The translations under genes were made by a program, and so were the position numbers. Shown here in pieces: positions 1 to 64,000 of a DNA stretch of 64,000 nt (its first letter is position 1; every line of letters begins with the position of its first letter). This DNA comes from Clostridia bacterium DTU025 (GTDB taxonomy: Bacteria > Bacillota > DTU025), in contig LFSP01000049.1 in assembly GCA_001513145.1 (NCBI GenBank), forward strand, positions 3,256-67,255, given 5' to 3'. The notes beneath the pieces are model-generated. The model was not told where the DNA came from. It saw only the letters and a program-made list of their open reading frames with translations, and searched no databases.

Positions 1-820
1 TAGGGAGGTTACGTCGTCTGACATAGTGGTAGCTCTGCGCCAGCTGCGCGGCCTGCGAGGGCTCAAGCTGCTCGGGCTCTGAGAAGGTGGAGCTATACAT
101 TCCAAGAGGTTGGAGAATGTTGTCACGGACGTAGTCTCGGAAGCTCTGCCCCGAGGTCAACTCCACGACATGGCCAGCCAGGCCGAATGCGTAGTTGCTA
201 TACTGGATGACTTGACCTGGGGGTCTCAGAAGTAAAGGAATATTCGATCCCAAGTAGCTTCCCAACGACTGCTGGGGCTGGCCTTGCGGGGACGTGAGGG
301 CGGCCACGTCCTCGTCGAAGCCCGCGGTGTGGGTCAGGAGGTGCTGGATGGTGACCTCCTGGCCGCCAACGCTCGGGAGCTTGAAGGCGGCAAGGTGGTG
401 GTTTACGGGGTCGTCCAGGCGAAGGCGGCCGGCCTCCATCTCCCTGGCCATGGCGGCGGCGACGAACAGCTTGGAGATGGATCCCACGCGCACCAGGGTG
501 GACGCGGGGTCCATTGGCCGCAGCGTGATGATGTCGGCCCAGCCGAAGCCCTCAAGGCATACGACTTCGCCGTTCTGCACGGCCCCGGCCACGACACCGG
601 GCACGTGAAGGCGGTCCATGGCGTCAGGGATGACGCGGGAGAGCACGTCTTCGATGGTCGGCGTTTCGGATGGGGTCTGGGCCTGGGCAGGGGCCTGGGC
701 GAGGATAAGGGCAGGGGCCTGGGCATGCGCCAGCGCGGCTGGGGCCGAGCAAGCCAGGCTCGCTAAGCATATTACGATGACGGTCAGGGCGGTTCTGAGC
801 AGGCGATTCGTGGGAACCAC
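1..820 (-). CDS. serine hydrolase / class C beta-lactamase-like, exported, C-terminus cut by window start
   Basis: Manual reverse-strand translation gives signal-peptide-like TALTVIVICLASLACSAPAALA, then VRVGSISKLFVAA (SxxK), TIQHLLTHTAGFDED and YSNYAFGLAG (YxN). Not in ORF list because the stop is outside the window; start (GTG ~820) tentative. Confidence 0.82.
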   Translation of the reverse strand, partial: MVPTNRLLRTALTVIVICLASLACSAPAALAHAQAPALILAQAPAQAQTPSETPTIEDVLSRVIPDAMDRLHVPGVVAGAVQNGEVVCLEGFGWADIITLRPMDPASTLVRVGSISKLFVAAAMAREMEAGRLRLDDPVNHHLAAFKLPSVGGQEVTIQHLLTHTAGFDEDVAALTSPQGQPQQSLGSYLGSNIPLLLRPPGQVIQYSNYAFGLAGHVVELTSGQSFRDYVRDNILQPLGMYSSTFSEPEQLEPSQAAQLAQSYHYVRRRNLP

Positions 821-997
821 GTCCTTTGCGATGGGATCGAGGCGGGTCGCGCTGATGCCAAGGTAAGGTATGGTATTCGCGGAAGATGGGGGCAATCCTG
901 CTTCGGGCGGCGGGACGCAGAAGGATAACAGAGCCCTGCTACAGAATCCAACACGAATGATTCGAGGTCACCAAAGAGCGAGGAAGGAGATGCCAAC

Positions 998-2797
998 GTG
1001 AAGGGCAGCTCAGTTGCGCCAGCGCACGTGCCGCTCAGCTCGGTTGCAGACGTCCAGAGCATACAGCAGATAGCCGACGCCGTCGCCGCTGCCATGGGCG
1101 TGGACGTTACGGTGGCCGACGCCAGCTTGCGGCGGGTGGCAGGAACGGGGCCTTTCGCCGGCGCGCGAGGGGAGAAGGTGCCGCAGGGGTGCGTGTTCGA
1201 AAGGGCCCTCAAGGGCTCGGGAACGCTCGTGGTGGAGGACCCGCGAGAGGTGGCCCTCTGCGTGGACTGTACCGGCAGGGATCAGTGCAGGGAAACGCTG
1301 GGCATGTGTACGCCCATCATCCTGGACGGCCAGGCCATCGGTATCCTGTCCATCGTGGCGTTCACGTCTGAACAGCGGGATCGAATAATGGCCTCGCTGG
1401 CCTCGTTCGTCGCCTTCCTGGAGAAGATGGCGGAACTGATCGCCACCAAGATGGCGGAACACCGTTTGATCACGGCCATCGAGGAGCGCAGCCGCGAGCT
1501 GGAGGCGGTGATGAACCACATCCCGCAGGGCGTGATATGCGTCGACGCTCAGGGCAGGATCAGGCACATCAACGACGGCGCGGTGAAACTGTTGCGGCTG
1601 ACTGAGAGGAGGCCGCGCAGGGGAGAGGATCTCGCGGGCATCTGGCCCGATTGCATGCTGCTGAGGTCCATGGCGCGCCGCGAGTCGCATTCCAACGTGG
1701 AGGAGAGCTATCGTCTGCCTGGCGGCGGAACGGTGAGGTTCTTGTCGTCTGTGAGCACTCTGCTACTTGAAGACAGGATCATCGGCGGCGTCGTGACATT
1801 CAGCGACCTGGAGCGCACCCACAGAGACGTCTTCAGGGTGATGGAGAAGGAGACCGCGTTCACCTTCGACGACATCATCGGCTCAAGCCCGCACATGCAG
1901 GCGGCGAAGCGTCAGGCCCTTACGGCGGCGCAGTACGATTCCAACATCTTGCTCACCGGGGAGACTGGCACCGGCAAGGAGCTGTTTGCCAGGGCCATCC
2001 ATAATGCCAGCCCGCGTCGAGACTACCCGTTCATCAGCGTCAACTGCGCGGCCATTCCCGAAGCGCTGCTGGAGAGCGAGCTTTTCGGATACGAGCCCGG
2101 GGCGTTCACCGGTGCCAGCAGGAGCGGTAAGCCGGGCAAGTTTGAGCTGGCGAATCACGGCACGCTCTTTCTGGACGAGGTCGGCGACATGCCCCTGTTC
2201 CTTCAGGCGAAGCTTCTCAGGGTGATCCAGACGATGGAGATAACCAGGGTGGGGGGCGTGCATCCCAAGCGCATCGACGCAAGGATAATCGCCGCCACCA
2301 ACCAGGACCTGGCGGAACTGGTGCGGGCGAACAGGTTCCGTAGCGACCTCTACTACAGGCTCAACGTGATCCCGCTTTCGCTGCCGCCGCTAAGGAGCAG
2401 GCGCGAGGACGTGCGGGAGCTTTCACGCCACTTCTGTGCCTACTACTCCCGGCAGTTCAACAAGGGGCCGATGGAGCTCACGGAGGAGGCTTTGGCTCTG
2501 CTCGAGAGCTACGGTTGGCCCGGAAACGTGAGGGAGCTGGAGAACGTCATCGAGTACGCCGTGAACTTCGCGAATGGCCCACAGATCCGCCCGGAAGACC
2601 TGCGGGCGCGGCTTTCTGTCGATGTGAGGCCGGCCAGGACAGGGATGGATCTGCGGTCTGCGACCAAGGAGTTTCAGAGGCAGATGGTGCAGGAGTGCGT
2701 TGCCAGGCACGGATCTGGGCCGGGGGCGCGGGAGCGGGCTGCGGAGGAGTTGGGCATCAGCAGGGCGACGCTTTACAGGATACTATCGCAAGATTGA
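998..2797 (+). CDS. sigma-54-dependent transcriptional activator (Cys-containing sensor domain + PAS + AAA+ + Fis HTH)
   Basis: GETGTGKELFARAIHNAS Walker A, ESELFGYEPGAFTGA (GAFTGA), C-terminal Fis-type HTH (RAAEELGISRATLYRIL); GTG start with AAGGAG upstream. Confidence 0.95.
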   Translation: MKGSSVAPAHVPLSSVADVQSIQQIADAVAAAMGVDVTVADASLRRVAGTGPFAGARGEKVPQGCVFERALKGSGTLVVEDPREVALCVDCTGRDQCRETLGMCTPIILDGQAIGILSIVAFTSEQRDRIMASLASFVAFLEKMAELIATKMAEHRLITAIEERSRELEAVMNHIPQGVICVDAQGRIRHINDGAVKLLRLTERRPRRGEDLAGIWPDCMLLRSMARRESHSNVEESYRLPGGGTVRFLSSVSTLLLEDRIIGGVVTFSDLERTHRDVFRVMEKETAFTFDDIIGSSPHMQAAKRQALTAAQYDSNILLTGETGTGKELFARAIHNASPRRDYPFISVNCAAIPEALLESELFGYEPGAFTGASRSGKPGKFELANHGTLFLDEVGDMPLFLQAKLLRVIQTMEITRVGGVHPKRIDARIIAATNQDLAELVRANRFRSDLYYRLNVIPLSLPPLRSRREDVRELSRHFCAYYSRQFNKGPMELTEEALALLESYGWPGNVRELENVIEYAVNFANGPQIRPEDLRARLSVDVRPARTGMDLRSATKEFQRQMVQECVARHGSGPGARERAAEELGISRATLYRILSQD

Positions 2798-2904
2798 TAC
2801 GGAAATCTCAGAATTGAGACTGCGGGTTTTCGGGGGCGTGCGCAGGGCGGCGAGCGAGTGGCGCCTGAGCAGGGACGGAGGGCCGGCGGAGCAAGGTTCC
2901 GCCG

Positions 2905-2921
2905 TTGGCATGGAAATTGCA
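2905..2921 (+). promoter_or_regulatory. sigma-54 (-24/-12) promoter
   Basis: TTGGCATGGAAATTGCA; GG (2907-2908) and GC (2919-2920) separated by exactly 10 nt; lies just downstream of a sigma-54 activator gene and upstream of 2968 CDS. Confidence 0.8.
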
Positions 2922-2967
2922 TTGTTAATGGAATGCATGAAACTCCCTATACTCCTTGCTGTGAGGC

Positions 2968-4212
2968 GTGGTGTCGATGGATCTGGAGAGCCTTAAGAGT
3001 ATACTCGATCAGGAAGTGGCAGTCGCGGTAGGCTGCACTGAGCCGGTGGCCATAGCCCTCACGTCTGCGGCTGCGATGGCGGCGGTGGGCGGAGAGCCGC
3101 TCAAGCTCGAGATGACATTGGGAGTGGGCGTGTTCAAGAACGCTCGCGCCGTGGGCATCCCGGGCACCACCGAGACAGGAGTGGAGCTTGCGGCGGCGTT
3201 GGGGCTGGCCATCTCCAAGCCCGAGGCGGGCCTGGAGATCCTGGGCCACGTGGATCCGGCGGCCCTGCAGCGTGCTAAGGATATCCTTCAATCCATCGAG
3301 CTTGGGTGCGATGTGGACTTCGACCGCGCAGGGGTGTACGTGAGGTGCAGGGTCGTGACCACCGCCGGCGAGGCGGTGGCCGAGACGGCGGGCAGGCACG
3401 ACAGCGTCTGCGTTCTGTCGGTCAACGGAGAGCGACTCCCCTGCGAGGGGGGTGAAGCAGCGTCGCAGCGCGAGACCCTTCGGCAGCTTGGCTCCTTCGA
3501 GAAGATGTTGGACGTGTTGTGGGATGCGCCGGCGGCGGGTTTTGTCCACCTTGTGGACAAGACCAGGGTCAACCTGGAGCTGGCGGAGTGGGGCATCAAG
3601 GCGGGCCTGGGTATGGGCATCGGAAGGTGCTCCAATGGAGCTGTGGCGGACCACGCTACGCTTGCGGCTGCGGCGTGCGACGCAAGGATGGCCGGAGTTC
3701 AGAAGCCCGTATGCACCTGTGCGGGCAGCGGAAATCAGGGGATATCCGCCACGGTGCCGCTGCTTTCGGCGGCGCAGGCGGAGAAGGTCGGCGAGGAGCG
3801 GCTTGGGAAGTGCCTGGCGCTGAGCCTGCTGGCAACGGTGTACGTGAAGGAGCACTTTGGGCTGCTTTCGCCGGTGTGCGGGTGCGCGGTGGCTGCTGGC
3901 GCAGGGTCTGCGGCGGGCCTGGCGATGCTGTGGGGAGGTGACCGGCAGGCAGCTGAAGCGGCGGCATCCGCGGTGCTGGCCACGCTCGCGGGGATGCTGT
4001 GCGACGGGGGCAAGGTGGGCTGTGCCATGAAGGTATGGACCGCCGTGAGCACCGCCGAGCAGTCGGCAAGGTTCGCGCTGGCCGGAGGGAAGATCCCTGC
4101 GGGCAACGGCATAGTGGGCAGGACCATCAACGACACCCTGCTCAAGCTGGAGCGAGTTGCAAGGGATGGCATGGGCGGTCTCGACCGCGCGATCGTGGCG
4201 GCAATGTGTTGA
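2968..4212 (+). CDS. UPF0597 / L-cysteine desulfidase-like (serine dehydratase alpha-like) Fe-S enzyme
   Basis: LKSILDQEVAVAVGCTEPVAIALTSAAA and VCTCAGSGNQGI motifs typical of the CdsB/YhaM family. Confidence 0.85.
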   Translation: MVSMDLESLKSILDQEVAVAVGCTEPVAIALTSAAAMAAVGGEPLKLEMTLGVGVFKNARAVGIPGTTETGVELAAALGLAISKPEAGLEILGHVDPAALQRAKDILQSIELGCDVDFDRAGVYVRCRVVTTAGEAVAETAGRHDSVCVLSVNGERLPCEGGEAASQRETLRQLGSFEKMLDVLWDAPAAGFVHLVDKTRVNLELAEWGIKAGLGMGIGRCSNGAVADHATLAAAACDARMAGVQKPVCTCAGSGNQGISATVPLLSAAQAEKVGEERLGKCLALSLLATVYVKEHFGLLSPVCGCAVAAGAGSAAGLAMLWGGDRQAAEAAASAVLATLAGMLCDGGKVGCAMKVWTAVSTAEQSARFALAGGKIPAGNGIVGRTINDTLLKLERVARDGMGGLDRAIVAAMC

Positions 4213-4286
4213 CGGAAAGCTTCGACAGAACTTCGACGGACCATGAAGAGAAACCAACGACTTAGCTTGAGGGAGGCGCAGGAATC

Positions 4287-5270
4287 ATGAAGAGAAACCT
4301 ACTGAGACTTGCCTTGGCGTGCGCGCTTGCCGGGGCGTTGATGCTGGCGCCTGTGGCGTCGGCGCAGTTCAGCATCAGATTTCTGACCATCTCCACGGGC
4401 CCCGTCGGGGGCGAATGGTACGTGCTGGGCGGAATCCTGTCTGAGATCCTCAAGCCTGCGCTGCCTGGCGTCAGGGTGACGGCAACCACCGGCGGTGGAG
4501 TCGCCAACCTGAGCACGGTGGCCAGTGCGAAGAGCGACATCGGCACCACCCAGGACCAGCTGCTGTTCGAGGCCAGAAAGGGTATGGGCGACTTCGCTGA
4601 CAATCCTCTCACCAACGTGGTGGGCCTCTGCTACCTCGCAGACATCTACATGAGCGTGTTCCTGGTGAGGGAGGACATGAACATCAACTCTCTGGACGAT
4701 ATCGCAGCCAGGAAGATGCCCATCAGGATCCTCACGGCGCCGCAGGGCTCGACGCCGTCCAGAGCTGCCGAGCGGATGCTGGCGGAGTACGGCGTCACTC
4801 CGGAGTCTCTGAAGTCCTGGGGCGGCTCACTGGGCTACGTGTCGTATGCCGATGCCAGCTCAATGATTCGTGACGGGCACGCCGACGCTTACTGCGGCCC
4901 GATCATGCCCGCCATAATCGAGCTCACGGTGTCGCGCAAGATGAAGATGCTCCCCGTGAAGCAGGCCGTGCTTGAGGCGATGAACGAGAAGCACGCCTAC
5001 GGCATCGCGGTGATACCCAAGGGCGCGTACGACTTCGTCAAGGAAGATACCCCGGTCATGACCGAGTCGCCGGTGCTCATCGTGCGCGACGACGTTCCTG
5101 AAGACGTGGTGTACGCTGTGACCAAGGCCATCGCCGAGAACGCCGAGAAGATCCAGGCGGCTGGCGCCACATACTTTGGATTCACGGCCGAGATCATGCC
5201 GAAGCTGGCAGGCGGTCCGATCCACCCGGGGGCGCTGAAGTACTATCAAGAGATGGGCTGGGTCAAGTAA
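4287..5270 (+). CDS. TAXI family TRAP transporter substrate-binding protein
   Basis: Signal peptide; RFLTISTGPVGGEWYVLGGILSEILK, TTGGGVANLSTV, GSTPSRAAERML. Confidence 0.92.
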   Translation: MKRNLLRLALACALAGALMLAPVASAQFSIRFLTISTGPVGGEWYVLGGILSEILKPALPGVRVTATTGGGVANLSTVASAKSDIGTTQDQLLFEARKGMGDFADNPLTNVVGLCYLADIYMSVFLVREDMNINSLDDIAARKMPIRILTAPQGSTPSRAAERMLAEYGVTPESLKSWGGSLGYVSYADASSMIRDGHADAYCGPIMPAIIELTVSRKMKMLPVKQAVLEAMNEKHAYGIAVIPKGAYDFVKEDTPVMTESPVLIVRDDVPEDVVYAVTKAIAENAEKIQAAGATYFGFTAEIMPKLAGGPIHPGALKYYQEMGWVK

Positions 5271-5295
5271 CGCATAACGGTTAGGCAACGGGCAA

Positions 5296-5327
5296 CAGGC
5301 TGCGGGCGCAATGCCGCCTGCAGCCTG
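5296..5327. other. intercistronic hairpin between SBP and permease genes
   Basis: CAGGCTGCgGGC / GCCtGCAGCCTG inverted repeat without T-tract. Confidence 0.5.
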
Positions 5328-5353
5328 CTTCAGGCCCCTGGAGGTGGAAGGCT

Positions 5354-7213
5354 GTGAGCGAACAGAACAAGGTGCTCAAGTGGGTTGTAACAATACTATC
5401 TGTGGCGTATGCTGCTTTTCATCTGTACACGGCTGCTTACGGGACTTTCATCGCGCAACTGCAGCGACCACTGCACCTGGCGTTCGCGGTAGTCATCGGG
5501 TTCTTGGTGTATCCGGCCAGCAAAGGAAAGAAGATCGGATGGTTCGACATGTTGCTGGCCGCGGCCGGTGCGTTCGCGCTGGGCTACCTGGTGGTCAACT
5601 ATGAGCCGATCTCGCTCCGCCAGACCCTGGTCACGCCCATGTCTACTTTGGATGTGGTGGTAGGGGCGATAGTGATAGTGCTCCTGCTGGAGCTGACGAG
5701 GAGAGCTGTGGGCGGGGTCATGACCCTGGTGGCGGCCGTATTCTTGGTTTTCATCGTTGCTGGCCCGTACCTTCCCGACATCATAGCCCACAGAGGGTTC
5801 AGCTGGGTGGACCTCCTCGATTACCAGGTGTTCGGTCTGGATGGGGTGTTCTCCATCCCGATGAGCATCTCTGCAACATACATCGTGCTGTTCATCATCT
5901 TGGGGACGTTCATGGAGTACACCGGCACCGGTGATGTCATCATGGACATCGGTAAGGCTGTCGCCGGCAGGTACCGGGGAGGGCCGGCTAAGGTTGCCGT
6001 GGTGTCGTCGGCGCTGTTCGGCTCGATCTCGGGAAGCGCTGCGGCGAACGTCTACGCCACAGGAACTTTCACCATTCCGATGATGAAAAGGATAGGCTAC
6101 TCTTCGGCGTTCTCCGGAGCGGTTGAAGCGGTGGCGTCCACCGGTGGGCAGATAATGCCTCCCGTGATGGGGGCGGCGGCCTTCCTCATGGCGGAGCTAT
6201 TGGGCGTGCCGTACATGCACATCGTCAAGACGGCCCTGATTCCGGCGATCCTTTACTATGCGGCACTCTTCATCGCTCTTGACTTCGAGGCTGCGCGCCT
6301 GGGCCTCAAAGGGATGGACCGCAAGGAGCTTCCCTCGATGAAGGACATCTTGCCCAGGCTCTATCTGTTGGTGCCCTTGATCCTGCTGGTGGTCATCTTG
6401 GTGCGAGGATACACCCCCTTCAGGGCTGCCTTCATCGCGATCATAGCCACCTTCGTGCTGAGTTTCGTGCGCAAGGACACCAGGTTCACCCTGGCCTCCT
6501 TCGTCGACGCCCTGGTGGTATCGGCAAAGCGCACGGTGATGATAGCCGCGGCGTGCGGAGCGGCCGGCATCGTGATCGGCTCCATCACCATGACCGGCAT
6601 GGGGCTGTCGCTGTCAAGCCTTATCATATCGCTGTCTGGCGGGAACACAGTGGCCGCTCTGCTATTGGTGATGGTGTCTTCGATCATCATGGGCATGGGC
6701 ACGCCCACGACCGTGGCCTATATCGTGGTGTCGACCCTTGCGGTGCCCATAATGAGGGATTTGGGCTTTCCGACGATAGCCTCTCACATGTTCGTGTTCT
6801 ACTTTGCAGTGCTCTCCATGATCACCCCGCCGGTGGCCCTGGCGGCTTACGCTGCTGGTGACATCGCGAAAGAGGATTCCATGAAGGTTGGGTTCACCGC
6901 GATGAGGATCGGGGCCATCGTGTTCACGATTCCATTCGTGTTCCTTTCGGATCCGCCTCTGCTCATGCAGGGCAGTGCAGGCGCCATAGCCTTCAGGTTG
7001 GGGATGACGCTGCTTTCGGCCGTGGCCTTCGCGGGCGCGGCAACTGGATGGCTCGGCCGTAGCCTCAACTGGTTTGCCAGGCTGGTGCTGTTGGCCGCGT
7101 TCGTCCTCATCATAGCGCCTGACGTGTTGACCAGCGTCGTGGGCATCGCGCTGCTGGCAGGAGTGTGGGCGTTGAGGGATCGGTTGGCGGTACGCAAGGG
7201 CGCAGCTGCATGA
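5354..7213 (+). CDS. TRAP transporter fused 4TM/12TM permease
   Basis: Polytopic; GSISGSAAANVYATGTFTIPMMKRIGY, GMGTPTTVAYIVV motifs; follows TAXI SBP. Confidence 0.93.
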   Translation: MSEQNKVLKWVVTILSVAYAAFHLYTAAYGTFIAQLQRPLHLAFAVVIGFLVYPASKGKKIGWFDMLLAAAGAFALGYLVVNYEPISLRQTLVTPMSTLDVVVGAIVIVLLLELTRRAVGGVMTLVAAVFLVFIVAGPYLPDIIAHRGFSWVDLLDYQVFGLDGVFSIPMSISATYIVLFIILGTFMEYTGTGDVIMDIGKAVAGRYRGGPAKVAVVSSALFGSISGSAAANVYATGTFTIPMMKRIGYSSAFSGAVEAVASTGGQIMPPVMGAAAFLMAELLGVPYMHIVKTALIPAILYYAALFIALDFEAARLGLKGMDRKELPSMKDILPRLYLLVPLILLVVILVRGYTPFRAAFIAIIATFVLSFVRKDTRFTLASFVDALVVSAKRTVMIAAACGAAGIVIGSITMTGMGLSLSSLIISLSGGNTVAALLLVMVSSIIMGMGTPTTVAYIVVSTLAVPIMRDLGFPTIASHMFVFYFAVLSMITPPVALAAYAAGDIAKEDSMKVGFTAMRIGAIVFTIPFVFLSDPPLLMQGSAGAIAFRLGMTLLSAVAFAGAATGWLGRSLNWFARLVLLAAFVLIIAPDVLTSVVGIALLAGVWALRDRLAVRKGAAA

Positions 7214-7268
7214 ACCCCGCACATGAACTGTGCAGGCGAGATAGATTGCGAAGTCAGGAGGTAACAAC

Positions 7269-8219
7269 ATGGGTTGCAACTGTAGATGCAAAGAGAGCTG
7301 TTGCTCCGAGCTGGTGAGACCCGTCGGCTCGTGGGTGGCGCTGGTGACTCCCTTTACCAACGACGACAAGGTGGATATGGAGGGGTTCGCCCGCCTAGTT
7401 GATTTCCACGTGGCGAACGGCTCAGACGGAGTCATATTCCTGGGCTCCACGGGCGAGGCCACGTCACTCTCCATCGATGAGAAGAAGGAAATCATCAGAG
7501 CCATGGCGCCGTACTGCAAGGGCAAGATCCCTGCATACTTCGGCGTAACCTGTCCCACCACCAAGGACACAGTGGCGTTGGCCCAACTGGTGGAGGAGTG
7601 CGGCGGAGACGGCGTGATGATGGTGGTGCCACCGTACATCGCGCCTCCGCAGGATGCGGTGTACGATTACTTTGCGACCGTGGCGAAGTCCATCTCCATC
7701 GGCGTGGCGATATACAACAACCCCAGCCGCGTGATAGTCAACATCGATCCCGAGACAGTGATCAAGCTGGCCGAGATCCCTAACGTAGTGGCCGACAAGG
7801 AGGCCATGGGCAACATCAGCCAGCTGGCGGAGATCATCCCGGCCACCAAGGGCAAGCTGAACGTGCTGTGCTGCGACTTCCCCAAGTACTCGCTGATCCT
7901 GCCCACCTTGGCGCTGGGTGGCCACGGCACTGCCAACGTCGCAGGCAACATAATTCCCCGCGAGATGGCGGAGCTGTCGAGGCCATGGGCTTCGTGGGAG
8001 GACTTCAAGCGTACGCAGGCACTGGCCGAGGAGTACAGGCCTATCATGAAAGCCTGCTACTCTGTGACCAACCCAGTGTCGGTGAAGGCCGCCATGGAAT
8101 ACCTGGGCCTGCCATCGGGCAAGCCGCGTCTGCCGCTGAAGCCTATGGTCGGCGAGAAGCTGGAGCAGCTCAAGCAGCTGCTTGACCAGTTCAAGCTCAG
8201 GGAGAAGTACGGGCTGTAG
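7269..8219 (+). CDS. dihydrodipicolinate synthase (DapA)-family aldolase/lyase with Cys-rich N-terminal extension
   Basis: GSTGEATSLSIDEKKEI, YNNPSRV, VADKEAMGN (Schiff-base Lys); strong RBS AGGAGGTAACAAC-ATG fixes the start. Confidence 0.9.
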   Translation: MGCNCRCKESCCSELVRPVGSWVALVTPFTNDDKVDMEGFARLVDFHVANGSDGVIFLGSTGEATSLSIDEKKEIIRAMAPYCKGKIPAYFGVTCPTTKDTVALAQLVEECGGDGVMMVVPPYIAPPQDAVYDYFATVAKSISIGVAIYNNPSRVIVNIDPETVIKLAEIPNVVADKEAMGNISQLAEIIPATKGKLNVLCCDFPKYSLILPTLALGGHGTANVAGNIIPREMAELSRPWASWEDFKRTQALAEEYRPIMKACYSVTNPVSVKAAMEYLGLPSGKPRLPLKPMVGEKLEQLKQLLDQFKLREKYGL

Positions 8220-8278
8220 TGGCCGGCGGCAGGCGGGTTTACGCCTGAGGTTTCACAGTACGCTTGGGAGGAATAGAG

Positions 8279-8665
8279 ATGGCGACGAAGTTCCGGGCGC
8301 TCGAGGGCGCCGTACCCTACGTTCTTCACATGGAGGCGGGCGCCGACGTCTTCGGCGAGCTCAAGAAGTTCTTCGTGGAGGGCAACTGGACCGAGGTGGT
8401 CGTGATGGGTTGCGCGGGATCGCTGGACAAGGCGGTCGTGTGCTACCCAAAGGATGCGCAGCTTCCCCCGGTGATCGAACGCATCGAGATGGAAGGCGTT
8501 TTCGAGATATGCACCCTCACCGGCAACGTGATCTGCCATGAAGGATCTCCGCGGGTTCACCTGCACGGTTCGTTTGCCGAGAGGGGGATCAAGGTGTACG
8601 GCGGCGCCATCCAGGACGGGTCCCGCATATTCAAGTCTGCGGACTTCTTCCTGCTGGCGCGCTGA
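8279..8665 (+). CDS. PPC/DUF296 domain protein
   Basis: PRVHLHGSFAERGIKVYGGAI (HxH and GG core of PPC fold); RBS GGGAGG before ATG 8279. Confidence 0.82.
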   Translation: MATKFRALEGAVPYVLHMEAGADVFGELKKFFVEGNWTEVVVMGCAGSLDKAVVCYPKDAQLPPVIERIEMEGVFEICTLTGNVICHEGSPRVHLHGSFAERGIKVYGGAIQDGSRIFKSADFFLLAR

Positions 8666-8785
8666 CGCTGGTTGGCGTCATATCCAGGGGCGATCTTCGG
8701 CTGAGCTCGGCGTCTCCAGTATAGAGGCGTGGCTGGCCGATGGGTCGCCCTCTCTGCACCTTGAGAACGCTATGCTGTGAGCACC

Positions 8786-8811
8786 AAAGAGCGGTCGCGG
8801 GGCGGCTCTTT
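8786..8811 (+). terminator. possible terminator after PPC gene
   Basis: AAAGAGC...GCTCTTT inverted repeat, weak T tract. Confidence 0.4.
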
Positions 8812-8930
8812 CGCGTTGGCCGACGCTCACCTGTCGTGCCGACGCGACGCACACGCTATTCAGTCCTGCATAGTACGTTAAGGATTGTGCCGAAAATCAC
8901 TTCCAAGACCCCTTTGTAGCTCCGCAAGGC

Positions 8931-8959
8931 TTGACTGCGGGAAGGAGCACGCGTATAAT
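8931..8959 (+). promoter_or_regulatory. sigma-A type promoter for peptide ABC operon
   Basis: TTGACT - 17 nt - TATAAT. Confidence 0.8.
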
Positions 8960-8990
8960 CTACAGAAATACCTGAATAACCCAAGTATGC

Positions 8991-10595
8991 GTGGATGGAG
9001 GGGGAAGGTACATGTCCAGAAGGTTGCTGCTCGCCGTGGTGGCGACACTCTTGGTGTCGCTGGTGGCGCTGCCGGCCACAGGAGTGATGCAGTCTCCACA
9101 GAAAGGCGGGATTCTCAGGATCGCCGCAACCACGATCCAGCAGTTGGATCCCTACAAGACGGCTGCGAACGATGAGACCAACGTGATCGGGCTGGTTTTC
9201 GACCCGCTCGTGATCATCGGCAAGGACGGTTTCGAGGCAAAGCCCCACCTGGCGGAGAGCTGGGAGAGGCCTGACGACTACACCTGGATATTCCACCTGC
9301 GTAAGGGCGTCTACTTCCAGGAGGGCAACGCGGTGTTCCCCAAGGGCGCCCGCAGGGAAGTCACCGCCGATGACGTGGTGTACTCCATCAACCGCTTCAT
9401 GAACGTCAGCACGGCCTTCACCATCGGCGAAGTGGACGAAGTGAAGGCCCTCGACAGGTACACCGTGCAGATCACCACCCCCGTGCCCAACCCGTTCCTG
9501 GTGGATGACCCCAACCGTCTGGCGTCTGTGGGCATCGTGCCGAAAGAGGCCGTGGAGAAGCTGGGGGAGGACGGGTTCGCAATGAACCCCATCGGGTCAG
9601 GGCCATTCATACTGAAGAGCTTCGCCCCGGATCAGAGCGTGGTGCTGGAGCGCAACCCTGACTACTGGCTGCCTGTGTATCTGGATGGCGTGGAGTTCGT
9701 GGTGATCCCCGACCCCACGGTTCAGACCATGGCCCTGACCGCAGGCGAGGTTGACGTGGTTCCTTACATCTTCAACGTCGACGCCATGGCAACGCTGTCG
9801 CGGAACCCCAGGCTGCAGATGCTGAGCAGGGGCGGCTCGTATCGTGGAATCGGGTTCAACGTGACCACCCCTCCGTTCGATGAGTTCGCGGTGCGCGACG
9901 CCATCAGCAAGGCCGTGGACATCGATGCGGCGTTCAACGCCGTGGTGGCGCCCCATGGCGAGCGCGCCTATGGGCAGTGCCCGCCCTGGGTGCCGCACGG
10001 CTACGACCCGTCGCTGAAGGAGATATGGAAGTACGACCCGAAGGAGGCCGTGGAGATCCTCAATGCGGCCGGCTTCAGGGACACCAACGGCGACGGCATC
10101 CTGGACCGCAACGGCCAGCCGCTGAAGGTGGAGATCAAGACCACCCCCGGCTCGCAGATACGTGTGCTGACCATCCTCGCTACGCAGCTGAGGCAGATCG
10201 GCATAGACGCCTCCGTGCTGCAGCAGGACGTGGCTGTGTGGGCCGATGACGTCATCAACGGCAACACCGGCGTGTTCTTCGACCTCAGCTTCGCCGGTGC
10301 CACCGGCCTGCACTCGCTGTTCCACTCAAGCGTGATCGGCATGACCAACGGCCATTACTACTCCAACCCGGAGGTCGACTCCTTGCTTGACCAGGCCCTG
10401 TCGACCACCGATCCTGAGGCGATCGCAAGCAACTGGAAGCAGGCGCAGCGGAAGATCATGGAGGACAGGGCGGCGCTGCCTCTCTACTTCGAGTGGGCGT
10501 ACGCCATCGTCAGCGACAAGGTCCACGACTTCGTGCCTGCCTGGGGCGGTCTGCATCTGGTATCGTTGGAGAACAACGTGTGGCTATCAAGGTGA
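8991..10595 (+). CDS. ABC transporter substrate-binding protein, peptide (DppA/OppA) family
   Basis: SBP_bac_5 features: LDPYKTAANDETNVIGLVFDPLV, WIFHLRKGVYFQEG, signal peptide (likely start ATG 9012). Confidence 0.93.
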   Translation: MDGGGRYMSRRLLLAVVATLLVSLVALPATGVMQSPQKGGILRIAATTIQQLDPYKTAANDETNVIGLVFDPLVIIGKDGFEAKPHLAESWERPDDYTWIFHLRKGVYFQEGNAVFPKGARREVTADDVVYSINRFMNVSTAFTIGEVDEVKALDRYTVQITTPVPNPFLVDDPNRLASVGIVPKEAVEKLGEDGFAMNPIGSGPFILKSFAPDQSVVLERNPDYWLPVYLDGVEFVVIPDPTVQTMALTAGEVDVVPYIFNVDAMATLSRNPRLQMLSRGGSYRGIGFNVTTPPFDEFAVRDAISKAVDIDAAFNAVVAPHGERAYGQCPPWVPHGYDPSLKEIWKYDPKEAVEILNAAGFRDTNGDGILDRNGQPLKVEIKTTPGSQIRVLTILATQLRQIGIDASVLQQDVAVWADDVINGNTGVFFDLSFAGATGLHSLFHSSVIGMTNGHYYSNPEVDSLLDQALSTTDPEAIASNWKQAQRKIMEDRAALPLYFEWAYAIVSDKVHDFVPAWGGLHLVSLENNVWLSR

Positions 10596-10660
10596 CGCCG
10601 CTCGGGGCTTGCCGCTTGCCTCACGCGGGGTGAGCTAGCCACCTGGTATGCCACCGGGAA

Positions 10661-10685
10661 GGGGGCCGGCTCGACGCCGGCCCCC
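10661..10685. other. intercistronic hairpin between SBP and permease genes
   Basis: GGGGGCCGGC-TCGAC-GCCGGCCCCC, perfect 10-bp arms, no T tract. Confidence 0.6.
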
Positions 10686-10716
10686 TCCGGCGGGCTAGAA
10701 GGGGAGATGCACTGAC

Positions 10717-11664
10717 TTGACTGGATACATCGTTCGCAGGCTCCTCACCACCATTCCTGTGCTCCTGGGCATCACCTTCATAGTGTTCGCCATGGTGAGC
10801 CTGGCGCCGGGGGACGCCATCAGCCTCATGCTGGGCTCGGAAACGGCGAACGTGGCCAATGTAGAGCGCCTGCGCCGGGAGCTGGGGCTTGATCTGCCTT
10901 GGTACGAACAGTACCTGAGGTACATGAAGGGGCTCCTCACTGGCGACATGGGACGGTCCATAACCTACAAGCGGCCGGTGGTGGACATGATACGCGAGCG
11001 CTTCAACAACACGCTGATCCTGGCCGCAAGCTCCACTCTATTCGCACTCGTCATATCTCTTCCGCTGGGCATCGCGGCGGCGTACCAAAGGCGCAGCTGG
11101 ATCGACTACGGCGCTAGCACCCTGGCGATGCTGGGGGTGTCGCTGCCCAGCTTCTACCTGGGCCTCCTGCTGATCATCGTGTTCGGACTCAACCTGGGCT
11201 GGCTTCCCATACGGGGGATGGCTTCCCGCAGCGCCAGCCTGGGCACGTACATCAGGCACCTGATACTGCCGTCCGTGACTTTGGGCAGCGGCCTTGCTGG
11301 CATACTCACGAGGCTCACGCGCTCGTCGGTGCTGGAGGCGCTGTCGCAGGATTACGTGAGGACCGCCAGGGCCAAGGGCGTTGGCGAGCGCAAGGTGCTT
11401 TACAAGCACGCCCTCAGGAACGCGCTGCTTCCCGTGACCACCACCTTCGGCCTGCAGTTCGGCGGGCTGTTGGGGGGAGCTGCGATCATCGAGACCATCT
11501 TCTCCTGGCCCGGCGTGGGGATGCTGGCAGTGAACGCGGTGAAACAGAGGGATATCCCGCTGATACAAGGCACGACGCTGGTGTTCGCTCTAGGCTTCGT
11601 GCTGGTGACTTTGGTGGTGGACATCTTGTACGTAGCAATAGATCCGAGGATCCGCTATGAGTAG
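10717..11664 (+). CDS. peptide ABC transporter permease (DppB-like)
   Basis: MTGYIVRRLLTTIPVLLGITFIVF; EAA loop ARAKGVGERKVLYKHALRNALLP. Confidence 0.95.
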   Translation: MTGYIVRRLLTTIPVLLGITFIVFAMVSLAPGDAISLMLGSETANVANVERLRRELGLDLPWYEQYLRYMKGLLTGDMGRSITYKRPVVDMIRERFNNTLILAASSTLFALVISLPLGIAAAYQRRSWIDYGASTLAMLGVSLPSFYLGLLLIIVFGLNLGWLPIRGMASRSASLGTYIRHLILPSVTLGSGLAGILTRLTRSSVLEALSQDYVRTARAKGVGERKVLYKHALRNALLPVTTTFGLQFGGLLGGAAIIETIFSWPGVGMLAVNAVKQRDIPLIQGTTLVFALGFVLVTLVVDILYVAIDPRIRYE

Positions 11665-12544
11665 GGATATGAGCAGGGAAGAGAAGACCGCCAGATCCGA
11701 GCTGGCGCATCTGGTAAAGGTGTTCCTCAGGCACCGGCTGGGCGTTGTCGGGCTGGTGATGCTGAGTTGTTTCGTTCTTGCCGCGGTGTTCGCCCCGGTG
11801 GTGGCCCCCTACGACCCGCTGGAGATGGACCTGTTGAACCCCTTCGCACCTCCGGGCTCTCCGGGGCACCTTCTGGGCACCGATAACTACGGGCGCGACA
11901 TCCTTTCGCGTCTGATTCACGGCTCCAGGATATCGCTGCTCATAGGCATCGTGGCCGTGACCATAGCGGCCGTGCTGGGCTCGTGCCTGGGGCTGTTGGC
12001 AGGCTACTACGGAGGATGGGTGGACGCGCTGGTGATGCGCCTAGTTGAGGTGTTCTACGCGTTCCCCTTCCTGATACTTGTCATCGGCGTCATGGCCGTG
12101 CTTGGGCCGAGCATCTACAACGTCATGATCGTGCTGGGTGTGGTGAGCTGGCCGCTTTACGCGAGGCTGGTTAGGGCGCAGGTGATGGCGCTGAAGTCGG
12201 AAGATTTCGTCAAGGCGGCGACGGCTATGGGGCTGTCAGATGCCAGGATCATGTTCAGGCACATCCTGCCCAACGTGCTGACGCCGGTGATAGTATCGGC
12301 CACGCTGGGCATTCCTGGGGCCATACTCTCGTCGGCAGCCCTGGGATTCCTGGGCTTCGGCGTGCAGCCACCGTGGCCCGAATGGGGCGCCATGGTGAGC
12401 GAGGCCAAGGACTTCATGCTTATCGACTCCAACATGATTATCTGGCCAGGCATGTGCGTTTTCCTCGTTGTGCTCAGCTTCAATTTTGTCGGGGACGCCG
12501 TGCGCGACGCCTTGGACCCGCGCCTGGCCAAGCAGTTACACTGA
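11657..12544 (+). CDS. peptide ABC transporter permease (DppC-like)
   Basis: HLLGTDNYGRDILSRLIHGSRISL; EAA loop; overlaps dppB-like gene. Confidence 0.95.
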   Translation: MSRDMSREEKTARSELAHLVKVFLRHRLGVVGLVMLSCFVLAAVFAPVVAPYDPLEMDLLNPFAPPGSPGHLLGTDNYGRDILSRLIHGSRISLLIGIVAVTIAAVLGSCLGLLAGYYGGWVDALVMRLVEVFYAFPFLILVIGVMAVLGPSIYNVMIVLGVVSWPLYARLVRAQVMALKSEDFVKAATAMGLSDARIMFRHILPNVLTPVIVSATLGIPGAILSSAALGFLGFGVQPPWPEWGAMVSEAKDFMLIDSNMIIWPGMCVFLVVLSFNFVGDAVRDALDPRLAKQLH

Positions 12545-12557
12545 GGGAGGCTTCACG

Positions 12558-13985
12558 ATGAGCAGGTTTGACAAGATAGAGGAGCTCATTGATCGGGTGC
12601 CAGAGTACTCGGTGTTCGTCACCGTAGACGAGCTCTACGCCAGGGCAGCGCAGGTTGCGGCCAAGGCGCCGGAGCTGGCCGAGCTCCGCGTGGTGGGCAA
12701 GTCCACCAAGGGAAGCGACATCCCCATGCTGACTGTGGGGCGCGGCCCCGTGAGCATCCTGGTGTTCGCGTGCCCGCATCCCAACGAGCCCATCGGGGCG
12801 ATGATGACGTACTTCCTCATGGAGGAGCTTATCGAGAACCCGTTGCTGCGGGAGGGCCGCGCTTGGCACATACTGCCCTGCGTGGACCCTGACGGCACCA
12901 GGCTCAACGAGGGATGGTTCAAGGGCCCGTTCACCATAAGGAACTACGCCAAGGGATTCTACCGGCCGAAGCCCCAGGATCAGGTGGAGTGGACCTTCCC
13001 CATCACATACAAGACCCTGTCGTGGACGACGCCGAAGCCCGAGACGCAGGCGCTGATGGAGGCCATCCTCATGGCCAAGCCGGACGTGATGTACTCGCTT
13101 CACAACGCCGGGTTCGGCGGCGCCTACTACTACGTCTCGCACGAGCTTCCGGCCGAGTGCTACGAGGAGCTGCGGCGCATCCCTGTGGCGAGGGGAATCG
13201 AGCTTTCACTGGGCGAGCCGGAGATGCCGTGGGTTGAGGAGCTGAGCCCTGCGGTGTACAAGACCACCTCCACGGTGGACTCGTACGAATACTTCGCCAA
13301 GTTCGCGCCGGGCGACCCGGCGGAGTTCGTCGTGGCCGGCGCCGGCAGCACGGAGTGGGCGCAGTCACAGAGGGATTTGTTCAGCCTGGTCACGGAGGTG
13401 CCATACTTCACGTCTCCCAAGACCAGCGACCAGAATCCCGTGGCGCGGGCGCGGCGAGACGTGCTGCTTGAGGGGCTGGAGCGCTCGCGCGAGATCTACG
13501 GGCTGGTCAACGCCATGCTGGAGCGCACGAAAGGGAAGCTCGACGCCGGCGACGCGCCGCTTCTGTGGGAGGCGGTAGCCACCTTCGTCGACTCGGGCCT
13601 GAAGTCGCTGCCCAGCCAGGAGCGGTGGGCCCGGGAGACGCCCGGGATGGAAGCTCCGGCCACCGTGGCGCAGGAGGCCGACTCGCTGTACATCAGGGTC
13701 TTCTACCAGATGCTCATCGCGTCGATGCTGTCGAGGGCCATCAAGATGCAGCTGTCTGCGGAAGGGGCCGGAGGCGACGCCGAGAGTGGAGAAAACGCCG
13801 GTGATGCCGCGGGCGAGGGCGCAGCCTCGGAGCTGGCTGCCGTCGGGCGTGAGCTGGATGCTGCCATTGACGGCTGGGCGTCTGACATAGAAAGAAATCT
13901 CAGCTACGAGGTGGTGCCCATCAGGAACCTGGTGCAAGTGCAGTACGGGGCGCTGCTGGCGGTGCTGGAGTGCAGAGGGATGTGA
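12558..13985 (+). CDS. M14-family zinc carboxypeptidase-like protein, cytoplasmic
   Basis: [13 protein letters not shown] (HxxE), [32 protein letters not shown] before ATG 12558. Confidence 0.85.
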
Positions 13986-15055
13986 GGTGGCACCAAGTGC
14001 CTGGTAACCGGGAGCCGCTGCTTAGGGTGGAGGACCTCGTCACCAAGTTCGTCACTGAAGATGGCGTCGTCACGGCGGTGGACGGCGTGAGCTTCGAGAT
14101 ATACCCAGGCGAAACCCTGGGCATCGTGGGCGAGAGCGGGTCAGGCAAGAGCGTGACCAGCCTGTCGGTGATGAGGCTGATTCCGAACCCGCCGGGTAGG
14201 ATCGAGTCGGGGCGAGTGCTGTTCGGCGGGAGAGACCTGCTGGCCCTGAGCGAGCAGGAGATGCGAAAGATACGCGGCAACGACATAGCCATGATATTCC
14301 AGGAGCCTATGACCAGCCTCAACCCCGTGTTCACGGTGGGCGACCAGATAGCGGAGGCCATTCGGCTGCACCAGCACGCGGGGCCGAAGGAGGCCAGGGA
14401 GCTGGCCATCGAGATGCTGAGGAAGGTGGGGATACCCTGGCCGGAAAAGCGGGTTGACCAGTATCCCCACCAGATGAGCGGCGGCATGAGGCAGAGGGTG
14501 ATGATAGCCATGGCCATCTCCTGCAACCCGGCGCTGCTCATCGCGGATGAGCCCACCACGGCGCTGGATGTGACGATCCAGGCGCAGATTCTGGACCTCA
14601 TCAGGCAGCTCAGGGCCGAGAGGAACGCGTCCGTGATGCTGATCACCCATGACTTGGGCGTGATCGCAGAGATGGCCGATAGGGTGATCGTGATGTACGC
14701 GTCGCAGGTTGTGGAGACAGGCGATGTGGAGGCCATTTTCGAGCGGCCATTGCACCCGTATACCAGGGGCTTGCTGGATTCCGTGCCGAAGCTTCACGCA
14801 GACGCGGAGAGGCTGCATTCCATCGATGGAGTGGTGCCGTCGCCTTTCGAGACGCTGCCGGGCTGCAGGTTCGCGCCCAGGTGCCCGCTGGCTAGCGACG
14901 AGTGCGTGGACGGCGTGCCGGAGCTGCGGGATGTTGGCGGCGGCAGGCAGGTCAGATGCATCAAGGTGGATGCGGGAGCGGGCGCAGTAGCAGGAGCAGC
15001 AGCAGGCGCCGGAGCTGCGAAGGGAAAGGGGGCGGCGTCGGAATGGTCGGCGTGA
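13970..15055 (+). CDS. peptide ABC transporter ATP-binding protein (DppD-like)
   Basis: [18 protein letters not shown]-loop, [15 protein letters not shown]-terminal oligopeptide-ABC motif ([12 protein letters not shown]); start may be GTG 13982. Confidence 0.95.
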
Positions 15056-16155
15056 GCAGGCAGGGGCAGGCGGGAGCGCGGGCGCCGGCGCGGGCGCACG
15101 TGCAGCCGGATACGCGGGCCCAGGCAGAGGCCGCGGTGCAGGCCCGGACGCAGGCCGCAGTTGAGGTGCGAAAGCCCGCCCCGCTGCTGGTTGTGAAGGA
15201 CCTGGTGAAGCACTACCCGGTCACGCAGGGCATCCTCCGCAGGCGGCAGGTCGCGTCGGTGCGGGCCGTCGACGGCATTTCCTTCGAGGTGTATCAGGGC
15301 GAAACCCTGGGCCTCGTGGGTGAGAGCGGCTGCGGAAAGTCCACCACCGGCAGGGTGCTGATGAGGCTGGAGGAGCCCACGTCCGGCAAGGTGTGGTTCG
15401 ACGGCACAGACTGGTTTTCCCTGAGCCAGCGTGAGCTGAGGGCCAGGCGCCGCGAGATGCAGATAGTCTTCCAGGACCCGTTCTCCTCCCTGAACCCCAG
15501 GATGACGGTGGGCCAGATCCTCGGCGAGCCCATGTACATGCACGGCATCGCGCGAGGCGCGGAGCTGCAGCGCCGCATTGAGCACCTCCTGGAGGTTGTG
15601 GGGCTTGACCGCTCCCACGGCCGCAGGTACCCCCACGAGTTTTCAGGCGGACAGCGCCAGCGGATAGGCGTGGCCCGGGCGCTGGCGCTCAACCCGAAGC
15701 TCATCATCTTGGACGAGCCTGTGTCGGCGCTGGACGTTTCGGTGCAGGCCCAGGTGATCAACCTTCTCACCGACCTGCAGCGAGAGTTCGGCCTCACTTA
15801 CGTGTTCATAGCCCACGACCTCGCTGTGGTGAGGCACATCAGCGACCGCGTGGCCGTGATGTACCTGGGCAAGATCGTGGAGATGGCCGACAAGACGTCG
15901 CTCTACTCCAACCCTCTCCACCCTTACACCGAGGCACTGCTCTCGGCGGTGCCCATCCCCAACCCCAGGGGCAGGGCGGAGCGCAGGCGCATCATCCTTG
16001 AGGGCGACGTGCCCAGCCCGGTGGCGCCTCCGTCAGGGTGCCGGTTTCACACCCGCTGCCCCCTGGCGCGCGACGTATGCAAGAAGGAGACTCCGCCCAT
16101 GGTTGACGTGGGCGGCGGGCACCTGTGTGCCTGCTGGGTGCGGGCCGACGTGTAA
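15043..16155 (+). CDS. peptide ABC transporter ATP-binding protein (DppF-like)
   Basis: [49 protein letters not shown] 15043 preferred over 14902. Confidence 0.95.
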
Positions 16156-16528
16156 ACCCGGGATGACGGATGCATGGACGTGTCGCGTCAGACCACATGA
16201 TACAGCTGCGGCTGCCCATGCGAACGCCGCAACCGCCGCGCGTTTGGTGCGCCGTTTGAAGCCGTTTGAAGCGGAAGCCTCATGCTGATGGGCTACCCAG
16301 CGGGGTGACGACATTACAATTCGCAGAGGCATTGCTGATGAAATCGACCCTTAGAGTCCATACATAGTTGAATAATCAACACAAAGCCGGCACCGCGCCG
16401 CCACGCGGAAAGCCGGCCCTTTCTCTCCATCGAAGACGCCCAGCTCAGCGCGCCACCGCTGACCAACCAGAAATCGGCATGTCACCCCGCGGCGCCCCCA
16501 GACCCGTCTCCAAAGACCATTATGCAGG

Positions 16529-16591
16529 TTTCGTTACGAAAGACAGACCTTTACCCCAGAATTATGACGAAAGGCACCCCGTTTCGTTACG
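16529..16591. repeat. 11-bp direct repeat GTTTCGTTACG (16528-16538, 16581-16591), first copy in palindrome TTTCG-TTA-CGAAA
   Basis: Read directly in sequence. Confidence 0.6.
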
Positions 16592-16670
16592 GACTCACCA
16601 CTTCGAGCTAGCCCGCCCTGGCGAAAACGCTTCGTTCCACACTCAGGGGCAGATGCAGTAGACACCATAA

Positions 16671-16697
16671 CAGCCCCGCCTACACGTGCGGGGCTGT
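16671..16697. terminator. hairpin in convergent intergenic region
   Basis: CAGCCCCGC-ctacacgt-GCGGGGCTG; no strong T tract either side. Confidence 0.5.
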
Positions 16698-16733
16698 CTC
16701 GTGCGTTGACCCGTTCCTACTCGACGCACAGGG

Positions 16734-17117
16734 CTACTTCGCCTTCTCCAGCGCGTTCTCGATGGACTTCAAGTACGCCTTCATCGTCACCGTGGCGCCG
16801 CTGATCACGTCCACCTGAAGCGTCTGCCGCTCGATCACCGACTTCATGGTCTGCTCCGTCCACTCAGGCTTCGGAAACATGACGTCCTTGGTCACTCGGA
16901 TGTCGCTGACCCTGCCCGACTCCACCTTCACCTGGACCTCATTGGTCCACCGCCCCGCCCTGTGGGCGCCGGTGTAAACCCCGTCCTTCAGGCGCGAGAA
17001 GTCGATGGCCCCGACCTGCACGTTCTTGCCGGCAGAAAGGCCAGCTGTGAGCAACGCGATGGCCGCCACCACCAGCACCGCGATGCCCGCCAGGGCATAG
17101 ATGATCACCTTGGGCAC
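16734..17117 (-). CDS. membrane-anchored FMN-binding domain protein
   Basis: N-terminal TM, DGVYTGAHRAGRW, DVISGATVTMKAY (flavinylation-type [DN]xxSGAT motif). Confidence 0.88.
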   Translation of the reverse strand: MPKVIIYALAGIAVLVVAAIALLTAGLSAGKNVQVGAIDFSRLKDGVYTGAHRAGRWTNEVQVKVESGRVSDIRVTKDVMFPKPEWTEQTMKSVIERQTLQVDVISGATVTMKAYLKSIENALEKAK

Positions 17118-17144
17118 GATACCGCCTTCTTTCTGGCTAGCTTC

Positions 17145-18191
17145 CTAGAATGTGCGCACCTGGGCCCCGCCCGCCACGACAAGCCGCGGCAAGAGGCTTC
17201 GGGATGCCCATATGCTGAGGTTTTCGTCGATCAGCACGGCTCCGACGATGTCGTGCTGAGCAAGGTAAGTTATGCCCAGGTCAAGGCCTGCCACGAACGC
17301 CAGAGTCGACAGCGCGTCAGCCTGCATCGAGCTTTCCGCCACCACCGTGACGCTCACCAGTCCTGAGCTCGCAGGGTACCCAGTTCGGGGATCTAGGATA
17401 TGGCACCTGCAGACGCCCAGCCCATCCACGAAGAACCGCTCGTAGTCGCCGGACGTCACCACCGACACGCCGCTTGCCTGAACCGCCGCGATGAGCTCTC
17501 CAGACGCCCTCGGATGCCTGATCCCCACCTGCCACGGCGAACCGTCAGGACGTCCTCCCACAGTGGCCACGTTCCCTCCGATGTTGGTGAAGGCGCTCCT
17601 CACGCCCGCGTGCCGCAGCTCCGCCGCGAACGCGTCAGCGGCGTAGCCTTTGGCCACGCCGCCAAGGTCTATAGACTGCCCCGGCCTCCGCAGTCTCGCC
17701 CGGCCGCGTAGAGGGTCCAGCTCCACATCTGCGTAGTCCACAAGCTGAAGGCAGCGGCGGATCTCGTCTTCGTCGGGGATCGCCGCGATCGACGCGGCGC
17801 GATGCCAGCCGTCGGCTCCGCTTCCGGCGCCGTCGACCTCTCCGCCACTCCCCGCGCCTTCCGCTAGCTGGCGCGTGGCCACAGCCCAAAGGTCCACCAG
17901 CGGGCCAACCGTCACGTCGAAGAGCCGTTCGCACGAGCGCGAAAGCTCCGTGGAAAACTTCAGCACCGCGAACACCTCCGGGCCCACGGCGGCGTCCGAA
18001 GCCCCCGCAAGGCGGTTCACGGTGCTGATCTCGCTTTCAGGCACGAATCGGCTCATCACGGCTTCCAGCTCTGTGGCGCGCCACACGACGACTTCCAGAG
18101 CCCGTCTGGCGTTGGGCCCGAAGGCCCTGTGCGTCATGACGGTTCCCATGCCCTCGTGGGTGCGTTCCGCGTATCCTGCGTCAATGCCCAT
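17145..18191 (-). CDS. FAD:protein FMN transferase (ApbE family)
   Basis: SIDLGGVAKGYAAD, NIGGNVATVGGRPDG, VVTSGDYERFF, HILDPRTGYPA, ADALSTLAFVAG. Confidence 0.93.
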   Translation of the reverse strand: MGIDAGYAERTHEGMGTVMTHRAFGPNARRALEVVVWRATELEAVMSRFVPESEISTVNRLAGASDAAVGPEVFAVLKFSTELSRSCERLFDVTVGPLVDLWAVATRQLAEGAGSGGEVDGAGSGADGWHRAASIAAIPDEDEIRRCLQLVDYADVELDPLRGRARLRRPGQSIDLGGVAKGYAADAFAAELRHAGVRSAFTNIGGNVATVGGRPDGSPWQVGIRHPRASGELIAAVQASGVSVVTSGDYERFFVDGLGVCRCHILDPRTGYPASSGLVSVTVVAESSMQADALSTLAFVAGLDLGITYLAQHDIVGAVLIDENLSIWASRSLLPRLVVAGGAQVRTF

Positions 18192-18238
18192 GTGGCCAAC
18201 CCCCGTCGGGCGGCGTTCAGTCTCCGGAGACCGTAAGG

Positions 18239-19075
18239 CTATGCCGTCGTCCGCGCCTGCTCGAGGCAGCGCTTCATGTAATCCAGGCTCTCGCGGGCGA
18301 TGGTTATCGGGTCGGGCCTATAATCGAACACCTCCACCGACACGTAGCCCGTGTAGCCCACGTCCAACAGGGCCTTCATGATGGGCACGAAGTCCACGTC
18401 GCCGGTGCCGGGCCCGCGCATGTTGGCGTCGTTGGCGTGGAAGTGGCTGAAGAAGCCCGCCATATCGCGGATTATCTCCGCTGGAGACTGGGGTTCCGCG
18501 CACATGCTCTTGACGTCCAGCATCATCCCGATTCCGGGATGATTCACGCGCTGCACGATAGACCGCACCTCTGCCGCAGTGTTCATGATGTTGGTCATGC
18601 TTGCCGGCAGCGGCTCCAGGCAGAACTTGACGCCGCGCTCCACGGCCCTGTCACCGACTCGCCTCAGGCTGGCATCAAGCAGCGCCGCGGCTTCCTCAGG
18701 GTCCATGCCCTGAGGGATGCTGCGCTGATTGGGTGAGCCGAAGGTCAACACGGAGCCCGGCCCGGCCACGTCGGCACACATGTCCACTAGGGCCACCAGG
18801 TAATCAACGGTGCGCGCCCGCACCTTGGGATCCAACGACAGCAGCTGGAGGCCTTCCGGCTTCACCAGCAGCCAGTGGACGCCGCAGATCGCCAGCCCCT
18901 CATCGGCGGCGGTGCGCCAGATGTTGGCGCGGGCGTCTGCATCCAGGGTTCGCACGTCGTCGCAGAAGGTGAACGGTGCGATCTCTATCCCGTCATACCC
19001 CGCTGCCCGCACGGCGGCACACGTATCGCCCCAGGTCCAGCCCTCGAACATCTCATTGCACGTCGCGAACTTCAT
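18239..19075 (-). CDS. sugar phosphate isomerase/epimerase (xylose isomerase-like TIM barrel)
   Basis: AAGYDGIEIAPF, GVKFCLEPLP, MMLDVKSMCA, FHANDANMRGPGTGDVDF; ATG 19075 preferred over longer ORF. Confidence 0.88.
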   Translation of the reverse strand: MKFATCNEMFEGWTWGDTCAAVRAAGYDGIEIAPFTFCDDVRTLDADARANIWRTAADEGLAICGVHWLLVKPEGLQLLSLDPKVRARTVDYLVALVDMCADVAGPGSVLTFGSPNQRSIPQGMDPEEAAALLDASLRRVGDRAVERGVKFCLEPLPASMTNIMNTAAEVRSIVQRVNHPGIGMMLDVKSMCAEPQSPAEIIRDMAGFFSHFHANDANMRGPGTGDVDFVPIMKALLDVGYTGYVSVEVFDYRPDPITIARESLDYMKRCLEQARTTA

Positions 19076-19950
19076 GGCAAGAGCCCCTGCGCCTGCATGA
19101 TCCCATTCCACGCCTCCATGCATTCGATGGAGGCCTCCTCGCCACCCTCTGAGAAGGCCGAGCCGTATGGGCGATGGAGGAGCTCCTCGGGGATCGCCGC
19201 GGCCTTGCGGTAGTGGGTCTCCAGCGAGGCCCAGCCGTCGTAAGCGTCGGCAACTAGCTGTGCGAACAGCGCCGGGAAGCCCACTTCGCCCTGGCCGATC
19301 ACGACGGATTCGGGCTTGCCGGAGGGCCCAACGCGCACCACGTCCTTCACATGCACGTGGTTGATCCACGGCTTGAGTCTGTTGTAGCCATCGGGGAACG
19401 GCGACTCGCCCTCGCGGTCGTAGAGGTTGTTTCCTGGGTCGAACAGCGCCTGGATGTGTTCCGAGGCAACCTGGGCCAGCACCTGCTCCAGCTTCTGCGA
19501 CGTGCCGGCGGAGGTGGCCGGGTCGTACTCCAGCACGAGCACGGCGCCGGTCTTGCGCAGCACGTCCTCGGCGCCGCGCAGCCTCTCGACAATGAGGGGC
19601 AGGTCGGCCTGGAAGTCTCCGCGGGCCCAGAACGTGAACCCGCGCACCAACTGCGTGCCGAAACGGCGCCCCAGCTCTGCGCAGCGCTCCAGTATCTTGA
19701 GGTGGGCCGCGTAATCCGACTCGGAGCCTAGGTCGCACTTGAACACTGGGGCAGCCACGCACGGCATCAGCATCCCGTGCTTGGAAAGGAGCGCTTCGAC
19801 CTGGTCCAGCTGGTCGTCGGCGAGCTCGTAAAGCTGCTTGTCCCACACCGTCCTGAGCTCTGCGCCCTCAAGTCCGTAGCGCTTGGCGATGACGAGCGCC
19901 CTGTCGAGGTCCTGGCTGATCTCATCGGTTATGACAGCTCTCCTGAACAT
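19072..19950 (-). CDS. sugar phosphate isomerase/epimerase (xylose isomerase-like TIM barrel)
   Basis: TDEISQDLDRALVIAKRYGLEGAELRT, LVLEYDPAT, ALFDPGNNL, HVKDVV; 4-nt overlap with downstream paralog. Confidence 0.88.
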   Translation of the reverse strand: MFRRAVITDEISQDLDRALVIAKRYGLEGAELRTVWDKQLYELADDQLDQVEALLSKHGMLMPCVAAPVFKCDLGSESDYAAHLKILERCAELGRRFGTQLVRGFTFWARGDFQADLPLIVERLRGAEDVLRKTGAVLVLEYDPATSAGTSQKLEQVLAQVASEHIQALFDPGNNLYDREGESPFPDGYNRLKPWINHVHVKDVVRVGPSGKPESVVIGQGEVGFPALFAQLVADAYDGWASLETHYRKAAAIPEELLHRPYGSAFSEGGEEASIECMEAWNGIMQAQGLLP

Positions 19951-19951
19951 A

Positions 19952-21454
19952 TCACGCCTCCGCGCGCCGCTTGAACATGTTGCGGATCATCCGGGGAAGC
20001 GGCGTTCTCGATATGATGACCAGCAGCGTCAGCGCCCAGAGCACCTGGCAGATGGGCCTGGCGAAGAAGGGTGCCAGGCTTCCGCCGCTTATCACCAGTG
20101 CGCGGCGAAGGTTGTCGTCTGCCATGGGGCCCAGTATGAAGCCGAGCACCAGCGGAGCAGCGGGGAAGTCGTTGCTGCGCATGAAGAACCCAATCACTCC
20201 GAACAGCACCGTGAGGTAGATGTCGAAGAGCCGGCCGTTGATGGCGTAGGCTCCGACGGTGCAGAGAACCAGCACGATGGGCATGAGGATCGTCCTTGGC
20301 ACCTGAAGTACCTTGACCAGCGGGCGAACCCACGACAGCCCGAGGATGGCCATGAAGATGGTGGCCAGCATGAATATGGCGGTCACCGTTCCGATGAACA
20401 TCGGCTGCTCTATTGGAAGCAGGGGGCCCGGGCGTATGCCGTGGAGCCACATGGCAGCCAGCAGTACGGCGGCGGGGGCGCTGCCGGGAACGGCCAGCGT
20501 CAGCACTGGTATGATGGCTCCGCCGATGCACGCGTTGTTCCCGGTTTCGGCAGCGATGAGCCCGTCGTACGACCCGCGTCCGAACTCATCAGGGTTCTTG
20601 CTGGAGCGTTTGGCGACGTCGTAGGATATCCAGGCTGCGGTGTCCTCGCCCACGCCGGGGATGGCGCCTACGATAACGCCGATGATGCCGGAGCGAATGA
20701 TGGTTTTCCAGTAGCGCACGAAATCAGCCATCCGGGGCAGCACTCGGTCTACCTTGGTGCGCACGGTGTAAGCCTTGGGCATCTTCATGACACCGATTAT
20801 CTCCGACACGCCGTACGTGCCCACCAGCACCGGTATGAGAGAGAGACCTCCCGATAGGGCCACCGTGCCGAAGGTGAAACGCGGATAGGCGTGAATGGGG
20901 TCCCGCCCTATCTGCGAGAGAAGCAGGCCGAACAGCCCTGCCACCCAACCCTTGAGGGGATCCTTCGGGGCGGTGAGATTCCCGCAGATGACTATACCGA
21001 AGATGGCCAGGGTGAAGAACTCCCACGACTTGAAGCTCAAGGCGATCTTGCCCAGAAGCGGCGACACTATGCCAAGGGTCAGAAGGCCTATGAAGGTGCC
21101 CACGGCCGAGGCGGTGGTGGCGAGGCCTATGGCGTAGCCTGCCTGCCCCTTCCTGGCCAGCGGATTGCCATCGAGACACGTGGCGGCGTTGGCGGCGGTG
21201 CCAGGGATGTTAAGCAATATAGCCGACCGTGAGCCGCCGTAGATGGCGCCGACGTACACGGATATCAGTATCACCACAACCTGCTCGGCGGGGAACCGGA
21301 ACGTGAGGCCCGTGATGAGCGCCACGCCCATGGTTGCCTGCAGGCCTGGCAGCATTCCGACGATTATTCCGAACGCCGTGGCCCAGAGGGAGTTGAAAAG
21401 GGTCGTCGGCGTGAGAAGCCTGAAGAACTCGCTAAAGAAGACCGAAAGCGACAT
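19952..21454 (-). CDS. tripartite tricarboxylate transporter permease TctA family
   Basis: GIIVGMLPGLQATMGVALI, YGGSRSAILLNIPGTAANAATCLDG, GAIPGVGEDTAAWISY. Confidence 0.95.
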   Translation of the reverse strand: MSLSVFFSEFFRLLTPTTLFNSLWATAFGIIVGMLPGLQATMGVALITGLTFRFPAEQVVVILISVYVGAIYGGSRSAILLNIPGTAANAATCLDGNPLARKGQAGYAIGLATTASAVGTFIGLLTLGIVSPLLGKIALSFKSWEFFTLAIFGIVICGNLTAPKDPLKGWVAGLFGLLLSQIGRDPIHAYPRFTFGTVALSGGLSLIPVLVGTYGVSEIIGVMKMPKAYTVRTKVDRVLPRMADFVRYWKTIIRSGIIGVIVGAIPGVGEDTAAWISYDVAKRSSKNPDEFGRGSYDGLIAAETGNNACIGGAIIPVLTLAVPGSAPAAVLLAAMWLHGIRPGPLLPIEQPMFIGTVTAIFMLATIFMAILGLSWVRPLVKVLQVPRTILMPIVLVLCTVGAYAINGRLFDIYLTVLFGVIGFFMRSNDFPAAPLVLGFILGPMADDNLRRALVISGGSLAPFFARPICQVLWALTLLVIISRTPLPRMIRNMFKRRAEA

Positions 21455-21478
21455 GGGATTTCCCTCCTAACAGCTGGG

Positions 21479-22006
21479 CTAGGGCAGGAACACGAAGAAC
21501 ACCTTCGTGAATACGAACCACACCACAGCTGACGATACCACGGCCACGATAGCGGCCTTGCCATAGCCCTTGCCCTGAAAGACCGCGATGGAAGCGAAAA
21601 TGTACAGGGCGGTGGCTACAGCGTAATGGATCCTTCCCAGCAGGAGAATGTAGGCCACTGCCAGGCCTACCGTGAGCAAGACCCTCTGGGTTTCGGTAAG
21701 CACCCGTCCTTCGGACGTGCTCTCAGGTTCGGCGGCGTCGCCTGCTTCATCATCGCATGTGGGCGCCTGTTGGTTGAGCGCCTCCATGCGCTTGTAGTGG
21801 GCGTCGCCGGTCTTGGCGCGTGTCACGAGAACCAGCCCGCAGAGCAGCAGTGCTGTGGCCAGCACCAGCGGGACCAGGCCAGGGGCTGCAGTGATTCCCC
21901 ATTGGCTGGCACGCCATGGCATCCTCAGAGCCATGATGCCGAAGAACGCGGCGACGGCCATCACTAGGATGCCTGAGATCGTGTCGGCTCTGCGCATAAT
22001 CTTCAC
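21479..22006 (-). CDS. tripartite tricarboxylate transporter small permease TctB family
   Basis: 4 TM small protein between TctA and TctC homologues. Confidence 0.85.
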   Translation of the reverse strand: MKIMRRADTISGILVMAVAAFFGIMALRMPWRASQWGITAAPGLVPLVLATALLLCGLVLVTRAKTGDAHYKRMEALNQQAPTCDDEAGDAAEPESTSEGRVLTETQRVLLTVGLAVAYILLLGRIHYAVATALYIFASIAVFQGKGYGKAAIVAVVSSAVVWFVFTKVFFVFLP

Positions 22007-22018
22007 CTCTTTAGGAGA

Positions 22019-22050
22019 GGCGCGGCCGATGACCCTGCAAAGGCCGCGCC
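22019..22050. other. intercistronic hairpin tctC/tctB
   Basis: GGCGCGGCC-gatgaccctgcaaa-GGCCGCGCC perfect 9-bp arms. Confidence 0.6.
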
Positions 22051-22120
22051 ATGAACTAACAGATCAGATTCCCGCCGATGCTGATGGGTGCATCAGCGGT
22101 ACGGGCGTGCAGCGTTGACG

Positions 22121-23125
22121 TTACGGCCTCGGGATGCCGAACTGCGAGGGCTCGATGTTAGCGAAGCCGCCGTCGTACAGCATCCAGCAGATGAGGGAGG
22201 CTGCCTGCTCGTTGATGGCCTCGGCCTCCTCGCCGTAGATGCACACTGCCACGGAGCCCTTCTCAGTGGCGAAGTTCTTCACCGTGTCGCTGTTGCAGGC
22301 CACCTCGAAAGCCGCAGTGATGGCCGCCAGGGCGTCCGCGGGGATGTCCTTGGGCAGGAACAGGCCGAAGTAAGAGCCAACCGACGGGAAGTCCGCGATC
22401 CAGTTGGTGATGGGAGGAATCGCGCCCACGCCCTCGACCTCCAGCGGCTTGTTATCCATGACCGCCAGTGCTTTCAGCTGCTTGGCGCGGAGCATCTCCA
22501 CGACCTCCATGGAGAGCTGCATCACGCAGTCGACCTCGCCTGACACGGTCGCCGTCACCGCGTACACGCCGCCCTGGTAGGGAACGTGCACGTAGTCTAC
22601 GCCGGCGTACTTCTTGAAGAACTCAGCCGCCTGGTGGCCTCCGGAACCGGTTCCAGCCGACGACACCGTCACGCGCCCAGTCTTCATTGCCTGGATCAGT
22701 GCAGGCAGATCCTGGTACGGGGAGTTGGCGGGCACGCAGATGACGTTCGGGGTGAACATCGCGAAGAAGTTGGCGTAATCCCTGTGGCTGATGTCAAGGA
22801 ACTCTAGCACCTGGTAGGTGACGATGCTCCCGTTGGCGTTGCCGCTCCAGGTGTAGCCGTCGTGAGGCAGGTCGAACATTTCCTTGGTTCCGATGGCGCC
22901 GGATCCGCCAGGGGTGTTGGTGATGATGATGCGCTGGCCGAGAGGCTTCTCCATTTCAGCCGCCACGATCCTGGCAGTGAGGTCAGACGCGCCGCCAGGG
23001 CCCCATGGTACGATGAGGTTGATGGGGCGCCTGGGCTGCCACTTGGCCTGGGCCATGACACCCATGGACATGACCATCATGCACAACATGAGTGCCATTC
23101 CGATGCGGAATACGTGCTTCTTCAT
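22121..23125 (-). CDS. tripartite tricarboxylate transporter substrate-binding protein (TctC/Bug family)
   Basis: Signal peptide; RPINLIVPWGPGGASDLTAR, NTPGGSGAIGTKEM; start ATG 23125. Confidence 0.94.
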   Translation of the reverse strand: MKKHVFRIGMALMLCMMVMSMGVMAQAKWQPRRPINLIVPWGPGGASDLTARIVAAEMEKPLGQRIIITNTPGGSGAIGTKEMFDLPHDGYTWSGNANGSIVTYQVLEFLDISHRDYANFFAMFTPNVICVPANSPYQDLPALIQAMKTGRVTVSSAGTGSGGHQAAEFFKKYAGVDYVHVPYQGGVYAVTATVSGEVDCVMQLSMEVVEMLRAKQLKALAVMDNKPLEVEGVGAIPPITNWIADFPSVGSYFGLFLPKDIPADALAAITAAFEVACNSDTVKNFATEKGSVAVCIYGEEAEAINEQAASLICWMLYDGGFANIEPSQFGIPRP

Positions 23126-23194
23126 GATCCTGGGCTCCTTTCCTGTGTTGGGGTTTCTTGGTCTAGGCCGTGCAGGCGTGGGCCTTGCACAGCA

Positions 23195-23225
23195 CAAAGC
23201 CGGTGCTCACGATGCACCGGCTTTG
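23195..23225. other. intercistronic hairpin upstream of tctC-like gene
   Basis: CAAAGCCGGTGC-tcacgat-GCACCGGCTTTG perfect 12-bp arms. Confidence 0.65.
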
Positions 23226-23229
23226 CACC

Positions 23230-24279
23230 CTAACGTAACCTCACGGGCGCGCCCGTGCGCGCCGATGTGTAGATGGCGTGGATTATCTCGACGCTCTTGC
23301 GGCCTTCGGCTCCTGAAACCAGGGGCTCTCGACCATGGAGTATGGCGTCGACGACATCCTGTATCTGAAGACGGTGCCAGGTGCAGTCAGTCTGCGCAGG
23401 GTCAGACGCCGTCGACTGCGCACAGTACGAAGCCGAGAACTGCCTGACCTGTTCCATCTCCTCATCTGTAGTGCCGCGCACAGACCACTCCGTGATGTAG
23501 TCTCCCTCAATGATCACGGTACCCTCGGTGCCGTGCAGCTCGAGGCGCATGGTGTATCCAGGGTACACCGACGTGGTGCCCTCGATGGTCCCCAGCGCTC
23601 CGGATGCGAACTTCAGCGCGGCCACGGCCGTGTCTTCCACCTCGATGCGCTCATGCGCCAGGGTGCCCGTGTAGGCTGACACTTCGGCCACCGGCCCCAT
23701 GATCCATTGCAGCAGGTCGATGGCGTGAATGCCCTGGTTCATGAGGGCGCCGCCGCCGTCAAGCTCCCAGGTGCCACGCCAGCCTGCGCTGTCGTAATAC
23801 TCCTGGCTGCGCCACCACTTGTTGTAAGCGTCACCCAGCACGAGCTTGCCCAGCCGGCCGGAGGCCACGGCGTCCTTGACGAAACGCCAGGCAGGCTTGA
23901 ACCTGAACTGGAATATGCCTGCCAGAACGACTCCGTTGCGGTTGCAGGCTTCAATCATGTCGTCGATGCGCTGGAGGGTGATCTCGACGGGCTTTTCAAC
24001 GATGACGTGCTTACCGGCGTTGGCGGCATCGATGGCGATGTCGCGGCGGGCTCCGGAGGGGGTGAGAATGCAGACCACGTCGACGTCGGGATTTGACAGT
24101 GCCTCACGGTAGTCAGTGTATCCCGTGCCGCCGAACTCCTTAACAACGCTTTCCACACGGTCCGGAACGGAGTCGACAGCAGCCACTAGCCGGGCTTCGC
24201 GGATAGTGGCAACGCTCTCGAGGTGCATCCTGGATATGGCCCCTAACCCCACGACTGCGAATCCCAGTGGCAATTTCAT
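23230..24279 (-). CDS. Gfo/Idh/MocA family oxidoreductase
   Basis: FAVVGLGAISRMHLESV, KHVIVEKPVEITL; ATG 24279 preferred because the predicted TSS is ~24304. Confidence 0.92.
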   Translation of the reverse strand: MKLPLGFAVVGLGAISRMHLESVATIREARLVAAVDSVPDRVESVVKEFGGTGYTDYREALSNPDVDVVCILTPSGARRDIAIDAANAGKHVIVEKPVEITLQRIDDMIEACNRNGVVLAGIFQFRFKPAWRFVKDAVASGRLGKLVLGDAYNKWWRSQEYYDSAGWRGTWELDGGGALMNQGIHAIDLLQWIMGPVAEVSAYTGTLAHERIEVEDTAVAALKFASGALGTIEGTTSVYPGYTMRLELHGTEGTVIIEGDYITEWSVRGTTDEEMEQVRQFSASYCAQSTASDPAQTDCTWHRLQIQDVVDAILHGREPLVSGAEGRKSVEIIHAIYTSARTGAPVRLR

Positions 24280-24302
24280 CACCTGCCTGAATTCTGATGC
24301 GG

Positions 24303-24332
24303 TTGACACTATTATAGAGCCGGTGGTAGAGT
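24303..24332 (+). promoter_or_regulatory. promoter for lacI-like gene
   Basis: TTGACA - 18 nt - TAGAGT. Confidence 0.5.
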
Positions 24333-24339
24333 CTGTCTA
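24311..24339 (-). promoter_or_regulatory. divergent promoter for Gfo/Idh-Tct-isomerase operon
   Basis: TAGACA - 17 nt - TATAAT on minus strand. Confidence 0.7.
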
Positions 24340-24340
24340 G

Positions 24341-24353
24341 ATAAACGTTTCAC
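24341..24353. promoter_or_regulatory. candidate LacI-family operator
   Basis: Palindromic AAACGTTT core (minus strand TGTGAAACGTTTAT) in the lacI-like/Gfo divergent promoter region. Confidence 0.5.
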
Positions 24354-24359
24354 AAAGCT

Positions 24360-25412
24360 TTGCCAATGGAGGAAGACCTGATGCCCCGTGTGCGCAGGAA
24401 CCGTCCGACACTCAAGGACGTGGCAGCCTTGGCCGGTACGTCCGTCGCCACCGCATCCAACGTGCTGAGCTCCCGTAACAAGTGCGTCAGCGAGGCGTTG
24501 GCCGCCAGGGTGAGGGAGGCCGCTGAAGCCTTAGGCTACAGGCCCAACATGGTGGCCAGGTCGATGAAGGGAAAGAGCCGCAACCTCGTGGCTGTCCTGA
24601 TCCCTGAGTTCTGGAACCCAGTCTTCACAAAGATCGTCACAGGGGCGGAGCGGGTGGCGGCGCAGCACGGCTACCTGCCTGTGATCTGCAGCACCGAGGG
24701 CGACCAGCGCAGGCAGGACGACTACTTAGAACGCCTCGTTTCCCAGCAGGTAGACGGTTGCCTGATCGCGCCTGTCAGCTCCGACATCCGGTCCATTCAG
24801 GCCATATCCGCCATGGACATTCCCTTTGTATTATTGGACAGACCCTTCAGATTCCCCTCCAACTGCTTTGTAGTTGCCTACGATATGCGCGGTGCGGCGG
24901 AGCGAGGCGTCGAGCACCTGGTGGCCCACGGGCACACGCGCATCGGTTTCATCGGCTGGGACTCCCCGAGCGTCAGGCCCCGCGTGGAGGGGTTCGCCGA
25001 CGGCGTAGCGAAGTACGGCCTCGATCCGGCGGACTGCCCGGTGATGCTGGGGGAGCTGTCGAGGGAGTCAGGCGCCGACCTCGCCTGCAGGTGCCTTGAG
25101 ACCGCCGACATCACAGCTCTGTTCATCGGGCACCATCATCTGGGAGAGGGTGCCGTGATGGAGCTCGTGCGCATGGGAGTCGCCATGCCGGACCAGCTCT
25201 CAGTGATAGTCTTCGGCAACCCCACGTGGGCACAGGTGATGAGCCCGGCGCTGACCTGCATCGACCTGCCCGATATCGAGATGGGTCAGGTGGGGATGGA
25301 GCTCCTCATCAAGGTGCTCCGCGGCGAGCAGCCCGAGACCCCCCGCATCATGCTGGACTGCACCTTGGTGAGCCGAGCTTCGGTGAAGGACCTCACCCCT
25401 GCGATGCGATGA
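24360..25412 (+). CDS. LacI family transcriptional regulator
   Basis: PTLKDVAALAGTSVATASNVLSSRNKCVSEALAARVREAAEALGYRPNMVARSMKG; likely start ATG 24381 or 24366. Confidence 0.95.
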   Translation: MPMEEDLMPRVRRNRPTLKDVAALAGTSVATASNVLSSRNKCVSEALAARVREAAEALGYRPNMVARSMKGKSRNLVAVLIPEFWNPVFTKIVTGAERVAAQHGYLPVICSTEGDQRRQDDYLERLVSQQVDGCLIAPVSSDIRSIQAISAMDIPFVLLDRPFRFPSNCFVVAYDMRGAAERGVEHLVAHGHTRIGFIGWDSPSVRPRVEGFADGVAKYGLDPADCPVMLGELSRESGADLACRCLETADITALFIGHHHLGEGAVMELVRMGVAMPDQLSVIVFGNPTWAQVMSPALTCIDLPDIEMGQVGMELLIKVLRGEQPETPRIMLDCTLVSRASVKDLTPAMR

Positions 25413-25436
25413 AAAACCTCTGGAGGAGCGAGTTTC

Positions 25437-26474
25437 ATGTTCGACGCGACCCGCTACATTCCCGATTGCCTCTTCGATGCGATCACCGATATCAGGGTGA
25501 AGGCCCCACACGTCATCGCTGAGGAGGCGGCTGCGCGAGCTCGCCGGCCGGAGCTTGCCCCCGACGGGCACCTGTGCGTTCTGGCGTGCGACCACCCGGC
25601 ACGCCTCGTCACATCGGCGCTTGGAGATCCCTTGGCCATGGGAGACCGCAGGGACTACCTCTCGCGGGTGCTGAGGGTGCTGAGCCATGACGAGATCGAC
25701 GGCGTTATGTCGACCCCCGACATCATAGACGACCTCCTCATCGTCAGCGCGCTCCAGCGCCGGGCCACCGGGCGGTCGTTCCTTGACGGAAAGGTCCTGA
25801 TGGGCTGCATGAATAGGGGCGGGCTAGCAGGCGCCGTCTTCGAGATGGACGACATGATGACCGCGTACGACGCCCAATCCATCGCCGACTCCGGCCTCGA
25901 CTGTGCGAAGCTCATGTTCAGGCTGGACGTGACCAACCCCGATTCGCTGAAAGCCATCAAGTACTGCGCCGATGCCCTGACCGATCTTTCCAGGCGAGGC
26001 ATCCCCGCCTTCCTAGAGCCGCTCCCCGTGGAGCGCACAGGTTCCGGCTACCGCGTCACCAAGACCGCCTCCGCCCTCATCCAGGTGATAGGCGTCGCCT
26101 CGGCCTTGGGCGTGTCCAGCGCCCTGACGTGGCTGAAGGTGCCCATTGTGCCCGACTTCCCCAAGGTCTGCAGGTCCACCACCCTGCCCATGCTGCTCCT
26201 GGGCGGGGAGGCCACAGGCGATCCCGGCAGGCTCATGACCGATTTCCACGACGCCCTGGCCGCTGGCTCGAACGTTCGCGGCGCGCTCATCGGCAGGAAT
26301 GTCCTCTACCCTGGAGACGCAGATCCTCTCGGCGTCGCGCTGGGCGTGTGCCGGATGGTGCACGGCTCGGTTTCAGTGGAGGAGGCCGCCGCCATGGTGA
26401 ACTCCTTCGCAGACTGGGGCGTCGGCCTGCTCAGCTTCGACCCAGGTGTTGTGGAAGGTCTCGCCTCCAGATAG
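25437..26474 (+). CDS. TIM-barrel aldolase-like protein (resembles Cgl0159/DhnA-type family)
   Basis: CVLACDHPARLVTSALG, FLEPLPVER, GGEATGDPGRL, VRGALIGRNVLYPGDADP. Confidence 0.75.
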   Translation: MFDATRYIPDCLFDAITDIRVKAPHVIAEEAAARARRPELAPDGHLCVLACDHPARLVTSALGDPLAMGDRRDYLSRVLRVLSHDEIDGVMSTPDIIDDLLIVSALQRRATGRSFLDGKVLMGCMNRGGLAGAVFEMDDMMTAYDAQSIADSGLDCAKLMFRLDVTNPDSLKAIKYCADALTDLSRRGIPAFLEPLPVERTGSGYRVTKTASALIQVIGVASALGVSSALTWLKVPIVPDFPKVCRSTTLPMLLLGGEATGDPGRLMTDFHDALAAGSNVRGALIGRNVLYPGDADPLGVALGVCRMVHGSVSVEEAAAMVNSFADWGVGLLSFDPGVVEGLASR

Positions 26475-26679
26475 GAATAGGAATGGCGGATGGCGCCTGA
26501 GAACACAAGTCCACAGACTGGTGGAGTCCGGTGGCGCAATTCCTCCGATGAGAGGATTTCGCCGATTGAGATCCTACAAGCAGAGGATCACACTATCCCC
26601 ACCTCATCCACGTGATCGACGTCCATTGCGCCAAGAGTCCACGGCAACGACGAAGCATCACGGAGCGTGCAAGAAAGGA

Positions 26680-26718
26680 AGCCGGCCCGACCAGCGCTTT
26701 GGCTGGTCGGGCCGGTTC
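26680..26718. terminator. bidirectional rho-independent terminator
   Basis: CCGGCCCGACCAG-cgctttgg-CTGGTCGGGCCGG followed by TTCTT; convergent aldolase/AbrB genes. Confidence 0.85.
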
Positions 26719-26753
26719 TTGCCGACCCTTGCGAAAGATCCCGGGGGGAGCGT

Positions 26754-26996
26754 TCAGATTCGCCTGGCCGCCTCGATGCACGCGCCGCATATCTGGCTGC
26801 CTTTGAACTGATAGAGCTGCTCATGGCTGCCGCAGAACATGCACGAGGGCCGGTATTTCTCCAGTACGATCATCTCGCCTTGGACGTAGATCTCCATCCT
26901 ATCGCCGTTCTCAATGCTCAAGCTGTGGCGAAGCTCTTTGGGGATGACGAACCGCCCTAGTTCGTCGACGCGCCTCACTACGCCTATGGCCCTCAT
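26754..26996 (-). CDS. AbrB/SpoVT-type transcriptional regulator with C-terminal CxxC...CxxC zinc-ribbon-like tail
   Basis: MRAIGVVRRVDELGRFVIPKELRHSLSIENGDRMEIYV + CMFCGSHEQLYQFKGSQICGAC; start at ATG 26996. Confidence 0.92.
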   Translation of the reverse strand: MRAIGVVRRVDELGRFVIPKELRHSLSIENGDRMEIYVQGEMIVLEKYRPSCMFCGSHEQLYQFKGSQICGACIEAARRI

Positions 26997-27203
26997 GTGC
27001 CCACCTCCATACACGTTCGTGCCGCCGGGTGCTCTGCGGAGGGTGTTAGCACCTCTCCTTCCAATAACGTGGATACTTGGTAAACCTATTCTAGTCAGCT
27101 TGTCAAAATCCTGCTTGTGAAGACTGGAGACAAGTCGGCAAGAGGTGAACCGGAAGCTCAGACGAATACTTGGAATAGAGGCAATTTGCAGGGGGCGTGA
27201 GGA

Positions 27204-30200
27204 ATGAGACATCCGCACGTCAGCGACGCCGTGGACGAAACGCTGAAGGCTCTGGCTGAAGGTGCGGCCGAAAGATACGCGCTAGTGTGCCGCGCGGCCT
27301 ACGAGGCAGGTCAACTGAGACAGGCGGTGCTTCGCAAAGTGCCGCATGGGGCTGTGTTCTCCATGCCCGTCTATACCTTCGGGCAGTTCGTAGTTGAGCT
27401 GGCCAAGAGGCTCGGGCTTCGGCCCCACAGGCAGGTCGGGGAGATCCAAAGGGAGCTCCTCGTGGCGGACGTCCTGAGGGAGCTGCGTGATAGAGGCGAG
27501 ATACCCACGCTGGCCACCGGGGCAAACATGCAGGGGGTGGCCAGGTCACTGGCGCAGGCCTTCGCGTCGTGGCATGCGGCGGGGGCTGCTCCCGACGCCA
27601 TCGAGAACGCGTTGGGCAGCGACGCCAGCGCCATGGCCCGAGAGGCGTTGAAGGTGTGGCGGCGCTACCTCCAGATGCTCGGCGCGGCCAAGAGGGTGGA
27701 GACCGGACAGCAGCTGGTTGCCACGCTGCGCCGTCTGGAGGAGATGGCTTCTGGGGCGGTCGGCGCGTCCTGGCAGGCTGCGGCGGCAGAATGCGGGCAC
27801 GGGTTTGCGCGAGTGAGGGTTGTGGCCTGCCCGTGGCTTTCAGGAACGGAGGCAAAGCTGCTCGCGGCCCTTGCGCGGTGTGGCGTTGACGTGCAGGTGG
27901 ACCTGGGATACGTGGAGACGTTCGCGCTAAGGTGGCTGGAGCAGGCGGTGAGCCCGGCTAAGGTGAGGGGTGTGGCGCTGGCGCAGCCGGAGAGCCACCC
28001 TCGGATGATCGCCGCGGCGGGTCCCACCCGTGAGGCGCGGGCGGTGGCCAGGGAGATCAAGCGGCTGGTCGTGTGCGAAGGGGTGGACCCATCGCGAGTG
28101 TGTGTAGCGGCCGCCGACGGTGAGCGATTCGTGCCTCTGCTCCTGGACGCGTTGGACGAGTTCGGTGTGCCCGCGGCGGCGCCGCGCAAGCAGGCGATGA
28201 AGGCGTCGCCACTTGTGGCGGACTGCCTGAAGCTTGCAGAGCTGATCGCGACGGGCGAACGCCCTGTGGACATCATGCCTCTGGTGGCGAGCCCCTACCT
28301 GGGTGCAGGGCCGGCAGTGGCAGGCGGGATAGTGCGGCAACTCAAGCTGAGGGGCGTGAAGATGACGCTTGAGCAGTGGCGCGAGCGGCTGAAGCGAGAA
28401 GACGGCTCGGAGGCGGCATTCGAGAAGTGCGTGGCCCACTTGGAGCAGGCCAAAGAAGCTGCATTGGAGGCTGCGGACTCACATAGCGGGCCCACACTGG
28501 CCAGATGTGTTGAGGGCTTCCGGCAGGCCCTTCGCGCGCTGGGGCTTCCCGAGCGCATCTGGCGGCAGGAGGGCGGCCTGGCCCTCAGGGCGGAGGAATG
28601 GCAGGCGTTTACAGCCTTGGACGGCGCACTCCGAGAGGTGGCCGGTGCACAGCTGTCGGCGGCATCCGAGGCTTCTGCCAGGAAGCTATCGTGGCGCGAC
28701 TGGGAAGGCTTCAGGTCTGTTCTGGACTTTGTGGCGAGCAGGAGGTCGTACCCTCTCCAACGGCTGTCGAGCAGGGGCGTGGCAGTGATGAGCCTGCAGC
28801 GGGCGTCGTCTGGGATCGACTACGACGTGGTGTTCGTCTCGGGTGTGCGCGACAACGTGCTGCCGACCAGGCCGCGCCGACCGTGGTTCCTCGATGAGTC
28901 AGATGCGTGCGCGATCGATGCCGCAGGTTTCAGCACCGAACCCATGGGGAATGGCGTTGAAGCCGACAGGCACTTCTTCGCCTGCGCAGTGAGGTCGGGT
29001 GCACGAGTGACTTACCTAACATGGACCACCTGCGATGACGAGGGGAAAGCCGAGCGGAGGTCCTTCCTGGTGGATGAGCACCTGATTGCGCTGGGAATCA
29101 CGCCGGAAGTCGAAAAGCAGCTGACCACCGTGGTGCCTGCGTCCGATGTGATGCCGAGAAGCTGGAGCTCCGCATCGAGCCACCGCGAGGCAAGGCTGCT
29201 GGCGATGTGGAAGGGAGAGGAGATCCAGTCGGATCACGACTTTTCGGCTATGCAGCGGCGTTGGGCGCGCAGGGCGACCGCGAGCCTGGCGGAAGCGCCT
29301 GAAGCCGGCCGGTTTCGCGGGATAGTAGGTGGCGGTTGGGTTCGGAGCAGGCGCACGTGGTCTGCGACGAGCCTCAACATGTACTTGTCCTGTCCTTTCA
29401 GGTTCTTCTGCAGATACGTGCTGGGCATTCGGGTAGCTGAAGACGTGCGCGACGACATCGATCCCCTTGACAGAGGCACCATGATGCACGAGGTGATGAG
29501 GCGGTTCTACGCGGAACACCTTGGGCAGGCACTGGATCAGTCCAAGCTGAACCATTACATGGACCGCATCACGGCCATTGCAGCGCAGGTCGTCGGGGAG
29601 GCTGTCTCATTGCGGTCGTCAGTCCCGAGCGCCCTGTCGAAGGCGTACTACTACGGGCTGGCGGCGAAGCTGATGCGGTACTTGGAGGTAGAGATCAAGC
29701 TGTCAGCTGCGTGCGGCGGGGCGTGGCGCCCCGCCTACCTGGAGTGGAAGTTCGGCTCGGAGGACAGCCCGGTGGCGGTGAGCGCAAACAAGGTGGCCGT
29801 GAGCGGCATAGTTGACAGGATGGACAAAGGCCCTGACGGTGCCCTGGTGATATACGATTACAAGACAGGTTCCGTACCCAAGCTGGAAGACATCCGCAAC
29901 GCGTCCGAGATCCAGTTGGGGCTGTATGCCCTGGTGGCGCAGACGGTGCTGGGCGCCCCGGTGGCCGGTGCGTGGTATGTAGCACTGCCTGACAAGGGAA
30001 GAGACAAGGGCGTGTTCCGAGAGTCCTTCAAGGATCGATTGAACACAGGTCGATCGCGTGGCGGCATGGCTGACGAGGAATGGGCGGACTTCCTCGCCAG
30101 TGTCGAGGAGCGGATCGCTCAGTGCGAGCATGGGGAGCGGGCTGGATACTTCCCTCCCACCCCCTCCGACAAAGCCTGCCGGAGCTGCGAGTACTCCTGC

Positions 30201-30245
30201 GTGTGCCGGGCGAACTTCGATGCCGGCGACGCGGCAGAGGAATAG
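27204..30245 (+). CDS. addB: AddB-like ATP-dependent nuclease subunit B
   Basis: YLSCPFRFFCRYVLGI, VIYDYKTG nuclease motif, C-terminal ACRSCEYSCVCR (Fe-S staple); directly upstream of addA-like gene. Confidence 0.88.
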   Translation: MRHPHVSDAVDETLKALAEGAAERYALVCRAAYEAGQLRQAVLRKVPHGAVFSMPVYTFGQFVVELAKRLGLRPHRQVGEIQRELLVADVLRELRDRGEIPTLATGANMQGVARSLAQAFASWHAAGAAPDAIENALGSDASAMAREALKVWRRYLQMLGAAKRVETGQQLVATLRRLEEMASGAVGASWQAAAAECGHGFARVRVVACPWLSGTEAKLLAALARCGVDVQVDLGYVETFALRWLEQAVSPAKVRGVALAQPESHPRMIAAAGPTREARAVAREIKRLVVCEGVDPSRVCVAAADGERFVPLLLDALDEFGVPAAAPRKQAMKASPLVADCLKLAELIATGERPVDIMPLVASPYLGAGPAVAGGIVRQLKLRGVKMTLEQWRERLKREDGSEAAFEKCVAHLEQAKEAALEAADSHSGPTLARCVEGFRQALRALGLPERIWRQEGGLALRAEEWQAFTALDGALREVAGAQLSAASEASARKLSWRDWEGFRSVLDFVASRRSYPLQRLSSRGVAVMSLQRASSGIDYDVVFVSGVRDNVLPTRPRRPWFLDESDACAIDAAGFSTEPMGNGVEADRHFFACAVRSGARVTYLTWTTCDDEGKAERRSFLVDEHLIALGITPEVEKQLTTVVPASDVMPRSWSSASSHREARLLAMWKGEEIQSDHDFSAMQRRWARRATASLAEAPEAGRFRGIVGGGWVRSRRTWSATSLNMYLSCPFRFFCRYVLGIRVAEDVRDDIDPLDRGTMMHEVMRRFYAEHLGQALDQSKLNHYMDRITAIAAQVVGEAVSLRSSVPSALSKAYYYGLAAKLMRYLEVEIKLSAACGGAWRPAYLEWKFGSEDSPVAVSANKVAVSGIVDRMDKGPDGALVIYDYKTGSVPKLEDIRNASEIQLGLYALVAQTVLGAPVAGAWYVALPDKGRDKGVFRESFKDRLNTGRSRGGMADEEWADFLASVEERIAQCEHGERAGYFPPTPSDKACRSCEYSCVCRANFDAGDAAEE

Positions 30246-30258
30246 GGGGTGAGGCTAC

Positions 30259-33200
30259 GTGGGCAAGTGGACTCCAGCTCAGGAACGAGCGGTGTTCGAA
30301 ACCCACCGTTCCATGGTGGTGTCGGCGGGCGCAGGATCCGGAAAGACTAGAGTCCTGGTGGGCAGGTACATGCACCTGATCGAGTCGCGTATGGCTGACG
30401 TCGACGAGATTGTGGCCATCACCTTCACAGATAAGGCCGCCGCGGAGATGAAGGCCAGGGTATGGGCGGAGATGGCGGCCCGCGAGGCGGCCGCCCGCGC
30501 GTCAGGTGATGAGGAGCAGGCTCGCCGTTGGCACTACCTAGCGCGCAGGCTGAGCACACATGCTCGGATAAGCACCATCGACTCCTTCTGCGCCAGGCTG
30601 GTGCGGGAGAACCCTCTGGAGGCGGGGGTGGACCCCGAGTTTGCCGTCCTGGACCCGGCGGAAGGGCCGGCGCTGCTGCGCGACGCTTCTTTGGAGTGCC
30701 TGAGCAAGATGGTGGAGGAAGGCGACGCAGACATATCCCAGCTGGTTGCGGATTTCGGAGTGGGGGCCGTTGCCGAGGCCATCGAGAAGGTGTACGACAA
30801 GGTGCGGTCCACCGGGCGAACGCCGGCATACTTCGCTGATCTCACTGAGAAGGCCGTGCAGACTTGCGACGATGAACATGGTGACGAACACGTCCGCAGG
30901 GCCAAGGCGGTTGCCAGGGCCTGCGAACGGCTGGAGAAGGTGTACTGGCGACTAAAGGGCAACGGAGCGGTCTTGGACTTCACCGATATGGAACTGGCCG
31001 CTTACAGGCTGCTGAGCTCGACCGCGGCGGGCCTCAGGGTGCGCCAGAGCATCAAGTTTGTCTTGGTAGACGAGTACCAGGACACCAACGAGCTGCAGGA
31101 CAGGCTCGTATCCTTGCTGGCAGGCACGCCGCCCTCAAATAGGCTTTTCGTCGTCGGAGACGTGAAGCAGTCCATTTACGGGTTCCGCGGCGCCCAGGTG
31201 AAGGTGTTCCAGCGCGCGATGGAGGAGGCCGAGCGAGACGTGGCCATCTGGAGCCTTACCACGTTGGACTGCAACTTCCGTTCGGTGCGCCCACTGGTGG
31301 ACCTGGCTAACGCCGTCTTCAGGCCGCCCCTCAAGGGCCTGTGGACTTCAGATGCGTCGTCGGCCAGGCCGGCAGCGCCATCCGCGAGATACCATGCGGA
31401 ATTACACTTGGTCTCCCACGCTAGAGGCGAGACGGATGCCGCCGCGGAGGCGGAGGCGGAGATGGTGGCCTCGCGCATTGCGGCCATGGTGCTCCGGGGT
31501 GAACAGCTAGTCTGCGAGGTCGATCTTTCCGGATCTGTGCGAACCAGGGCTCCCAGATACCGCGACATCGCCGTCCTGCTTCGCAAGACCACCGACGTCA
31601 AGCTGTTTGAGAAGGCCCTTTCGCGCCACGGCGTGCCTTACTACGTGGTGGCCGGAAGAGGTTTCTTTGCGCGGCCGGAGGTCAAGATGCTGGTCTGCAT
31701 GATCAGGGCAGTCTGCGATCCCCATGACGACCTGTCGCTGGCAGCGGTGCTCCGGCATCCGGTCTTCGGTCTGTCAGATGAATCGTTGTTGCGCCTGGCA
31801 CTGGAAGGCGGTGGTGTGGCCTCCGGCTTCGAAAAAGCCGACGCGGAGGCGTGGAGACGGCAAATCGGCGAGGATGAAGCCGACAAGCTCGCGTGGGCCC
31901 AGAGCTGCCTCGGAATGCTCAGGGCGATGGCGGGCAGGCTGGGGACAGTCCAGCTCCTGCGAAAGATCATTGAGATAACCGGGTTCGATGCGTACGTGGC
32001 TGGAGACAACATGGGAGAGCAGGCCGTGGCGAACATCGACAAGCTGCTACGGCTGGCTCACAAGCACGCTCTGGCAGGCCTCGGGCCCCTTGAGTTCGCC
32101 CAGGAAATGGAGGATTTCGCCGAGGACAACGCCAAGGAGCCGGAGGCTGCCCTGGCGGAGGAGGAAGCCGACGTAGTCACCGTTATGACGGTGCACAAGT
32201 CGAAAGGCCTGGAGTTCCCCGTGGTGTTCGTGCCTCAGCTGTGTCGGGAGGGCCCCAAACAGCGGCCCAAGATCCTGCTTTCGGAGACGTACGGGATCGC
32301 GTGCCCGGTGTCGTCTGACATGAAGCTTCAGGAGACAGACTATGGAAAACTGGTCTTGGACGACATAAAGCAGACTGAAAAGGAGGAAGCCCTCCGGACG
32401 CTGTATGTCGCCGCCACGCGGGCTTCGGACTACCTGGTGCTGACGTCAAACATGAAGGGTGACCCTTGTCCGGGCTCCCTGAAGAAAAACGCCCAAGAAT
32501 GGCTGGTCCCATTCGCTGAAACCCTGGCGTGCTGTCTTCAGGAAAGAGAGGACGCTCTATGCGCAAGCGCACCCCGGACGGACGGTCCGGAGCGCGAGGC
32601 GCTTCGGCCGCAGGGCGCCGCTCCATGGGCTGGTGTGGCCGTCGTGGGCGCGGACCCCGAAGCTCCGCGCGTGCTGGTCACGATGACGCCCCTGGCGGAG
32701 GCCGAACACGGCGTCGAGGCGATGTGGCGTTGCGCGGCAGGGGGATCGCCTGTGGGCGAGGAGGTTGCGCTGGCCAGGGATTCGGCGCCTGATGGGAAGC
32801 CACCGCTTGTGGCGCCGATACACCAGGTGGCGCCGATCCCGTCGATCTCGGTATCGGCACTGATGTGTCTGTCCCGGTGTCCCAGGTGGTACGTGTACGA
32901 GTACGTGCTTGGCCTTTCTCGCGTCTCGGGGTTTGAGGGCGAGGGGGAGGGCCTGGAGACCATGAGCGCTAGCCTGCGAGGGCAGATCGTGCACGAGGTG
33001 TGCAGGCGAGCCCGCACCGAGCAGGAGGCCAGAGAGGCATTGCGGCATGAGCTCGACTCTCTGGGCGTTTCCGGCGATAGCAGGGCAGCGATGGAGGAGA
33101 AGCTCCTTCCGCTGGTGCGGGCGTTCCTGAAGAGCCCGGAGGCCCGGGCCGAAGGCTACCGAGAGCAACCCTTCCTGCTGGCGCTGGGCCATACCGTCGT

Positions 33201-33654
33201 CGCTGGAATCATGGACTATGTTGCCTACCACGATCATGGAGCCGTCGTGGTGGACCTCAAGACCAACGCCATCACCGAAGGCGAGGCCGAGATGGTCGCT
33301 GAGGACTATCGTGTGCAGATGAAGGCGTATGCCCTGGCTGCGCACAGGGGGTTCGGCGTCGACCACGTAACCGCGGAGCTGCACTTCCTTGCCCCCGATG
33401 TGCGCGTCCCGATGGAATTCGGCCCCGAGGAGTTCGAGAAGGCTGAGCAGGAGCTCGCGCGCCTCGTTGAGCTCGCTGCCACCTGTACGCTGCAGAGCAC
33501 GTCGCCGAAACGGAGCCGACACTGTGACACCTGTTACTACGCACCGCTGTGCTGGGGGCAGGAAGGTGAGCGCAGCAGGGCCGGGCTTGACGAAGATGAG
33601 CCGGAGGACCCGTATGAGGCTGCCGTGCTATACATGACGGAGCAAGGGCTCTAG
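30259..33654 (+). CDS. addA: AddA-like UvrD-family helicase-nuclease
   Basis: VSAGAGSGKTRVLVGRY, VDEYQDTNELQ, VGDVKQSIYGFRGA, MTVHKSKGLEFPVVF, VVDLKTNAI nuclease motif. Confidence 0.93.
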   Translation: MGKWTPAQERAVFETHRSMVVSAGAGSGKTRVLVGRYMHLIESRMADVDEIVAITFTDKAAAEMKARVWAEMAAREAAARASGDEEQARRWHYLARRLSTHARISTIDSFCARLVRENPLEAGVDPEFAVLDPAEGPALLRDASLECLSKMVEEGDADISQLVADFGVGAVAEAIEKVYDKVRSTGRTPAYFADLTEKAVQTCDDEHGDEHVRRAKAVARACERLEKVYWRLKGNGAVLDFTDMELAAYRLLSSTAAGLRVRQSIKFVLVDEYQDTNELQDRLVSLLAGTPPSNRLFVVGDVKQSIYGFRGAQVKVFQRAMEEAERDVAIWSLTTLDCNFRSVRPLVDLANAVFRPPLKGLWTSDASSARPAAPSARYHAELHLVSHARGETDAAAEAEAEMVASRIAAMVLRGEQLVCEVDLSGSVRTRAPRYRDIAVLLRKTTDVKLFEKALSRHGVPYYVVAGRGFFARPEVKMLVCMIRAVCDPHDDLSLAAVLRHPVFGLSDESLLRLALEGGGVASGFEKADAEAWRRQIGEDEADKLAWAQSCLGMLRAMAGRLGTVQLLRKIIEITGFDAYVAGDNMGEQAVANIDKLLRLAHKHALAGLGPLEFAQEMEDFAEDNAKEPEAALAEEEADVVTVMTVHKSKGLEFPVVFVPQLCREGPKQRPKILLSETYGIACPVSSDMKLQETDYGKLVLDDIKQTEKEEALRTLYVAATRASDYLVLTSNMKGDPCPGSLKKNAQEWLVPFAETLACCLQEREDALCASAPRTDGPEREALRPQGAAPWAGVAVVGADPEAPRVLVTMTPLAEAEHGVEAMWRCAAGGSPVGEEVALARDSAPDGKPPLVAPIHQVAPIPSISVSALMCLSRCPRWYVYEYVLGLSRVSGFEGEGEGLETMSASLRGQIVHEVCRRARTEQEAREALRHELDSLGVSGDSRAAMEEKLLPLVRAFLKSPEARAEGYREQPFLLALGHTVVAGIMDYVAYHDHGAVVVDLKTNAITEGEAEMVAEDYRVQMKAYALAAHRGFGVDHVTAELHFLAPDVRVPMEFGPEEFEKAEQELARLVELAATCTLQSTSPKRSRHCDTCYYAPLCWGQEGERSRAGLDEDEPEDPYEAAVLYMTEQGL

Positions 33655-33685
33655 GCGCCCGGGCCCGGCCGTCCGGCCTGCGGCG

Positions 33686-34549
33686 TCAGCCGATGGCCGG
33701 CAGAAGCCTTTCTGGAGCGAACACCAGCCCGACTACTCCGGCACCGGTGTGTGCCCCCAGAACCGGGGCGATCTGGATCGCAGGGAGCCAGCTGACGTTC
33801 AGGCGCTTCTCGACCTCCATCTTGAGCCTGGCAACGCCGGCGGGGTTGTTCCCATGCACGATCTGTGCCCGTACTGCCTCGCCTGCGTGGACCATTCTGG
33901 ACGCGATCTCCGACAGTTCAACAAGGGCCCTGTCGAAGGTGCGGGCCTGCCCCTTGGTCAAGTACGTGCCGCCTTCCTTTTCCACGCCGATGATGGGCCG
34001 AATGTTGAGTACCTGCGCCAGCAGCCCTTTCAGGTGGCTGACGCGTCCGCCGTGAATGAGGTACTTCAGCGTGGGCAGCGTGAACAGCACCTCCGTGGCC
34101 GCAGTCACCTTCTCCAGCATGGCAAGGATGCGCTCCCTGGTCCATCCTGCTTTCGCAGCAAGGGCTGCCATCTCCACGTGCCACCCCTGGGCAGCTGAGA
34201 GCGACTTGGTGTCGTAAATGGCCACGTCGGCCTCTGGAACCGCTTGGGCTGCTACGCGCGCGGCGTTCACGGTCCCGCTCAGTCCGGAGGATATGTGTAT
34301 GGAGAGTATCTCCCTGTCGGTCGCGGCAGCTTCTCGATACATCTGCGCGAGGTCGCCCGGCGAAGGCTGCGATGTAGTGGGAAAGCCCCCGGTCTCGTCG
34401 AGCTTGCGGTAGAACTCGTCCGGCTGGATGTCGATCCCGCTTAGGTAGGTTTTTCCGTCTAGGGTGATGGCAAGCGGAGCGAAGCGCACATCGGCCTGGG
34501 CTGCGTGCTCGGGAAGGAGGTCAGCCCCGCGGTCTGTCACAATCTTCAT
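33686..34549 (-). CDS. DegV family fatty-acid-binding protein
   Basis: MKIVTDRGADLLPEHAAQADVRFAPL, TSQPSPGDLAQMY, SIHISSGLSGT; RBS GGGGAAATAAC-ATG 34549. Confidence 0.94.
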   Translation of the reverse strand: MKIVTDRGADLLPEHAAQADVRFAPLAITLDGKTYLSGIDIQPDEFYRKLDETGGFPTTSQPSPGDLAQMYREAAATDREILSIHISSGLSGTVNAARVAAQAVPEADVAIYDTKSLSAAQGWHVEMAALAAKAGWTRERILAMLEKVTAATEVLFTLPTLKYLIHGGRVSHLKGLLAQVLNIRPIIGVEKEGGTYLTKGQARTFDRALVELSEIASRMVHAGEAVRAQIVHGNNPAGVARLKMEVEKRLNVSWLPAIQIAPVLGAHTGAGVVGLVFAPERLLPAIG

Positions 34550-35080
34550 GTTATTTCCCCTAACTTCCATGTACATGGACACTATGAGGCAATGTTAGCA
34601 TGTACGCTACTTCTTGGCAACCATAGAACGCCGTCATGAGAACCGACTGTGGCCCTAGTCGCTTCGTTGACGATCGCACTCGCACAAGATCTCAAGGGCT
34701 ATCCGTCCGCCATCCTGGGATTGTGAAGTTCAGAATCATACATTCCCGAGCGTTTCCGTGGCCCATTCCATGGTTTCCGCGGCCGCTCGCCGAATCGGTT
34801 CATTGCGCTCCTCTGCTCGTATCGATCGACGTGCACCTCACATGCGGAGCCCTCCGCATGGTGGTGGCTGGCGCTTTGATCGGTCGCCGCGAGACTGAGG
34901 TCCCGCCACCCTTCCATGGACCGCCCGGAACACCGCTTGGATGGCCCATCCGAGAATCCAGGCAAGAGTTGAGAAGTATTTTGAGGAACTGGTGAACTGC
35001 CCACCATCAGGTCATGTACTGGAGAATTATGCGGCAAAACAGGACATCCAAACCCTGAGGGCGAATAGGAAAACCAGGAG

Positions 35081-36220
35081 GTGGGCCGCTTGGGCAAGCA
35101 TCGTGCTAGAGGGATTCTGATCCTGGCGCTAGTGCTCTTTGTGGTGGGCGTATCTGCAGCCAGGTTCGCGCCGGAGAGCCCCACGGGGCTCGAGGTGTAT
35201 CCGTCGGCGTCCCTGACGCGGCGCACGTGGTTATCCCAGTACAATCCTGCCCTCAAAGGCACCGCCGGCGACACCCCTGTGCTGGTGTTCGAAGGAGCGC
35301 TCCCTGGCGGCACCATGTTGGTGCTGGGCGGTACCCACGCCGACGAGCCGGCAGGGGCCGCTGCCGCCTTAGTGATCGCGGAGAACGTCAGTCCCGAGCA
35401 GGGCAGGCTGATCGTCATCCCGTACGCCAACGCCTCGGGGTTCAGTCACACGCTCCCCCAGGAGGGGCACCCGTCTCATTACACGCTCGACACTCCTGGC
35501 GGGCCGAGGAGGATCCCGTTCGGCTCCCGCCTGACCAATCCGGTGCATCAATGGCCGGATCCCACAGTCTACATAGAGAAGGTACAGCGCCAGAAGCTTG
35601 CGGGAACCGAGTCGCGCAACCTGAACAGGGCGTACCCGGGAGAGGAGAACGGGTCTCTCACCGCCAAGGTGGCCTACGCCATCACCCGTCTCATAGTCGA
35701 TGAGGGCGTGGACGTGGCTGTGGACCTGCACGAGTCATCGCCTGAGTACCCTGTGAACAACGCCATAGTGGCCCACGACAGGGCGATGGACCTTGCGGCC
35801 ATAGCTGCGGTGGAGCTGGAGTACGCCGGGGTGAGCATCAACATCGAGCCGTCCCCGGTGAACCTGAGGGGGCTGTCGCACAGGGAATGGGGCGACAACA
35901 CCGATACCCTGGCGGTGCTCCTGGAGTCCCCCAACCCGTCCCAGGGAAGGTTGCGCGGGACCACCGACGAGAGGCTGGTGGTGGAAGGCATCGATCCGAT
36001 GTACTTGAAGGCCTCGCTGAGAGGGCGGCTGTACGTGCCATATACAGAGGAAGGCGCGCCGCTGGCCATGAGGGTGGGGCGGCACGTCGCCTCCGTGGAG
36101 GCGCTGGCGTGGTCGCACACCATGCTATCGCCTGACAGAGGTATAGTGCTCGGGGGGCTTCCAACTTACAGCGAACTGTTGGAGAACGGCGTGGGGGCTT
36201 ACCTCAAGCCAAGCAGGTAG
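35081..36220 (+). CDS. membrane-anchored/exported succinylglutamate desuccinylase/aspartoacylase-like (M14-type) protein
   Basis: N-terminal TM; GGTHADEPAG (HxxE), NLNRAYPG, VAVDLHES; RBS AGGAGGT suggests TTG 35090 start. Confidence 0.8.
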   Translation: MGRLGKHRARGILILALVLFVVGVSAARFAPESPTGLEVYPSASLTRRTWLSQYNPALKGTAGDTPVLVFEGALPGGTMLVLGGTHADEPAGAAAALVIAENVSPEQGRLIVIPYANASGFSHTLPQEGHPSHYTLDTPGGPRRIPFGSRLTNPVHQWPDPTVYIEKVQRQKLAGTESRNLNRAYPGEENGSLTAKVAYAITRLIVDEGVDVAVDLHESSPEYPVNNAIVAHDRAMDLAAIAAVELEYAGVSINIEPSPVNLRGLSHREWGDNTDTLAVLLESPNPSQGRLRGTTDERLVVEGIDPMYLKASLRGRLYVPYTEEGAPLAMRVGRHVASVEALAWSHTMLSPDRGIVLGGLPTYSELLENGVGAYLKPSR

Positions 36221-36255
36221 ACGAACGCATTCTCATGAAGAAGGAGGATACTGCA

Positions 36256-36822
36256 ATGAGAAATAGGACTATAGTAGCGATCGCGCTGGCGCTCGCGGCG
36301 GCGCTGCTGCTGGCGGGCATAGTGGCGGCGGCCCCGGCACCCGGAAAGCCGGCGCTGATCACGTCTGCAGGGCAGAGCACCGACGGGCTCATCCTAAGGA
36401 CCATCCTGACTGACAGGGCCACCGGCGAGTCGGTGCCCTTCGAGAAGCTGGCGACGCCCGAGAACCTTCAGGGCGTGAGAACCCTCATCGTGGCGGTTGG
36501 CCTCAGCTCCAAGGGCCTTGGCGCTGCAGGCGTCAACCAGGACCAGGAGAGGGAGAGGGTCGCGAACTTGCTTGACGCGGCAAAGGCCAACGACGTGTAC
36601 GTGATCTTGGTTCACATTGGCGGAACCGCTCGTCGCGGCGCCGGCTCGGACGAGTTCAGCAGCATGGTTGCCGAGTATGCTCACCAGATCTTCGTGGTCA
36701 AGGCAGGCAACGACGACGGCTTCTTCAACAAGCTTGCGGAGGCTAGAGGTATACCGGTTACCGAAGTCAACGACAGGACGGCACTGGGCCCGATCCTCAC
36801 GGAACTGCTGGCAGGCAATTAA
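36256..36822 (+). CDS. small exported protein of unknown function (possibly the family called DUF6305; recall unverified)
   Basis: Signal peptide; TSAGQSTDGLILR, VGLSSKGLGAAGVNQDQE; paralog of 45372 CDS. Confidence 0.7.
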   Translation: MRNRTIVAIALALAAALLLAGIVAAAPAPGKPALITSAGQSTDGLILRTILTDRATGESVPFEKLATPENLQGVRTLIVAVGLSSKGLGAAGVNQDQERERVANLLDAAKANDVYVILVHIGGTARRGAGSDEFSSMVAEYAHQIFVVKAGNDDGFFNKLAEARGIPVTEVNDRTALGPILTELLAGN

Positions 36823-36870
36823 CGGCTCACCGGCGAACGCGGGCGAAGCCCGACGGATGGAGGACCACCA

Positions 36871-37920
36871 ATGAGCATACGCAGGACTTTCACACTGATC
36901 ACCCTGATAGCGGTGGCACTGGCGTTCTCGTGCATAGGCCTGCAAATCTCGGCTGCAGAGCCCACGATGCACGATGTCAGGCCGGGATACGGAGTCACCA
37001 GGATCGGGTGGCTCAGCGATTACCACGCGCCCCTGAAGGCCACTCCGGTTGACACCAGGGTGTACTACCTGGAGAGCGAGGTGCCTGGTCCGACCCTCTT
37101 CATCCTTGGCGGCACGCACTCCAACGAGATCGCGGGGATAATGTCTGCCACCCTGTTCGTGGAGAGGGCTGTGGCTACGGCCGGCAGGATCATAGTGGTT
37201 CCGTACGCCAACCCATCAGGCGCCAGCTATCCCGACACGTTGCATCCGCAGATCGGGTTCTACACCATCACCACCAAGTCGGGGCCGCGCACCTTCAGGT
37301 ATGGCGACCGCCGCACCAACCCTGAACACCAGGGGCCGGACCCGGATCAGTACATCCATTACCCCACCGGAGTGGCGTTTGACGGCAACGAGGCGAGGAA
37401 CCTCGACCGTGCGCATCCGGGCAAGGCTGACGGCACCCTCACGCAGCAGCTGGCCTACGCCTATCACCGGCTGCTCATCGATGAGGAAGTGGACGTGGCC
37501 TTCGACCTGCATGAGGCGGGCGTGACCTCGCGCCTTGCCAACATGGTGATAGCCAACCCCAAGAACCTGGATTACGCCGTGATCGCCATCGTCGACTTGG
37601 AGCTGCAGGGCATCGTCATGAACGTCGAGCACTCTGACGACCAGTTCCCTGGGCTGTCGCACAGGGAGTGGGGCGACCACACGCAGGCAGCAGCGTACCT
37701 CATCGAGACCCCTAACCCGGGACAAACCCCCGGCATTACGGATCCAGACGTGGTCAACGACCCCGTCAATCCCCTGGCTCGCAGGGTCGCCACGCACCTG
37801 GCAGCCATAGACGCGGTGTTGGCGGCTCACGAGATGGTGGACGGCCAGCGCACCAAGTACACGGGCCTGCCGTCCTACGATGACCTCATCAAGTTCGGGC
37901 TCGGAGAGTATCTGAGGTAG
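36871..37920 (+). CDS. exported succinylglutamate desuccinylase/aspartoacylase-like (M14-type) protein
   Basis: Signal peptide; GGTHSNEIAG, ARNLDRAHPGKADG, VAFDLHEAG. Confidence 0.82.
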   Translation: MSIRRTFTLITLIAVALAFSCIGLQISAAEPTMHDVRPGYGVTRIGWLSDYHAPLKATPVDTRVYYLESEVPGPTLFILGGTHSNEIAGIMSATLFVERAVATAGRIIVVPYANPSGASYPDTLHPQIGFYTITTKSGPRTFRYGDRRTNPEHQGPDPDQYIHYPTGVAFDGNEARNLDRAHPGKADGTLTQQLAYAYHRLLIDEEVDVAFDLHEAGVTSRLANMVIANPKNLDYAVIAIVDLELQGIVMNVEHSDDQFPGLSHREWGDHTQAAAYLIETPNPGQTPGITDPDVVNDPVNPLARRVATHLAAIDAVLAAHEMVDGQRTKYTGLPSYDDLIKFGLGEYLR

Positions 37921-37978
37921 ATTGCAGACTGGACCGCAGACCAAACCGAAGAGGAGAATCGAAAGGGAGGGAAACGCA

Positions 37979-39694
37979 GTGTTGAAGCGGGTTTTCGGAA
38001 GACCGGTGTCTGTTACGGCCCTGGTCCTGGCGCTGATGCTGGTCCTGGGCACGGCCGTGCATGCACAGCTTCCCGAGGAAGTGCGGGCTGCCACCGGGAT
38101 GGTGGCATCGGCGCATCCTCTGGCGTCTGAGGCTGGCGTGGAGATTCTGAAGGCTGGCGGCAACGCGGTGGACGCCGCGGTCGCAACGGCCTTTGCCATC
38201 GGAGTAGTGGAGCCGAACGCATCTGGGCTAGGCGGCGAGGGCATGTTCGTGCTCTACATGCCTGAAGCCCAGCGTGCAGCGGTGGTAGACTACAGGTCCA
38301 CCGCACCGAAGCTGGCTGCTGAGGAGCTGGCCGGCAAGTCCATGCCCAGCACCGGATGGAGATCCGTGGGCACTCCGGGTCTTGTGGCCGGCCTAGCCAT
38401 GGCGCTGGAGAAGTACGGCACCATGACGCTGGCAGAGGTGATGCAGCCGGCGATCCGCCTCGCGGAGGAAGGCTTCCCCATCTCGGACGTCCTGGCCCAG
38501 CAGATCGAGGACAACTACGAGAGGATCCTGAACGACCCGGGTCTCTCCAAGGTGTTCCTGGACGAGGATGGGCTGCCTCCGCAGACAGGCTGGATAATGA
38601 AGAACCCTGACCTCGCGAAGTCCTTGAAGCTCATCGCCGAGCAGGGTCCTGACGCCTTCTACAAGGGTGAGATCGCCCAGGCCATCGATGCGGCCAGCCG
38701 CGCTAACGGCGGCTACATCAGAGCGGAGGACTTGGCTGATTACAAGGCGGTACAGAGATGGCCCGCACGCGGCAACTACCGCGGCTATGACATCATAAGC
38801 GCGCCTCCGCCTGTGGGCGGCGCCACGATGATCCAGGCTCTGAACATCGTCGAGAACTTCGACATCACCCGCGACGGCAAGCCCAGCGCGTTCTCGGTGC
38901 ACATCCTGTCGGAGGCCATCAAGAGGGCGTTCAGGGACTATCGCGAGTACGTGCATGACCCCGATTTCCGTCAGGTGCCCCTGTACGACATGCTCAGCGA
39001 GGACTACGCCAGGGAGCGCGCGGGTGAGATCGATCCCACGAAGATGACGCCGCACGCGGAGATCAAGGCGGGCCAGCTCACCAAGGCCATGTCGCTGGCG
39101 CCGACGGGCACCAGCTACGAGTCGCCGTCAACCACTCACATCTCCGTCGTTGATAAGGACCGCAACATGGTGGCCATCACCCAGACCATCAGCTCCTTCT
39201 TCGGAGCTGGCATCATGGTGGAGGGCACCGGTGTGATCCTGAACAACGAGGTTTACAACTTCACGTCCAATCTGGCGGCGGGCAACAGGATCGAGCCCGG
39301 CAAGCGCATGAGGACGTCCATAGCGCCCACCATCGTGCTGAAGGAAGGTAAGCCTTTCTTCACCATCGGCACGCCTGGAGGCACCAGGATCGTGCCCACG
39401 ATGGTGCAGCTGATGACCAACGTCATGGACTTCAACATGAGCTTGCAGGACGCCATCAACGCGCCCAGGTTCTTCGTGCGTGAGGGGAACGACTCGTTCG
39501 AGTACGAGATTCGCATGTCGGAGGAGATCCTGGAGGGCCTGAAGGCCATGGGCTACCCGATAGACGAGACAGGGGCGCACCCTGAGTTCGATCTATACTT
39601 CGGCGGAGCTCAGGGCGTGATGGTGGATCCCGACACCGGCGAGCTGATCGGCGCAGCCGATCCCAGGCGCGCAGGCGCCGCCATCGGCTACTGA
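37979..39694 (+). CDS. ggt: gamma-glutamyltransferase
   Basis: ATGMVASAHPLASEAGVEILKAGGNAVDAAVA, STTHISVVDKDRNMVAITQT (catalytic Thr), GTPGGTRIVPT; GTG 37979 start after GGGAGGG. Confidence 0.94.
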   Translation: MLKRVFGRPVSVTALVLALMLVLGTAVHAQLPEEVRAATGMVASAHPLASEAGVEILKAGGNAVDAAVATAFAIGVVEPNASGLGGEGMFVLYMPEAQRAAVVDYRSTAPKLAAEELAGKSMPSTGWRSVGTPGLVAGLAMALEKYGTMTLAEVMQPAIRLAEEGFPISDVLAQQIEDNYERILNDPGLSKVFLDEDGLPPQTGWIMKNPDLAKSLKLIAEQGPDAFYKGEIAQAIDAASRANGGYIRAEDLADYKAVQRWPARGNYRGYDIISAPPPVGGATMIQALNIVENFDITRDGKPSAFSVHILSEAIKRAFRDYREYVHDPDFRQVPLYDMLSEDYARERAGEIDPTKMTPHAEIKAGQLTKAMSLAPTGTSYESPSTTHISVVDKDRNMVAITQTISSFFGAGIMVEGTGVILNNEVYNFTSNLAAGNRIEPGKRMRTSIAPTIVLKEGKPFFTIGTPGGTRIVPTMVQLMTNVMDFNMSLQDAINAPRFFVREGNDSFEYEIRMSEEILEGLKAMGYPIDETGAHPEFDLYFGGAQGVMVDPDTGELIGAADPRRAGAAIGY

Positions 39695-39740
39695 TGGCTC
39701 ATCGGCGAATCTAGTGGCGTGACAGCTAAGTAAGCCAACT

Positions 39741-39774
39741 GGGCGCGGCCTCCGGCCATTCGGTGGCCGCGCCC
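39741..39774. other. intercistronic hairpin ggt/permease
   Basis: GGGCGCGGCC...GGCCGCGCCC perfect 10-bp arms. Confidence 0.6.
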
Positions 39775-39785
39775 ATTCCGAAAGA

Positions 39786-41147
39786 GTGATGTTCATGTGG
39801 CCCCAGATCCTAACGTTCCTGTCCATGATAGGCGCCTTCCTGCTGATCGCGGCAGGGCTCAGGCAGCCGGCGGCCCTGGCCACAGCCGGCGCGGCCTTCG
39901 TGGGCCTTGCGGCCTCAGGCAGGCTAGACCAGCTGCACCATCTGGTGGAGGGCGCCTTCGGATACTTCGACGTGCTGCTCATCATAGCGATGGCGATGGT
40001 ATTCATGGCGGCTCTGGAGTCGGCAGGCATCCTTGAGGAGATCTCCACCAGGATCACCCGCAGGCTGGGCAAGCGTCCGATGCTCCTCTCGCTGGCGTCG
40101 ATGCTCCTGGTGATGGCCCCCGGCATGCTCACCGGCTCGTCCACGGCGGCGGCCCTTACCACCGGTAGGTTCGTGCTGCCGGTGTTGATGGAGGCGGGTG
40201 TGCCGCTGGCCAAGGCCGGGGCCTTCGTGGCCCTCGGCGCCATCCTGGGCATGGTGGCGCCGCCTGTGAACGTGCCTGTGATGATCATCGGTTCCGGCAT
40301 CGACATGCCCTATGTCGGCTTTGACCTCCCCCTTCTGGCGATAGCCCTGCCCCCGGCCATCGCCGCTTCCGTGTGGGTCGCAAGGTCGGTGCGCAGGCCC
40401 GGCCTCGGAGGGAGGTCCGCCGCGGCTACCGCCTCAGAGGCTGGCGGCACCGGTTCTGCCACAGAGGGCGGCCGCGACGCCAGCAGCCGCGACACCGACA
40501 GCCATGACGATGAGCGAAGGATTCCAGGCTTCAAAGTTTACATCCCAATTCTGGTGCTTCTCGCCATGATGCTGGCCGTGCGGGTGTCCAACGGCTCCGT
40601 TCCGGACCCGGGCATACCCCTGATGTTCGCCGTCGGCGCGGTCCTGGCGATGCTGTGCGGCAGGCCGGTGAGGCCGTGGGAGGCTATCGAGCGTGGTATT
40701 GGCCTTGCGCTGCCGGTCATGGGCGTTCTGGTGGGTGCCGGCATGTTCGTGCAGGTGGCGACGGTCACAGGCGTCAGGGGTTTTCTGGTGGTGTCTGCGC
40801 TTGACATCCCGATGGCGTGGGTGATAGTCGTCGCGGTGCTGGCGCTGCCGGCCTTCGGGGCCATATCGGCGTACGCCTCGTCTTCAGTGATGGGAGTGCC
40901 CATCCTCCTCGCCCTCCTGGGCAACAACGAGGTGGTGACAGCGGCGGCCCTGTCGCTCCTCGCTGCCCTTGGAGACCTCCTGCCGCCCATCGCGATCGTG
41001 CCGAGCCTCATCTCCCAGGCCACCCAGGGCGGGGCGCAGACCAGAGGCGACATCCTGAGGCGGCTCGTGGTGCCCGGCGTGTTGCTGGCCGCGTGGGCCT
41101 ACATCGTGCTCAGGTGGGCTCCGGCCATCGGCAGGCTCCTGAGCTAG
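39786..41147 (+). CDS. 12-TM permease of ion-transporter type (TRAP large-subunit/GntP-like), copy A
   Basis: Polytopic; LTGSSTAAALTTG, MVAPPVNVPVMIIGSGIDMPYVGF; paralog of 46033 CDS. Confidence 0.8.
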   Translation: MMFMWPQILTFLSMIGAFLLIAAGLRQPAALATAGAAFVGLAASGRLDQLHHLVEGAFGYFDVLLIIAMAMVFMAALESAGILEEISTRITRRLGKRPMLLSLASMLLVMAPGMLTGSSTAAALTTGRFVLPVLMEAGVPLAKAGAFVALGAILGMVAPPVNVPVMIIGSGIDMPYVGFDLPLLAIALPPAIAASVWVARSVRRPGLGGRSAAATASEAGGTGSATEGGRDASSRDTDSHDDERRIPGFKVYIPILVLLAMMLAVRVSNGSVPDPGIPLMFAVGAVLAMLCGRPVRPWEAIERGIGLALPVMGVLVGAGMFVQVATVTGVRGFLVVSALDIPMAWVIVVAVLALPAFGAISAYASSSVMGVPILLALLGNNEVVTAAALSLLAALGDLLPPIAIVPSLISQATQGGAQTRGDILRRLVVPGVLLAAWAYIVLRWAPAIGRLLS

Positions 41148-41250
41148 GCTGGACGGCTCAGCGGCTCATCTTCCCAGCGCGTGCGCCGTATCAGAGGGGA
41201 CCGTATCAGGGGAGTTCTGGTTCACGAAGGATTTCGAGGGAGGCGATTGA

Positions 41251-41427
41251 ATGGTATACCTGCGACTGGCCACGGCGAGCTGGCTGACTCCAGTATACCT
41301 GCTCATGGTAGCCGTCACGGCGGTCGCGGTGGCGACGAACGTGCTGAAGCAGCGGTCGCTCTCCGGGCAGGTCATCGGAGGGATGGTTCTGGTGCCGCTG
41401 CTGTTGCGCCTGCTCATGGTGAAGTAG
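41251..41427 (+). CDS. 58-aa two-TM membrane protein, copy A (not in ORF track)
   Basis: MVYLRLATASWLTPVYLLMVAVTAVAVATNVLKQRSLSGQVIGGMVLVPLLLRLLMVK; homologous in position and C-terminus to 47354 protein; RBS GGGAGG. Confidence 0.8.
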   Translation: MVYLRLATASWLTPVYLLMVAVTAVAVATNVLKQRSLSGQVIGGMVLVPLLLRLLMVK

Positions 41428-41458
41428 GCGCAGGCACTCCAGGCGGAGGTACTGCCGG

Positions 41459-42928
41459 ATGAAAGACCAGACTGAAGCAGGCGCCCGCGGTGGCGAGGGC
41501 GACACGGCAAGATTCGCGTGGGCATATCCCGCGACTCTGTTTGCCCTGGCCATAGCTGCGCCTGCTTTCTTGAACGTGAACACCTTCGGCGTCATGAGGC
41601 TGCTCTGGGCGTCGCTTGAGGAGGGGCAGGTCACTCACCTGCTGGACGCCTGCATCCGCATGGTGATCCTCAACACGCTGAGGGCGTTTCCTATCTACCT
41701 GGGGGCGCTGGCCCTGGCCGGGATCGGCGAGGGTGGGTCAGGCCAACGACAGTTTCTGCGAAGCGTGGCCCTGGCGGCGCTGGTGGTCCCGCTGGAGTAC
41801 GCCCTGATAAACCAGGTGTACAGCATCACGTACGACTTCCGCATGCCTGCCATCCTCAGCATCGTGGCGGTGGCCGCCGTCCTCCGCATGGGCCAAACAC
41901 GCGTGCGGCAGGAGAAGTGGAAGGCCGCCAGCGTAGTTGGGGTGCTGGTGTTCGCCTTTCAGTGGCTGGACGTGGCGCCCGCCCTGACGCGGTGGGGATT
42001 CGGCCACGGCGAGATCTCCCTGGACATCAAGGCCGCTGCGGAGGTGCTCGGCGCGGCGTCCCTTCTCAACACATACACGGTGTCGCTGTGGGCAACCCTC
42101 CTGTCCATGGGACTGCTCCTTTCCAAGGTCATGGTGGACTATCGGACCCACATCCGCCTGATCGAGGAGGACCGGCGGCGCTCGGTGGAGCTGGCGCGTG
42201 TTCAGGCTGAGGCAGTGCAATCCAGGTCGTGGCAGGAGCTGAACCACCTCATGCATGACCTGCGCACGCCCCTCACCACCATACAGGGGCTGTCGTCCAC
42301 GCTTGCGGAGTACTCTGGCGGGATCGACCCGGAGCATGTGGCCGCCTACGCCGGCAGGATTTCAGAGGCGGCTGAAAGAATGGACACCATGATCAGGGAG
42401 ATGCTCTTCGGCAGCCGCATGCAGAGGGTGCCAGCGAAGTGGTTCGCCCGGAAGCTTGCGTCGCAGCTACCGGAGGAGAAGACCAGGGGCGTGGTGTCCA
42501 TCACCATGGCCGACGACCTGCCTGACATCACCATCAACACCATTCGTCTGACGCGGGCCATCATAAACCTCATAGACAACGCCATCGACGCCGGGGCCAG
42601 CGAGGTGAACGTCGACTTCTCGCGTTCACCGGTGGGGCTGAAAATCGTGGTGTCAGACAACGGCTCCGGCATGAGCGCACAGGAGCTGGCCAGGTGTCGT
42701 GAGGGCGGGTTCTCGACGAAGAACAGCACAGGCTTGGGGTTGCCGTTCGTGTGCGCCGTGATAGACGACCACGGAGCCGAACTTGAGATCACCAGCACCA
42801 CGCACGAGCAGAGCCGAAGGCGCGGCGTGGCGCAGGGGACTGTGTGCACCATCATTCTGCCTGAGGCGCGGGAGGTTGATTCACATCGTTCGCGATTCGT
42901 CTTGCCCGAGGATCCTGGCGGTCGATGA
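41459..42928 (+). CDS. sensor histidine kinase with polytopic N-terminal membrane domain
   Basis: ELNHLMHDLRTPLTTIQG (H box), INLIDNAIDAGA, VSDNGSGMS, GLGLPFV; RBS GGAGGT. Confidence 0.92.
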   Translation: MKDQTEAGARGGEGDTARFAWAYPATLFALAIAAPAFLNVNTFGVMRLLWASLEEGQVTHLLDACIRMVILNTLRAFPIYLGALALAGIGEGGSGQRQFLRSVALAALVVPLEYALINQVYSITYDFRMPAILSIVAVAAVLRMGQTRVRQEKWKAASVVGVLVFAFQWLDVAPALTRWGFGHGEISLDIKAAAEVLGAASLLNTYTVSLWATLLSMGLLLSKVMVDYRTHIRLIEEDRRRSVELARVQAEAVQSRSWQELNHLMHDLRTPLTTIQGLSSTLAEYSGGIDPEHVAAYAGRISEAAERMDTMIREMLFGSRMQRVPAKWFARKLASQLPEEKTRGVVSITMADDLPDITINTIRLTRAIINLIDNAIDAGASEVNVDFSRSPVGLKIVVSDNGSGMSAQELARCREGGFSTKNSTGLGLPFVCAVIDDHGAELEITSTTHEQSRRRGVAQGTVCTIILPEAREVDSHRSRFVLPEDPGGR

Positions 42929-43508
42929 TGACGAGGGCATTCTCTTCACGTTGGAGGCCATAGGCAGAACCGCAGGCTGGGAGGTCATCACCACCAGCGT
43001 GCCGCTGAACGCCCTCAGCATCGTGGAGAAGCAGTCTCCAGATGTAATTGTTGTAGACTATCACATGCCGGGCATGGACGGGGTGGCGCTGGTGAGGCAG
43101 ATCCGGGCCATCGATGCCGGCGTTCCAATCCTTGTTCTCACTGTAGACGAGCGTATGAGCCTGGCGGAGCGGTTCCGCGAGGCCGGGGCGGACGACTTCG
43201 CCGTGAAGCCCGTGAAGGCTGCAGACTTCATCTCCCGGGTGAGGCTTCACCTGGAACGAGGGCGCACGCAGCTGAGCTCGAACGCCATGCCCAAGGGCCT
43301 GTCGCCGCAGACCATGGCCAAGGTGGTGGCCGCGCTGTCGTCGGGCCCCGGATGGATGGGCGCCGAGGCCATCGCCAACAAGGTGGGAATCGCCTACCAG
43401 ACCGTATGGCGCTATCTCGACTCCCTGGAGGCCGACGGCAAGGTGAGGGTGAGGCTGGTGTACGGAGGGCGGGGCCGCCCAGCGAAGGAGTACGCGCTCA
43501 GACAATAG
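42876..43508 (+). CDS. response regulator (CheY-like receiver + CitB/DcuR-type HTH)
   Basis: ILAVDDDEGILF, DVIVVDYHMPGMDG, VKPVKAADF; start uncertain (TTG 42876). Confidence 0.9.
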   Translation: MIHIVRDSSCPRILAVDDDEGILFTLEAIGRTAGWEVITTSVPLNALSIVEKQSPDVIVVDYHMPGMDGVALVRQIRAIDAGVPILVLTVDERMSLAERFREAGADDFAVKPVKAADFISRVRLHLERGRTQLSSNAMPKGLSPQTMAKVVAALSSGPGWMGAEAIANKVGIAYQTVWRYLDSLEADGKVRVRLVYGGRGRPAKEYALRQ

Positions 43509-43515
43509 GGAAAGA

Positions 43516-43547
43516 GGGCGGGGTGTTCCCCGCCCTTCGTTGTTGTG
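43516..43547 (+). terminator. rho-independent terminator after two-component genes
   Basis: AGGGCGGGG-TGTT-CCCCGCCCT then TCGTTGTTGT. Confidence 0.85.
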
Positions 43548-43579
43548 CCCAGCGTTTTTCGGTTGACGTAGCCGCGGTC

Positions 43580-45136
43580 TTAGAATCCCTTGTCGTCGTA
43601 CTTGACGATCAGCATCTCAGCCAGCTTCCAGTAGGTATCCACCGCCAGGTTGCAGCGGCTATTGGTGTAGTTGGTAAGGAACTTCACCGCGAGCTCGGGG
43701 TTTGTGTTGAAGAGCTCCACGGCAGTCTTCTCGATGGCCGGCTGCAACGCGAACTGCTCCGCCTCGAAGGCGTCGCGCACGGCGGCGACGTCCTTGATGG
43801 CATCCTGGTACCTACGGTTCACCAGGTTGTCGACGAGGTCGAAGGCCCACCACGCCGACTCCCTGTTGTCGAACTCGAACTTCGTGCGGTCGTTAATGGC
43901 GTAGCTGTCCGGCAGTTTGGTGACGCCGGCGTAGATCGGCACGTACACAGAGGTGTCAGTCTGGTTCAGGCCGAACCACGCCAGGGTGCCCACCTGAGGC
44001 GGCAGCCAGCTGCGGGACTGCAGGATGGTGAAGTACGAGCAGCCCGGTATGGAGATGTTGCGCTCGTTGGGCGCGTCCACCAGCTTTGCGAACTCGCTTG
44101 ACACGTCAGGGGTGGCAAACGGGCTCTTGTAGAAGCCGCCCCTTCCGTCCGGCACGTACCAGTCGTTCACGTTGGCCTTGTCGTAAGGGGTGCCCTCATA
44201 GGTGTCGCGGTAGATCCTCATCATGTCCTGCACGGTGATGGGGTACTCCGCCTTGACGGTGAAGGGGAAGCGGGACGCGTTGGCGTCGAGCCTGAGGGAG
44301 GGAGCCACCAGGGACAGCACCCGCCACTCGCGGCGGCGCATGTTCATGCTGTTGTTGGGGGCGTACGCCTCATAGAACAGGAAAGGCTCTCCGCTTTCCG
44401 GGTCCCACCAACCGTTCTCGATGGCGACATCGAAGACGTTGGACGATGCCATGTAGTTCTCGGGGTCGCTGAGGTCGATCTTGCCGATGCGGCTCCTGTT
44501 GGCCGATACGCCCACATGGCCCTCGGGGATGCGGACCGCCGCCCAGATGGCGCCCTTCTGGAACGCCCCTGGAGGCATGATCTCGAAGTGCCAGATCTCG
44601 TTCTGGTCGCCGACGGTGAGGCACTCACCTCCGTCGACGTAGCCGTACTCCTCCGCCAGGGAGCCCATTATCTGGATGGCCTCGCGGGCGGTCTTGGCCC
44701 TCTGCAGGCCGAGGATCTGTAGCGTTTCGATGTAGAGCAGGCCCTCGTCGGTAGAGAGCTCACGGCGGTTGCCGATGGTGGTCTCTCCCATGATGACGCC
44801 GTGCTCGTTCATGTACGGATAGCCGGCGTAGAAGTAAGTGTAAGTAACAGGGGCCTCGGGGATCTCCCCGATCTTAATGGGTTCGGCGCGGTCGGAGTGG
44901 AGCAGGCCCTTGTAGCACGTGAACATCGCTCCCTCCGGGTGGGTCTGTCCGGGGACCACGAACGTGCGAGCATCGTACCATCCGTCACAAGTGTGGGCAG
45001 TCATGACTGATCCGTCGGCGCTTGCGCCCTTGGAGACGGGAACGGAAGTGCAAGCGTTGGCGGGAATCGCTGCCGCGAGCAATGCGACCATAAGGATTGA
45101 CAGCACTGTACCGTGCCTGCGGCACCACATGGTCAT
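43580..45136 (-). CDS. exported C69-family (Ntn) dipeptidase
   Basis: Signal peptide then ACTSVPVSKGASADGSVMTAHTCDG; ATG 45136 with AGGAGGT. Confidence 0.93.
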   Translation of the reverse strand: MTMWCRRHGTVLSILMVALLAAAIPANACTSVPVSKGASADGSVMTAHTCDGWYDARTFVVPGQTHPEGAMFTCYKGLLHSDRAEPIKIGEIPEAPVTYTYFYAGYPYMNEHGVIMGETTIGNRRELSTDEGLLYIETLQILGLQRAKTAREAIQIMGSLAEEYGYVDGGECLTVGDQNEIWHFEIMPPGAFQKGAIWAAVRIPEGHVGVSANRSRIGKIDLSDPENYMASSNVFDVAIENGWWDPESGEPFLFYEAYAPNNSMNMRRREWRVLSLVAPSLRLDANASRFPFTVKAEYPITVQDMMRIYRDTYEGTPYDKANVNDWYVPDGRGGFYKSPFATPDVSSEFAKLVDAPNERNISIPGCSYFTILQSRSWLPPQVGTLAWFGLNQTDTSVYVPIYAGVTKLPDSYAINDRTKFEFDNRESAWWAFDLVDNLVNRRYQDAIKDVAAVRDAFEAEQFALQPAIEKTAVELFNTNPELAVKFLTNYTNSRCNLAVDTYWKLAEMLIVKYDDKGF

Positions 45137-45371
45137 ATGCACCTCCTGGTATTCGCTGGGCGTGGGGATACTTCGGCGACGCACCTCTCAACCCTCTGAG
45201 AGTTCCATGGGAATATGCAACCATTTGTCTCGTGAGAAGGCATCCGTTGGCGATTCGAGGTTATCAGTTGGCACAGATCAAAGACCTTATTACCAGCAGG
45301 AACTTCCGCCCGTGGGTCGAAAGTACCCAAGCGGGGCATAGACTCCCTCAATACCACGGAGGTGCATATTA

Positions 45372-45995
45372 GTGGCAACGAACGGTATTTTTTCGATTGT
45401 GAAGAAAGGTACGGCTCTGGTGGCCGCGGCGGTGTTGGTGCTGCTAGCGTCGCATGTCGCCTTGGCGCAGGTTCCTGCGGGCATGGATATTCCTGCAAAC
45501 CTTCCGAAGCTCGAAGGCCCCGTAGCCATCACCACCATCGGACAGGCTCCGGGGCTTGTTCAGGTGGGGCTACTGCTGAAGCAGCTGAAGGTTGACGTGT
45601 ACTCTGATGACTTCCTGGAAGCCAAGGACCTGGTGGGCAAGGGCTACAAGGTGCTCATCCTCAACATGGGGACTAGCCTCAAGGGCATGGGCGCCGCCGG
45701 TGTTGACCTCGACTCTGAGATCGCCAGGTGCGACCAACTGGTGGCGGAGGCTCGCAAGCAGGGAATGTTCATCATCGGGGCCCAGATCGAGGGCCTCAAG
45801 CGTAGGACCGACGAGTACGACGAGAGGTCGAACAAGGCGGTTACGGCCGTAGCCGACCTACTGCTGATCCGAAGCGAGATCGACCATGACAGCTTCTTCA
45901 CCAACGTGGCGAAGCAGAGGAACATCCCGATCATCAGGACCAAGGAGGCGCTGGACTTCAAGTACGCCCTCGGAGTCCTGTTCGGAGTCAACTAG
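45372..45995 (+). CDS. small exported protein, paralog of 36256 protein
   Basis: Signal peptide; TTIGQAPGLVQVGLLL, GTSLKGMGAAGVDLDSE; GTG start after GGAGGT. Confidence 0.7.
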   Translation: MATNGIFSIVKKGTALVAAAVLVLLASHVALAQVPAGMDIPANLPKLEGPVAITTIGQAPGLVQVGLLLKQLKVDVYSDDFLEAKDLVGKGYKVLILNMGTSLKGMGAAGVDLDSEIARCDQLVAEARKQGMFIIGAQIEGLKRRTDEYDERSNKAVTAVADLLLIRSEIDHDSFFTNVAKQRNIPIIRTKEALDFKYALGVLFGVN

Positions 45996-46032
45996 GTCCG
46001 AGTCTACTGCTTATTAGTGCTAGTGCGGTAAG

Positions 46033-47337
46033 GTGGTGCGGGAGTTGTTTTACCATGCAGGGCTTGTGCTGGCAGTGATGGCCGTGGGCTTCGCGGCTGG
46101 GATCCTGCTTCGCATGGGCACAGAGCTGTCAATCCTCATCGCCGCGCTGGCTGGGGCCCTGGCCCATGGGGCCGGGGTGCCGGTGCGGCACATCGTCGAG
46201 GGCACCTTCACGTACTTCGACGTAGTACTGATATTCATCACCGCGACGTACTTCATGAACTTGCTCAAGGAGTCAGGTGGGGTCAGCTACATCGTAAGGG
46301 GCATCATCCGCAGGTTCCACAGGTCCAGGTTCATGCTCCTTCTCCTCCTCACCATCGTGATGCTGGTGCCAGGAGCCCTGACGGGATCCGGCACCGTAAC
46401 TGTGTTGGTGGTCGGCTCCTTCGTAGCCACGGTGCTGCAGTACCTGGGGATCTCGGCGGATAGGATCGCCGCAATAGTCTTCCTGGGGGCTGCCATGAGC
46501 GCCGCCGCGCCGCCCATCAACTTGTGGGCGATGATGGCCGCAGCCGGATCAAACATGCCGTACGTGGGCTTCACGCTTCCGCTTGCGGTCATCTCGATAC
46601 TGGGCGCGCTCTTCTCCGTATTCTACCTCGGCTGGGGCGGCACACAGCGCAACATCGACCTGGACAAGGCCATGAAGGAGCTGCCGGAACCGCCCAAGGG
46701 CACGTCATGGCTGCACGTGGCAGTCCCGTTCGCCATCTTCTTCGGAATCGTGCTTGGCGGACGTCTGTGGCCGTACGACATGCCAGTGGTGGGACTTCCT
46801 CTGGCGTTCACGCTGTCTGCCCTGACGGTGATCGTGATGTCGCCCACCAGGCTGCCTGCGATGAAGATCCTCTCTCGCACCGTCGACGACCTCCTGCCCC
46901 TGGTGGGAACCGTCACTGTGGTGGGGGTTCTCGTCCAGATCATGGCCCTGTCAGGGGCGAGGGGTTTGATCTCCCTTTCGGTGGTGATCCTCCCCCTCAC
47001 CGTGTTGTTCGCGGTGCTGTGGGCGGTGCTGCCGATCTCTGAAGGGATCTTCCAGTACGCCTCGGCGCCCCTCCTTGGAGTGCCGCTGGTGTTCCTCTTC
47101 AACATGAAGGGCATCAACCCCATCATCGCGCTTTCGGGCATGGCCACCATATGGCCGCTGGGTGACTGCCTGCCTCCCACCGCCCCGGTGGGCCGCGCGG
47201 CGGTGATGACTGCCGGATTCAAAGGTGATTACAAGCAGTTCCTCGTCCGTCTCATAGTGCCGGCACTGTTCATCCTGGCGCTGGGCACTCTCTACATCAT
47301 CTTCGCCAGCGAACTCGGTTTCCTGGTGTGGGGCTAG
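46033..47337 (+). CDS. 12-TM permease, copy B
   Basis: Polytopic; LTGSGTVTVLVVG, SAAAPPINLWAMMAAAGSNMPYVGF. Confidence 0.8.
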   Translation: MVRELFYHAGLVLAVMAVGFAAGILLRMGTELSILIAALAGALAHGAGVPVRHIVEGTFTYFDVVLIFITATYFMNLLKESGGVSYIVRGIIRRFHRSRFMLLLLLTIVMLVPGALTGSGTVTVLVVGSFVATVLQYLGISADRIAAIVFLGAAMSAAAPPINLWAMMAAAGSNMPYVGFTLPLAVISILGALFSVFYLGWGGTQRNIDLDKAMKELPEPPKGTSWLHVAVPFAIFFGIVLGGRLWPYDMPVVGLPLAFTLSALTVIVMSPTRLPAMKILSRTVDDLLPLVGTVTVVGVLVQIMALSGARGLISLSVVILPLTVLFAVLWAVLPISEGIFQYASAPLLGVPLVFLFNMKGINPIIALSGMATIWPLGDCLPPTAPVGRAAVMTAGFKGDYKQFLVRLIVPALFILALGTLYIIFASELGFLVWG

Positions 47338-47353
47338 GGAGGAGGGCGTGACG

Positions 47354-47518
47354 ATGCAGACGGTGCAGACGGTCATCGGATTCCTCTACTACGTCATCGC
47401 CGCTGTGATCGGGCTTGTGATCATAGCGAACTTCATGCGCACGCGCGACGCGAAGAAGATGCTGCTTTACGCAGTGGTGCTCATCCCGTTCGTGCTGCGC
47501 GTGCTGCGGATCAAGTGA
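47354..47518 (+). CDS. 54-aa two-TM membrane protein, copy B (not in ORF track)
   Basis: MQTVQTVIGFLYYVIAAVIGLVIIANFMRTRDAKKMLLYAVVLIPFVLRVLRIK; GGGAGG RBS. Confidence 0.8.
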   Translation: MQTVQTVIGFLYYVIAAVIGLVIIANFMRTRDAKKMLLYAVVLIPFVLRVLRIK

Positions 47519-47541
47519 ACCGGGAAGGAGGGGCATAGCAA

Positions 47542-48714
47542 ATGGCACAACCGAAACGCAGTCAGCTGACGATAAGGCTGGTTGTGGTGGCACTGTGGCT
47601 CGCCCTGGTGATCCCAGGCGGGATTCAGCTAGCCGCACACCGGAACTACAAGGAGACTATAGTCCTGGGCCCCGGGGTCACTGAAGTCCGCAAGCTCTCT
47701 GACTGGGCGCCCTACATCGAGGGAACAACCAACGACTGCAACATCTACGTGCTGGACTCCGGCGTGCCCGGCGGCACGATGCTGGTGATCGGGGGAACGC
47801 ACCCTGAAGAGCCGGCAGGGGTGTTGTCAGCGGTCACCATCGTGGAGAACGTGGTGCCTAAGGTCGGCAAGATACTGGTGGCCGTGCGCGCCAACAAGAG
47901 CGCGTCCACCGTCACCAGGCCTGGCGACGCGTACCCGCAGTTCTATACTATCCCCACGGATTTCGGCGACAGGAAGTTCAGGATGGGCGACAGGTGGTCA
48001 AACCCCCTGGACAGCTGGCCTGATCCTGAGGTATATGTGCACTATCCCTCCGGCCAGATGCTGGCCTACATGGACGTGCGGAACCTCAACCGCACCTGGC
48101 CTGGCAGGCCGGACGGCATGTTGACCGAGAGGACGACGCGGGCGTTCATCGACCTGATCAACGCCGAGAACGTGGATATATTCATCGACAACCACGAGGC
48201 CGAGCTGGAGTACTCGGTCATCAGCACCATAGTCGCCCACCAGGATGCGGCTGACATAGCGGCCATGGCCTCCATGATGCTGTCGGCCATGGAGTTCCCC
48301 ATGGGCATGGAGTACTCGCCGCTTCTGCTGCACGGCCTGTCCCACCGGGAGGTGGGCGACCATACAGACGCCCTCGCCCTGGAGATCGAGGTTCCAGAGC
48401 CGTTCCTCGACAGGGTGCGCGGCATCACAGACGAGGCTCTACTGCTTGAGGGCAAGGACGAGTTCGTGATGAGGGCAGGGAAGGCTGGCCTGCTGTACGA
48501 GAAGATCGACGAGAACGGCTGGCACATCGATGAGAGAGTCGGCCGCACCAACAGCACGATCAAGATGATCGTCGAGATGTACAACGAGTTCTATCCCGAC
48601 AGGCAGATCCAGTTCGAAGGCTTGCCCACGCGCGACGAGGTCGTTGCCTACGGAGTTGGGAGATACCTGCTCAACCCGGCTCAGGTTGGAGCAAATAGGG
48701 TGGTGCAGGACTAG
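47542..48714 (+). CDS. membrane-anchored succinylglutamate desuccinylase/aspartoacylase-like protein
   Basis: N-terminal TM; GGTHPEEPAG, VRNLNRTWPGRPDG, IFIDNHEAELEY. Confidence 0.8.
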   Translation: MAQPKRSQLTIRLVVVALWLALVIPGGIQLAAHRNYKETIVLGPGVTEVRKLSDWAPYIEGTTNDCNIYVLDSGVPGGTMLVIGGTHPEEPAGVLSAVTIVENVVPKVGKILVAVRANKSASTVTRPGDAYPQFYTIPTDFGDRKFRMGDRWSNPLDSWPDPEVYVHYPSGQMLAYMDVRNLNRTWPGRPDGMLTERTTRAFIDLINAENVDIFIDNHEAELEYSVISTIVAHQDAADIAAMASMMLSAMEFPMGMEYSPLLLHGLSHREVGDHTDALALEIEVPEPFLDRVRGITDEALLLEGKDEFVMRAGKAGLLYEKIDENGWHIDERVGRTNSTIKMIVEMYNEFYPDRQIQFEGLPTRDEVVAYGVGRYLLNPAQVGANRVVQD

Positions 48715-48774
48715 GGGCGCCAGCCTCTGGGACCAGCCGCCCGCAAGAAGCAGCGAAAGAAGGAGGACTCACGC

Positions 48775-50433
48775 GTGAAGAAGAGACTGGCAAGCGTTGT
48801 CGGGATCGCGCTTCTGGCGACACTTCTGGTGGCGCCGCAGCTTGTGCAGGCGTGCACGTCGATCCCGGTGTCGGCCGGCGCGTCGGCTGATGGCTCAGTC
48901 ATGACCACGCACACCGACGACTCGGGCACCGATACGATGCTCGTCTACGTGGTGCCGGCGGCAGACTGGCCGGAGGGCTCGATGAGGCCTGTGCGCCGGA
49001 ACACGGACTACGATCCATACGCGCAGCGTCGTTACCCCGTCACCGTGGTGGGCGAGATCCCCCAGGTGCCTCACACCTACGCGTACATCAACTCCTCTTA
49101 CCCATTCCAGAACGAGAAGCAGGTGGGAATGGGTGAGACCACCATCGGCGGCAGGCGCGAGCTGAACAACTCCGCCGGCTGGTTTGACCTGGTGGAACTC
49201 ATGAGGATCGGCCTTGAGAGGGCATCCACTGCCCGCGAGGCCATCCAGATCATGGGCTCGCTGGCTGAGAAGTACGGCTACGGCATCGGCGGCGAGTGCC
49301 TCACCGTGATCGACCCGAAAGAAGCGTGGCTCTTCGAGATCTGGGGCCCCGGCGTGTTCTGGACCCCTGACAGCGGCGAGCCTGGAGCGGTGTGGGTCGC
49401 CCAGAGGATACCCGAGGGCGAGGTCGGCGTGTCGGCCAACAGGAGCCGCATCGGCGCCATCAACCTCGATGACACCGATCACTTCATGGCGTCGTCCAAC
49501 ATCTACACCCTGGCCCAGGAGTACGGCTGGTGGGATCCGGATTCGGGCGAGGAGTTCAAGGTGTACGAAACCTACGGCTACAAGGCCCATTCTGCCTACA
49601 ACTCCAGGCGTGAGTGGAGAGTGCTGAGCCTCCTGGCGCCGTCGCTGAACCTGGATCCGGAGGCTGAGAGGTATCCGTTCTCGGTGAAGCCTGACAAGCC
49701 CGTCACGCCTCAGGACCTCATGAGGATCAACCGCGACGTCTACGAGGGCACCCCGTACGACCTCACTGCGGGCCTGGCGGCAGGGCCTTTCGGCACCCCG
49801 AACCGTTACCCCACTTCCGGCAGTGCCAACCCTCCGGGAAGCTCTGGCTGGGAGCGCGCCATCTCCATGTTCCGCGCGGTCTACTCCACCGTGGTGGTTG
49901 CCAGGGATGGCATGCCTGACATGATAGGCGGAATGACCTGGTTCGGCTATGATGCGCCTCACTCCACGTGCTACGTGCCGATCTACTGCGGCGTGTCGTA
50001 CCTGCCTGAATCCTTCAACAAGGGCATGAGGGGCGGCAGCTACGACGTGTTCTCCAGGGAGTCGGCGTACTGGGCGTTCAACTTCGTGTCCAACTTCGCA
50101 GACCTCAAGTTCAGCTACATGATAGAGGACATCAAAGCAGTGAGAGACCCGTTCGAGGCCGAGTTCTTCCAGCTGCAGCCGGCGATCGAGAACGCCGCCC
50201 TGATGCTGTACGAACAGGACCCCGAGGCGGCAAGGCTGTTCCTCACCAACTACACCAACAACCAGGCAAACCGGGTTGTTGACGCATACTGGAAGCTCGC
50301 CAGCCTGCTGGCAGGCAGGTACTGCGACGGGTATGTGTACGGAATCGATGAGTACGAGATGAGGACCGTTGGCTATCCGGAGTGGTGGCTCGAGGCGGTA
50401 GGTTTCGGCCTGAGCACCATTCCGAAGGAATAA
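48775..50433 (+). CDS. exported C69-family dipeptidase
   Basis: ACTSIPVSAGASADGSVMTTHTDDSG after signal peptide; GGECLTVIDPKEAWLFEIWG. Confidence 0.94.
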   Translation: MKKRLASVVGIALLATLLVAPQLVQACTSIPVSAGASADGSVMTTHTDDSGTDTMLVYVVPAADWPEGSMRPVRRNTDYDPYAQRRYPVTVVGEIPQVPHTYAYINSSYPFQNEKQVGMGETTIGGRRELNNSAGWFDLVELMRIGLERASTAREAIQIMGSLAEKYGYGIGGECLTVIDPKEAWLFEIWGPGVFWTPDSGEPGAVWVAQRIPEGEVGVSANRSRIGAINLDDTDHFMASSNIYTLAQEYGWWDPDSGEEFKVYETYGYKAHSAYNSRREWRVLSLLAPSLNLDPEAERYPFSVKPDKPVTPQDLMRINRDVYEGTPYDLTAGLAAGPFGTPNRYPTSGSANPPGSSGWERAISMFRAVYSTVVVARDGMPDMIGGMTWFGYDAPHSTCYVPIYCGVSYLPESFNKGMRGGSYDVFSRESAYWAFNFVSNFADLKFSYMIEDIKAVRDPFEAEFFQLQPAIENAALMLYEQDPEAARLFLTNYTNNQANRVVDAYWKLASLLAGRYCDGYVYGIDEYEMRTVGYPEWWLEAVGFGLSTIPKE

Positions 50434-50458
50434 CGAGAAGACAAGGAGGAAAGACAGC

Positions 50459-52039
50459 ATGAATCGGAACACGAAGAGGTCACGTCTGGCGATCGCAATC
50501 ATCGCTGCCGTAACCGCGCTGCTGGCCATAGCAGCACCCTCGTTCGCGTGCACGTCCATCGTGGTGGGCAAGGACGCGTCGGTTGACGGTTCGGTAATGA
50601 CCACACACACCTGCGACGGCACCTACGAGTTCAGGATCACTCTAGTTCCCGCTCAGGACTGGGAAGAGGGAGCCATGAGGCCCGTCTACAAGGGCGGAGG
50701 CTCCGGTGCTCACGTTCAGAACAAGCAGCAGGTGGGCGAGATCCCGCAGGTGGCGCACACCTATGCTTACTGGGACATCGCGTACCCCTTCGCCAACGAG
50801 AACCAGGTGATGATGGGCGAGACCACCATCGGCGGTAACCGCGAGCTCCGCAACGGCGACGGCATGTTCGAGATCTGGGAGCTGCAGCGCATCGGTCTCG
50901 AGCGCGCCACCACTGCCCGTGAGGCCATCAAGATCATGGGCGAGATCGCTGAGAAGTACGGATACGGCGACTCCGGCGAGTGCCTCACCGTCATCGACGG
51001 CAACGAGGCCTGGTTCTTCGAGATCTACGGCGCAGGCCCGTTCGAGATCGGCGCCGTCTGGGCCGCCCAGCGCGTGCCGGACGACGAGATCGGCGTTTCC
51101 GCGAACCGCGCCAGGATCGGCGAGATCAGGACCGACGATCCCGACAACTTCATGTACTCCGAGAACATCTTCCAGGTAGCGAAGGACTTCGGCTGGTGGG
51201 ACGAGTCCCAGGGCCCGCTGCACTTCGCGAAGGTCTACGGCTGGAAGGACTCCGTCTACAACACCCGCCGCGAGTGGCGCGTGCTGGATCTGCTGGCTCC
51301 GTCCCTCGGGCTGGATCCCTGGGCTGTCGATTACCCGTTCTCTGTGAAGCCTGACAAGAAGGTCAGCGCTGCGGACCTCATGGCCATCAAGCGCGACCAC
51401 TATGAGGGCACCGAGTTCGACCTCACCAAGGGCCTCGCAGCTGGTCCGTTCGGCAACCCCAACAGGTACGCCACCCCCGCCAGACTCGGCGAGTGGGAGC
51501 GCGCCATCTCCATGTTCCGCTGCTCGTACGTGGTGGTCATGCAGGCTCGCGGCTGGATGCCCGCTGAGATCGGTGGAGTCATCTGGTTCGGCGAGGATGC
51601 GCCGCACAGCACCTGCTACGTGCCGTTCTACTGCGGTCAGGATTCCGTTCCTGAGTCCTTTGCCAGGGGCAGCCGCGCGGTGCTTGACGACTGTGCATGG
51701 TGGGCGTTCAACTACGTCAGCAACATCGCTGACCTGAAGTACTCCTACATGATCGAGGACATCAAGGCCCTGTACACCAAGTTCGAGACCGAGGCTCTGG
51801 CGATGCAGCCTGCAGTGGAGCAGGCAGCGCTTGACCTCTACAAGGTCGATCCCGATCTGGCCATGGCGTTCCTGACCAACTACACCAACGCCCATGCCCA
51901 GAAGGTAGTCGACGCTTGGTGGAAGCTGGCCGATGACCTGATGGTCAAGTACCAGGATGGCTACGTGGACCTCAAGACCGTGGGCTATCCTGATGAGTGG
52001 CTGATGGACGTCGGCTTCGGCTTCATCACCAGGGACTAG
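50459..52039 (+). CDS. exported C69-family dipeptidase
   Basis: ACTSIVVGKDASVDGSVMTTHTCDG after signal peptide; GECLTVIDGNEAWFFEIYG. Confidence 0.94.
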   Translation: MNRNTKRSRLAIAIIAAVTALLAIAAPSFACTSIVVGKDASVDGSVMTTHTCDGTYEFRITLVPAQDWEEGAMRPVYKGGGSGAHVQNKQQVGEIPQVAHTYAYWDIAYPFANENQVMMGETTIGGNRELRNGDGMFEIWELQRIGLERATTAREAIKIMGEIAEKYGYGDSGECLTVIDGNEAWFFEIYGAGPFEIGAVWAAQRVPDDEIGVSANRARIGEIRTDDPDNFMYSENIFQVAKDFGWWDESQGPLHFAKVYGWKDSVYNTRREWRVLDLLAPSLGLDPWAVDYPFSVKPDKKVSAADLMAIKRDHYEGTEFDLTKGLAAGPFGNPNRYATPARLGEWERAISMFRCSYVVVMQARGWMPAEIGGVIWFGEDAPHSTCYVPFYCGQDSVPESFARGSRAVLDDCAWWAFNYVSNIADLKYSYMIEDIKALYTKFETEALAMQPAVEQAALDLYKVDPDLAMAFLTNYTNAHAQKVVDAWWKLADDLMVKYQDGYVDLKTVGYPDEWLMDVGFGFITRD

Positions 52040-52101
52040 CACACGCGCGGATTACGCAGGTCCTGTGACACAGCCATTGCGGCTGTGGTAGCTAACGGTT
52101 G

Positions 52102-52145
52102 GTGCGGGCGGAACCCCCTCAGGTTCCGCCCGCACCTTTCGTTTG
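52102..52145 (+). terminator. rho-independent terminator after dipeptidase
   Basis: GTGCGGGCGGAACC-ccctca-GGTTCCGCCCGCAC then CTTTCGTTT. Confidence 0.9.
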
Positions 52146-52516
52146 GCGTCCAAGATACTCATTTCTGAGCGTTGATTCATCTCAGACCTACACGGGTGTG
52201 GTACCGAACAGAATCGGGACTACACGAATGAGATTCGTGCGGATTCGGCACGCCTCCGTCGCACCAAGGGAGAATAAAGCTGGCGCCTTGGCCGTAGCGC
52301 CGTCCAATGGCACGGCCTCTAGCTGCTGTTTTCATGCTCGCGTCCTGATGCCCTAGCGCTGCCACGTCTCGGCAAGGAGGCGTGCCGACAACGATGCTCA
52401 TTTGCGTGAGTCCGTTGGCATATTGCGGCCCATTGGCGTCAGTCTCACCAATTCTAGTGCTCAGAAACGAGACTTTCACCGCCACCTGCGACCGGATCTT
52501 CAACGCACTATTGGAA

Positions 52517-52540
52517 ACCCCCTCCCGATGTGGAGGGGGT
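52517..52540 (-). terminator. terminator of metNIQ operon
   Basis: ACCCCCTCC-acatcgg-GAGGGGGT then TTCC on minus strand. Confidence 0.65.
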
Positions 52541-52604
52541 CTCCGTCTTGCACCTGCAACGGACAACGGAGTGTGGGCCCGGCAGCGGCGTGCGCTGAAG
52601 GAGG

Positions 52605-53414
52605 CTAGAAGCCGGGTACCAGCGACCCCGGGTACTTGCTCTCCACGTACCTCACCACGGCCTCGGACTGATACGCCTCGACCAGATCCAGCAGGGCGGG
52701 GTCGTTTTCGCGGCCAGCCTTCACGGCCAGGATGTTGACCCAGGGGGAGTCGGCCCTCTCCAGGAATACCGCGTCGCGGGCGGGCACGTAGCCCGCCTCC
52801 ATGGCGTAGTTGGTGTTGATGAACGCCAGGTCCACGTCGTCGAGGGCCCTGGGGATCTGGGCCGCTTCCAACTCCACGATCCTCAGCCCCAGGGGGTTCG
52901 AGACGATATCGAAGACTGTGGCTTTCCATCCGACGCCATCCTGCAGCTTGATCAGGCCTGCAGTCTCCAGTAGCACTAATGCGCGGCCCCCGTTTGAGGG
53001 ATCGTTGGGGATCGCCACCGTTGCGCCTCGGCGCAACTCGGAGATGGAGGCGATCCGCTTGGAGTAGGCGCCCATGGGGAAGATGAAGGTGTTGCCTATC
53101 TTCACGAGGTTCACCTTTCTGTCTGCGCAGAACTGTTCGAGAAACGGGTAGTGCTGATAGCTGTTGACGTCCAGCTCGCCTTCGGCCAGGGCGACGTTGG
53201 GGTTGATGTAGTCGGAGAAGACGATGATCTTCAGGGTGTAGCCCTTTGCCTCGTATATGGGCTTCACCACCTCGGCAAGCTCCTCGTGGACCCCTGGGGT
53301 GACGCCCAGCACGATGGTTCGTGGCTGCGCCGACGCAGCCGCAGCCATGGAGCACATGGTCGACACCACCGCCAGCGCCAGGCAGAGTGCGAGTGCCTTG
53401 TTCATCTTCCTCAT
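52605..53414 (-). CDS. metQ: MetQ/NlpA family methionine ABC transporter substrate-binding protein
   Basis: TIVLGVTPGVHEELAEVVKPIYEAKGYTLKIIVFSDYINPNVALAEGELDVNSYQHYPFLEQF. Confidence 0.94.
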   Translation of the reverse strand: MRKMNKALALCLALAVVSTMCSMAAAASAQPRTIVLGVTPGVHEELAEVVKPIYEAKGYTLKIIVFSDYINPNVALAEGELDVNSYQHYPFLEQFCADRKVNLVKIGNTFIFPMGAYSKRIASISELRRGATVAIPNDPSNGGRALVLLETAGLIKLQDGVGWKATVFDIVSNPLGLRIVELEAAQIPRALDDVDLAFINTNYAMEAGYVPARDAVFLERADSPWVNILAVKAGRENDPALLDLVEAYQSEAVVRYVESKYPGSLVPGF

Positions 53415-53448
53415 GTGCCTACAGCCTCCTTTGCTCTTGATCTCTGGG

Positions 53449-54129
53449 CTATCTCCTGCGGTCGATCGCCGACGCCAGCGCGTGCCCGGCCCACTGGATC
53501 AGCTGCACCAGGGCTATGAGCACGGCCACGGTTGCCAACATGACGTCTGTGCGGAACCGCTGGTATCCGTACCTTATGGCCAGGTCCCCGAGGCCTCCGC
53601 CGCCCACGGCGCCCGCCATGGCGGAGAAGTTCACCAGGCTCACCAGGGTCAGAGTGAAGCCCATCACCAGCGATGGAAGGGCCTCGGGGAACATCACCCT
53701 GAACACCACCTGCGACGGGCTGGCCCCCATCACCAGCGCCGCCTCCACCACGCCCCTGTCCACCTCCCGCAGGGAGCTCTCCACCACCCGCGCCGCGAAG
53801 GGGATGGCGCCAACGCTGAGGGGGACTATGGCGGCTCGCGTGCCAATGCTGGTGCCCATTATCATGCGGGTGAACGGGATGATCGCCACCATGAGCACCA
53901 GGAAAGGAAGCGACCGGCCAACGTTCACTATGAGGGACAGTATCTGGTCGAGGCGCAGCCGCCTGTTGATGGGCCAGTCCCGGCCAAGCGCCGGGTCGGA
54001 GAAGAACGTAAGGCCCGCCCCCACCAGGGTGCCAAGAATTATCGACACGGCGCCGGAGGCGCCGACCATGAGCAGTGTCTCCAGGAGGCCATTTGTGACA
54101 AGCCGTGTAAGCACTTTCATCAACTCCAT
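53449..54129 (-). CDS. metI: methionine ABC transporter permease
   Basis: GRSLPFLVLMVAIIPFTRMIMGTSIGTRAAIVPLSVGAIPFAARVVESSLREVD. Confidence 0.94.
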   Translation of the reverse strand: MELMKVLTRLVTNGLLETLLMVGASGAVSIILGTLVGAGLTFFSDPALGRDWPINRRLRLDQILSLIVNVGRSLPFLVLMVAIIPFTRMIMGTSIGTRAAIVPLSVGAIPFAARVVESSLREVDRGVVEAALVMGASPSQVVFRVMFPEALPSLVMGFTLTLVSLVNFSAMAGAVGGGGLGDLAIRYGYQRFRTDVMLATVAVLIALVQLIQWAGHALASAIDRRR

Positions 54130-54872
54130 GCAAGCGTAGTAACCATCGCCCTGAGGATCCGTGACCGCGGCGACTTGAGCACCGCCTGGGCGGGCCCGTC
54201 CTCCACGATGTGGCCCTCGTCGATCACTATCAGGCTGTCGCAGGCCTGCTGGGCGATGCTGAGCTGGTGGGTGACTATGAGAACCGTGACGCCCAGCTCG
54301 GAGTTGAGCCTCTTCACCAGCTCCAGGATGCTCTTGGTGTTGATCGGGTCAAGGGCGGAGGTGAACTCGTCACACAGCAGCACCTTGGGGTTGGTGGCCA
54401 AAGCCCTGGCGATCCCCACCCGCTGCTGCTGGCCGCCTGACAGCTTGCTGGGATACGAGTTCAGCTTGTCGGTCAGGCCCACCAGGTGCAACAGCTCCCT
54501 GGCCCTTCTTGCTGCTTCGGCTTTACCTACGCCAGCCACGAGCAGCGGGAACATGACGTTCTGCAGGGCGGTTCGCTGTTGCAGCAGGTTGAAGTGCTGG
54601 AACACCACGCCCAAGTTGCGCTGGGCCTTGCGAAGCTCAGCCCCGCTCAATGCGGTAATGTCGATGCTGCCGATGCGGATGGAGCCGGAGTCCACCCGCT
54701 CCAGTCCGGTCATGCACCGGATGAGCGTGCTCTTTCCGGCGCCCGACAGGCCTACCACGCCGCATATGCTGCCTGGCTTGACGTGGAAGCTGACATGGTC
54801 AAGGGCAGGGGCCGTCATCCCCCTGTATGTTTTCGTCACTGAATCGAAGACGATCACGTGGCGCACCTCCAT
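54120..54872 (-). CDS. metN: methionine ABC transporter ATP-binding protein
   Basis: GLSGAGKSTLIRCMTGLE, LSGGQQQRVGIARALA; true start may be GTG 54857 behind GGAGGTG. Confidence 0.94.
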   Translation of the reverse strand: MEVRHVIVFDSVTKTYRGMTAPALDHVSFHVKPGSICGVVGLSGAGKSTLIRCMTGLERVDSGSIRIGSIDITALSGAELRKAQRNLGVVFQHFNLLQQRTALQNVMFPLLVAGVGKAEAARRARELLHLVGLTDKLNSYPSKLSGGQQQRVGIARALATNPKVLLCDEFTSALDPINTKSILELVKRLNSELGVTVLIVTHQLSIAQQACDSLIVIDEGHIVEDGPAQAVLKSPRSRILRAMVTTLAWS

Positions 54873-54881
54873 GCTCCGTAC

Positions 54882-55221
54882 AAAACGAAAAGCCCTTCCG
54901 TTCCTGGCAAAACGCCAGGGACGAAAGGACTGACCTTACGTGGTACCACCCCGGTTTCACACTGCCCTCACAGGCGAGTGCCTCGACGAGCGCGGCAGAG
55001 GCGAAAACCTCCGCGATGCCCCGGTGCTGTAACGGGCACTCCCGTGCGCGCCTACTGATGCCGCGTGCCTGGTGCGGCAGGTTCGAGCGCCCGCTCAGGG
55101 GCCATGTTCACCGCTTTTCCGAAGCGCCGGCTCTCAGCCCGCGACCGGCTCTCTGTGGCCCGTACTCGGCGATTACTCATCCCCATCACTGCGTTTGGGT
55201 ATGGCGTTGTGAAGGCTCTTG
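54882..55221 (-). ncRNA. T-box leader (methionine-type) with terminator/antiterminator
   Basis: Minus strand: T-box GGGGTGGTACCACGT (54939-54953); terminator CCTTTCGTCCCTGGC-GTTTT-GCCAGGAACGGAAGG then GCTTTTCGTTTT; candidate specifier GTGAAC-ATG-GCC (ATG 55105-55103). Confidence 0.92.
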
Positions 55222-55227
55222 CTCCCG

Positions 55228-55256
55228 AGCATAGCATGGGGCTGTCTGGGTGTCAA
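55228..55256 (-). promoter_or_regulatory. sigma-A promoter of T-box-metNIQ
   Basis: TTGACA - 17 nt - TATGCT. Confidence 0.85.
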
Positions 55257-55261
55257 GAGGC

Positions 55262-57232
55262 TTAATGCCGGGGGTGCCTAGGGATTCTCATCTTTATGCA
55301 GACCGTCCCTCCGGACTGCGTTGCCGTGAGCAGGCCCCCGTTGGCCTGCAGCACCTTGTAGCTCACGGCGGCCCCCAGTCCTATCTTGCCGGCACGGGTC
55401 CTGAAGATGGGGCTTACCGGTGGCACGGGCCCCAGCGTGGTCGGAGCTGGGCTGCGGTCACACACCTCAACCTCAGCCCACCCGTCGGGAGTGGCGCTAA
55501 CGACGACGGCGACGGTTCCCATGTACCTTGAAGACGACACCGCGTCCGAGAGCACCCGGTACACCGCGTCCATCACCTGGCTGCGGTCTGCGAAGGCCTT
55601 GACCGGCCGCATCTCGCGGGCGATTATCACCCCGCGGGCCGTTGCCTCGTCGGACGCCCGTTCGATGGCCTCCTCCACCGCCTCGTCCAGGCTGAACAGC
55701 TCCGGCTGCGGCGCCGGCGGGTCGGAGAAGACCAAGAGGTCGGCGATGAGGTCGTTTACGTGGTCTATCTGGGCCGGGACGAACCTGATCGTCTCCTCAA
55801 CGAAATCCCTCTGGTCGATGCGACAGGGCAGTTCCTGAAGGTACGCGCGGATGGATTGTAGAGGCTTTCGTATCTCCGACGCTATGCCGGAGATGGACAT
55901 GGCCAGAGCGTCCATTATGTATGACGTGGCCTCGATCTCTTCCGAGCGCACGGAGGCCGTAACGTCGGAGAATACCAGCAGGGCGCCGCGGCGTTCGGGT
56001 TCGGCGTCGTTCCCCTGGGGCGATCCGTTGAGCACCAGCGGCATGGCGCGCACCCTGAACAGCCTGGACGTGCCGTCAGCCGACTGTATCTGGACGTCGT
56101 GCCTGAAGGAGATAGCGGACCCGGTGGCCACGTCCCTCATGTTTGTCCTGTAGACTACAGGGGCCAGGATCGTGTCGGAGACGTGCTTGCCCACCAGGGA
56201 CGCCTCGTCAACGCCCAACAGACGGGCGGCGGTGAGGTTCGCCCATATAAAACGCAAGTCGGCGTCGACGGCGGCGATGCCCTCGTCAGAACTGTCGAGG
56301 ATCTGCTTGTTGAGGGCGCTCACTCCGGCGATCTGCGCTGTCTTGCGGGCAACCAGCTGACGCAGGGAGATGTTCCACGCTACCACCAGCAGGGCGCCGC
56401 CGACGATGAGCCCCAGCACCGTCATGAGGAGCCTGAGGCGTTTGAGCTGTAGTCCGGTTTGGTTCGGGGGGATGGCGGTGCCGAACCACTTGACGTAGAT
56501 CTTGTCAAAGGCCCCGGACTGCTTCACCTTGGCCAACCCGCGGTTGAACAGCTCCACCAGGTCCTGGCGGTCAAGGCGGAACGCCATGGAGTAAGGCTGC
56601 GGAGCTAGGTCGGCGCCGACTATCTTCACCTGTTCGGTGAGGCCGCGTCGTTGGACGATATTGATCCCGGAAAGCTTGTTGCCGACGAAGGCGTCGACGG
56701 CGCCAGACACCAGCATCTCGATGCCCGAGGGGTGGTCATCCACCTCCACCAGCACTGCGTATGGCACCGAACGCACCAGCTCGTAGGCGGCATCCAGCGC
56801 CTGGATGGCTACCCTGCGGTGGTTAAGGTCGTCCAGGAAGAAGATGGAGTACTCACCGGCCCTCACGAATATGGCGCTGGAGTTGACGAGGTAGGGGTCG
56901 GAGAACAGGAACTGCGACTCGCGCGCAGGCGTCTGCCTCATGCCCTGGATGGCGACGATATCGCCAACCTCCAAGGCCTCCAGGACCTCCGGCCTGCGCA
57001 TGGGGACGAACTCTATAGAAAGGCCCAGCTCGATCCCGACGGCGTTCATCAGGTCGACGTTGAAGCCTTGGTACGCCCCTGTGTCGGTCACGTACTCAAA
57101 CGGAGGGAACGCCCTGTCGCCGCCGATCCGGACTACCTGGACGAACTCCCCTCCCGCTGCCGACCGCTCCATCGTAAGCGTGGCGGCGGCCACCAGCGCT
57201 ATGCACAGCAATACGCTTGCAGCCCTCTTCAT
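55262..57232 (-). CDS. SBP_bac_3 domain + TM + PAS + degenerate histidine-kinase-like protein
   Basis: VVRIGGDRAFPPFEYVTDTGAYQGFNVDLMNAVG (SBP), PAS region, IASEIRKPLQSIRAY H-box-like with Ser in place of His. Confidence 0.88.
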   Translation of the reverse strand: MKRAASVLLCIALVAAATLTMERSAAGGEFVQVVRIGGDRAFPPFEYVTDTGAYQGFNVDLMNAVGIELGLSIEFVPMRRPEVLEALEVGDIVAIQGMRQTPARESQFLFSDPYLVNSSAIFVRAGEYSIFFLDDLNHRRVAIQALDAAYELVRSVPYAVLVEVDDHPSGIEMLVSGAVDAFVGNKLSGINIVQRRGLTEQVKIVGADLAPQPYSMAFRLDRQDLVELFNRGLAKVKQSGAFDKIYVKWFGTAIPPNQTGLQLKRLRLLMTVLGLIVGGALLVVAWNISLRQLVARKTAQIAGVSALNKQILDSSDEGIAAVDADLRFIWANLTAARLLGVDEASLVGKHVSDTILAPVVYRTNMRDVATGSAISFRHDVQIQSADGTSRLFRVRAMPLVLNGSPQGNDAEPERRGALLVFSDVTASVRSEEIEATSYIMDALAMSISGIASEIRKPLQSIRAYLQELPCRIDQRDFVEETIRFVPAQIDHVNDLIADLLVFSDPPAPQPELFSLDEAVEEAIERASDEATARGVIIAREMRPVKAFADRSQVMDAVYRVLSDAVSSSRYMGTVAVVVSATPDGWAEVEVCDRSPAPTTLGPVPPVSPIFRTRAGKIGLGAAVSYKVLQANGGLLTATQSGGTVCIKMRIPRHPRH

Positions 57233-57263
57233 CTAAGACACCCTTCGGTCGTTGTGCGCGTAG

Positions 57264-57298
57264 ACAGTCTGGGTAAAATTCGCCAAAGACCAGACTGT
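57264..57298. repeat. inverted repeat upstream of SBP-kinase-like gene
   Basis: ACAGTCTGG - 17 nt - CCAGACTGT, perfect 9-bp arms. Confidence 0.6.
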
Positions 57299-57540
57299 TC
57301 CTGCAAGTACGTAGGAAGCTTTCGCAAGCCCAACGTCCCGCCTTAGTCCCCCCAATTCTTCTTTCGCCGAATGTCGTCTTCCACCTTCACTTTCTTGGGT
57401 TTCCTCGACACTCACCGCCACCCAGCGCATCGTCGATGGGGTCAGAGGGTGTTCGGAAGAAGGGCTAGCCTGCCGGATAGTTGGGCATTGCCTGCGCTCG
57501 CGGGATGGGGTAGTCTGGATATGGTCAGCTCGGGCCAGGA

Positions 57541-58785
57541 ATGGAGGACCTTGGTTTGCAGAACAATGCTGTAAGGCGCCGGCTGCTCAGCACCGCGCTC
57601 ATCGTCTTCCTGTGTGCCATGATACTGGCTAACATCGCCTCCCGGATGCACGATCAGCTGGTCCCCCTGTACGTGCAGTCCCTGGGTGCCAGCGTGGAGC
57701 AGGTGGGCCTGTTCTTCACCATCACGTCCATCGTGCCGCTGGCGTTTCAGATCATCGGAGGTTTCGTCTCGGACTCCATCGGGAGGCTGAGGGCTGTCGC
57801 TATGGGCAGCGTAGCCGGAGCCGTAGGTTATCTTCTATTCATCGTGGCTCCCTCCTGGGGTTGGCTGATGTTGGCGGCGAGCATATCGTCCCTGGCCGGG
57901 TGCTTTGTGGGACCGAGCTTCCAGGCGTTCATCGCGGAGCAGTCCACAGAGGAGACAAGGGGCAGAGTCTTCGCGATAGTGGAGTCCCTGTTCACAGTGG
58001 TGGGCGTCGTAGGGCCGCCGCTTGGAGGGTTCATTGCCGAGCGTTACGGGTTCCGCGAAATGTTCATGGTGGCCGGCGCGCTCTACGTCGCCGCGACGGC
58101 GATACGCCTCGGGATGGCGGCGCGTGACAGGAAGGCCGGGGACGTGTCGGCCAGCAGGCCCACGCTGAAGGGACTCTGGAGCAAGCTGACGGCGATGTAC
58201 GCCCTCATCGTGGCGGGGGGCGCGGTGACGTGGCTGTTCTTGTCGGACGGGGTCGCCGACGTAGCTTGGAGTATCGCCAGCCGACTGGAGCCGCTCTACC
58301 AGACCAACCTGTTCGGACTGAGCCCCACACAGATCGGAACGCTGTCGTCGGTATTCCACTTCGTGCTGATGGTGCTGCTGCCGGCAGGAGGATGGTTTTC
58401 AGACAAGTTCGGCGAAAGGACAGGCATAGTCCTGGGGCACCTGCTCTTCTCAGTTGGCCGTATCGTATTCTTGCTCTCCACAGGGTTCGCCGGCTTCGCC
58501 GCGGCGTGGGCCGTGTTCGCCGTGGGAAGCGCGGTGATGCGCCCTGCGTACAATGCGCTGATCTCAAAGGTGGTGCCGCTTAGCATGCGAGGCACCGCGT
58601 TCGGCCTTGTTGCGACGAGCCTTGGCGTGTTGTCGCTTCCGGCGCCATACATCGGCGGGCTCATGTGGCGGCACCTGGGGCTGCGCGCACCGTTCTTCGT
58701 GCCGCTGGTGGCTGGGCTGGTGGTTGCGCCGCTGCTCTGGGTCAAGCTGGCGCCAGAGCGGATAGCTGAAACGCGGGGCGAGTGA
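57541..58785 (+). CDS. MFS transporter
   Basis: 12-TM pattern; GGFVSDSIGRLRAVAMG; possible TTG 57556 start after GGAGG. Confidence 0.93.
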   Translation: MEDLGLQNNAVRRRLLSTALIVFLCAMILANIASRMHDQLVPLYVQSLGASVEQVGLFFTITSIVPLAFQIIGGFVSDSIGRLRAVAMGSVAGAVGYLLFIVAPSWGWLMLAASISSLAGCFVGPSFQAFIAEQSTEETRGRVFAIVESLFTVVGVVGPPLGGFIAERYGFREMFMVAGALYVAATAIRLGMAARDRKAGDVSASRPTLKGLWSKLTAMYALIVAGGAVTWLFLSDGVADVAWSIASRLEPLYQTNLFGLSPTQIGTLSSVFHFVLMVLLPAGGWFSDKFGERTGIVLGHLLFSVGRIVFLLSTGFAGFAAAWAVFAVGSAVMRPAYNALISKVVPLSMRGTAFGLVATSLGVLSLPAPYIGGLMWRHLGLRAPFFVPLVAGLVVAPLLWVKLAPERIAETRGE

Positions 58786-60068
58786 AGGCAATGCGGATCC
58801 AGAACCCCCTCAGACTGCTCACGCCAGCGCTCACCGCGTTCATGGCCGGAATGGTGCTGGCGAACATAGCCGGAGCCATGAACCAGTCCCTGCTTCCGCT
58901 GTACGTCCAGTCCTTGGGGGCGGATGCGAGACAGATCGGGCTCTTCTTCAGCCTCGGCGCGGTGGCGCCCCTGGCCTTCCAGATCCTCGGCGGCTACGTC
59001 TCCGACTCCATCGGAAGGCTCCGGGCTGTGGCCATAGGGAGCGTGGCGGGGTGCATGGGTTACGCCGTCTACTTGCTGGCTCCGTCCTGGGGATGGCTGA
59101 TGGTGGGGCACATGGTGGGATCGCTCTCCGTGTGCTTCGTGGCGCCCAGCTTCGACGCGTTCATCGCAGAGCAGTCTACAGAGAACACCAGAGCCAGGGT
59201 ATTCGCCATGGCGGAGTCGATATACGCTGTGGTTGGGATTGTAGGCCCACCCATCGGCGGATTCTTCGTGCAGCGGTACGGCTTCCGTGCGATGATCGCT
59301 GTGGCCGTAGCCCTCTACCTTCTCGCCACCGCGCTGCGGATCAACATGGCCGCCAGGGTCAGGGAAGACGCGTCGCGCCCTCGCTTTGGCCTCGGAGGGG
59401 TGAAGCTGTCAGGACTGCGGCGCAACCTCGGCACCATCGCTTCCATGCTCCTGGCTGGCGGCGTCATGACGTGGCTGTTCCTGTCAGACTGCGCCAGCGA
59501 CATAGCGTTCACCGTGACCAGCCGCTTCGAGCCGATATACGAGGCGGACGTGATAGGGCTCAGACCGCTTCAGATCACCTGGGTGATATCAAGCTTCAGC
59601 GTCGTGAGGATGCTTGTCCTGCCGCTGGGCGGGGCCTTCGCCGACAGGCTCGGCGAGAGGGCCGGACTGTGCCTGGGGCATCTATTGTGCGGCATCGGCG
59701 CCGTACTGTTCCTTCTGGGCGCTGAGTTCGCGGACTTCGTGGCCGTGTCGGCCCTGTACGGTACAGGCAGCGCGCTGTTCTCGCCGGCGTACCAGTCTCT
59801 GGTGTCGAAGGAGGTTCCCGCGAAGGTGCGGGGCACTGCCTACGGCCTTATCTCCACGTCGCTGGGCATCGCGTCGCTCCCGGCGCCGTACGTGGGAGGG
59901 CTCATGTGGGAGCGCTTCGGGCCCAGAGCGCCGTTCTTCCTGCCCCTTGTGACCTCCTTTGCCATGGCGGCGCTGCTCTGGTTCAAGCTTCCCGCCAGAG
60001 GTGGAGCCGGCCCGGGCAGGACCGCGGGCGCCAGCTCTTCCGACACGGACCTCCATCGCCTGCGGTAA
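58782..60068 (+). CDS. MFS transporter, tandem paralog
   Basis: GGYVSDSIGRLRAVAIG; FDAFIAEQSTENTRARVFAMAES shared with preceding protein; 4-nt overlap. Confidence 0.93.
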   Translation: MKAMRIQNPLRLLTPALTAFMAGMVLANIAGAMNQSLLPLYVQSLGADARQIGLFFSLGAVAPLAFQILGGYVSDSIGRLRAVAIGSVAGCMGYAVYLLAPSWGWLMVGHMVGSLSVCFVAPSFDAFIAEQSTENTRARVFAMAESIYAVVGIVGPPIGGFFVQRYGFRAMIAVAVALYLLATALRINMAARVREDASRPRFGLGGVKLSGLRRNLGTIASMLLAGGVMTWLFLSDCASDIAFTVTSRFEPIYEADVIGLRPLQITWVISSFSVVRMLVLPLGGAFADRLGERAGLCLGHLLCGIGAVLFLLGAEFADFVAVSALYGTGSALFSPAYQSLVSKEVPAKVRGTAYGLISTSLGIASLPAPYVGGLMWERFGPRAPFFLPLVTSFAMAALLWFKLPARGGAGPGRTAGASSSDTDLHRLR

Positions 60069-60069
60069 G

Positions 60070-61248
60070 CTACGACGAGCCGCACAGCGAGAGCGCTATC
60101 TGGCGCCACACGGCGACTCCGGCAAGGATGGTGGCGTCCGGCACCAGGAACCTGGGGTGGTGAAGCGGGTAGACCTCCCCCTGCTCCGGCCGGGCGCCGA
60201 TCCATATCAGCGCGCCTGGGGCGTGCCTGGCGAAATAGGCGAAGTCCTCTCCCACCATCGAAGGGCCGACGGGCCTTTTCACCGACCCCTTCCCCAACGC
60301 TCTCTCAGCGGCGCTGCAGGCCACCTCCACCGCCTCAGGGGTGTTGATCACGGACGGGCAGCTGTGCAGGTACTCCAGGTCGGCGGTGATCCCAGTGACC
60401 GCGCACAGCGCCTCCACCCGGCCGCGTATGAGCTGTTCGACACGGGTTCGCGCCGCGTCTGACAGGGTGCGGACCGATGCGCTCAGGCGTGCCGAGCCGG
60501 CGACGATGTTGAATGCCTCCCCAGCGTGAAGCGTGCCCACGTGGACGATGGCCGGCTCCTGCGGGTCGAGGCCCCTGCTGACCACGTGCTGAAGCCCGGT
60601 GACGAACTCGCAGGCCGCCGCAAGCGCGTCAACGCACAGGTGAGGGAAGGCTGCATGCCCGCCCCTGCCGCGTATCTCCAGGATGAACCTGTCCTGCGCA
60701 GCCGTGGCGTAGCCGGGGGCCACCGCTATGGACCCAACCGGATAGTCCGGGCTCACGTGCATGGCAAACACCATGTCCACGCTGGGATCGTCCATCACGC
60801 CCTGGTTCAGCATGGGTTCAGCCCCTCCGGCCACCTCCTCGGCGGGCTGGAAGATGAACTTCACGTTCCCGCGAAGCTGGCATGCCATGGGCGCCAGCAC
60901 CATGGCGGCCCCAAGTACCATTGCCATGTGGGCGTCGTGTCCGCAGGCGTGCATCACCCCAGGCGTTTCGGAGGCCCACTCCACTCCGGTCTGCTCGGCC
61001 ACAGGCAAGGCGTCCATGTCCGCCCGTATGGCTACGGTGGGCCCCTCAGCCGTCCCGCCCCGAAGCAGGCCCACCACCCCAGTGCCTGCTGCCCGCGACA
61101 CCTCGAGGCCAAGGCCTCGGAGCGTCTCCTCGACGATCTGGCCGGTGCGGTGCTCGTTGAAGGCCGGCTCCGCAGTGCGATGGAGCAGGCGGCGGATCCG
61201 AAGTAGCTCTCTTTGGTCCCTTTCGGAGAAGCCATTACGGCTGTGCAT
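60070..61248 (-). CDS. M20 family amidohydrolase / N-acyl amino acid deacylase
   Basis: VAIRADMDALPVAEQTGVEWAS, GVMHACGHDAHMAMVLG, FIFQPAEEVAGGAEPML. Confidence 0.95.
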   Translation of the reverse strand: MHSRNGFSERDQRELLRIRRLLHRTAEPAFNEHRTGQIVEETLRGLGLEVSRAAGTGVVGLLRGGTAEGPTVAIRADMDALPVAEQTGVEWASETPGVMHACGHDAHMAMVLGAAMVLAPMACQLRGNVKFIFQPAEEVAGGAEPMLNQGVMDDPSVDMVFAMHVSPDYPVGSIAVAPGYATAAQDRFILEIRGRGGHAAFPHLCVDALAAACEFVTGLQHVVSRGLDPQEPAIVHVGTLHAGEAFNIVAGSARLSASVRTLSDAARTRVEQLIRGRVEALCAVTGITADLEYLHSCPSVINTPEAVEVACSAAERALGKGSVKRPVGPSMVGEDFAYFARHAPGALIWIGARPEQGEVYPLHHPRFLVPDATILAGVAVWRQIALSLCGSS

Positions 61249-61424
61249 CTTGACGGTTGGCACCTCGCTTTGCCCACGCAAGCTAAGTCAGACAGGTCGG
61301 TCAGCCAGGAACATCTTCTACCTGCATGTGCCATCTCCTGCCTGTGAGTAGGCCCTGGGCATGGTATACTCGATTAGGAGTGATCGTGAATCTCGGCGCG
61401 AGGAGTGGTCGGCTCTTGGATGCG

Positions 61425-62351
61425 ATGGTACATGTGGAAGGAGTGGGCAAGCGCTTCGGACAGGTGCAGGCCGTGCGCGACCTCAGCTTCAGCGTGCGCC
61501 GGGGCGAAGTCGTGGGCTTCATCGGCCCCAACGGCGCCGGAAAGACTACCACCATCAGGCTGATCAGCGCCGTGCTGAGGCCCGATGCCGGCTCGATCAA
61601 GGTGAACGGGTTTGACGTCCGTACCGACGGCGATCAGGTGCGCGCCAGCATCGGGGTGCTCACCGAAGGCGCCGGCCTGTACCCGAACCTTTCTGGCCTT
61701 GACAACCTGAGGTTCTTCGCCGAGCTTTACGGCGTTGACGATCCGAGGCGGCCCGAGGCCCTGCTGGGGGCGATGGGCCTGGCGGCGCACGCGCATCGGC
61801 GCGCCGGAACGTACTCCACCGGCATGAAGAAGCGGCTGGGCCTGGCCAGAGCCCTGATCCACCGCCCGCCGGTGCTGCTCCTTGACGAATCCACCGCTGG
61901 CCTGGACCCCGAGGGCATCACCATGGTGCTCAAAGAGGTGCGCCGCCTCTCACGGGAGGAAGGCGTCACCGTGGTGCTGTGCTCGCACATCCTGCACCAG
62001 CTGGAGATGGTTTGCGACACGTACGTCATAGTGGACGCAGGACGGTCCCTGGCCCAGGGCACCCTTGCCGAGCTGGTGCGCGACTACGTCAGACAGCGCG
62101 TGGTGGAGCTGGAGACCGACCTCTCTCTGGAGCGCGCTCACGAGATCGCCGCGCGCTTCCACGCGAGGCTGGTGGCACCGTCGGGCGCATCCCGCAGCAA
62201 GCTCTCCTTCACGGTGGACCGGCCGGACGACGTGCCCGAGATAATCGCCGCCGCGTCGAGCGCAGGCCGGGTTTATTCCGCGGTCAGGGTGGGCGAGGAC
62301 CTGCAGTCGGTGTACTTTCGGGTGATGGAGGCGAGGGCAAGTGAGGCGTAA
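61425..62351 (+). CDS. ABC transporter ATP-binding protein (NatA-like)
   Basis: GFIGPNGAGKTTTIRLIS, YSTGMKKRLGLARALIH; ATG 61425 or TTG 61416. Confidence 0.93.
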   Translation: MVHVEGVGKRFGQVQAVRDLSFSVRRGEVVGFIGPNGAGKTTTIRLISAVLRPDAGSIKVNGFDVRTDGDQVRASIGVLTEGAGLYPNLSGLDNLRFFAELYGVDDPRRPEALLGAMGLAAHAHRRAGTYSTGMKKRLGLARALIHRPPVLLLDESTAGLDPEGITMVLKEVRRLSREEGVTVVLCSHILHQLEMVCDTYVIVDAGRSLAQGTLAELVRDYVRQRVVELETDLSLERAHEIAARFHARLVAPSGASRSKLSFTVDRPDDVPEIIAAASSAGRVYSAVRVGEDLQSVYFRVMEARASEA

Positions 62352-63189
62352 GGGAATCGACAGGCGGGCCGTGGCCGCCATCGCACGCAAAGACATAAGG
62401 GCCATCACCTCGAACGTACAGGTGTGGCTGCCCATGGCGATAGTCCCGACCATCTTCTGCCTGGTCCTCCCGGTGATTCTCGGCATCGCGATACGCACCG
62501 GAGGGATAGACGACGGCAGCGACATCGGGCCGATGCTCGCCTTGATAGAGCGTATGCCCCATTCATCCCTCAAACAGGCGCTGGACTCCCTGGAGGACCT
62601 GAACCAGCGAATGGTTTACCTGATGTTCAACCACCTTTTCGCGCCGCTCTTCCTGATCGTGCCCATCATGGCCGCCAGCACCGTGGCCACCGACAGCTTC
62701 GTGGGCGAGAAGGAGAGGGGCACCTTCGAGAGCCTCCTCCTGGCGCCCATCGACCTCATGTCCATGTTCATGGGAAAAGTGATGGCGGCATTCATACCTG
62801 CTGTGACCCTGTCGCTGGCATCGTTCGTGGTGTACGGGATCGCCGCGAACATCGCAGGTTGGTCCGTGATAGGTCGCCCGTTCTTCCCGCACGTCAACTG
62901 GTTGCCGCTGATGGCCCTGGTGATGCCTGCAGTGGCGCTTCTGGCCGTGGCCATAACCGTTCTCATCAGCGCCCGCACTTCGTCGTTCCAGGCAGCGTAC
63001 CAGATGTCGGCGCTCTTGGTGATCCCCTTGGTGATGCTGATGATAGGCCAGGTCACAGGGGTTATGTTGCTTGACACCGCCTCGTTCACGCTCATAGGGA
63101 TAATCATCGCCATTGTAGACTGGATCCTGATCCGTCTGATAGTCAGCCGTCTGGATCGCAGCAGGATGTTCGAAAGCCAGGTGAAGTAG
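62341..63189 (+). CDS. ABC-2 type transporter permease (NatB-like)
   Basis: DSFVGEKERGTFESLLLAPIDLMSMFMGKVMAAF; overlaps ATPase gene. Confidence 0.9.
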   Translation: MRRKGIDRRAVAAIARKDIRAITSNVQVWLPMAIVPTIFCLVLPVILGIAIRTGGIDDGSDIGPMLALIERMPHSSLKQALDSLEDLNQRMVYLMFNHLFAPLFLIVPIMAASTVATDSFVGEKERGTFESLLLAPIDLMSMFMGKVMAAFIPAVTLSLASFVVYGIAANIAGWSVIGRPFFPHVNWLPLMALVMPAVALLAVAITVLISARTSSFQAAYQMSALLVIPLVMLMIGQVTGVMLLDTASFTLIGIIIAIVDWILIRLIVSRLDRSRMFESQVK

Positions 63190-64000
63190 TTGGCAGACTC
63201 ACTTTCCAGGCCTCCCGTCTCCAGGGGAGACGAGATCGTGGTCACCATCGATAACCACAGCTCCGAGGGGGACGGAGTGGCCCACGTTGACGGGTTCGCG
63301 CTTTTCGTCCACGGCGCCATCGCCGGCGAAGAGGTGCGCGTGCGCGTGGATGAGGTGAAGCCCACCTACGCCCGCGGAACGATCAAGGATATCCTTGCGC
63401 CATCCGCGGCCAGGGTCGTCGCCCCCTGTCAGCTCTTCGGCAGGTGCGGCGGATGTCAGCTTCTGCACGTCGACTACCGGGCGCAGCTTCAGATGAAGCG
63501 CCAGCGGGTGGCCGACGCCCTCCAGCGCATAGGTGGCCTCGCTGAAGTTGAGGTAAGGCCCACCATCGGCATGGCTGAGCCGTGGTACTACCGCAACAAG
63601 GTGCAGTACCCTGTGGGCACTGAGGGTGGGCTCATCGTCGCCGGCTGCTACCGGCGCGGCACCCACCAGGTGGTGCGCACCGAGGGCTGTCTGATACAGC
63701 ACCCCCTGAACACCAGGGTGATGAACGCCGTCATCGAGACGGCCCGGCGGTACGGTCTCACAGTCTACGATGAGGATACAGGAAAGGGCCTTCTCCGATA
63801 CGTCCTGGTGAAGAGGGCCCACGGCACCGGCGCTGCCATGGTGGTGCTGGTCACCGCCGAGCGCAAGTTCCCCAAAGGGCGCCAGTTCGCCGCCGACCTG
63901 GCGCGGAAGGTGCCCAAGATCGCCAGCGTCGTGCAGAACGTGAACCCTGCTCGCACCAACCGTGTACTCGCACAGCTGCAATGGGTTCTGTGGGGAGCCC
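63190..64000 (+). CDS. class I SAM-dependent RNA methyltransferase (TrmA/RumA family), truncated by window end
   Basis: Manual translation from TTG 63190: TRAM-like VTIDNHSSEGDGVAHVDGFALFVHGAIAGEEV, CQLFGRCGGCQLLHVDYRAQLQMKRQRVADAL. Confidence 0.88.
   Translation, partial: MADSLSRPPVSRGDEIVVTIDNHSSEGDGVAHVDGFALFVHGAIAGEEVRVRVDEVKPTYARGTIKDILAPSAARVVAPCQLFGRCGGCQLLHVDYRAQLQMKRQRVADALQRIGGLAEVEVRPTIGMAEPWYYRNKVQYPVGTEGGLIVAGCYRRGTHQVVRTEGCLIQHPLNTRVMNAVIETARRYGLTVYDEDTGKGLLRYVLVKRAHGTGAAMVVLVTAERKFPKGRQFAADLARKVPKIASVVQNVNPARTNRVLAQLQWVLWGA

Follow-up and report, generated by a model that had tools for sequence, protein, structure and literature searches.

What do two neighbouring gene blocks do in Clostridia bacterium DTU025, when each carries genes for a small exported protein, a 12-TM permease, a two-TM miniprotein and an aspartoacylase-like (AspA-like) enzyme? 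The window analysed here is a stretch of 64,000 nucleotides of contig LFSP01000049.1, in which block A spans 35081-43508 and block B 45372-52039, with a third C69 gene on the minus strand between them (Table 1). An earlier note made from the letters of the window had described the blocks as a duplicated module. All of the genes that it named were present, lay within about 20 bp of where it had placed them and scored as coding.

Table 1 Genes of blocks A and B and of the interval between them, in window coordinates. Genes were called with a simple codon-usage caller, families were assigned by Pfam/NCBIfam profile searches, and "exported" refers to signal peptides judged from hydrophobicity alone.
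Feature	Coordinates	Strand	Evidence
Block A exported AspA/AstE-like zinc hydrolase	35081..36220	+	Pfam AstE_AspA_cat E=1e-8; GGTHADE, DLHE, ESPNP motifs
Block A exported DUF6305 receptor-like protein	36235..36822	+	Pfam DUF6305 E=1.3e-45
Block A second exported AspA/AstE-like zinc hydrolase	36871..37920	+	Pfam AstE_AspA_cat E=6.5e-12; motifs
Block A exported gamma-glutamyltransferase (GGT)	37922..39694	+	Pfam G_glu_transpept E=8e-155; TIGR00066 481 bits vs cut-off 358
Block A 12-TM IT-superfamily permease	39786..41147	+	Pfam DctM 26.7 bits vs cut-off 23.8; family alignment
Block A 58-aa 2-TM miniprotein, C-terminal end LVPLLLRLLMVK	41251..41427	+	Profile match 67.6 bits; alignment; survey
Block A histidine kinase (HK), N-terminal membrane sensor of the DUF6305-HK-locus family	41459..42928	+	HisKA/HATPase; sensor-region profile E=3e-33
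Block A response regulator (RR), real start probably 3' of 42783	42783..43508	+	Response_reg E=3e-23 + HTH_24
C69 peptidase, divergent, inter-block	43580..45184	-	Peptidase_C69 E=3e-60
Block B exported DUF6305 receptor-like protein	45372..45995	+	Pfam DUF6305 E=2.3e-38; AF2 pLDDT 90.9, single Rossmann-like domain
Block B 12-TM IT-superfamily permease	46033..47337	+	AF2 pLDDT 87.9; Foldseek top match IseQM, TM 0.72
Block B 2-TM miniprotein, C-terminal end LIPFVLRVLRIK	47348..47518	+	Profile match 80.3 bits; alignment
Block B exported AspA/AstE-like zinc hydrolase	47542..48714	+	Pfam AstE_AspA_cat E=1.3e-6; GGTHPEE, DNHE, EVPEP
Block B exported C69 peptidase	48775..50433	+	Peptidase_C69 E=9e-61
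Block B exported C69 peptidase	50459..52039	+	Peptidase_C69 E=6e-70

The blocks are indeed paralogous, and judging by their identity they are ancient paralogues, because the permeases are 29% and the DUF6305 proteins 27-28% identical. A recent duplication was ruled out at 28-29% identity between the blocks. Cassettes were also found at C3 and C24, so the genome has DUF6305, permease and miniprotein genes four times each, always together as cassettes. The AspA-like hydrolase gene is located 3' of the miniprotein gene in block B, and both block A copies are located upstream, flanking DUF6305. The block B miniprotein has 56 aa from the GTG at 47348 and 54 aa from the ATG at 47354.

DUF6305 loci were retrieved from 398 genomes of the phylum, most of them metagenome-assembled, and a second sample came from scanning an independent collection of 84,980 species genomes with one 10-residue pattern; it comprised the best 80 of 515 permease loci and so leans to close relatives. 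Both samples are combined in the cassette counts (denominators of 125, 113, 111 and 130). The locus genes were mapped with profiles built in this analysis, the DUF6305 profile being built from the shorter proteins with three DUF6305-hydrolase fusions left out.

The miniprotein gene was directly 3' of the permease gene for 125/125 distinct permeases whose downstream sequence extended to 300 bp or more (median gap of 20 bp), and for 73/73 from loci outside the building set of the miniprotein profile. Strong miniprotein matches were detected in the same 22/398 genomes as the permease, and the miniprotein is an obligate partner of the permease gene, the two being inseparable. By hydropathy the miniproteins are helical hairpins with invariant Y, P and R, and in the alignment their C-terminal P-x-x-x-R-x-x-x-x-K/R ends at the stop codon. 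No DctQ match was found for these 2-TM, 56-58 aa proteins by profile search.

The structural model of the block B permease was most similar to the M subunits of TRAP transporters (IseQM, with the TM score in Table 1, and SiaQM, 0.70), followed by DASS and ArsB. In total, 45 PDB matches had E<=1e-3 in the Foldseek search, chiefly TRAP M, DASS, ArsB and AbgT, and the permease is thus predicted to carry the elevator fold of the IT superfamily to which these belong. The sequence matches of the permeases to Pfam were weak (DctM, CitMHS or Na_H_antiporter). The block A permease narrowly passed the DctM cut-off and the block B permease fell below it (10.1 bits), and both fell below that of TIGR00786.

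The exported protein of both blocks belongs to Pfam DUF6305 (PF19823), with 155.2 and 131.7 bits against a cut-off of 25. A DUF6305 gene was found upstream of 108/113 permeases, for 84 of them within 250 bp. Among the five exceptions, two have DUF6305 on the other side (L101 and L183) and three loci show none (L146, with the sequence masked upstream, L171 and L188). The co-occurrence that the earlier note had wished to see checked held for the miniprotein, whose strong matches coincided with the permease genomes in the survey, and for these genomes themselves, 22/22 of which encode DUF6305 in the 398-genome survey, but not in the other direction, as 23/45 DUF6305 genomes are without a permease. 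The DUF6305 model consists of an N-terminal signal or anchor helix and one Rossmann/flavodoxin-like domain. Its PDB matches were weak (TM <=0.51 by either length), with no two-lobed solute-binding protein (SBP) among the matches listed in the fold search; no SBP profile matched, and PDB searches by sequence returned noise only. In the DUF6305 proteins of permease loci an S-x-K-G-x-G-A-A-G loop is conserved, with the K and the last G each at 98%, and this loop is absent from those of HK-type loci. Both types share a core of G-Q, E116 and R119 and, in most cases, R144/R145 and D150 (block B numbering). According to the DSSP string of the model, the conserved residues map to the loops that follow strands 1, 3 and 4 and to the next helix, where folds of this kind would usually bind their ligands. 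In a tree of 100 domains, the main HK-linked lineage was separated from the permease-linked lineages.

How far does this trio resemble known transporters? The earlier note had proposed a noncanonical tripartite transporter analogous to TRAP. The inseparable permease and miniprotein, the usual upstream position of DUF6305 and the fold of the permease, closest to TRAP M with TM scores of 0.70-0.72, agree with this, as does the logic of three genes for an exported protein, a small membrane protein and a 12-TM permease. The proposal was upheld only in part, given that DUF6305 has one Rossmann-like domain, unlike the two-lobed DctP or TAXI proteins, and also occurs in HK loci without a permease. 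The small subunit likewise has 2 TM and ~56 aa, in contrast to the 4-TM DctQ, and with neither the Q nor the P features of TRAP, the cassette is likened to TRAP in its working and is not a member. Profile searches also confirmed that neither block includes an SBP or DctQ gene. Partners encoded elsewhere were considered as well. An ordinary TRAP transporter was ruled out, as the only DctQ of the genome is in a separate C35 operon with its own DctM (DctP genes are at C35 and C50), and the TAXI-TRAP set at 4287-7213 is complete in itself. TctABC also combines a secondary permease, a small membrane subunit and an extracytoplasmic receptor, but no cassette protein matched the TctA, TctB or TctC families.

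The neighbouring genes place the cassettes in a poly-γ-glutamate context. PgsB (TIGR04012), PgsC (TIGR04011) and TIGR04332, a "poly-gamma-glutamate system protein" referred to here as PgsW, were identified next to cassettes above their curated cut-offs. Permease, miniprotein, DUF6305 and PgsW were found together in the same 22/398 genomes of the phylum, PgsW thus being present in 22/22 permease genomes (Fisher p ~4e-34, indicative only because the genomes are related). Operons that read pgsB-pgsC-pgsW-DUF6305-permease-mini-AspA-like-C69, or nearly so, were present in about eight phyla among the survey loci and the best 80 of 515, at loci titled Bacteroidetes, Gemmatimonadota, Aminicenantes, Acidobacteria, Atribacteria, Bipolaricaulota/Acetothermia, Synergistetes and Halanaerobiales. 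In one single-contig genome (G310, locus L201) the order was AspA-like, GGT, DUF6305, permease, mini, AspA-like, PgsB, PgsC, PgsW, HK and RR. Ten survey genomes encode PgsC but neither PgsW nor the permease, so it is PgsW, and not PgsB/PgsC in general, that the cassette accompanies. Two PgsW genomes without a permease (G218 and G267) are not clear counter-examples, since their pgs genes are at contig ends. Evolution of the cassette parts was correlated for all pairs (Mantel, 0.75-0.94), inseparably from species history, and the link to pgs genes could reflect joint transfer. The only pgsBCW cluster of the DTU025 genome is at C24, divergent from the adjoining fourth cassette. No PgsB, PgsC or PgsW gene is within block A or B, and this main context could not be seen from the window.

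The earlier note had also linked the permeases to envelope hydrolases, and the survey bears this out, with AspA-like enzymes downstream of 105/111 permeases and C69 or GGT genes within 6 kb of 89/130. All three AspA/AstE-like copies in the window have GGxHxxE, D[LN]HE and a C-terminal ExPxP and are above the Pfam cut-off, and by these motifs they are predicted to keep the zinc ligands (H..E and H) and the catalytic Glu of the AstE/AspA clan. To our knowledge, C69 peptidases have no established part in poly-γ-glutamate metabolism. Secreted GGT and PghP, a carboxypeptidase-A-like zinc enzyme, are known poly-γ-glutamate hydrolases (PMC4497714), so the GGT and AspA-like enzymes of the cassettes are plausible candidates for processing the polymer. 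The Bacillus PgsBCA(E)/CapBCADE systems are similar in their PgsB/PgsC homologues and in processing by a GGT-family enzyme and a zinc hydrolase (PMC4497714), and differ in that the cassette goes with PgsW.

A second arrangement, DUF6305-HK-RR, was found at 22 loci, 20 of them without a permease. An OppA-type oligopeptide ABC importer adjoins 18/22 of these HK-type loci, compared to 2/111 permease-type loci. The remaining four are two on short stretches and two (L115 and L121) in which DUF6305-HK-RR is followed by a DUF6305-permease-mini-AspA cassette, indicating that at these loci the cassette substitutes for the peptide importer. The kinases share a sensor family: outside HK-type loci, nearly all kinases detected by the profile of their N-terminal membrane region belong to islands with DUF6305, permease or pgs genes, and the block A kinase is among its matches. 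Receptor-dependent sensor kinases are exemplified by TctC-TctDE and LuxP-LuxQ. DUF6305 is encoded 5' of a multi-TM HK and RR, as an extracytoplasmic receptor would be, but unlike in those systems the sensor region has no Pfam match and DUF6305 has no known receptor fold.

We infer that DUF6305, the permease and the miniprotein form a physical complex that would act as a TRAP-like, ion-coupled importer with non-homologous partners, with DUF6305 as the extracytoplasmic receptor and the miniprotein in the role of DctQ. The AspA-like zinc hydrolase, GGT and C69 peptidases would release short acidic (glutamyl or γ-glutamyl) peptides or amino acids at the surface, and the importer would take these up as the recapture arm of the PgsB/PgsC/PgsW-type system. 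The second DUF6305 lineage may signal through its dedicated membrane-sensor kinase to control such cassettes or the oligopeptide ABC importer. For an importer of short glutamyl/γ-glutamyl peptides with this recapture role and a sensor branch, we estimate a probability of about 0.58.

Would DUF6305 need to be part of the transporter? The permease and miniprotein might make up a secondary transporter of two subunits that needs no binding protein. DUF6305 would then be a module for sensing or for binding the polymer, which passes signals to the kinase or holds the hydrolases in place. The single-domain fold without two lobes would suit such a role, and so would its position 5' of the HK at 22 loci, its fusion to an AspA-like hydrolase upstream of a kinase in three Halanaerobiales genomes (L061-L063), and its occurrence before ASP/GGT genes without a permease at L038, L047 and L049. 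Most permease cassettes, however, are without an adjacent HK, yet each has DUF6305, usually immediately upstream, and the permease-linked DUF6305 proteins are a separate lineage with their own invariant loop. At L060:7429-9183, moreover, a shortened DUF6305 is fused in frame with the permease, a single case that calls for caution as the DUF6305 part is internally deleted. We therefore regard a transporter without DUF6305 as unlikely, though deserving of serious attention.

The trio might instead export, taking over from PgsA/PgsE in exporting the polymer or releasing the chain during PgsW-type synthesis. The near-perfect co-occurrence with PgsW and the pgsBCW-DUF6305-permease-mini operons would be expected of it, and, like the miniprotein, canonical PgsE/CapE is a membrane protein of very small size. 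Import is favoured on three grounds: the genome has four cassettes to one pgs cluster, which fits substrate-specific importers, and most cassettes include hydrolase genes of their own; the sister HK branch is found next to peptide importers; and proteins of the elevator fold transport small solutes. With a PgsA-type (PGA_cap) gene also present elsewhere in the genome, we consider export improbable. That an ordinary dicarboxylate-type permease simply lies near peptidases, by chance or as loosely linked housekeeping genes, could draw on the weak Pfam calls, but is hardly credible against a strict 1:1 linkage across about eight phyla and the association with PgsW.

The recapture importer would provide the first functional context for DUF6305 and for the unannotated 2-TM family, and links both to a poly-γ-glutamate system named in NCBIfam but without description in the literature searched. 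There, DUF6305 was not mentioned, PgsW never appeared together with poly-γ-glutamate, and the phrase "poly-gamma-glutamate system protein" occurred only in work on another subject. We found no description joining the permease, miniprotein, DUF6305 or AspA-like hydrolase to PgsB/PgsC/TIGR04332, and NCBIfam defines only the last three. Bacillus is almost the only genus in which poly-γ-glutamate has been well studied, and the present results point to another version, widespread in uncultured and anaerobic bacteria, in which the polymer may be turned over and recaptured. The reading predicts a receptor-dependent secondary transporter with a receptor other than a classical binding protein. We tentatively suggest, at a little under even odds, that it represents a new class, in which an elevator permease works with an obligate 2-TM subunit and with DUF6305 as a receptor of one Rossmann-like domain, and that in about eight or more phyla it is tied to PgsBCW through a cycle of polymer synthesis, cleavage and recapture, and to a kinase served by a sister DUF6305 receptor.

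The searches of profiles and structures gave the exported protein a family and the permease a TRAP-M-like fold, and DUF6305 matched no SBP by either route. A canonical DctP/DctQ pair elsewhere, which would have spoken against the proposal, did not turn up as partners, the DctPQM set at C35 including its own DctM. A lipobox was detected in 5/22 HK-type and 6/118 permease-type DUF6305 proteins, a weak difference between the two types.

The DUF6305 gene is fused in frame to the permease gene in one locus, with an internal deletion in the DUF6305 part and the miniprotein gene following; this single case (n=1) may reflect decay or an assembly origin. In another locus, the N-terminal extension of DUF6305 looks like a LamG-type binding domain.

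The histidine kinases of block A and of two fetched loci have in common an N-terminal sensor region of 5-6 TM, which is without a Pfam family and nearly restricted to DUF6305/permease/pgs islands. An unassigned protein immediately preceding the permease in Aminicenantes loci has 2 TM followed by a soluble C-terminal domain, and a Pfam search of one member gave no match.

Features in the window and in fetched loci (L-numbers).
Feature	Location	Strand	Remark
TAXI-type TRAP transporter, complete	window 4287-7213	+	SBP + fused permease; apart from blocks A and B
Oligopeptide-type ABC transporter	window 8991-15055	+	OppA-like gene at 8991
Putative MetQ-MetI-MetN-like methionine ABC importer	window 52605-54872	-	judged from sequence
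DUF6305-permease in-frame fusion	L060:7429-9183	-	DUF6305 at permease N-terminus
DUF6305 with N-terminal extension	L118:15698-16780	+	~200 aa
Histidine kinase, common sensor region	L061:10244-11629	-	
Histidine kinase, common sensor region	L092:8650-10026	+	
Histidine kinase, common sensor region	window 41459-42928	+	
Protein just 5' of permease, 190-260 aa	L133:350-934; L139:8384-8962; L154:8342-8926		similar in Aminicenantes loci
Minor DUF6305 contexts	L038, L047, L049, L051, L053, L057		

In the TAXI-type TRAP transporter, the solute-binding protein gene precedes that of the 619-aa fused permease (DctM match, E=3e-93). The oligopeptide-type transporter shares the window with both blocks without linkage to either, and the probable methionine importer comes immediately after block B. 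The minor contexts include a hydantoinase/oxoprolinase (L051), a flippase-like protein (L053), a phnS2-like SBP with an ABC permease (L057), and, 5' of DUF6305 and the AspA/AstE-like hydrolase in L047, a Trp/Tyr-type permease together with a beta-eliminating lyase.
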